From Candidatus Omnitrophota bacterium (GTDB lineage: Bacteria > Omnitrophota > Gorgyraeia > VGKN01): a stretch of DNA of 34,102 nt. The stretch spans positions 1 to 34,102 of the forward strand of contig JAGVOB010000097.1 in NCBI GenBank assembly GCA_020052955.1, read 5' to 3'. Below, one piece after another: positions 1-34,102 of this stretch (position 1 is its first letter; each line of letters opens with the position of its first letter). Below the pieces are notes generated by a model, which made no database searches, was not told the DNA's origin, and saw only the letters and a list, made by a program, of their open reading frames with translations. The position numbers and the translations under genes are program-made.

Positions 1-2254
1 GCACGTCTATGGTATTGGCACCGAATTTTATAGCGTTACTAAATTCAGAGATTGACGATTTGTATTCGCCTTTATCGCGGTAGACCCTTCCCAGTTCTAA
101 ATAGACATCGGGGTTAACAGAACCGGATTCTATCGCCATTTTGAGTTCGGATATAGCTGAGTTATATTTTTTCTGTTTTCTATGCAGCTTTGCCATCTCT
201 AGGATAACAGTTTCCTCGTTTGGATAGCGAATCAAAAGAAAATTTAACTCTTTTAGGGCAAAATCGGTATTACCTTTACAGATATAACGCTTGACTATCG
301 CCAAACTTGTGGATAGGTCGTCAAAGTCATGTACCTTGGCATTTTTAAGCTCTTCTATGCCAAAATCATATTCCTTTTTTTTGGGATAAGCCATTGCCAA
401 GTCATATTTCTTTGAACATCCGCGAACTTCTGCAATTTTCATTTTAACAAGCTCGTTTTCTGGATAACGTTTTAACATTAAATTTAATTTTTTCAAGGCC
501 AAACCAAAATCACCTTTTTCACAATAGCACAGGGCCATCTCTAAATTAACGCTCAAATTATCAAAACCATATTCAAGCGCCTTATTAAACTCTTCAATAG
601 CCAACTCATACTTTGTCAATATCTTATAATTTATTCCTAAATCATAATGTATCTCCCCATTTTTAGGGTCTTTTATAAGAACTTCTTTAAATGTTTCGGC
701 GGCCAAAGCATATTCCTTCTTTAACGCATAGGTCCTTCCTAGTAAAATTTTAGCCTCAATGTGGTCTGGATTATGAATTAAGAAATTTTTTAGTTTTTCT
801 AGAACAATAAGATATTCTTCCTGTGCATAGGATGTTTTAATCCAATCAAAATTAAGTTCCTTCTTTATAGGAAAATGGAAGCAAAAATCACTATAATTCT
901 TCGCCAAAACCTTCTTACGATAAAACTGCATCTTATCAGAATTCCAAATCTCTTCTAAAGATGAATTATTTATATTTCCTACGACTTCTTGGCATTCACA
1001 AGAAGGCCTTATACCGCCTGTCCTATCTATGAATAAGTGCTGCCATGGTAAGTAGCAATACTTATTCTTTCTTAATTCAGGGCATTTATAAATTTCTAAA
1101 TCAGGATTTTCTCCTTCTCTCTTCGCTGAAATATCTGCATTAACCACAGTTTGGTTTCCAGTATCTTTTGAAATCTTCATCAAAAGTTCTATCTCATGCT
1201 CCTTTGCTTTCTTTTCAACCACTTCTATTGCCTTATTAATATACTTACTAAATTTCATACCTTCATGAATGAAAACATTCTGCGGATCAATAGTTCCATC
1301 TATAGGATATATTTGAAGAAAATCAAAATTATACCGCTTAGCAAAATCTACCGTGTCTTCTAATTCATGGTGGTTAGATTTCATAACAATAAAACTCATC
1401 GTTGTAGTCATTCTACCGCTGAAATTCTCATTCGAATTATTTCCTTTGATTACCTTGTAATTATTAACTAGTCCAATGCTTCTAATTAAATCTTCAAACC
1501 TCGCTCCTCTTCTAATTTTTTCATAAGTATCTTTAGTAACCCCATCTATAGCAAAAGAAATATTGATATTTTTTCCGGCTAGCATTTTTGCCCATTTCTC
1601 ATCAATCAAAAGTCCATTTGTGTTTATATTCTGACTTAAATGTGGATAGGTAGCGGCTTTTTTAAAAAGTTTAGCAAAATATTCTGAGAGAAATACCTCT
1701 CCTCCTTGCCAGTATAATTGTTCTAAATATGGAAGATATTCTTTAATCTCTTCAACAATATTTTTAGGAAGGTCCCAGGATTCTTTCCAGACTTCACACA
1801 TTACACATCTCAAGTTACATTTGGTAGTTAAAGTAACCCAAAGGCCTGTAGGTTTGGATTTGAGGATTGTTTTTCCTTGGGTAATCTCTATCTCATTAAG
1901 AATTTTATTACTAAAGAAAATCTCGTCTCTGGTTGGCATAACTTTATAGGCTTGTTTAAATGCTTCAATGGATTGTTCAAATTCTCCCTTTTTTCGATAT
2001 GCTCTGCCCAATTCAAGATAGATATCAACATCATTTGTACCAAGAAAAATCGCTTGCCTTAATTGGTTTATGGCTGAACTAAAATCACCTTTATTTAAAT
2101 ATGCAAAACCTAGGTCTTTATAGACGTCTTTACCATCATAACCTTTTTTAATCGCCTCTTTAAATTCTTCTATTGCCATGTTATATTTTTTTTGTTCTAA
2201 AAAAACTTTGCCTTTTTCTAGATGTTCATTGGAAATAACATTATCAGTAGGCAA
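1..2254 (-). CDS. TPR - radical SAM/SPASM - TPR protein (family A), 3' end beyond the window
   Basis: The frame is open from a TTG start at 2254 to the left edge (751 codons), so the C-terminus is missing. I chose TTG because an in-frame stop lies two codons upstream and an AAAGGA site sits 7 bases before it. Residues 10-110 are about three TPR repeats. The family A linker (LNEIEITQ...LKSKP) follows, then the rSAM cluster C146/C150/C153, WQGGEVF, SIDGVT and MKSNHHELE, and a SPASM region with CYLPW and RPSCEC near residues 400-445. The usual closing Cys pair (CNPxC) is replaced by CFHFP, so one or more auxiliary-cluster ligands are lost. From about residue 465 at least seven further TPR repeats run to the edge; the other family A members have TPRs only at the N-terminus. 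The product is probably a cytoplasmic Fe-S enzyme that works on or with a bound protein partner. Its substrate is unknown. Confidence 0.88.
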   Translation of the reverse strand, partial: MPTDNVISNEHLEKGKVFLEQKKYNMAIEEFKEAIKKGYDGKDVYKDLGFAYLNKGDFSSAINQLRQAIFLGTNDVDIYLELGRAYRKKGEFEQSIEAFKQAYKVMPTRDEIFFSNKILNEIEITQGKTILKSKPTGLWVTLTTKCNLRCVMCEVWKESWDLPKNIVEEIKEYLPYLEQLYWQGGEVFLSEYFAKLFKKAATYPHLSQNINTNGLLIDEKWAKMLAGKNINISFAIDGVTKDTYEKIRRGARFEDLIRSIGLVNNYKVIKGNNSNENFSGRMTTTMSFIVMKSNHHELEDTVDFAKRYNFDFLQIYPIDGTIDPQNVFIHEGMKFSKYINKAIEVVEKKAKEHEIELLMKISKDTGNQTVVNADISAKREGENPDLEIYKCPELRKNKYCYLPWQHLFIDRTGGIRPSCECQEVVGNINNSSLEEIWNSDKMQFYRKKVLAKNYSDFCFHFPIKKELNFDWIKTSYAQEEYLIVLEKLKNFLIHNPDHIEAKILLGRTYALKKEYALAAETFKEVLIKDPKNGEIHYDLGINYKILTKYELAIEEFNKALEYGFDNLSVNLEMALCYCEKGDFGLALKKLNLMLKRYPENELVKMKIAEVRGCSKKYDLAMAYPKKKEYDFGIEELKNAKVHDFDDLSTSLAIVKRYICKGNTDFALKELNFLLIRYPNEETVILEMAKLHRKQKKYNSAISELKMAIESGSVNPDVYLELGRVYRDKGEYKSSISEFSNAIKFGANTIDV

Positions 2255-2260
2255 TTCCTA

Positions 2261-2267
2261 ATCCTTT
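2261..2267 (-). promoter_or_regulatory. Ribosome binding site for the TTG start at 2254
   Basis: AAAGGA on the minus strand lies 7 bases before TTG. It decides the start, because there is no ATG in frame before the first TPR helix and a TAG lies two codons further upstream. A second purine run (TAGGAA) lies next to the start codon. Confidence 0.6.
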
Positions 2268-2354
2268 CTCTTTGTAGCCCTATGTAAGAGATAAACTTTG
2301 TATATTTTAAAATGAAATAAGTTTCTAAAGAATTTTGGCTTAAAAATACTCTGC

Positions 2355-3510
2355 TTATATTTTCAAAGATACATCTCGAACATCAGAAGGAATTAATCCA
2401 GAAAAGCAATTAGGGTTACATAAATCAAGTAAATCGTTATTCACAATCTTCTTTCGAAAAAACTGCATCTTTTCTCCATTCCAAATCTCAGTCAAACCTT
2501 CCTCAAGAACATTTCCAATCTTTTTTGATTCCTTAGAGCAATCCCCTTGGATACAATGACAGTGAGGATAAACATCCCCTCCCCACTCAATAACCATCTG
2601 TTGCCATGGTGCACAACAAGCTAGTGTGTTCTTTTTCTGATCTTCAACTTTCTTAGTATCTATTTCCCTACGAGGACTGTCTTGATTTGAACAACAAACT
2701 GCAGAAAGCCATTCTATTAGCTTAATACCAAACTCGTTAGCTTCTTTTTTCATTTCCTGTATAACACAACTACTATATTGCAATATTGCATTATCAGCAT
2801 TAAAGAAAATATTCTCTTTGTTATCAAAATTACCATTGACGGGCTGTAAAAGGACTCGCTCGAGTTTATATCTTTTGGCAAATTTTATAACCTTTTCTAA
2901 CTCCTGATAGTTAGACCTCATTATTACTACTTGCATTCCGGTAGTAGATAAATCAGAATAATTATTTCTCTTATACTTTTCCTTAATATGCATTTAAGGT
3001 TTCTATGCTTCTAATTAAATCTTCAAATCTTGCTCCTCTTCTAATGTGTTCATAGGTTTTCTTGGTAACGCCATCTATGGAGAAGATGATGTCAGCATTG
3101 CACCTGGCTAACTTTTCAGCCCATTTTTTATCAATAAGAAGCCCATTGGTTACTATAGTCTGTTTTAAATTTGGGTAAAATGCTGCTTTCTCGAATAGTT
3201 CCCCGAAATAATCTAATAGAAAAACTTCGCCACCTTGCCAACTTATACGCTTCAGAAATGGGAAAAGGCGTATAATTTCTGTAATTATATTTTGAGATAC
3301 ATCCCAAGTGTTTTCCGCGACTCTGCACATTATACACCTAAGGTTACACTTGCTAGAAAGAGTAACTCCAAGATACATTGGCTTAGATTCAAGAATTATA
3401 TTCTTCTGAGAAATTTCAAGCTCATTTAGCATTTTATTTCTAAAGAATATTGCATCTTTATCTGAGCTTTTTCCAATTACTTTCCTAGATTCCCCCAAGC
3501 GAGAGTTCAT
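2355..3510 (-). pseudogene. Radical SAM/SPASM protein (family A) split by a frameshift near 2985
   Basis: Two overlapping frames together make one ordinary family A enzyme of about 385 residues. The first (3510-2983, 175 residues) has the LNELEISQ linker, cluster C55/C59/C62, WQGGEVF and SIDGVT, and ends at TLNAY-stop. The second (2993-2355, 212 residues) resumes with MRSNYQELEKV and continues to the SPASM motifs CCAPWQ, YPHCHC and LCNPNC. The break lies where the other copies have a variable loop. One extra T in TATTAAGG would explain it, since removing it reads ...LNAY-KEKYK... without interruption. ATG at 3510 has an AGGT site. Either the gene is dead, or there is a sequencing or assembly error, or the ATG at 2993, which overlaps the stop, restarts translation to give a split enzyme. 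It has no TPR repeats. Nothing resembles the prfB type of programmed shift. Confidence 0.8.
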
Positions 3511-3599
3511 ATTTACCTACTTTGCATTCTATCTGGACTAATCTAACTACATCTGTACGTTAGTTTTCAAGTTATATAATTAATTTAGTTAATATAACA

Positions 3600-4658
3600 T
3601 TAGTTTAAACCGCGTAATTCCTTTGATATAATACCTTTGATACAATTTGGATTACATAAATCTTCATAATCGCTGGCTACAATCTTCTTGCGATACATCT
3701 GCATTTTTTCATTATTCCAGATTTCATTTAGGCTTTCACCTAACACATTACCAACCATTTCTCTGCAATGACATGCGGGACATACATTACCAGCGGGGTT
3801 AATAACAAGTCTCTTCCATGGCATGTGGCAAAGTAGGCGATTGCCGGACAGTTTCTTTCCGTTTTTCTCTCCAATTTCATTATCCTCGTTATAATTACCA
3901 GAAAAGGGTAAGGAATTTAATAGATTCAACCCATATTCTTTTGCCTTTGCCTCTGCATGTTCAATGTGTTCTTTAATATAACTGAGGGCCGCAGAATCCT
4001 TGTGATAAAAAATATTCTCTTTGCTATCGGTATTCCCCCAAATAGGCATTAAATGAAGTGCATCGAAATGATATTCTTTGGCAAAATCAATAAATTTCTC
4101 CAGCTGAAGATAGTTGGAATCCATTATGACTGTATGCATCCTAAAAGACATGCCACTGGTTAAATCAAGCCGTTTTCTCAGGGTATTTATCAACTTAACA
4201 TTATTTATCAGTTTTTTAAATTCGGCTCCTTTTCTTATAGATTCATAAAGCTCCGTTGTTACTGCATCAATAGAAAAAGTTAGTTCCGCATTATTCCTGA
4301 CAAGTTTCTCCGCCAGTCTTTCGGTAAGCGGCAATCCATTTGTAATTATCGATTGGTGCAGACTTGGAAACTTATTCGCTTTTTCCACTAAATCCTCAAA
4401 ATAATTTAACAAGAGGACTTCGCCTCCCTGCCAAATTATTTCTTCGAGATATGGAAAAAGCTGAATAATTTCTTTAAGGATATTCTTCGGTATATCCCAC
4501 GGAATCGATTTTTCTTCGCACATTATACAAAAGATATTGCATCGTGTTGTCAGCGTAACGACGAGACTGGTTACCCGTGACTCTAACATTATATTTTTCT
4601 GCCGTATCTCTGTTTTATTTAATATTTTATTCTGAGAAAAAAGCTCTTTTCCCTGCAT
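3600..4658 (-). CDS. Radical SAM/SPASM protein without TPR (family A)
   Basis: This 352-residue protein consists only of the catalytic parts. The short linker (LNKTEIRQ...LESR) is followed by cluster C40/C44/C47 (CNIFCIMC), then IPWDIP, WQGGEVL, SIDAVT, MDSNYLQLEKF and DSKENIFY. The SPASM region has CHMPWKR, CPACHC, a GNVLGES turn, EIWNNEKMQ and LCNPNC. These are the expected ligands for one catalytic and at least one auxiliary Fe-S cluster. The start lies 4 bases after the stop of the TPR-bearing gene upstream, with no clear Shine-Dalgarno site, so translation is probably coupled. Compact enzymes of this design include peptide-maturing SPASM enzymes and sugar or cofactor dehydrogenases. The sequence does not say which applies here. 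Confidence 0.9.
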   Translation of the reverse strand: MQGKELFSQNKILNKTEIRQKNIMLESRVTSLVVTLTTRCNIFCIMCEEKSIPWDIPKNILKEIIQLFPYLEEIIWQGGEVLLLNYFEDLVEKANKFPSLHQSIITNGLPLTERLAEKLVRNNAELTFSIDAVTTELYESIRKGAEFKKLINNVKLINTLRKRLDLTSGMSFRMHTVIMDSNYLQLEKFIDFAKEYHFDALHLMPIWGNTDSKENIFYHKDSAALSYIKEHIEHAEAKAKEYGLNLLNSLPFSGNYNEDNEIGEKNGKKLSGNRLLCHMPWKRLVINPAGNVCPACHCREMVGNVLGESLNEIWNNEKMQMYRKKIVASDYEDLCNPNCIKGIISKELRGLN

Positions 4659-4662
4659 ATTT

Positions 4663-6198
4663 TTATAAAAATTTTAAATACCTCTCCGACACCCAACCTT
4701 CTATACATTCAGAATTACAAATTTCACTGCAATGATTATTAACAATTTTTTTACGATAGTCTTGCATTTTATTATTATTCCAGACCTCCTCTAATGAATC
4801 CTCGACTGCATGGCCAATACTTTCCTGTGGTTTACACACGCAATCCGGCCGTATAGTGCCATCATAATCAATATATAATTGAATCCACGGCAAATGGCAC
4901 ATCATCTTACTTTCGGTTTGCACCATATCTTTATTAAAACCGAGATTTTCGGCATACGGTCCTTTTTTTTCAATAGGAATCGGCAGGCGATTCTCTAAAA
5001 GAATGCCATACCTTTCTGCTTTTTCCTTTATCTTTGGAAGGACTCCCGCTATATATTCAAATGCCCGTTTATCGTTAAGATAAAAGATGTTCTCGGGGTT
5101 ATCATGATTGCCTCCTATCGGCAGCAAAGCAAGCAGTCTAAAGCCATACTCCTTGGCAAAATCTATAAAATCCTCTAATTGATGATAATTTGACCTCATA
5201 ATCACCGCATGAAGATTGGTATTAATTAAAGTGGGTTGCATATTTTTTAACTCATTAAATCTTTTCAAATTTTTTATTAAAATTTTAAATTGGGCTCCTT
5301 TTCTAATTCTTTCGTATATATCCGCAGTTACTCCGTCAATAGAAAACGCAAGGTCGACATTGCTCTTAATTAATTTATCTGCCCACTGTTCATTTATCAA
5401 TAAACCATTTGTTGTAATAACCTGTTTTAAATTAGCAAATTTGCCTGCGAGAGCCATTAAATCGCTGAAATAATCCAGTACAAATACCTCTCCTCCCTGC
5501 CATACTACCCGCTCAAGATAGGGAAAATAAGATATAATTTCCTTGACCATTTTCTCTGGAATTTCCCACCTTAGCCTTATTTCTTCGCACATAGTACATC
5601 TTAAATTACACTTTGTTGAGAGAGTAACTATTAAATTTCTTAATTTCGAATTTAAAATAAGTTTTTTTTGCGCTATCTCAAGTTCGCTTAATAGCTTATT
5701 TTGAGAGAATATATCATCCTTAGAAATAAGACTATATACTTTTTCTATTTCGTCGCTTGCCTTGGCATAATGACCGGTAAAATTATAATCCCTGATTTTT
5801 CTTATATACTCCGGATAGATATCGGCTAATTCTTTATTTACTTCATCCTTATAAGATGTGTCCTCAAGAATATGTTTAAGTTCCCACAATGCCAGGTCAG
5901 CTTTTTTTAAAATTTTATATACCTTTGCCAGCAAAAGATGATGATGCTTGGGTATAGAGCCGTGATATAAACATCCGGCTGTTTTTAACATATTTAAAGC
6001 TTCCTCGTAATTATCTTGAATATAATACAGTTTCCCGAGCTCAAAATAAGCTTCTCCATTATTTTGGTCGGTCGAAATAACCTTTTTGAATTTTTCTATT
6101 GCCAAATCATATTGTTTATTATAAGCATATTCTTTCCCGGCTGCCATTAAAGCAGCTTCATTAAAAACGGATTTATCGGACTTGTAACTATTGTTCAT
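4663..6198 (-). CDS. TPR - radical SAM/SPASM protein (family A)
   Basis: This is a 511-residue protein. Residues 15-160 hold about four TPR-like repeats (YDLAIEKFKKVI, NYEEALNMLKTA, ADLALWELKHIL). The linker (LLSELEIAQ...LNSK) leads to cluster C197/C201/C204, LRWEIP, WQGGEVF, SIDGVT, MRSNYHQLEDF and DNPENIFY. The SPASM part has CHLPWIQ, RPDCVC, EVWNNNKMQ and ICNSEC. Its ATG overlaps the stop of the gene upstream as ATGA, a sign of translational coupling. The TPR solenoid should bind a protein or carrier, while the rSAM core generates the 5'-deoxyadenosyl radical. The substrate is unknown. Confidence 0.92.
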   Translation of the reverse strand: MNNSYKSDKSVFNEAALMAAGKEYAYNKQYDLAIEKFKKVISTDQNNGEAYFELGKLYYIQDNYEEALNMLKTAGCLYHGSIPKHHHLLLAKVYKILKKADLALWELKHILEDTSYKDEVNKELADIYPEYIRKIRDYNFTGHYAKASDEIEKVYSLISKDDIFSQNKLLSELEIAQKKLILNSKLRNLIVTLSTKCNLRCTMCEEIRLRWEIPEKMVKEIISYFPYLERVVWQGGEVFVLDYFSDLMALAGKFANLKQVITTNGLLINEQWADKLIKSNVDLAFSIDGVTADIYERIRKGAQFKILIKNLKRFNELKNMQPTLINTNLHAVIMRSNYHQLEDFIDFAKEYGFRLLALLPIGGNHDNPENIFYLNDKRAFEYIAGVLPKIKEKAERYGILLENRLPIPIEKKGPYAENLGFNKDMVQTESKMMCHLPWIQLYIDYDGTIRPDCVCKPQESIGHAVEDSLEEVWNNNKMQDYRKKIVNNHCSEICNSECIEGWVSERYLKFL

Positions 6199-7295
6199 AG
6201 TTTTAAAGGAACTTCTCTTGCGTCGGCAGAAATTAAACCTTTAATACAATCGGGGTTGCAGAGATTAGAAAAATCATTACCCGAGATTTTTTTTCTAAAA
6301 AGGCGCATTCTATCTCCATTCCAAATTTCAGCTAGGCTTTCTTTAAGAACGCTTCCTATTAACTTTAGCTCATTAGGGCCGTCCTGGATACAAAGACAAT
6401 GCGGATAGACATTCCCTCCCCATTCAATAAACATTTGTTGCCAGGGCGCATAGCATAACAGTTCCTCTCCTTTATGGAAAATATCATTCCCGATATTTAT
6501 TTCTTTTTTGGCAGAATCATTCTTTGAACTAAAGGGTATGGGGAGCAGTTCTACTAGTTTAATTTTAAAATCTTTCGCTTCTTTTCTTATCATCTGCCTG
6601 ACATTATCAAGATAATTCAGTATCCTTTCGTCATTATCGAAAAAAATATTTTCACCCTTGTCAAAATTACCTTTAACTGGCTGCAGGATAACCCTGTCAA
6701 ATTTGTATTTTTTTGCAAACCTCATAATCCCCCTTATCTCACGATAATTAGATTTCATAGTTGTAACAATCAATACCAATGTCAATGGGTTAGCGTTCTT
6801 CCCGCTTCTTATTTCGTTTAGAAGGTTAAGCGTCCTGATCAAGTCTTCGAATTTACTACCTTTTCTTATATGTTCATATGTCTCCTTCGTAATACCGTCT
6901 ATAGAAATATTTAAGGTTAGGTTGATCTTGTCGAATATATCAAGCCACTGATTATTTATAAGGTGCCCGTTTGTTGTTATCTCGTGCGATAAGTTTCTAC
7001 ATTCGCTTGCCTCTTCCAGTAGTTCTCTAAAATAATCCAACAGAAAGACTTCCCCTCCCTGCCATACAATCTCTTGCAGGTATGGAAAAAATGAGACTAT
7101 CTCACTTATCGTCTTTTGGGGTATCTGCCAAGAGATTTTTTTTACCTCGCACATAAGACAGGACAAATTACAATTTGTGGTTAATACGGCGTTAAGCCTT
7201 ATAGGTCTGGAAGAAAGGCCTGCCTTTTTATCCTGAATCTCTTTGCGGTTTAACTGTATATTCTCTTTAAAAATCTTGTCTGTATCGGTTACCAT
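6195..7295 (-). CDS. Radical SAM/SPASM protein without TPR (family A)
   Basis: This 366-residue protein has no TPR repeats. Residues 1-30 are the linker, then come cluster C42/C46/C49 (CNLSCLMC), ISWQIP, WQGGEVF, SIDGIT, MKSNYREIRG and DKGENIFF. The SPASM part has CYAPWQQ, YPHCLC, EIWNGDRMR and LCNPDC. The C-terminal half is very like the frameshifted gene at 2355-3510: both have a VILQPV or VLLQPV strand, an IEWGG turn, and an IQDGP or IQGDC stretch before the IGSVL or IGNVL turn. The two are probably a recent duplicate pair. The ATG has an AGGAA site, lies 7 bases past the upstream stop, and the gene end overlaps the next ATG by 4 bases. Confidence 0.91.
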   Translation of the reverse strand: MVTDTDKIFKENIQLNRKEIQDKKAGLSSRPIRLNAVLTTNCNLSCLMCEVKKISWQIPQKTISEIVSFFPYLQEIVWQGGEVFLLDYFRELLEEASECRNLSHEITTNGHLINNQWLDIFDKINLTLNISIDGITKETYEHIRKGSKFEDLIRTLNLLNEIRSGKNANPLTLVLIVTTMKSNYREIRGIMRFAKKYKFDRVILQPVKGNFDKGENIFFDNDERILNYLDNVRQMIRKEAKDFKIKLVELLPIPFSSKNDSAKKEINIGNDIFHKGEELLCYAPWQQMFIEWGGNVYPHCLCIQDGPNELKLIGSVLKESLAEIWNGDRMRLFRKKISGNDFSNLCNPDCIKGLISADAREVPLKL

Positions 7296-7302
7296 AACGT
7301 TC

Positions 7303-8886
7303 CTATCGGTTAAACTTTAGATATCTTTCCGGTATGTTCCCTGCGATACAATCCGGGCTACATATATCCTTATGGGAATTATCAAGCAATTTTCTTCTAT
7401 AAAATTGCATACCTTCATTATTCCAGATATCTTTTATTGAAGCCTTCTTTACATTAGCTATCCCGTCATCAGGTGGCCATACACACATACAATCGGGGTA
7501 AACATTTCCATCCCAGCTTATATAAAGACGCTGCCAAGGAGCATAACACATTATCTTTTTGCAACCGTCTTGCCCCATGCAGACATTTTTATTATTTGCA
7601 TCCAAAGCGGAAGAATTGGGAGGAACCGGAATTCTGTTATCCAAAGCAATTTTATATTCCCTCGCTTTTTCTATCAAACTACAATTTATCGCTGCCATAT
7701 AATTAAGTGCATCATCATCCCGATTATAAAATATATTTTCCTCGCTATCAAAATTTCCCTGAACAGGTCTGAAAAGTACGGAACTAAACCCATATTCTCT
7801 GGCAAATTCAATGAAATCCAACAGCTGATGATAATTAGACTTCATAATAGTAACATTAAGATGTAAATGCAAATCAGAGTTATGCTGTTTCCTCTTGGAA
7901 TTTATAACGTTAATAGTGCTTATAAGTTTTTCAAAGCTTGCCCCTTTTCTAATGTTTTCGTAGCTATCCTTGGTTACCCCGTCTACGGAGATAGCAAGAA
8001 CTACTGACGGCTGAATAACCAATTTTTCTATTAAATCCTCAGAAAGAAGCATACCATTTGTTACAATAAGTTGTTTTATATTGGGATAACGTTTGGTCTC
8101 TTCCAAAATATCGCTAAAATAGTCTACCAGAAAAACCTCTCCACCCTGCCACATGATATACTCAAGGTATGGGAAAAAAGCCATAATTTCCTCTGCGGTC
8201 TTTCTCGGCATTTCCCATTTATATCTACGTGCTTCACAGGCAGAACAAGACAAATTGCATCTATTTGTAAGCGTAATAGTAAAACTTCTAACCTTTGACG
8301 AAAGAATTGTCTTTCCCTGTGCCATCTCAAGCTCGTTCAACAATAAATTTCTAAGAAAGACATCCTCTTTTGGTACTTCCTTCAAGCTGTCCGCCACTCT
8401 TTTCTCTATAGATTCGCATCTTCCTGTGAGCCGATATAGTTGAATCAGTTTCAGCAAAGCATCCTTTCTGTATCCGATATCTAATGAAAGTTCATATTCT
8501 CCTATGGCATCGTTATATTTATTAAACATTTCATAAATCCGCCCTAATTCAAAATGGGCGTCATCACTATTTTTAGCCTTTAACTCAATGGCTTTTTTAT
8601 ATTCTTTTTCCGCTAATTCGTATTGACCTCTTAAGTTATAGATATTCCCCATTAAAGTCAGAATCGTACCGTTAAGAGGATCGAGCTTAAGAGCAATCCT
8701 GATATTCTCTAACGCTAAATCATATTGCATCTTTTCCTGGTAAACAAGACCTAGCAAAATATGGGCCTCTGCATTTTGCGGTTCAAAAGACAAAACGGTC
8801 TCCAGTTCTTTTATTGCCATATTATATTCGCGTTTTTCTTTATGGATCTTGCTAATCAATATTTTTTGATGCACAAAAGTCTGCAT
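7303..8886 (-). CDS. TPR - radical SAM/SPASM protein (family A)
   Basis: This is a 527-residue protein. Residues 10-165 hold four clear TPRs, including canonical forms such as ALKLDPLNGTILTLMGNIY and NDAIGEYELSLDIG. The linker (LLLNELEMAQ...LSSK) precedes cluster C210/C214/C217, which reads CNLSCSAC instead of the usual CNLxCxMC. Then come YKWEMP, WQGGEVF, SVDGVT, MKSNYHQLLDF and DSEENIFY. The SPASM part has CYAPWQR, YPDCMC, a longer acidic turn (WPPDDG), DIWNNEGMQ and ICSPDC. It lies 6 bases after the neighbour upstream, with a weak ribosome site. The target is unknown; the TPRs suggest that it acts within a complex or on a protein-borne substrate. Confidence 0.92.
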   Translation of the reverse strand: MQTFVHQKILISKIHKEKREYNMAIKELETVLSFEPQNAEAHILLGLVYQEKMQYDLALENIRIALKLDPLNGTILTLMGNIYNLRGQYELAEKEYKKAIELKAKNSDDAHFELGRIYEMFNKYNDAIGEYELSLDIGYRKDALLKLIQLYRLTGRCESIEKRVADSLKEVPKEDVFLRNLLLNELEMAQGKTILSSKVRSFTITLTNRCNLSCSACEARRYKWEMPRKTAEEIMAFFPYLEYIMWQGGEVFLVDYFSDILEETKRYPNIKQLIVTNGMLLSEDLIEKLVIQPSVVLAISVDGVTKDSYENIRKGASFEKLISTINVINSKRKQHNSDLHLHLNVTIMKSNYHQLLDFIEFAREYGFSSVLFRPVQGNFDSEENIFYNRDDDALNYMAAINCSLIEKAREYKIALDNRIPVPPNSSALDANNKNVCMGQDGCKKIMCYAPWQRLYISWDGNVYPDCMCVWPPDDGIANVKKASIKDIWNNEGMQFYRRKLLDNSHKDICSPDCIAGNIPERYLKFNR

Positions 8887-8892
8887 ATTATT

Positions 8893-9933
8893 CTAAGAGC
8901 TTTTAAGTTCTTTGCCTATTTGTCCGGAAACACATGCTGCATTACACCAGGATTTATATTCATAATCTATTATTTTTTTTCTATAGACCTGTATCTGTTC
9001 GTTGTTCCAAAGATCTTTCAAGCCATTATTTAAAATATTGCCGATATTTTTTAGGCAAAGGCAACCGGGCCTGACACCGCCTCCCGGGTCTATATTTAAC
9101 TGTTGCCATGGAAGCAGGCAAAACAATCCATTATCAGCAATATAATCTATGCCTTTTTCTTGAGCGCTCCCTGCATGCTTTTCATTGCAGGGTAATGAAT
9201 TCAATAATTGTATACTATATCGTTTTGCCTTTTCTTCTATTCTCTCTCTTACGGTATCTATATAGGCCAAAGCCTTCTTTTCTCTATTATGAAAAATATT
9301 TTCGGCACTATTATTATTACCCCACATTGAAATTAAATGAACGGCATTAAAACCGTACTCTCTGGCAAATTCAATGAAATCTAAAAGCTGATAATAATTT
9401 GATCTCATTACAACAACATGGAGCCGCAAAGACATCTTTTCCGGATTATACTTTCTTCTGGCATCCCTAATAGCCTTAAGGTTGCTTATTACGCAGCTAA
9501 AATCGGCTCCTATTCTTATTTGCTCATAAACCTCCCTGGTTACCCCATCAATGGAAAAAGTAAGCTCAACATTGTTTTTCACTAATCTTTCTATCCAATT
9601 ATCTGTGATCAACAGTCCGTTTGTTACAATCATCTGCTTAAGATTTGAAAATTTAGACGCTTCATCAAAAAGCTCCTCAAAATATTCTAAAAAAAACGGC
9701 TCACCCCCCTGCCATATAACCGTTTCAAGGTATGGGAATAAACCGATAACCTCCTCAATAATATGACGGGGTATATCCCATTGCGTATTTCTTACTTCAC
9801 ACATTATACATTTTAAATTGCAACGGCTTGAAAGTGTTATAACCAGACCCTTCATAAGGGAATCAAGTATGACTTTTTTCTCTCGAATTTCTTTTTCATT
9901 CAAAAGCTTATTTATTCCAAACTGATTTTTCAT
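8893..9933 (-). CDS. Radical SAM/SPASM protein without TPR (family A, GGEP variant)
   Basis: This 346-residue protein is numbered from the ATG at 9933. A TTG six codons upstream (9951) is also in frame, but it lacks a ribosome site, while GGATGG precedes the ATG. The linker (LLNEKEIREKK) precedes cluster C38/C42/C45 (CNLKCIMC). It is one of only two family A members with the textbook WQGGEPF rather than WQGGEVF. SIDGVT, MRSNYYQLLDF and NSAENIFH follow. The SPASM part has CLLPWQQ, RPGCLC, DLWNNEQIQ, and WCNAAC in place of LCNPxC. It is the first gene after the 190-base gap 9934-10123, so it may begin a separate transcript, although no promoter is recognisable there. Its product resembles the compact genes at 3600 and 6195. 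Confidence 0.9.
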   Translation of the reverse strand: MKNQFGINKLLNEKEIREKKVILDSLMKGLVITLSSRCNLKCIMCEVRNTQWDIPRHIIEEVIGLFPYLETVIWQGGEPFFLEYFEELFDEASKFSNLKQMIVTNGLLITDNWIERLVKNNVELTFSIDGVTREVYEQIRIGADFSCVISNLKAIRDARRKYNPEKMSLRLHVVVMRSNYYQLLDFIEFAREYGFNAVHLISMWGNNNSAENIFHNREKKALAYIDTVRERIEEKAKRYSIQLLNSLPCNEKHAGSAQEKGIDYIADNGLFCLLPWQQLNIDPGGGVRPGCLCLKNIGNILNNGLKDLWNNEQIQVYRKKIIDYEYKSWCNAACVSGQIGKELKSS

Positions 9934-10123
9934 CGTTTTGCCATCCAACAAAATTCAGTCAATCTTTTCCTTTTTACAATGGCCTAGGGGTCTTCTATAA
10001 ATAAAACTCTTCCTAATTTTCTGTTGTTTATTCTTAAAAAACTGAATTTTTTCCCATTTTAACTAAAGACACGGCCTATTTGCATATTTTTGCGTTCCCA
10101 CAGTATTCCAGATAAAATTATGC

Positions 10124-11692
10124 CTAAGCAAATGTAAATTTAAGATGTTCCGGCGGTATTACCCTTGAGGTACAATCAGTCCCGCACCATTTTGTATATT
10201 CGTTTCTTAAGAGTTTTTCTCTGTAGAGTTGCATTTTTTCATTATTCCAAACATCAATAAGAGAATCGTTAAAAATATCACCCACCGGCATAGAGCACAG
10301 ACATTCGGGGAAGACGTACCCTTTGACATTCATGGCAAGCTGTTTCCACGGCCTAAAGCAAACAGGTTCTTTTCTATCTTCAAATTTTAGGCCCTCCTTA
10401 TCGCCTTTTGGCTCTTTTGCGTTAGAGGGTTCCCAATCTTGATCAGTAGGAATCCAATCTAGTAATTTTATGCTATACCTTTTAGCTAATTCTCTAACCT
10501 TTGGCAATACTCCCGATATATATTTCATAACCTTCGGGTCCTGGTAAGTAAAAATATTTTCCGGGTCGTATCCGTCGCTTGAAATAGGCGCCATCTGTAC
10601 AACATTAAATTCATATTCCCTTGCAAATTCAACGAATTTTTCCAGCTGTTCATAATTAGACTTCATGATTGTACAGCGCAATGTTGTGACCATATTATAA
10701 GAATATTTCCTCCTCGCTTTGTTAATCACCTTTAAATTCCGGATTAATTTTTCAAAATCCGCACCTCTGCGTATTTTTTCATAGATATCCTTATAGGCGC
10801 TATCGATGGAAATCGTTAAACCGACATTACCTCTTGAGGCAAGTCGCTCCGCCCATTCCTCAGTAATTAAAAGTGCGTTGGTAATTATTATCTGCTTTAA
10901 ATTCTCCAATCCGAACGTCTTTTCAAACAATTTACTGAAATTATCCGCCAGAAAAACCTCCCCTCCCTGCCAAGTTATCAATTCAAGAAATGGCAATAAG
11001 GAAACTATCTGATTGGCAGTATGAGGAGAAATCTCCCAGGAAGAATTCCCCCTGCCACACATAATACAGTTTAAATTACAGCGGTTGGTTAAAGTTACGA
11101 GTAAAATCCTCGGCTTGGATTTAAGCATTAGTTTCCGCTGTGAAATTTCTAATTCGCTTAACAAACTATTTTCTAAAAAGGGACTCTTCCAAAAATTATT
11201 ACCCAACAAAGATTCCACATATTTTTGGACTTTTCCATATTCACCATGGAAATTATAAAGCTGAAGTAGGGTTATTACGCTTTTGTCGTTAGGATTATGT
11301 TTTAAGGCTCGTTCATACTCTTCTATAGATAACCCGTAATTTCCTTCTGCCTTAAAGATACCGGCAAGTTCAAGGTGTATATCTTTGTTTTCACTATCTA
11401 TTTTAGAGGCCTCTTTAAGCTTATTTAGGGCGATGTCATTCCTGCCCTCGTTTTTGTAGGCCTTTATAAGAAAAAGGTGGGCATCTATATTATCCGGATT
11501 AATTATGATGGATTCCTCTAATACTTCTATAGCCAAGGAAAATTGATTAAGCAGATAATAAAGCTTGCCTAATTCGAAATGTACGTAATCAGCCTTATGC
11601 CCTCTTTTAATAGCCAGCTGAAACTGTTCGATAGCTAGATCGTATTCTTTTTTCTCTATATATCTTTTACCGAGGTCTACGGGCGATAACAT
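10124..11692 (-). CDS. TPR - radical SAM/SPASM protein (family A)
   Basis: This is a 522-residue protein. Residues 5-165 hold about five TPRs (YDLAIEQFQLAI, FSLAIEVLEESI, NDIALNKLKEAS, YGLSIEEYERAL). The linker (LLSELEISQ...LKSKP) leads to cluster C205/C209/C212 (CNLNCIMC), which is followed by GRGNSSWEIS instead of the usual acidic loop and WDIP. WQGGEVF, SIDSAY (SIDGVT elsewhere), MKSNYEQLEKF and DPENIF follow. The SPASM part has CFRPWKQ, FPECLC, DVWNNEKMQ and WCGTDC. The altered SIDSAY strand and cluster loop lie near the S-adenosylmethionine site and may mean a different substrate. The gene ends at the 190-base gap and starts 2 bases after its neighbour, with an AAGGT site inside that neighbour's end. 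Confidence 0.91.
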   Translation of the reverse strand: MLSPVDLGKRYIEKKEYDLAIEQFQLAIKRGHKADYVHFELGKLYYLLNQFSLAIEVLEESIIINPDNIDAHLFLIKAYKNEGRNDIALNKLKEASKIDSENKDIHLELAGIFKAEGNYGLSIEEYERALKHNPNDKSVITLLQLYNFHGEYGKVQKYVESLLGNNFWKSPFLENSLLSELEISQRKLMLKSKPRILLVTLTNRCNLNCIMCGRGNSSWEISPHTANQIVSLLPFLELITWQGGEVFLADNFSKLFEKTFGLENLKQIIITNALLITEEWAERLASRGNVGLTISIDSAYKDIYEKIRRGADFEKLIRNLKVINKARRKYSYNMVTTLRCTIMKSNYEQLEKFVEFAREYEFNVVQMAPISSDGYDPENIFTYQDPKVMKYISGVLPKVRELAKRYSIKLLDWIPTDQDWEPSNAKEPKGDKEGLKFEDRKEPVCFRPWKQLAMNVKGYVFPECLCSMPVGDIFNDSLIDVWNNEKMQLYREKLLRNEYTKWCGTDCTSRVIPPEHLKFTFA

Positions 11693-11694
11693 GT

Positions 11695-13167
11695 CTACCT
11701 TCCATATACTTCTTGCTCATTTAACATTAAACTATGCTTTGGCATAACGCCCGATGTACATCTCAAGCTGCACCAGTTAAGGCTGCCACAATTTATAAGC
11801 CTCTGCCTGTATTTCTGCATAATGTCACTATTCCATATATCCTGCAAAGAATCTTTATTTACATTTCCGATGTGCTCCTCGCAAAAACCATACGGCTTTA
11901 CATTTCCGTCACGAAGTATATAAAGGCTCTTCCATGGCCAATAACATAACATATCCTTGCGCCCTGTCTTTGCATTAGGAGTGCTATTAGAAATATCTGA
12001 GCTATCAATCTCTGGCAGTTGATTAAATAATTTAAGCCCGATTTCCTCTGATTTTTTGACAAGTTTCGGCATAACATTTTTAATATAACTTAAAGCCTGT
12101 GGGTCATTATTTAAAAAAATATTTTCCTGCGTATCTGTATATCTAATCGGAATTATATTTAAGCAATCAAAATTATACTTTTCTGAAAACTTAACAAATT
12201 CTTCCAGTTCTATATAATTGGATTTCATCATAACGGCCTGTATTGTAATTGTCGAATGGGTTGGCATATCGCTATTTCGATATTTTGTCCTGTATTTATT
12301 AATAAGATTAATACTCATGATTAAATCCTCAAACTTTGCCCCATTCCTAATTTTTTCATAAGTTTTTTTATTGGTACCATCTATGGAATAAATAATATCT
12401 ACATTTGACCTTGCCAATTTTTCAGCCCAATCTTCATTAATAAGCAGTCCATTGGTAACTATAGTTTGGGATAGGGCTGGGTGCATGGAGGCCTTTTCAA
12501 ACAATTCCTCGAAATAATCCGAGAGAAACGGTTCTCCGCCTTGCCAATATATATATTTTAGATACGGCAGAATTTCTATAATCTCCTTTACTATTCTCTC
12601 GGGTATATCCCACGGTCTTTTACGGACCTCACACATGGTACAACCTATATTGCACCGATGCGTTAAAGTAACTCCGAGCACCATAGGCTTGGATTTTAGA
12701 AAGGTGCTTCTTTGCGAAATTTCAATTTCGTTCAAAATCATATTTTTGGAAAAACCATGCTTATTATATGGCTCCATGTTGCCGGCTCTCTCAAAATCGC
12801 TGACAGATAAACTGTACTCACCCTTTTCGCGATGTATCCATCCCAAGTTATAATAGATACACCCGTCATAAAGCTCATAATCTAAAGCGGTATTTAACTC
12901 TTTTAAAGCCTTATCATATTCACCCTTTTCGCAATATAACTTGGCCAAACCCAAGCGAACCTCATTATCATTACGCCCCAGTTTTAGCGCTTTTTTTAAC
13001 GATTCTATAGCCGAATCATTATCTTGAATATCATGATATAACCACGCCAATTCCAGATAAATATCGCTTGTGCCGTACCCAAGTTTTAGTGCCTTTTGCA
13101 ATTCTTCTATTGCAAGTCTATATTTTCTTTCTTTTTTATACTGTTTTGCAATTGATAAGCTATTCAT
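11695..13167 (-). CDS. TPR - radical SAM/SPASM protein (family A, altered SPASM)
   Basis: This is a 490-residue protein. Residues 1-135 hold about four TPRs with short spacers (YRLAIEELQKAL, NDSAIESLKKAL, YDKALKELNTAL, YSLSVSDFERAG). The linker (MILNEIEISQ...LKSKP) precedes cluster C172/C176/C179 (CNIGCTMC), RPWDIP, WQGGEPF, SIDGTN, MKSNYIELEEF and TQENIFL. It is the second family A member with GGEP. The SPASM region starts with CYWPWKS, but the PxCxC pair is replaced by KPYGFC, so one cysteine is missing; WCSLRC closes the domain. The auxiliary cluster may therefore have an open coordination site or a different ligand. Spacing to both neighbours is under 8 bases. Confidence 0.91.
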   Translation of the reverse strand: MNSLSIAKQYKKERKYRLAIEELQKALKLGYGTSDIYLELAWLYHDIQDNDSAIESLKKALKLGRNDNEVRLGLAKLYCEKGEYDKALKELNTALDYELYDGCIYYNLGWIHREKGEYSLSVSDFERAGNMEPYNKHGFSKNMILNEIEISQRSTFLKSKPMVLGVTLTHRCNIGCTMCEVRKRPWDIPERIVKEIIEILPYLKYIYWQGGEPFLSDYFEELFEKASMHPALSQTIVTNGLLINEDWAEKLARSNVDIIYSIDGTNKKTYEKIRNGAKFEDLIMSINLINKYRTKYRNSDMPTHSTITIQAVMMKSNYIELEEFVKFSEKYNFDCLNIIPIRYTDTQENIFLNNDPQALSYIKNVMPKLVKKSEEIGLKLFNQLPEIDSSDISNSTPNAKTGRKDMLCYWPWKSLYILRDGNVKPYGFCEEHIGNVNKDSLQDIWNSDIMQKYRQRLINCGSLNWCSLRCTSGVMPKHSLMLNEQEVYGR

Positions 13168-13174
13168 ACCAGTA

Positions 13175-14926
13175 CTATATTTCCCAACGCGTCATACATT
13201 CAGGCCGGCATATCTCTTGAAACTGATTTTTTAATATATTTTCCCTATAAAATTGGGCTTCCTCGCTGTTCCATATTTCATCCAGGGTGTTACTATAGAC
13301 ATTCCCTATAGGTTTTGAACAAGAACCTGTTAAATAAACGGTCCCCTTGTCGCAGATAAACATATACTTCCAGGGCATAATACAATGTAATTTTCCCTCA
13401 TCTGATAATAACTCATTAGCCTCCTTATCATTTTTAAAGGTATCAAATTTAAGGTCTAATGTGGGAAGTAATATGTCTAAATCAATAGAATAATCCCTGG
13501 CCTTTTGTTTTAGTCGAGGAATAGCATCAGTCAGATACTCTGATACCTTAGGATCCTGCTTGGAATAAATAATATTTTCTTCTGGATCATTATCAAGATG
13601 GATTGCCATAATGGAAAGTTGTTCAAAGCCGAATTCTTTGGCAAAATCCAGAAAATCCTCCAATTGGTGATAATTTGACTTCATAATTACTGCATTTAAT
13701 CTCATCGGCGTTTTAGATGAAAGTTTCTTGCGTATCTTGACTGCAAGCTTTATATTTGAAATCAGTTTCTCAAAACTTGCGCCTCTTCTTATGTATTCAT
13801 AAACGTCCTTGGTTACCCCGTCTACAGAAATGGTAAGTTCCGTATTCGCACTCATAATTTTTTCAATCCATTCTTCGGTTAATATTACGCCGTTGGTAAT
13901 TAACTGTTGCCGTAGGTTTGGAAAAACCGAAGCCTTTTGAAAAAGCTCATCAAAAGATTTATATAAAAAGACTTCTCCTCCTAACCACACTACACGTTCC
14001 AGATACGGATAGTAGTCTATTACCTCCTTTACTGTCTTTTCCGGTATATCCCATGGTGTTGACCAAAGGCCGCAGGTTCTGCACCTAATATTGCATTTAG
14101 ACGTGAGAGTGACCCAAAGACGCTTGACTTTAGACTTAAGAACAGTTTTTTTCTGCAGAATCTCAATTTCATTAAGGACGGAATCTTTAACGAACATACT
14201 ATCTGATCTCAAGCTAAGAATCTCCGAGGCCTCTTTATCGGACAGGTTATGCTTGCCTTGCAGTACATATAACTGCAGTAACTTCAGGCGCACCTTTGTA
14301 TCCAAGGGGCTCAACTTTTTTGCCTCAGTTATCTCTTTTACGGCAGATTCATAATCTTTTTCTTCCTCATATATACCACCTAGCTCCAAATGTACATGTT
14401 TATTGTCAGGATTTATTTTTGCAGCCTGCTTCAAATTTAAAAGCATCTTTTCCCTATTTTTCTTAGCTTTATAAATTTGTGAAAAACAAATATAAATTTC
14501 GCTGTTATCCTTATTAATAGCAAGCGCTTTATACAGTTCATTTAGGCCCTTGTCATAATCGCAATTTTTTATAAATATTTTACTTAATTCAATATGGGCC
14601 TGCTCATTCAAAGGAAATTTTTTGACAATCTCTTCAAACTCTTTTTGTGCAAGGTCATGGCTATTGCATAGATAGGATACCTCTCCTAATTCTTTAAGCA
14701 GTTCCTTATTGTTCGGATTAATCCTGACTGCCTCAATAAAATTCTTAGTAGCCTCGGAGCATTTATTCATCATCTTATAAATTTTCCCTATCTCAAAGAA
14801 GGCCATTTCGTTTGAACGGTTTTCTTCGCTTAAAACCTTTAATTTTTTCAAGGCCAAATCATATTTATTATCTTTAATATATCCATATGCTATCTTTAAA
14901 TATTCGGAGAAATCAATATTTTTCAC
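13175..14926 (-). CDS. TPR - radical SAM/SPASM protein (family A, longest TPR domain, altered SPASM)
   Basis: This 583-residue protein starts at GTG, with an AAAGGA site 8 bases upstream. Residues 5-240 hold about six TPRs (KINPDNKHVHLELGGIYEE is typical), the longest N-terminal solenoid of the group. The linker (VLNEIEILQ...LKSK) leads to cluster C278/C282/C285, read as CNIRCRTC. The following motifs are the most divergent in the family: WLGGEVF for WQGGEVF, and YKSF for the usual DYF. SVDGVT, MKSNYHQLEDF and DPEENII follow. The SPASM part begins CIMPWKY but has YLTGSC instead of PxCxC, and ICRPEC at the end. It is the first family A gene after the switch from family B. The 112-base gap upstream shows no promoter that I trust. 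Confidence 0.9.
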   Translation of the reverse strand: MKNIDFSEYLKIAYGYIKDNKYDLALKKLKVLSEENRSNEMAFFEIGKIYKMMNKCSEATKNFIEAVRINPNNKELLKELGEVSYLCNSHDLAQKEFEEIVKKFPLNEQAHIELSKIFIKNCDYDKGLNELYKALAINKDNSEIYICFSQIYKAKKNREKMLLNLKQAAKINPDNKHVHLELGGIYEEEKDYESAVKEITEAKKLSPLDTKVRLKLLQLYVLQGKHNLSDKEASEILSLRSDSMFVKDSVLNEIEILQKKTVLKSKVKRLWVTLTSKCNIRCRTCGLWSTPWDIPEKTVKEVIDYYPYLERVVWLGGEVFLYKSFDELFQKASVFPNLRQQLITNGVILTEEWIEKIMSANTELTISVDGVTKDVYEYIRRGASFEKLISNIKLAVKIRKKLSSKTPMRLNAVIMKSNYHQLEDFLDFAKEFGFEQLSIMAIHLDNDPEENIIYSKQDPKVSEYLTDAIPRLKQKARDYSIDLDILLPTLDLKFDTFKNDKEANELLSDEGKLHCIMPWKYMFICDKGTVYLTGSCSKPIGNVYSNTLDEIWNSEEAQFYRENILKNQFQEICRPECMTRWEI

Positions 14927-14934
14927 AGACTTTT

Positions 14935-14940
14935 TCCTTT
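14935..14940 (-). promoter_or_regulatory. Ribosome binding site for the GTG start at 14926
   Basis: AAAGGA on the minus strand lies 8 bases before GTG. It supports GTG as the true start of the TPR-rSAM gene over any later ATG. Confidence 0.6.
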
Positions 14941-15038
14941 ATGCAATAATTTTTAGCAAAAATCTCTTTGCTTTTATAACTTTTATATGTCAGTTTATTA
15001 TTCAGTTGCATATCAATCATATTATAAAGATAAAGAGA

Positions 15039-16340
15039 TTAAGCAAAGGGCAGCTCCCATTCGTCAAGCCAAAGGGGTGCCCAGCGTCTTTCTTCGCAAA
15101 CTATCATACATTTCCAGCATGGACAATTTTCCGAACCGCACTCTATAGCCTCGTCTAATAACTGGAAAGTATTTTGCGCTATATTCCCTATTTTAAACAT
15201 GCCGCCTTCTGCGCAACATCTATAAACATCTCCGTTAGGATAAATTCTTCCGTAGCTTTGTCCCATACGGCAGAATTTTCCTTTAGTAATATTTTTTTCT
15301 CCTTTTCTCCAGCCCATTACCAGCCTGCTTGCCTCATCTAAATTATAAATCTTAGAGATCTCCTCAATTTCATAAGCCCTGGGGTAACTCTTCCCATTAA
15401 ATTCACCAGAAAAAGGATGTGTTATAAAAGGAATATGCAGTTTTTCAAAAGGTTCTTTATATTCTTTTATTTTGTCTAAAAACGGCGGATAGGCCACACA
15501 AGAAACAACTAATTTAAACCCGCATTCATTAAGAACTTTTATCTTATCTACAAAATTTTCTATAGTACTAAATTCGGGATGAAAACTAGCATCTATCCTA
15601 ACCATTTCGGGGCTCGCTACCTTAGCAAACTCACTAACATCGAAAGAAAGATTTGTATTGATCTGAAGAAGATGTTGCCGTGAAACCTTTGCAACTAATT
15701 CAATAAATAAAGGGTACATAGACGGTTCCCCGCCGTCAAGCCGTATTCTACAAGAGCCATATTTCCCGTATATATTATCCCAAATCCTTATCCATTCATC
15801 CAAGCTAAGGTATAACGCCTTATTTTGATTTTTCTCGTCAAAAAGAAGCTTTTCCGGTTTTGGGGCATAGCAATAAGAACATCTGTAATTACATTCATAA
15901 TGCATACCCCAGGTAAAGAAAACACGATACGGCGCAATTTCTTTACGAAATCCATTTATGCATTCTCTATTTTTTATCCACTTATTTAACTTCTTATTGC
16001 AGGGATTAATCTTTAAGGCCTCTCTTAACTCTTGCATAGCTATGCCATAATTTCCACGAAGCCAATAAATTCCTCCGAGACAGATACAGACCTGTTCTTT
16101 CTGTTCACTGTTTAAGGTCATAGTCAAAGCTTCCCTAAATTCTTTTTCGGCATTGCCAAAATCCAGTTTGTTTCTGTATAACTTCCCTAGTTCAATCCGT
16201 GCCCAGATATTACCCGGATTCACATCCAGAGCTTTCTTAAACTTTTCTATTGCCATATCCCAGGCTTCATTTTTAATGCATAGGTACCCTTCTTTAAGAT
16301 ATGCCTGCTCTTCTTCGAACAAAACGTTTTCTTTATTCAT
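15039..16340 (-). CDS. TPR - radical SAM protein (family B)
   Basis: This 433-residue protein is the only family B member with TPR repeats. About three lie in residues 10-125 (WDMAIEKFKKAL, FGNAEKEFREAL, YGIAMQELREAL). The rSAM core starts with FFTWGMHYE and cluster C150/C154/C157 (CNYRCSYC), then LDGGEPSMYP, TNLSFD, a SFHPEF motif and a SCVAYPP strand. The C-terminal Cys site has FCRMGQ, IYPNGDVYRCC, IGNI and ENCPCWKCM, ending in a Trp-rich tail (ERRWAPLW). This tail and the CRMGQ start match modules 2 and 3 of the triple-rSAM protein at 18905, so they form a subgroup. It overlaps the gene upstream by 8 bases. It looks like a bridge between the two families: a family B core on the TPR domain typical of family A. 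Confidence 0.9.
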   Translation of the reverse strand: MNKENVLFEEEQAYLKEGYLCIKNEAWDMAIEKFKKALDVNPGNIWARIELGKLYRNKLDFGNAEKEFREALTMTLNSEQKEQVCICLGGIYWLRGNYGIAMQELREALKINPCNKKLNKWIKNRECINGFRKEIAPYRVFFTWGMHYECNYRCSYCYAPKPEKLLFDEKNQNKALYLSLDEWIRIWDNIYGKYGSCRIRLDGGEPSMYPLFIELVAKVSRQHLLQINTNLSFDVSEFAKVASPEMVRIDASFHPEFSTIENFVDKIKVLNECGFKLVVSCVAYPPFLDKIKEYKEPFEKLHIPFITHPFSGEFNGKSYPRAYEIEEISKIYNLDEASRLVMGWRKGEKNITKGKFCRMGQSYGRIYPNGDVYRCCAEGGMFKIGNIAQNTFQLLDEAIECGSENCPCWKCMIVCEERRWAPLWLDEWELPFA

Positions 16341-17139
16341 TTTCTAAAATCCATTGTGACTCTATGGGGCAGTAATCCTTTATACAATGTAAAGGTTCTT
16401 TATATAACATAAAATCCTTATCTAAAATATTTCCGACCGATCCGTCGGAATACTGACTGCACCTGTCAACCCTTCCATCTGTTCTAATAACTGCATAATG
16501 CTGACCTGCCCTGCAAAGCCTCCCTTTCGGAGAAATTCTCTGCAGTTGATACAACAATTTCTCCCCCTTATAAGGGCTTACCTCTTCAACAATTTTTTTC
16601 TCAGCCTCTGAATTAAGGACAAATCCATTTCCCCGCAGGGGTAGTGGTATAAGGCTTATGCCTTCCTTTTTGAATTTTCTACTTCTCTCCGGCATTTCTT
16701 CTATCTGGCCCGGATATGCCACATAATATATCTGAAAATTAGGCAGGTATTCCTTAATTCTAACAGCCCTCTCAAAAAACTCTTCAAATTTAGCAAAGGC
16801 GGGATGAAACGTCGGGGCAATCCGTAATACATTATTGGAAATCTCGGGTATCAGCTTATCCGTATCCCATGATAAATTTGTGCAAATCTCCAGCGTATGC
16901 TCGTCAGATAACATCCTTGCTAATTCAAAAAAATCCGGATATGTGCTTGGCTCACCACCTGATACAAATATATGAGCACTGCCATATTTTTTATACAGGT
17001 CGTGCCAGATATGCCGCCATTCCTGCGGAGATAGTAAAATATCCTTTCCGGATTTCTGCTCCCAGACGCCGCAATAAGGACAACGGTAGTTGCATGTATA
17101 GCATAGATCCCACCCAAAAGTTATTTTTCCATTATTCAT
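16333..17139 (-). CDS. Stand-alone radical SAM protein (family B, last Cys lost)
   Basis: This 268-residue protein is a single module. FGWDLCYT leads to cluster C16/C20/C23 (CNYRCPYC), followed by VSGGEPSTYP, TNLSWD, FHPAF and YYVAYPG. The C-terminal site has LCRAGQ, RTDGRVDRC and VGNI, then DYCPI where the relatives have xCPC, so the final cysteine is missing. The auxiliary Fe-S site may be three-coordinate or lost. Its ATG overlaps the upstream stop as ATGA, and its own end overlaps the next start by 8 bases. The substrate is unknown. Confidence 0.88.
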   Translation of the reverse strand: MNNGKITFGWDLCYTCNYRCPYCGVWEQKSGKDILLSPQEWRHIWHDLYKKYGSAHIFVSGGEPSTYPDFFELARMLSDEHTLEICTNLSWDTDKLIPEISNNVLRIAPTFHPAFAKFEEFFERAVRIKEYLPNFQIYYVAYPGQIEEMPERSRKFKKEGISLIPLPLRGNGFVLNSEAEKKIVEEVSPYKGEKLLYQLQRISPKGRLCRAGQHYAVIRTDGRVDRCSQYSDGSVGNILDKDFMLYKEPLHCIKDYCPIESQWILENE

Positions 17140-17993
17140 CGTTCAACCAATAAAAAAGCCCATTCGTTACAGGGACAATATCGCGAGGTACACAAGATGG
17201 CCTTATCCAACAATTTAAACTCAGGGTCAAAGATGTTACCCAAAGGGCTATCCTCTCTTTCCCAGCTTCCGCCACCGCATCTTAACGCCTTGCCATCCGG
17301 ATGAATAGTCGCATAAGTACAACCGGCATTACATTTTTTTCCATATGTTATTACTGGTTTAAGTTGAAAGTCTTCTCCGGAACGTATTCCCAAATTCGGA
17401 CTTATTATCTCTTTTTCCCTTTCCGTGTAAGATTCGGGATAACGCTTACCGTTATATTCTCCCCAAAAAGTAAGAACTGAGAGACGAAAATCCTTATCTG
17501 CAAATTTAGCCATATAATCTAACAGGTCTTCTATCTGAGGCGGCCAGGCAAGATACGTTATTCCAATGGAAAAATTATTATCCCGCAATAAAACAGCTTT
17601 TTTTATAAATTCTTTAAAATCAGCGAACAGCGGGTGAAAAGTTGCATTAAACCTTAATTTATCCCTGTTCTCTTTTAATCCATAGACCAACCCGCCCATA
17701 TCTGCCGAAAGATTAGTATTAATTGTTATAGCATGATACGAGGTAAGCGCTGATAAAAATTCGATAAAACCGGGATATATCATAGGTTCGCCTCCTGATA
17801 TATCAATACGTGCGGGGCCGTATAAATCATATATTCTCTTCCAGACAGAAATAAGTTTATCAATCCCGGGATAGTGATTATGTTTTGAAATTTCGCCCCA
17901 CCGTCCGTGCCACCAGCAATAAGGACAGCGATAGTTACACTTCCAGTGGATATCCCATGAAAAACCTATTGTACCGTTTTTTTCGCTATTCAT
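17136..17993 (-). CDS. Stand-alone radical SAM protein (family B)
   Basis: This 285-residue protein is numbered from the ATG at 17993; a GTG lies directly before it in frame. FSWDIHWK leads to cluster C19/C23/C26, WWHGRW, ISGGEPMIYP, TNLSAD, TFHPLF and TYLAWPPQ. It has a FWGEYNGKRYPESYTE stretch almost identical to module 1 of the protein at 18905, its closest relative here. The C-terminal site is KKCNAGCTYA, HPDGKALRCG, LGNIFD and RYCPCNEW. The end overlaps the next gene by 4 bases. The Shine-Dalgarno site is weak. Confidence 0.88.
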   Translation of the reverse strand: MNSEKNGTIGFSWDIHWKCNYRCPYCWWHGRWGEISKHNHYPGIDKLISVWKRIYDLYGPARIDISGGEPMIYPGFIEFLSALTSYHAITINTNLSADMGGLVYGLKENRDKLRFNATFHPLFADFKEFIKKAVLLRDNNFSIGITYLAWPPQIEDLLDYMAKFADKDFRLSVLTFWGEYNGKRYPESYTEREKEIISPNLGIRSGEDFQLKPVITYGKKCNAGCTYATIHPDGKALRCGGGSWEREDSPLGNIFDPEFKLLDKAILCTSRYCPCNEWAFLLVER

Positions 17994-18020
17994 CACTTTA
18001 AGATTTAAGCTCTATGAATC

Positions 18021-18875
18021 CTATATAATCCATCTGAATTCACAAGGGCAAATTTCCTGTGTGCAAGAGTACGGCTTGTCATATAATTTAAATTTACTAT
18101 CAAAGAGATTGCCAATCTTACCATTATCAGAATTCATTGCATAACGGGCACATCTGTAAACGGTACCATCATTATCTACGCGAGCATAGGATTGCCCCGC
18201 CTTGCATAATCTATCCTTGCTTCGGACCTGGATTAAATGTTTTTTGACTCTTTCCTTATGCTCCGTGCTTAAATCCATAGTCGAATCATAAACAATTTTC
18301 ATTTCTTCCTCAGTATGCGCAGAAGGATACTCGTTCCCATTATAGCTACCTCTGAATGGCAGGGGGATAAAATACAAACCGTTTTCCAGAAATCTCTTTT
18401 TGAAATATTTCATTTTTTCTAGCTGTGGAGGATAAGTAACATACTGGATACAAATATTGCTTACTCCGTTTTTCTTCAAAAATAATGCTTTCTCCAAGAA
18501 GACATCAAAATCTGCAAAGAGAGGATGAAAACTTAATCCCAATGAAACATTGGTTATGTCTACATTATTAATAAAATCAATTAAAATTTTTTTGCTGCAG
18601 GATAAATTTGTATCAAAACCAACTGAAATACGCTTTGATAAAACCTTAAGTAATTCCAAAAAGCAGGGGTAACAAAACGGTTCTCCCCCCGTAATAAGCA
18701 AGCGTACATTTTTATAACTTTTGGCGATTTTTCCCCATGCCTCTGTCCATTTTTCCAGCGGAAAGTATTTATTCCTTTCATCAACGGTTTCCCACATACC
18801 GTCAAAAAAACAATACGGGCAGCGATAATTACATTTATAATGAACCAACCACTCAAATTCAATATTTTGAATCAT
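18021..18875 (-). CDS. Stand-alone radical SAM protein (family B)
   Basis: This is a 284-residue protein. FEWLVHYK leads to cluster C15/C19/C22 (CNYRCPYC), followed by FFDGMW, ITGGEPFCYP, TNLSCS, SFHPLF and QYVTYPPQ. The C-terminal site has LCKAGQSYA, DNDGTVYRC, IGNLFD and EICPCEF. A clean AAGGAA site lies 5 bases before the ATG, one of the better ribosome sites in the array, and 24-29 bases separate it from each neighbour. Because the domains match module by module, it probably acts on the same class of substrate as the other family B enzymes. Confidence 0.89.
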   Translation of the reverse strand: MIQNIEFEWLVHYKCNYRCPYCFFDGMWETVDERNKYFPLEKWTEAWGKIAKSYKNVRLLITGGEPFCYPCFLELLKVLSKRISVGFDTNLSCSKKILIDFINNVDITNVSLGLSFHPLFADFDVFLEKALFLKKNGVSNICIQYVTYPPQLEKMKYFKKRFLENGLYFIPLPFRGSYNGNEYPSAHTEEEMKIVYDSTMDLSTEHKERVKKHLIQVRSKDRLCKAGQSYARVDNDGTVYRCARYAMNSDNGKIGNLFDSKFKLYDKPYSCTQEICPCEFRWII

Positions 18876-18904
18876 TCGGCTTCCTTATCCAATAACCTTG
18901 AAAT

Positions 18905-21835
18905 CTATTCGGTTTTTCTGGGCGTTGCCCAATGTGACAACCATTCTTCTTCTTTACCTTCAATCATAGCCGTCCAGCAAGAACACTCCGGGTATTCGCA
19001 AAGCCTTGGTTCGTCATAGAGAGAGAATGTCCTATCAATAATATTTCCCAATACCCCTCTCTTGTCAATATAACAACATCTATACGCATCGCCGTTTGGA
19101 TGAATTTTAGTATACATCTGCCCCATCCTGCATATTGCACCGGTCCTGCAAAGTTTTTTCTCTCCGCCATAAGATTCCAGCATGCGCGGAGCTGTTCTTG
19201 GATCACAATCTCTAATCAGTTCTTTTTCGGCCTCGGTATACCCTTTAGGATATTGCCTGGAATTATATTCTCCCCGAAAGGGCATAACGTCAAAGGAGAT
19301 ATGGTGACATTCAAAAACCTTCTTACACTCTTTCATTTCCTTTAATTGTTCCGGATAGGCAACATAATTAACGCCTATATCAAAACCTTTCTGTTTTAGT
19401 AGTAAAACCTTGCTTAAATACGCATCCAATGAAACAAATTTCGGATGAAATGCGGTTGCAAACTTTACATTACCGGGTTTTATCTTTGCCGTAAATTCAG
19501 AAATATCGAATGATAAATTAGTATCAAATTCAACGCTAAAACGCTTTATCAAATGGGCTACTATATCAATAAACGCCGGATACGTAAAAGGTTCTCCTCC
19601 GGAAATGTGTATATGCCCCTCGCCATATCTTTTAAAAATATCATCCCAGATATCCTGCCATTGATGCAATTCAAGATAACGATTTTCCTTAGATATCTCA
19701 TCCCATCTTTTACTGAAAAAACAGTAGGTGCAACGGTAATTACACGCATATTGAATATCCCATGTAAAAAATATTCTCCCTGGCTGAACAAGCTTACAAT
19801 CAACATTATCCAATTTTTTATCAGCCTTGGGTGCATCCTTTTTAACCGCACTATTAACTACCGCAACATCACGGGAATCAAGTTTTAATGTTTCATTTCT
19901 ATTTATAAAATCTCTCATATATTCTGTCCTGTAGATAGGATGTTCAGAGGCTTCCCAAAGAGACAGCCACTTATCTTCCTCATCGCCCACAAGCATACTT
20001 TTAAAGCAAGGACATTTATCTGCCTCACAGGGTTTTGGCTCATCGAATAATCTAAAATTCAGATCAGTTATATCTCCCAAAATCCCTATGACTGCGCTAT
20101 CTTTTCCTACGGCACAGCACCGCGAAACTTTTCCATCGGGATGAATCTTTGCATACATCTGCCCCATCCTGCAGAGATTTCCCCGCTTTTCTCTATTTTC
20201 GTCCTCCTTTTTTACATGCCATTCATACCACCTGCTGTTTAGTTCGTTTAGGTGGGTATTAATAGAGTCTCCCGAGAGACCCTCCATCAGACACTTTTCC
20301 TTAGTCGTATAATCACGCGGAAGAAACCTATTCTGAAATTCACCCTGATAAGGTATTACCTTAAACATAATCCCCTTCCCCTCTGCGATTGACTTATATT
20401 TTTTAATTTTCTCAAGGTGGGGCGGATATGCAACATAAGCAATCGTAGACGGGTAACCATTCTTATGCAAAAAGATGACTTTTTCTAAAAAGGGGTCTAT
20501 TTCATTAAATTCTGGATGAAAGCTTGCAGAAATAGATATACCTCCCGGCTTCACCTTTGTTGCAAAGTTTGTAATATCAAAACTTAAATTTGTAGTAATA
20601 TCAACAGTATGTCTTTCCAAAAGAATTGCTACCAGATCAAAGAAATTCGGATATATAGTAGGTTCTCCGCCTGAAAACCTTACGTGAGAACACCAATATT
20701 TTTTAAATACTTCATCCCAAATCTTTCTCCATGAGTCAACAGTTACGCTTTCAAAAAAAGTATGCTTTTCCTCCTTGCCCTTTTTCCACCAAGGGCAATA
20801 AGAACACTGATAATTACACTTATAACTCAATTCCCAATTCCAGTGTACACGATAAGGAGGACTTGAACGTGGGTATTTGGGAGCTTCAATAATAAAATTT
20901 TGGGAAGCATCTTTCGATTTGCTTGCTTTGACATCTACAACCGTTATTTTTTCTTCTTCGGCTACTCCTTGCGCACCTTCAATTATGATCGGACTTTCAT
21001 AATGCGTCGTGTTTTCAATAATATTGTCATACTCATCGCATGGACAATAATCGGAACTACATAGTACCGGCTGGGTAAAAAGTTTGAAATTTTCATCCAA
21101 AATATTACCTATTGATTTCTCGCCCAAAGGACCGCATCTAACAACGTTGCCATCCGCCTGAACGCTTGCATACCTGTAGCCAGCATTGCATAATTTACCT
21201 CTGGGGCTTTTTGCATTCAAATGATATTTAACCCTGTCGGCATCCCCCATAAAAGGCCTCATCATTTCCCTTTCTTCTTCCGTATAAGATTCCGGATATT
21301 TTTTACCGTTATATTCACCCCAAAATGCCGCCAGGGCAAAACCTATCCCTTCTTTTTTAAACCTTTCACTTAAATACCCGATCTTGTACATCTGCGGCGG
21401 GTAGGCAAGATAACAAACCCCTCCCTTAAAATCCGCTTTCTTTAAAATTAAGGCCTTTCTTATAACCGTCTCCAGATCTATAAAAAGAATATGAAAGTTC
21501 AAATCCAAATCCACCCTTTCCGGATTAATCTCTTTTGCAAAATAGTCAATATCTCCGGATAAATTAGTGGTTATCTTCACCAAATGTATAGAGGAAAGTT
21601 TTTTGACTAATTCAATAAAATTCGGATATATAAAAGGTTCTCCTCCGACTATCTCTATTTTTACTTCTCCATATTTGTCATAAATTCTCTTCCAATGCAC
21701 CATCCACTCGTCAGGGGAAAGATAGACATTGCGCCTGCCCATATTTGCCCAGTCTTTATAAAACCAGCAATAGGGACATCTGAAATTACATTTATAGTGT
21801 ATATCCCAGCTAAAATGAATTATATTATGTCTCAT
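18905..21835 (-). CDS. Triple radical SAM protein: three family B modules in tandem
   Basis: This 976-residue polypeptide contains three complete family B modules. Module 1 (1-270) starts FSWDIHYK with C16/C20/C23 and ends CPCDEYD. Module 2 (about 325-645) starts WNWELSYK with CNYQCSYC near residue 338, and has FSGGEPTIYP, TNLSFD, SFHPEF, CRMGQMYA and CPCFKSM. Module 3 (about 685-970) starts FTWDIQYA with CNYRCTYC near residue 697, and has ISGGEPFTYP, TNLSFD, AFHPKF, CRMGQMYT and CSCWTAM. All three keep the CxxxCxxC cluster, GGEP and the C-terminal cysteines, so all may be active. The linkers (about 275-320 and 645-680) are low in complexity and rich in Lys, Glu, Asp and Ala. Modules 2 and 3 share a Trp-rich tail and are more like each other than like module 1. 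It overlaps the gene upstream by 4 bases. No stops interrupt it. Confidence 0.92.
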   Translation of the reverse strand: MRHNIIHFSWDIHYKCNFRCPYCWFYKDWANMGRRNVYLSPDEWMVHWKRIYDKYGEVKIEIVGGEPFIYPNFIELVKKLSSIHLVKITTNLSGDIDYFAKEINPERVDLDLNFHILFIDLETVIRKALILKKADFKGGVCYLAYPPQMYKIGYLSERFKKEGIGFALAAFWGEYNGKKYPESYTEEEREMMRPFMGDADRVKYHLNAKSPRGKLCNAGYRYASVQADGNVVRCGPLGEKSIGNILDENFKLFTQPVLCSSDYCPCDEYDNIIENTTHYESPIIIEGAQGVAEEEKITVVDVKASKSKDASQNFIIEAPKYPRSSPPYRVHWNWELSYKCNYQCSYCPWWKKGKEEKHTFFESVTVDSWRKIWDEVFKKYWCSHVRFSGGEPTIYPNFFDLVAILLERHTVDITTNLSFDITNFATKVKPGGISISASFHPEFNEIDPFLEKVIFLHKNGYPSTIAYVAYPPHLEKIKKYKSIAEGKGIMFKVIPYQGEFQNRFLPRDYTTKEKCLMEGLSGDSINTHLNELNSRWYEWHVKKEDENREKRGNLCRMGQMYAKIHPDGKVSRCCAVGKDSAVIGILGDITDLNFRLFDEPKPCEADKCPCFKSMLVGDEEDKWLSLWEASEHPIYRTEYMRDFINRNETLKLDSRDVAVVNSAVKKDAPKADKKLDNVDCKLVQPGRIFFTWDIQYACNYRCTYCFFSKRWDEISKENRYLELHQWQDIWDDIFKRYGEGHIHISGGEPFTYPAFIDIVAHLIKRFSVEFDTNLSFDISEFTAKIKPGNVKFATAFHPKFVSLDAYLSKVLLLKQKGFDIGVNYVAYPEQLKEMKECKKVFECHHISFDVMPFRGEYNSRQYPKGYTEAEKELIRDCDPRTAPRMLESYGGEKKLCRTGAICRMGQMYTKIHPNGDAYRCCYIDKRGVLGNIIDRTFSLYDEPRLCEYPECSCWTAMIEGKEEEWLSHWATPRKTE

Positions 21836-22680
21836 GTATCTATGCTCCGCATTAAATCTCCCTCTTCAAAAATTTTATCTTCATCACAGGGACATATCTC
21901 TAAATTACAAGGTCTGTCTTCCGGTAAAAGCTCAAAGTTACCATCAAAAAAATTTCCAATTATACCATTATAAAACAGCTGTCCGCAGCGCGCTACAGCC
22001 CCATCGGGAAGCAATTCAGCGGTTTTCCTCCCAGCTTGACAAATTTTTCCCTTCTTTCTAATCTTATTGAACCAGTCTGGATCTATGGCCATAATCTCTA
22101 TTTCTTCTTCTGAATAACTCCAGGGATAGGCATTGCCCTTATATATGCCCCTGAAAGGTATCACCTTAAGCCTCTCTTTTATTTTATCAAATTCCTGCAT
22201 ATAAAATTCGATATTGCGTATATATGGGGGATAGGCCAAAAGATTCGTACATCCTTTAAAGCCGTTGTCCCTCAAAAACCTGGCTTTTTCCAAAAAACTA
22301 TTCAGAGTATCAAAATCGGGATGAAAGCTAACAGTGATCGAAACTTTTTCTGAATTAACTAACCTTACAAATTTCTTCAAATCACCTGAGGCATTCGTTG
22401 TAATATTAACCGGATAATGCATGCCGGATAAATCTCTCACTATCTCTATGAAATTAGGATACGTAAAAGGCTCTCCCCCCGTTATCAAAATAGCAAAACG
22501 TCCATATCTTCTATAAAGCCTCTTCCAGTGATTATTCCACTCATTCAAAGAAGCGTACTTATTGCGCTCTTTCAGTATATCCCATCCGCATCCTTCATAA
22601 TAAAAACAATACGGGCATCTATAATTACAATGATAATGGGTAAGCCATGTAAAGCGACTATTTATAACATTTTTTATCAT
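21832..22680 (-). CDS. Stand-alone radical SAM protein (family B, TNAS type)
   Basis: This is a 282-residue protein. FTWLTHYH leads to cluster C18/C22/C25 (CNYRCPYC), then FYYEGCGWD, ITGGEPFTYP, TNASGDL, SFHPDF and NLLAYPP. The C-terminal site has ICQAGR, LPDGAVARCGQ, IGNFFD and EICPCDEDKIFEE. It is closest to the middle module of the protein encoded just upstream at 22692. They share TNASG (TNLS in the other family B modules), KVIPFRGIYKG or KIIPFCGMYKG, a WFNKxRKKG stretch and the CPCDEDK ending. It looks like a free copy of that internal module. Its ATG lies 11 bases from the upstream stop. Confidence 0.9.
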   Translation of the reverse strand: MIKNVINSRFTWLTHYHCNYRCPYCFYYEGCGWDILKERNKYASLNEWNNHWKRLYRRYGRFAILITGGEPFTYPNFIEIVRDLSGMHYPVNITTNASGDLKKFVRLVNSEKVSITVSFHPDFDTLNSFLEKARFLRDNGFKGCTNLLAYPPYIRNIEFYMQEFDKIKERLKVIPFRGIYKGNAYPWSYSEEEIEIMAIDPDWFNKIRKKGKICQAGRKTAELLPDGAVARCGQLFYNGIIGNFFDGNFELLPEDRPCNLEICPCDEDKIFEEGDLMRSIDT

Positions 22681-22691
22681 TTATTGGCATT

Positions 22692-25600
22692 TTAGCTGTC
22701 TATAGTCAATATTTTTTCCAGACGTTCTTTTTCCCCTCTGCGTATAACGTGCGACTCAAAGTCGTTTATACTGCTGGGATTTGCCCTAAAACAATGATTA
22801 AAGCAGGAATTGCATTGCTCAAGCAATGACCTCCTTAAATTCTGATAATAGCGACCATTCCATATTTCCATAAAATTCCTATTATCCGACAAAATTTCAT
22901 TACAATCCTCTGAAGCATCGCACGGCAGTACATGCCCTTGCATATCAAACATTATCTGGCTCCATGCTTCACGGCATGGGCCTAAGCTGGGATATACCTG
23001 CTGCTCAAACTTAGGAGGAAGGGTTATCCTTATCTTCAAATGATTCGCCAGGCTAGCCGCCTCTTCAAGTTTACTATTTGTAATTTCCTGTTTGAAAAAA
23101 CAAGAAAGAAATTTTTGCTCATAATTATATATATAATTGTAATAGCATATAACCCTATCAACGCCCATGCTGGCCGCAAGGCGGACAAAGTTTGATAAAT
23201 TTTCAACATTGAGCGCCGTTGCTACAAATATCAGGTTAATCTTTAGATTTTCTTTTCCGTTGCGCAATTTAAGCAGGTAGTTGATCTGTCCTAAAATTTT
23301 ATGGAAATTCTCTGTGTGCGTAAGCCTTTTGTGTAAAGCAGCATTGCTCGCATGTAAAGAAATATGGATAGTATACCTGCTCCTGCTATTAACAATTTTT
23401 TCACATATTCGTGGAATTAATGAGGAGCCGTTGGTGGAAAAACATTTTTCGACATCCGGAAAATTGGTATCAAAGAAATCCAATATATCCCCTGCGCCGG
23501 CAAGTTGTAAAAATTCACCCGAGCCTGTTAAGAAAAGTGTTTCGGACTTGGCGATAAACGGATAAAGATTTTTTTCAAAACGTTTACGGTGCTTATCCAG
23601 ACTGAACATTTCATATTCAGCTTCCCGGGAGCAAAAAACACAATTAGAATTACATGGCCCGGCAACTTGAATAAATATCGACTTAGGAGAAGATTCTAAA
23701 ATTATCTTACCCTCGCTATACTCTTTATCATTTAATAAAGAATTATTGCCATTCCCGTTCGCGGGAATAATAGCCATATTATTGTTTTGATTTTCAAATA
23801 TAACCTTCGCAGGCTCTTCTTCTCCAAACAGTTTATCTTCATCGCATGGACAAAATTCCGCATCACAAGGTAATTTTTCATCTAACAGGCTGAAGTTACG
23901 GTCAAAAAAATTACCTATAATCATTTTCTCGCCTATTTGTCCACATCGTGATACTTTGCCATCCGGGAAAACCAACGCTGAATCAAATCCTGAAGGGCAA
24001 ACCGAACCTTTTTTCCTTGTTTTATTAAACCAATTATTGTCAACCCCTATTGCGCGTTTTTCTTCATCGGTATATGCAAAAGGATACTCTTTACCTTTAT
24101 ACATGCCGCAGAAAGGAATAATCTTTAGGCCTTCGCCTATTGAGCTGAACCGTTCGATATAATGCTCAATATCCTTTATGACGGGAGGATAGGCAACAAA
24201 ATTTATACAGCCTTTGAATCTATTTTTTCTTATTAACCTTACTTTATCCAGAAACAAATCTATCTTATCGAAGTAGGGCTGAAAACTTACTGAGAGCGAA
24301 ACTCTTTCCGGGTCAATCTTATTAAGAAACGCGGTTAGGTTACCAGAGGCATTGGTTGATATGTTTATAGGATAATGTTTTTGGAAAAGCTTCTCAATTA
24401 ATTCAATAAAATTCGGATAAATAAACGGTTCTCCACCTGTGATAAGAATATAACATCTCCCATAACGCTCATAAATTCTATTCCAATAAATCATCCATTC
24501 GCTTACAGAAAGGTAGATATTTCTATTTTTATATTCATCCCATTTCCCCTCAAAAAAACAGTAGGGGCAGGAATAGTTGCAGTCATAATGTATATTCCAG
24601 GTAAAACGCCTTTGGATATCCTCTTTTTTTGATACCCTGTGCGTTGGATATGACTCACCGCGGGATATCTCATCCGGATCTTTAACCTTTTTTTTAAGTT
24701 CAAAGTCTACAAGAGAACCATTGGATTTTAGCTTATCCGAGCAATATTTGATCTTATTAGAGATAGTCTCATTCTCTTTATCAATTTCGCAATATCTTAA
24801 AAAACAATCCAATGCCTTTTTAAAATCTCCGCTATATTCGTAATAGTGGCCAAGATTAAACCAACGGTCGAGTTCTACGGAAGTTTGCACGCCACAACCG
24901 ACTTCAATCCCCAGAGAAGACGCCAAGCTGCAGAATTCTTCGCATCTCCTAAGCCTTTCCGGGTATGTACTGCTGCCATCTTTACTAGTCCAGTATAAGT
25001 GGTTAGGGGCATCCGGATTAATATTAAACTCATCTAAATGGCCAGCTAAATAACTAAATTCTTCGATGGCACAAAAAGTTCTAGAAGGATAAACCCTGTC
25101 TAGATAAGCAGAGTTTCTTTTTATAAAATTCAGGGTCATTTGGAAGTCTTCTTCGGTCTCCCCCGGAAAACCAAACATAAAATTGCAGGTTACTATAATT
25201 TTAGCCTCATGCAACTCTTTGACTATCCGATCAGCATCCGATATTTTGAAATTTTTTTTCATTAATCGTAATACGTTCGGAGAGCCTGACTCTATACCGA
25301 ATAAGACATGCTCGCAACCGGCTTCTTTCATTTTTTCTATTATATCAAAGGTCATATCCTGCCTTATGATCATATTAGCCGTCCATGCTATATTAAGCTT
25401 TGCCTTTATCAAGCATTCGCAGAATTCTACAAGCGACTTCATGCTTCCATTAAAAAGCAAATCTACAAAATCGATATGGCTAAAATGAGAATTTATCTTT
25501 CTCTGTTGATTTATGTGGAATTGTATCTCTTCAAAAATTCGCTTTCCGCTCATCGCCCTGTATCCCTTCCAGAATGAACGGGAGCTGCAGAAGGCACAAT

Positions 25601-26285
25601 TCAATATGCACCCCCTGCTGGCCATAAAAGGGACATGACGCGAGTCATCATAATCTCCTAGCGGCAAACCGCTGAAATCCAAAAATGGAAGGTTGTCTAA
25701 ATCCGGCATTAATTCTCTAGGCTCATTAACTATAGTTCTATCTCCATTTTTAAAGACAATGCCCTTGCAAGACGAGATATCCTTTTTGTTTTCAAGATAT
25801 TGGAGCAATTCGCAGAACATAACTTCGCCTTCACCTTTTACGGTGATATCTATGCTTGGCTCATCCAATACTGATACAGCGAATTTTTCGTCAAAAAAGA
25901 GGGGGCCTCCGAAAATAATGATAATTTTATCGTTACTTTGTTTAATCCTTTTTGAAATTTCAATGCTGGCCAGACGCGAAGAAGCATTTAGTGAGAACCC
26001 CACAACCTGAACTCCGCTATCTATTATATCTTTGATATACCCGTCTATGATTTTGCTGTTATCTTCGAAAAATTTCCTAACGCATTCTGGGTCATACCAG
26101 AATTGACTTTGCTCCCAGGCCCACATATCTTTATAATTCTCAGTTCGTCTCAAATACAGTTTAATGTTCATATCCAATACAAAAAGCTCATGCCCCTCAC
26201 TCTTTAAACAAGCGGAAAGCTGAGCTATGGATAGGGGAGGATCATATGTACCCCATGCCGGGGCTTGAATAAGGGTAACTTTCAT
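22692..26285 (-). CDS. B12-binding radical SAM fused to two further radical SAM modules
   Basis: This 1197-residue protein has four parts. Residues 1-180 are a cobalamin-binding-type Rossmann domain (VTLIQAPAWG, IIIFGGP) without the DxHxxG lower-ligand motif. Residues 200-450 are a B12-type rSAM core (MASRGCILNCAFC, FGIESGS, GFPGETEEDF). A short TPR-like stretch follows (about 480-515). Residues 550-820 are a family B module (CNYSCPYC near 565, ITGGEPFIYP, TNASGNL, CPCDEDK). Residues 850-1197 are a third rSAM core (CNSNCVFC near 880) with TGSGEF in place of GGEP, SLHASN, and a SPASM-like end (CREAW, LPCDASEDC, CNSCFNHC). B12-rSAM enzymes often add methyl groups to unactivated carbons; that role is inferred here. 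The third module is a relative of the last module of the giant protein at 29031. Confidence 0.92.
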   Translation of the reverse strand: MKVTLIQAPAWGTYDPPLSIAQLSACLKSEGHELFVLDMNIKLYLRRTENYKDMWAWEQSQFWYDPECVRKFFEDNSKIIDGYIKDIIDSGVQVVGFSLNASSRLASIEISKRIKQSNDKIIIIFGGPLFFDEKFAVSVLDEPSIDITVKGEGEVMFCELLQYLENKKDISSCKGIVFKNGDRTIVNEPRELMPDLDNLPFLDFSGLPLGDYDDSRHVPFMASRGCILNCAFCSSRSFWKGYRAMSGKRIFEEIQFHINQQRKINSHFSHIDFVDLLFNGSMKSLVEFCECLIKAKLNIAWTANMIIRQDMTFDIIEKMKEAGCEHVLFGIESGSPNVLRLMKKNFKISDADRIVKELHEAKIIVTCNFMFGFPGETEEDFQMTLNFIKRNSAYLDRVYPSRTFCAIEEFSYLAGHLDEFNINPDAPNHLYWTSKDGSSTYPERLRRCEEFCSLASSLGIEVGCGVQTSVELDRWFNLGHYYEYSGDFKKALDCFLRYCEIDKENETISNKIKYCSDKLKSNGSLVDFELKKKVKDPDEISRGESYPTHRVSKKEDIQRRFTWNIHYDCNYSCPYCFFEGKWDEYKNRNIYLSVSEWMIYWNRIYERYGRCYILITGGEPFIYPNFIELIEKLFQKHYPINISTNASGNLTAFLNKIDPERVSLSVSFQPYFDKIDLFLDKVRLIRKNRFKGCINFVAYPPVIKDIEHYIERFSSIGEGLKIIPFCGMYKGKEYPFAYTDEEKRAIGVDNNWFNKTRKKGSVCPSGFDSALVFPDGKVSRCGQIGEKMIIGNFFDRNFSLLDEKLPCDAEFCPCDEDKLFGEEEPAKVIFENQNNNMAIIPANGNGNNSLLNDKEYSEGKIILESSPKSIFIQVAGPCNSNCVFCSREAEYEMFSLDKHRKRFEKNLYPFIAKSETLFLTGSGEFLQLAGAGDILDFFDTNFPDVEKCFSTNGSSLIPRICEKIVNSRSRYTIHISLHASNAALHKRLTHTENFHKILGQINYLLKLRNGKENLKINLIFVATALNVENLSNFVRLAASMGVDRVICYYNYIYNYEQKFLSCFFKQEITNSKLEEAASLANHLKIRITLPPKFEQQVYPSLGPCREAWSQIMFDMQGHVLPCDASEDCNEILSDNRNFMEIWNGRYYQNLRRSLLEQCNSCFNHCFRANPSSINDFESHVIRRGEKERLEKILTIDS

Positions 26286-26310
26286 TATAGATACTGGTTT
26301 TAAATTTCCA

Positions 26311-28983
26311 TTAAATCGTCGGATATTGTAACGTTGATGCGGTATCCAGATTAATCATGCCTAACTGTCTACAGTTAATACAGATATTACCAGTTTTATT
26401 ATTATAAATTCTCTTATTTGCTATATATTTCCTTGCAGTATGGTATTTTTCATTATTCCAAATATCCTTAAACGGCTGCTCTAATATGTTTCCAAAGTCA
26501 TCTTTCTCGTCCTCAACGGAACAGCAGGCTGAAATAGAGCCGTTTGAATTAACGGTTAACGCCTCCCAGGGCCAATTACAAAAAATTTCCTTGGATGGCT
26601 TAAAATATTCTGATGTAAATTCGTTTTCTATCACTGTCTTTTTGTAATTACTATACTCTTCATTTAAAGGGATCCACTCTTTATTTCCTATAAAAGCCTT
26701 CGTGATACCTACTGCATCCACGCCAATAGCCTTGCCCAATTCTTTAACGTTTTCTATCTCATGCTCATTATGCCTAAATACCAAAAATTGCCACGTTATA
26801 TGGGGGTTTTTCTTGCCAAGCTTTCTTTTTTTATCAATTAACATCTTTAGATTGTTAATAGCCTTACTGAAATCCCCTCCAACTCTATATTTAGAATACG
26901 TTTCTGGACTTGCTCCGTCAATCGAAACTATAAGCCTATCCAGCCCCGAAAGAACCAATCTTTCGGCATCTTCCTCACAAAACTCGTTTAAATTCGTATC
27001 AATCTTTGTATCCGCATTAAATTTCTTTGCATAAGTAATCATATCAAACAATTCTTTATTCAAAAAAGGTTCTCCCCAATTACAAAAATCTATATGAATA
27101 AGATAGCGCCCCAATTCATCCATTATCTTTTTGAAATCCTTAAAGGATAAAACCCTTTGTGGGCGCGAATTCCTTTGTTGGCCGGTTGGACAAAAGGGGC
27201 ATCTTAGATTACATATATTGGCAGGGTCTACGGTTAGCCAGTACGGGTAACCAAATACAGAACTGTTCCTTTTGTCAAGTTGGACGTTTATTATCATATA
27301 ATTAAGCAGCTTTTCCCAAAACCTTCTTTTAGACAGATTATCAATCATAAATTTCTGTAACTCGCCAAACTCATAATCAAATTTCGTACATAAGGATTCA
27401 TAAATATTTTCTGCTTCAGGGACGGATATTTTGTTTGAATACTCTAATTCTTTTACTGAGTTAATGGTTTTCTCTAGCGCCCCTATATTAAGGGGCAGAA
27501 ATTCGGTTGACAGGCAGGCCTTATGATAATCTTTTTTATAATTATAATAATCGTTCAGTAATACCCATTTGTCCGGTTTGTGCCTTAAAACTCCCGATGC
27601 CTCGGGAAGGCCTAAAGACAGGGCAAGGTAGCAAAACTCTTCATACCGCCTGAATCTCTCCGGATAGGTATTGACATTGTTGGCCTCCCAAAACAAAGAA
27701 TTATCTATATGTTTTATCTCGAACTCGCTGGAATTGCAGTAGAGATACGTTCCCTTGTCAATAACACAAAAAGACTGGCTAGCTAACACAGAATCCATAT
27801 TTTCTCTATTTCTTGTTAAAAACTTTAATGTTTCCTGAAAATCATCTTCAGTTTCAGATGGTATACCAAACATAAAATTTGCCTGTATCTCTATTCCCGC
27901 TTCACGCGTGTCCTTTAATACCCTCTCGGCATCGCTTATCTTAAAACGCTTGTTCATGCTGTTTATAACTCTCTGTGAACCGCTCTCTATGCCGTAACCA
28001 AGCCAGGTACAGCCGGCTCGTTTCATTTTTCCCAATAACTCTTTTGTCATCTCCGGACGTATTACAGCCTGACCTGCCCATTTTATTTTTATATTGTTCT
28101 CTATTATTAAATCACAGAACCTGGATATTGCCTTTATATCCCCGTTTAAAAGCGACCCTATAAAATAGAAATAATAAACTTTTGGGAAATTAGTAACCTG
28201 ATGCAGGATTTCTGCGAACATTCGCTCTCCGCTCATCGAGCGGAATTTCTTCCAATATTGCCACTCACTGCAAAAATGACATCTCATAAAACAGCCTCTG
28301 CTATCAAAAATCTCAAGGCGATGAGGCTCTCTATAAAGGCCTGCTTCAATATCTTCTTTAAAGTCGGAATAATCCGGGAATGGCAAGGCATCCAGATATC
28401 TCACAACCTCTCTCTCTCCGCAATCGATAATATCTCCGTTTTTACGCACGAGAAGCCCTTTGCAGGAATCCAGTTCTTTCTTAGAGTCTAATATTTTCAC
28501 TATCTCAAGTATCGTAAAATCTCCCTCGCCCAATGCTACAGCATCTATAAATTCATTTCTTGCTATATCAAAACCTCTTAATTCTCTCGAGCAGTATGGC
28601 CCCCCAAAGATTATAATCCTGTTTTTATCGAGTTCTTTTATTCTCCTGGCAACCTCTAGGCTGATTAGAAAGGAGCTAAAATGAACGGTAAAACCTATAA
28701 TCTTTGCATCTGTCTCTAAAATTTTGTTTATTTGTCCAGAAATAATTTCTTCATTTACCTTAACAAAGTCTGATATTGATTCCGTATCTGTCCAAAAAGA
28801 ATAGAAATCCTTATCATCCCACATCTTCCTGTATTCCATAGGACTTAAATGATATAGCTTGTTGTTTATATCAAAACAAAAAGCAGTATGGCCATCGCTC
28901 CTAAGCAAAGCGGAAAGCAGGGCCATGGCGTAGGGGGGGCAATCCCTTCCCCATGCGGGACACTGGACAAAAGCAACTTTCAT
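26311..28983 (-). CDS. B12-binding radical SAM fused to a radical SAM/SPASM module
   Basis: This is an 890-residue protein. Residues 1-170 form the cobalamin-binding-type domain (VAFVQCPAWG, FDINNKLYHL, IIIFGGPY) without DxHxxG. Residues 200-450 are the B12-type rSAM core with DSRGCFMRCHFC, YGIESGS and FGIPSETEDDF. The stretch 450-570 is helical and matches the same region of the protein at 22692. Residues 575-880 are an rSAM/SPASM module: CNLRCPFC near 589, NWGEPF, DTNLNE, SIDGAS, then CNWPWEA, SACCSVED, FGNI, DIWNNEKY and CINC. The first 500 residues are paralogous to those of the protein at 22692, while the C-terminal module is of another subfamily, so one front end carries different tails. 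B12-rSAM front ends are known from methyltransferases in natural-product and lipid pathways; the substrate here is unknown. Confidence 0.92.
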   Translation of the reverse strand: MKVAFVQCPAWGRDCPPYAMALLSALLRSDGHTAFCFDINNKLYHLSPMEYRKMWDDKDFYSFWTDTESISDFVKVNEEIISGQINKILETDAKIIGFTVHFSSFLISLEVARRIKELDKNRIIIFGGPYCSRELRGFDIARNEFIDAVALGEGDFTILEIVKILDSKKELDSCKGLLVRKNGDIIDCGEREVVRYLDALPFPDYSDFKEDIEAGLYREPHRLEIFDSRGCFMRCHFCSEWQYWKKFRSMSGERMFAEILHQVTNFPKVYYFYFIGSLLNGDIKAISRFCDLIIENNIKIKWAGQAVIRPEMTKELLGKMKRAGCTWLGYGIESGSQRVINSMNKRFKISDAERVLKDTREAGIEIQANFMFGIPSETEDDFQETLKFLTRNRENMDSVLASQSFCVIDKGTYLYCNSSEFEIKHIDNSLFWEANNVNTYPERFRRYEEFCYLALSLGLPEASGVLRHKPDKWVLLNDYYNYKKDYHKACLSTEFLPLNIGALEKTINSVKELEYSNKISVPEAENIYESLCTKFDYEFGELQKFMIDNLSKRRFWEKLLNYMIINVQLDKRNSSVFGYPYWLTVDPANICNLRCPFCPTGQQRNSRPQRVLSFKDFKKIMDELGRYLIHIDFCNWGEPFLNKELFDMITYAKKFNADTKIDTNLNEFCEEDAERLVLSGLDRLIVSIDGASPETYSKYRVGGDFSKAINNLKMLIDKKRKLGKKNPHITWQFLVFRHNEHEIENVKELGKAIGVDAVGITKAFIGNKEWIPLNEEYSNYKKTVIENEFTSEYFKPSKEIFCNWPWEALTVNSNGSISACCSVEDEKDDFGNILEQPFKDIWNNEKYHTARKYIANKRIYNNKTGNICINCRQLGMINLDTASTLQYPTI

Positions 28984-29030
28984 TTTCGCCGTTATTAGTA
29001 GTTATTTATTTAAATAATTAGGTAGGCTTA

Positions 29031-32000
29031 TTATCTTTCTAATATATGGCCGCTACCGTAATACTTCAGATCTTCCAAAGAAATTCCATAGCGCTTCAGA
29101 GAAATCATATTAACGTGTGAGCGTATATTGTTTACATTTCCTGCATTTAGCTTATAGCAGTTCTTACAGGTACCGTTTGAATCTTTATCAAGTTGCGAAC
29201 GCCGTAAATATTGATACGCGGGTCCGTTCCAAATTTCTTCAAAATCTTTTTGATTTAAATACCCTATATGCCCTTCCGCAAAACAACACGGCAAAACAGA
29301 GCCCTGAGTCTCAACATAGAAATATTTCCACGGATCCGAACAAATATTTTTTCCGTTCCCTTTAGACTTCCCGTTAAACTTCGGGGGAATCTGCAATCGT
29401 AGCTTATGCTTCTTTGCAATATCTTCTGCCTCCATAATCATCTCATTAACTCTAGTTTGTTTATAAAAACATGAGAGCTCAAAATGATTGGGTTTATATA
29501 TAGTCATATAGTTACAGATTACTTCATCAACGCCTAGTTTTACCGCAAATCTTACAAAATTCGGCAAATCATTGATATTTATCGAATTCATAACGAAAAT
29601 CAAGCTTATCCCGGGCATAGTATTATCCGGCCTTATAGATACTAAATTTTCTATATTCTTGACAACCTTATCAAATACATCCATGCCAGTTAATAATTTA
29701 TGCAAACTTCCGTTTGAGGCATGCAATGAGAATTGTATATTATATCTGCTTTTTGATAACCTCTCTGAAACAACGACGTTTAAGGGGATGCCGTTCGTAG
29801 TAACAATTTTGTTAACATACGACAATGATTTGTTCAAATAATCCAAAAAAATCAGAATATCCGGCATTAAAAGCAACTCGCCATAGCCGCATAAATTCAA
29901 AGCCCTAGCATAAGGCAAAACTTTACCCAGCTTCTTTTCAAAAAACTTTTGATAGATATTTAGATCAAAATGAGGGTAATTCCCATCAAGGCAGAATATG
30001 CACTTAGCATTGCATTCATAATGGGCTCCGATACCTATTATCTGAGGTCCTGAGTTTAAGATAATCTTTTTTTGGATAAATTCTGTCTCATTGGCATCTA
30101 TATTGGCCTGCTGTATCTTGTTATTATCCAAACTATCTTTTGTGTCTTTACTAATAAGAATGGTGGGCCATTCTTCCTTTTTAAATATCTCATCTATCAC
30201 GGGAAAGACTATGCAGACAAGCCAGCAATGGCATTTCGCTTCTTTAATAGCATCTCTTGTAAACCTTGCCTCTTTTGACATCCAAAGCTGATCAAAATTC
30301 TTTTTGCGTATATTTCCTATTGTTTTTTCCTTTAAAATAGGGCAAAAAGAAAGGTTCCCGAAGGGATCAAGCATTGCAAACCTAGAGCCGGCGATACACT
30401 TTTTAAAATATCTCCTTTGATTTTTTTGATATTGAATTATATTTGACCAGAAATACAGCTTTGAAAAAAGACCATCACCGCAATATCCCTCTTTAGCATT
30501 ATGCAGTATCTTTTCGATATCCTGTTCTTTTGTAATCTCGCCTAAAATAGCATACACACCTTTTTCAGCCTTTTTAAAATGGTTCTTTCCCCATATAATC
30601 TTCTTTCTTGCCTTTTTAGGAATAGCAAACTGTGCAAAAAAGTTTATACCATTGCCATCGGCAAATTTCTTTGCCTGAATCATTTGTCCTGCATTATACG
30701 GGGTAAGGGTAAAAGTTAACGAAAGATCAACTCTTGGCAATTCTTCTTTGCATCTGGCAATAGTCTCCTTTAAAGAAGAAAATGCCTTTTTTCTCCCTCT
30801 GATTCTATCGTGAGTTTTTTCTATGCCATCCAGCGAACTGCCCAGAGATATTGACTTAGGATTGCATTTTTCTATAATTTGTTTTGTCTTTTTTATAATC
30901 TCTCCGGTATTTAAACCATTTGTCAATATGCCTATGGAAGCTTGCGGCAAATGTTTAACTATAACATTGCATATATCGACAATATCTTTTCTTAAGAACG
31001 GTTCTCCTCCGGATAATACAACATTATTAACTCTTTTTAGGTAAGAAGAGTTTTCTAATAGATTTTCGATCTCTTCAACGGTAAGCTCTTTGGTTAAATC
31101 AGCTGTTCTTTTCTCATAATCCCATATATCGCACATAATACATCTACTATTACAATTATAGGTCAGCTCAATATGAAGTTCTTCAGGGCCTTCTTCAGGG
31201 CCCTGCAACTCAACTATCTTCAGCCGTTCATCTACAATTTTATTAACCTCTTCAGAGATTTTACCTAAGGACAGATTTCTCACGGTATAATGCCTTGATG
31301 GATTTGATATAATATTCAAATATAGCTCGTCTAATTTATTCGCTATATCTTTCCAGTCATATTTGTACTCTATCAACCTTCGTGCATTTTGTGCAAGCCT
31401 AAGGGATAGTTCATCATCATTTATAACATTTATTACCTTATCGGCAAATTCTTTGGGGTTATTAGCGATTAATATTTCCCTGTCAACTTTGGCGTCAATG
31501 CCCATTGCTCCATTTTGGGTAGCGACAACGGGCACCCCGCAGGCCATAGCTTCTAAAACCTTACCTTTTATCCCAGCGCTTTTTCGAATCGGGCTGACAA
31601 AAACTCTGGCATCTCTTAGGTAAGGGCGAACGTCGTCAACTGTTCCTATAATCCTGATTCCCTCGTTCCCGGATAAGGATTTAACTGCTTCGGTTGGTTC
31701 GGAACCGACAATTAAGAATTCGGCATCTTGGACTTTTTGCCTTATAAGCGGAAATATTTCTTTAACAAAGTAAATAACCGCATCTTCATTTGGGTAATGC
31801 TTATAATGCCCTATAAAAATTATCTTTTTTGATCCCCCTTTGGTATGGTTGAAAGAGAAGAAATCCACATCCACAGCGGTCTGTATCAGTTTGAAGTTAA
31901 TATCCGGATATAGACTTGTTAATAATCCGCGGTCTTGTCTGGACAGGACGATAACATTATGCAACTTCGTATACGCGTTTTTGTGAAAAGCAATTCGTTT

Positions 32001-34102
32001 TAAATATTCAAACAGATTACCCGATAGATCATAATTGTCATATTTATAATAGGATTTATCAAAAGATAAAATACTAATGTCATGTTCGGTATAAACAACA
32101 GGCGCAACCCCAATAGAATCTAGTAGATACAGCAATTCGTTCGACTCTATCTGGATAATATCAAGAGGCAAGGCTTCCTGAATCTCTTTAAACCTCTCTA
32201 TCAAATCTCTGCTATATGCATATTTATAGGTAGTTGGAAACAACGCATCCGGCAAGCTGGGTCTATATTTATAAACCGTAAATACCTCTTTAAAGACTTC
32301 TTTTAATTTCGGTATATAATCAAATTCCATCCTGTTATGTGCCAGTGTTAATAAATAGATATTATATTTATGCTTAAGGAGTTTTGCTAAATTATAAATT
32401 CTGATACTCCCTCCCCGGTTAAGGGGATAAGGCATAAACAAGCTTACAATTAGTATGTTTTTTTTGTCGCTACCTTCGGAATGTCTAAATCCATTTTTTC
32501 TAAAATTTTCGTAATAATTCATGCAATGATTAAATACCGTTTTATCATCGCGTACAATATATCTTCTCTCGTTAAACCTATGTGATAGGATAACTGGCAG
32601 CAGATTTAACGCCCAGAGAAATCCCTTCAGGAAAGAAAAACCACTTTTTTGTAAATTTTCAGGCAACAGATTAAAATGTCTTTTCAATAAGTCCCAATCA
32701 GTTATGTTTTTCCAAGTAAACGATATTTCGTTCTTTATCTCCTTGTGCCTTTCGTATGTTAAAGTGGCTTTGCCTTTGTGATACATAATACTATTCGGCT
32801 CATATATAACTTTAAGACCTCTCTTCCATGCCCTGTAAGAGATATCTATATCTTCCCAGCAATTTGGCTTATAGATTTCATCAAAACCTCCAAGCCATAT
32901 AAAATCTTTCTTTCTGAAAACCATAGCGCCACCTATGGCAAACATTGTAGGAGAAGATATATATATCTTTTCGCCTTCCGGCGTATCCGCTTCATTCCAT
33001 AAACTTATATAGCCATTTTTAAAATAGCCTATATGCATTCCCCAAAGAAAAGTTTTCCTATCCCAGCCATATAGCTTGGGTGTTACGGCAAATACATTTT
33101 CATCTTTAAAATAGTTTTTTACGGGTCCCAGAAAGCCATCCGTTACAATGATATCGTTATTGATTAACACGATAAGCTCATTTTGCGCTTCTTTAATTCC
33201 TCTATTGCAGGTAAAACCAAAACCCATATTTCGTTTGTTCCGGATTATCCTAACATGAGGAAAATTTTCTTTGACATACTCGAATGTCCCATCGGTGCTT
33301 CCATCATCTACAACTAAAACCTCATCTTCTCCTTCTCTGAATTCTTTTATAGCCATGATTGAATTCAGGCATTCTTTCAGTAAGCTTAACCCCTGCCAAC
33401 TGGGAATAACGACACTTACTTTTAAATTATCAAATTGCACAACCTCCCTGTTTGAAACCTTATTTTTCAAAAATGGCCTTAAAACCCTCCAAAGAAAACC
33501 TTCAAGTATAAATACAATGCCTATAAAAAAAAATATCAAAGTGAAGCTTATAATTGCCAAAAACAAAATACATTTAGAAATTACTTTTTTTATCATCTTC
33601 GCCTTAATTTTAAGCTGCCACAAAACTGTCCATAAGGGCCTTAATAAATATTTAAAACCTTCGGAATTATATATCCCGCCAAGTTCTTTGATTTTGCTAT
33701 CAAGTTCGCATTTAACATTACTTAATTCTTCCAATTTCTCCTTGATAAAAATGTTTTTAGCTGTAAGATTATTATTTAGATTTATAATTTCTTCCTTATG
33801 TGCTTCAAGTTGCCGGTCCTTTTCTATTAGATGGGCATCCTTTAATAAAACTTCATCAATTCTTTGTTTAAGCTGGTTGGATAAATTTATGATCTCTTTC
33901 TTATGTGTTTCAAGTTGCCGGTCCTTTTGGGCGATTTGAGAGTCTTTTGCCTTAATATCGTCAATGCTCTCCTTTAGCTGCTCGAAAAGGCTGGTGAGCT
34001 CCTCTCTCAAATAGCCTGCCTCCTGGTCTCTCTCTATAAGCTGGCCGTCCTTTATCAAAAGTTCGTCTGTTTTTTCCTCAAGCTGGTTGGATAAATTTAT
34101 GA
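29031..34102 (-). CDS. Coiled-coil, membrane-anchored GT2-GT4 glycosyltransferase fused to two radical SAM/SPASM modules, N-terminus beyond the window
   Basis: The frame is open to the right edge: the codons before the TTG at 34058 continue the coiled-coil repeat, so the true start is outside. At least 1689 residues are visible. Counting from 34058, 1-115 is a coiled coil of 35-residue repeats and 157-188 a hydrophobic segment. A GT2 glycosyltransferase lies at about 212-450 (VSVVIPSW, DDGSTDG, NND, GGFDE, WEDIDIS). A GT4 glycosyltransferase lies at about 533-905 (GGSIRIYNLAKLL, IFIGHYKHYPNED, GIKGKVLEAMACGVPVVAT). rSAM/SPASM 1 lies at about 955-1300 (CNSRCIMC near 968, LSGGEPF, SSLDG). rSAM/SPASM 2 lies at about 1330-1640 (CNAKCIFC near 1346, GYGEL for GGEP, SLHASN, LPCCFAE). 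It probably sits at the inner membrane facing the cytoplasm and couples glycan assembly to radical chemistry. That coupling is inferred from the fusion. Confidence 0.9.
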   Translation of the reverse strand, partial: INLSNQLEEKTDELLIKDGQLIERDQEAGYLREELTSLFEQLKESIDDIKAKDSQIAQKDRQLETHKKEIINLSNQLKQRIDEVLLKDAHLIEKDRQLEAHKEEIINLNNNLTAKNIFIKEKLEELSNVKCELDSKIKELGGIYNSEGFKYLLRPLWTVLWQLKIKAKMIKKVISKCILFLAIISFTLIFFFIGIVFILEGFLWRVLRPFLKNKVSNREVVQFDNLKVSVVIPSWQGLSLLKECLNSIMAIKEFREGEDEVLVVDDGSTDGTFEYVKENFPHVRIIRNKRNMGFGFTCNRGIKEAQNELIVLINNDIIVTDGFLGPVKNYFKDENVFAVTPKLYGWDRKTFLWGMHIGYFKNGYISLWNEADTPEGEKIYISSPTMFAIGGAMVFRKKDFIWLGGFDEIYKPNCWEDIDISYRAWKRGLKVIYEPNSIMYHKGKATLTYERHKEIKNEISFTWKNITDWDLLKRHFNLLPENLQKSGFSFLKGFLWALNLLPVILSHRFNERRYIVRDDKTVFNHCMNYYENFRKNGFRHSEGSDKKNILIVSLFMPYPLNRGGSIRIYNLAKLLKHKYNIYLLTLAHNRMEFDYIPKLKEVFKEVFTVYKYRPSLPDALFPTTYKYAYSRDLIERFKEIQEALPLDIIQIESNELLYLLDSIGVAPVVYTEHDISILSFDKSYYKYDNYDLSGNLFEYLKRIAFHKNAYTKLHNVIVLSRQDRGLLTSLYPDINFKLIQTAVDVDFFSFNHTKGGSKKIIFIGHYKHYPNEDAVIYFVKEIFPLIRQKVQDAEFLIVGSEPTEAVKSLSGNEGIRIIGTVDDVRPYLRDARVFVSPIRKSAGIKGKVLEAMACGVPVVATQNGAMGIDAKVDREILIANNPKEFADKVINVINDDELSLRLAQNARRLIEYKYDWKDIANKLDELYLNIISNPSRHYTVRNLSLGKISEEVNKIVDERLKIVELQGPEEGPEELHIELTYNCNSRCIMCDIWDYEKRTADLTKELTVEEIENLLENSSYLKRVNNVVLSGGEPFLRKDIVDICNVIVKHLPQASIGILTNGLNTGEIIKKTKQIIEKCNPKSISLGSSLDGIEKTHDRIRGRKKAFSSLKETIARCKEELPRVDLSLTFTLTPYNAGQMIQAKKFADGNGINFFAQFAIPKKARKKIIWGKNHFKKAEKGVYAILGEITKEQDIEKILHNAKEGYCGDGLFSKLYFWSNIIQYQKNQRRYFKKCIAGSRFAMLDPFGNLSFCPILKEKTIGNIRKKNFDQLWMSKEARFTRDAIKEAKCHCWLVCIVFPVIDEIFKKEEWPTILISKDTKDSLDNNKIQQANIDANETEFIQKKIILNSGPQIIGIGAHYECNAKCIFCLDGNYPHFDLNIYQKFFEKKLGKVLPYARALNLCGYGELLLMPDILIFLDYLNKSLSYVNKIVTTNGIPLNVVVSERLSKSRYNIQFSLHASNGSLHKLLTGMDVFDKVVKNIENLVSIRPDNTMPGISLIFVMNSININDLPNFVRFAVKLGVDEVICNYMTIYKPNHFELSCFYKQTRVNEMIMEAEDIAKKHKLRLQIPPKFNGKSKGNGKNICSDPWKYFYVETQGSVLPCCFAEGHIGYLNQKDFEEIWNGPAYQYLRRSQLDKDSNGTCKNCYKLNAGNVNNIRSHVNMISLKRYGISLEDLKYYGSGHILER
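33681..34100 (-). repeat. 105-bp in-frame tandem repeat (35-residue coiled-coil units), at least four copies
   Basis: Units lie at 34100-33996, 33995-33891, 33890-33786 and 33785-33681. Each encodes exactly 35 residues, or five heptads. Shared parts are INLSNQL at the unit start (degenerate in the second copy), KD or KDxQL in the middle, and EKDRQLExHKxEI at the end of units 2 and 3. At the DNA level AGCTGGTTGGATAAATTTATGA (plus-strand reading) recurs at 33871 and 34081, exactly 210 bases apart. The fourth copy has diverged. More copies probably lie beyond the right edge. The repeat is part of the giant coding region and probably forms an oligomerising rod. Confidence 0.8.

Follow-up and report, generated by a model that had tools for sequence, protein, structure and literature searches.

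Organization of the locus

The window (the whole stretch of DNA analysed here, 34,102 bp from an uncultured Omnitrophota bacterium) is a single directon. The 20 ORFs with the domains described below all lie on the minus strand, separated by gaps of no more than 172 bp and with several overlaps of 4-11 bp. About 25 radical SAM (rSAM) domains are found in this locus, beside glycosyltransferases (GTs). The directon contains nine modules of an STM4011-like family and ten copies of a TPR/rSAM-SPASM protein (one of them split). It also encodes a GT2-GT4-rSAM-rSAM protein and rSAM domains of the B12 and SPASM types. One protein of 976 aa carries three of the family modules, designated M1, M2 and M3. 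The features are as follows, with the basis of each assignment in parentheses.

2..14926, minus strand: second paralogous array of TPR/rSAM-SPASM proteins, ten copies, one split (profile)
15039..16340, minus strand: TPR repeats and module, 433 aa (Pfam, profile)
16333..17139, minus strand: stand-alone module, 268 aa, last C-terminal cysteine missing (CPI) (motifs, profile)
17136..17996, minus strand: stand-alone module, 286 aa (profile)
18021..18875, minus strand: stand-alone module, 284 aa (profile)
18905..21835, minus strand: 976-aa protein, three STM4011-like radical SAM and twitch-like modules (ORF, Pfam, profile, motifs)
18929..19795, minus strand: M3, residues 681-969 (profile, AlphaFold2 model)
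19796..19954, minus strand: linker 2, about residues 628-680 (L001 comparison, pLDDT)
19955..20869, minus strand: M2, residues 323-627 (motifs, profile, tree)
20870..20989, minus strand: linker 1, about residues 283-322 (L001 comparison, pLDDT)
20990..21835, minus strand: M1, residues 1-282 (motifs, profile, tree)
21832..22680, minus strand: stand-alone family module, 282 aa, its ORF sharing 4 bp with the beginning of the triple (ORF, profile)
22692..26285, minus strand: 1197-aa protein, B12-binding rSAM, STM4011-like module and third rSAM (SPASM-type) (Pfam, profile)
26311..28983, minus strand: 890-aa protein, B12-type rSAM and SPASM rSAM (Pfam, profile)
29031..34102, minus strand: GT2-GT4-rSAM-rSAM protein, truncated at the contig end (Pfam, profile, overlap with contig C169)

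The split TPR/rSAM-SPASM copy (2355-3510) consists of overlapping ORFs at 2355-2993 and 2983-3510 and is either a decayed gene or a sequence error. A further TPR/rSAM-SPASM set with one module is found on contig C93 (L052). The genome from which the window is derived (232 contigs, 2.38 Mb) has 108 Radical_SAM matches.

A protein of three radical SAM modules

The 976-aa protein begins with an ATG and has no internal stops. An earlier note, made from the sequence alone, had read it as three intact rSAM modules; Pfam, the family profile and the motifs agree. Pfam Radical_SAM (PF04055) matches three stretches of the protein, and a profile built from modules of the STM4011-like family itself matches residues 1-282 (413 bits), 323-627 (383 bits) and 681-969 (395 bits). 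Each module combines its Pfam match with a CxxxCxxC motif (CNFRCPYC at residue 16 in M1, CNYQCSYC at 340 in M2 and CNYRCTYC at 698 in M3), which places it in the Radical SAM superfamily. GGEP is found at residues 64, 389 and 746, respectively, and TNLS is kept in all three modules. The C-terminal cysteines have the pattern C-x17-C ... C-x4-C-x-C throughout (M1: C216/C234/C259/C264/C266; M2: C555/C573(574)/C603/C608/C610; M3: C902/C920(921)/C946/C951/C953). Only the first part of the Pfam SPASM model matches the protein, with no stretch passing alone. FHP is the one site for which the note's claim of complete preservation fails: M2 and M3 have FHP, whereas the motif reads FHI in M1 and FHV in the M1 of L001, a relative described below.

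The best curated profile for the modules is that of the STM4011 family (NF038073), with an alignment that spans nearly the whole model. The modules of the window score 48-84 bits each, however, far below the cut-off of 200, and no Wzm/Wzt setting is described for this family in the literature consulted. The whole 976-aa protein reaches 204 bits because the scores of its three modules add up. Caution is warranted here, as whole-protein scores can carry a multi-module protein past a family cut-off that none of its modules reaches. For the viperin family (NF038283), three stretches together give 111.5 bits (cut-off 180). Membership in both families was rejected on these scores, and by profile comparison the modules are best classed as relatives, not members, of the STM4011 family. 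A search of plasmids for relatives gave one weak STM4011 match, in Methylobacterium (25% identity).

Conservation and origin of the fusion

L001 (JAHISH010000182.1), a contig of an independent Omnitrophota MAG, encodes M1-M2-M3 in this order in one frame (61% identity to the window). M1 and M2 are complete in L001, and M3 is cut by the contig end after CNFRCPYC. Collapsed or misjoined repeats might be suspected in so paralogue-rich a locus, but the probability of such an artefact is negligible: the in-frame order in L001 contradicts misassembly of the triple, and M3 (35% identical to M1 and 40% to M2 as protein) is too different to collapse. The triple is a real, conserved and unusual fusion inside a striking radical-enzyme locus. 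In the phylum search, contig G315:C36 had gene positions as in L001; its genome belongs to the class of the window. The 1197-aa protein at 22692-26285 is a second three-rSAM protein, and its middle module is a separate gene in L001.

Between the window and L001, 199 of 275 residues are identical in M1 (72%) and 186 of 299 in M2 (62%). The corresponding figures are 7 of 43 (16%) for linker 1 over residues 276-325 and 11 of 48 (23%) for linker 2 over residues 628-684. Nonsynonymous distances, from a comparison in which synonymous sites are saturated, are 0.19 for M1 and 0.30 for M2, and 1.37 and 0.76 for the two linkers. Low nonsynonymous change in modules relative to linkers is the pattern expected of selected, folded modules joined by free tethers. 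The same values bear on the idea that the fusion mainly fixes stoichiometry, with at least one module being structural or regulatory. The loss of the FHP proline in M1 would fit this idea, but the low nonsynonymous change in M1 and M2 and the retention of cluster and SAM motifs in all three modules make it very improbable. Across the phylum, 66 modules were compared: the CxxxCxxC cysteines are kept in 66 of 66, the GGEP residues in 63-66 and the four main C-terminal cysteines in 62-66. Judged by sequence, each module of the triple is probably a working enzyme.

Tandem rSAM proteins are not rare in this family, contrary to what the earlier note had stated. Two-module ORFs number 13 in 8 sampled Omnitrophota genomes (G293, G261, G114, G233, G163, G273, G158 and G237), and two rSAM domains are also known to be fused in FbiC. 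The triple goes furthest: in a census of sampled Omnitrophota loci, three family modules in one ORF were found in the window and L001 only.

A phylogeny of the three modules with their stand-alone neighbours, a check that the note had suggested, was built from 64 modules. M1 groups with stand-alone genes (G114_5142 and G244_9059) and with modules that form the second half of two-module proteins in G293, G261, G163, G273 and G233. M2 groups with modules of G233, G114 and L001, and M3 lies in a larger group that includes M2. M1-M3 as a single clade is rejected by the AU test (p = 1e-5). As M1-M3 do not form one clade, recent tandem duplication was ruled out as the origin of the triple. By this tree, its modules are old, distinct paralogues, neighbours in the locus that became fused in varying combinations.

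Linkers and predicted structure

The linkers are charged and flexible-looking, as had been noted. Charged residues make up 28% and 39% of the two linkers, which are poorly conserved relative to L001 and have a pLDDT below 50 in the full-length model (low segments include residues 276-327 and 609-686). Structure prediction, another check suggested in the note, returned three modules with equal element order, joined by disordered linkers. The AlphaFold2 model of M3 alone is confident (pLDDT 83.7). It has the partial TIM barrel of rSAM enzymes, and its top matches are solved rSAM enzymes. These are anSMEcpe, PqqE, MoaA, the twitch dehydrogenase SpeY and viperin, with modest TM-scores of about 0.5; TigE and a sactipeptide maturase are also matched. 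SpeY is matched by sequence as well as by fold (about 15% identity).

The note had suggested successive or alternative reactions on one held substrate, and a triple of this kind could indeed pass a substrate along the protein from one site to the next. The conserved order of the modules at 61% identity and the intact sites in each of them are consistent with such a scheme, but it is unlikely to apply. Relatives of M1 and M2 occur alone or with other partners elsewhere, the linkers are disordered and unconserved, and the full-length model, with a pTM of 0.37 and a shallow alignment for M2 and M3, says nothing firm on packing and lends no support to a fixed arrangement. Because the modules are old paralogues that are separate or differently fused elsewhere, and because the linkers are floppy, covalent channelling is not required. 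That the modules act in one pathway is a safer claim than that they share one held substrate.

Association with polysaccharide export genes

The right end of the window (34053-34102) is identical to the start of contig C169 (L089:1-50) over 50 exact bp. The joined frame is open and encodes a protein of 2099 aa with the organization GT2-coiled coil-GT2-GT4-rSAM-rSAM; an equivalent protein in G233 has 2077 aa. From the matching ends, the join is likely to be real, although the overlap sits in repetitive coiled-coil DNA, which counts against it. Genes for a Wzt_C protein, Wzt and Wzm follow the joined frame in C169, which by way of this putative join puts O-antigen-type export genes upstream of the directon. 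The order Wzm-Wzt-GT-rSAM recurs in three other genomes (G114, G158 and G233). Adjacent Wzm, Wzt, Wzt_C and GT genes, the hallmark of a Wzm/Wzt-dependent polysaccharide locus, are thus found in these three genomes and, through the 50-bp overlap, in C169.

Fusions make the same connection. In G244, the gene that immediately follows Wzm and Wzt (L061:8717-10630) encodes a 638-aa protein in which an STM4011-like rSAM module is combined with the C-terminal domain of Wzt (PF14524, 120 bits). The fusion partner of modules in G013 and G102 is GT2-GT4. Across 384 genomes, high-scoring modules occur in 16, GT-linked rSAM domains in 13 and both in 11 (hypergeometric p 6e-16, kinship ignored); few candidates were scored per genome, so that matches per genome are lower bounds. 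The locus likely makes a modified surface polysaccharide, a setting that the earlier note had not brought up.

Some observations count against a glycan substrate. G322 and G346 encode a GT-rSAM protein and gave no high-scoring module match. A simple glycan would seem to need fewer than the nine family modules of this locus, and the best structural matches of the modelled module, at modest TM-scores, include peptide modifiers such as anSME. The modules might instead mature a peptide or protein, in a RiPP-like or sulfatase-maturase-like manner, with the glycan genes being incidental or modifying the same protein. Top structural matches that would suit this function are anSMEcpe, PqqE, TigE and the sactipeptide maturase. 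For the B12-type rSAM parts, the highest-scoring model is that of a RiPP C-methyltransferase, with scores short of its cut-off. Several members carry TPR repeats, which often bind proteins, and on a G346 contig (L094:9893-10436) two PqqD-like small proteins are encoded beside an rSAM gene, near the GT-rSAM protein. Peptide maturation is nevertheless doubtful, as the fusions to Wzt_C and GT2-GT4 point to glycans and a scan of the two largest gaps of the window, in which all gaps are 172 bp or less, revealed no convincing ORF for a RiPP precursor.

Proposed model

The model that we favour, with modest confidence, is a natural fusion of three STM4011-related rSAM paralogues that are working enzymes and tailor, in the cytoplasm, a surface polysaccharide exported by Wzm/Wzt. 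The sequences show intact modules, their conservation, the history of the fusions and the order of the genes; catalysis, a glycan substrate and the type of reaction are features that we infer. The motifs, read with established rSAM chemistry, suggest three catalytic sites. In each module, a [4Fe-4S] cluster at CxxxCxxC would cleave SAM, and the resulting 5'-deoxyadenosyl radical would abstract a hydrogen atom of the substrate. The C-terminal cysteines, in a twitch-like auxiliary domain, would bind a second cluster that handles the other electron. The modules would epimerise or dehydrogenate growing or terminal sugars at their C-H bonds. Fusion through flexible linkers would tether them, providing co-production and proximity, and the B12-type rSAM enzymes of the locus would work alongside, possibly in C-methylation.

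Sugar epimerisation or dehydrogenation, with fusion for proximity, is favoured on the gene setting, taken with the precedent of NeoN and the modified chain end in O-antigen export. NeoN is a known rSAM enzyme that acts on a finished oligosaccharide, an aminoglycoside (PMC10991966). In O-antigen export, a modification at the chain terminus is often required and is read by a carbohydrate-binding part of the transporter (PMC9445017). A bolder extension, which is conceivable but tentative, is that some Omnitrophota have a radical assembly line in which about 25 rSAM domains write sugar marks that Wzt_C reads to license export. Nine domains of one family, fused singly, doubly and triply, would take part in this line together with B12-type enzymes.

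This rSAM family has repeatedly given rise to chains of two or three fused enzymes, and gene order as well as fusions to Wzt_C and GT2-GT4 tie it to O-antigen-type export. If the modules do act on glycans, Omnitrophota are a large and untapped source of radical enzymes that modify sugars. The existence of single modules of about 285 aa makes the question testable.

Comparison with known systems

Searches for tandem rSAM proteins or for rSAM enzymes in Omnitrophota found nothing that matches the triple. Nor was a description found of rSAM trains in Omnitrophota polysaccharide loci, which is weak evidence of novelty since subscription literature lay mostly outside the search. The locus resembles ABC transporter-dependent O-antigen loci in that Wzm, Wzt, Wzt_C and GT genes adjoin the rSAM genes. 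Such loci are known to arrange their catalytic modules in diverse ways (PMC11231755), but a dense rSAM series was not found described for them in the literature searched.

The twitch rSAM enzymes that act on sugars or aminocyclitols (SpeY, NeoN, HygY and BtrN) are similar in size to the modules and belong to the C-H epimerisation or dehydrogenation class. They differ in their low similarity (about 15% to SpeY), in belonging to antibiotic pathways and in being single-module proteins.

FbiC, the CofG-CofH fusion that acts as FO synthase, carries a pair of complete rSAM domains in a single protein; the two are fused in many bacteria and separate in archaea (PMC11917521). However, FbiC joins two dissimilar domains that together make one defined product, whereas the window protein joins three paralogues of one family.
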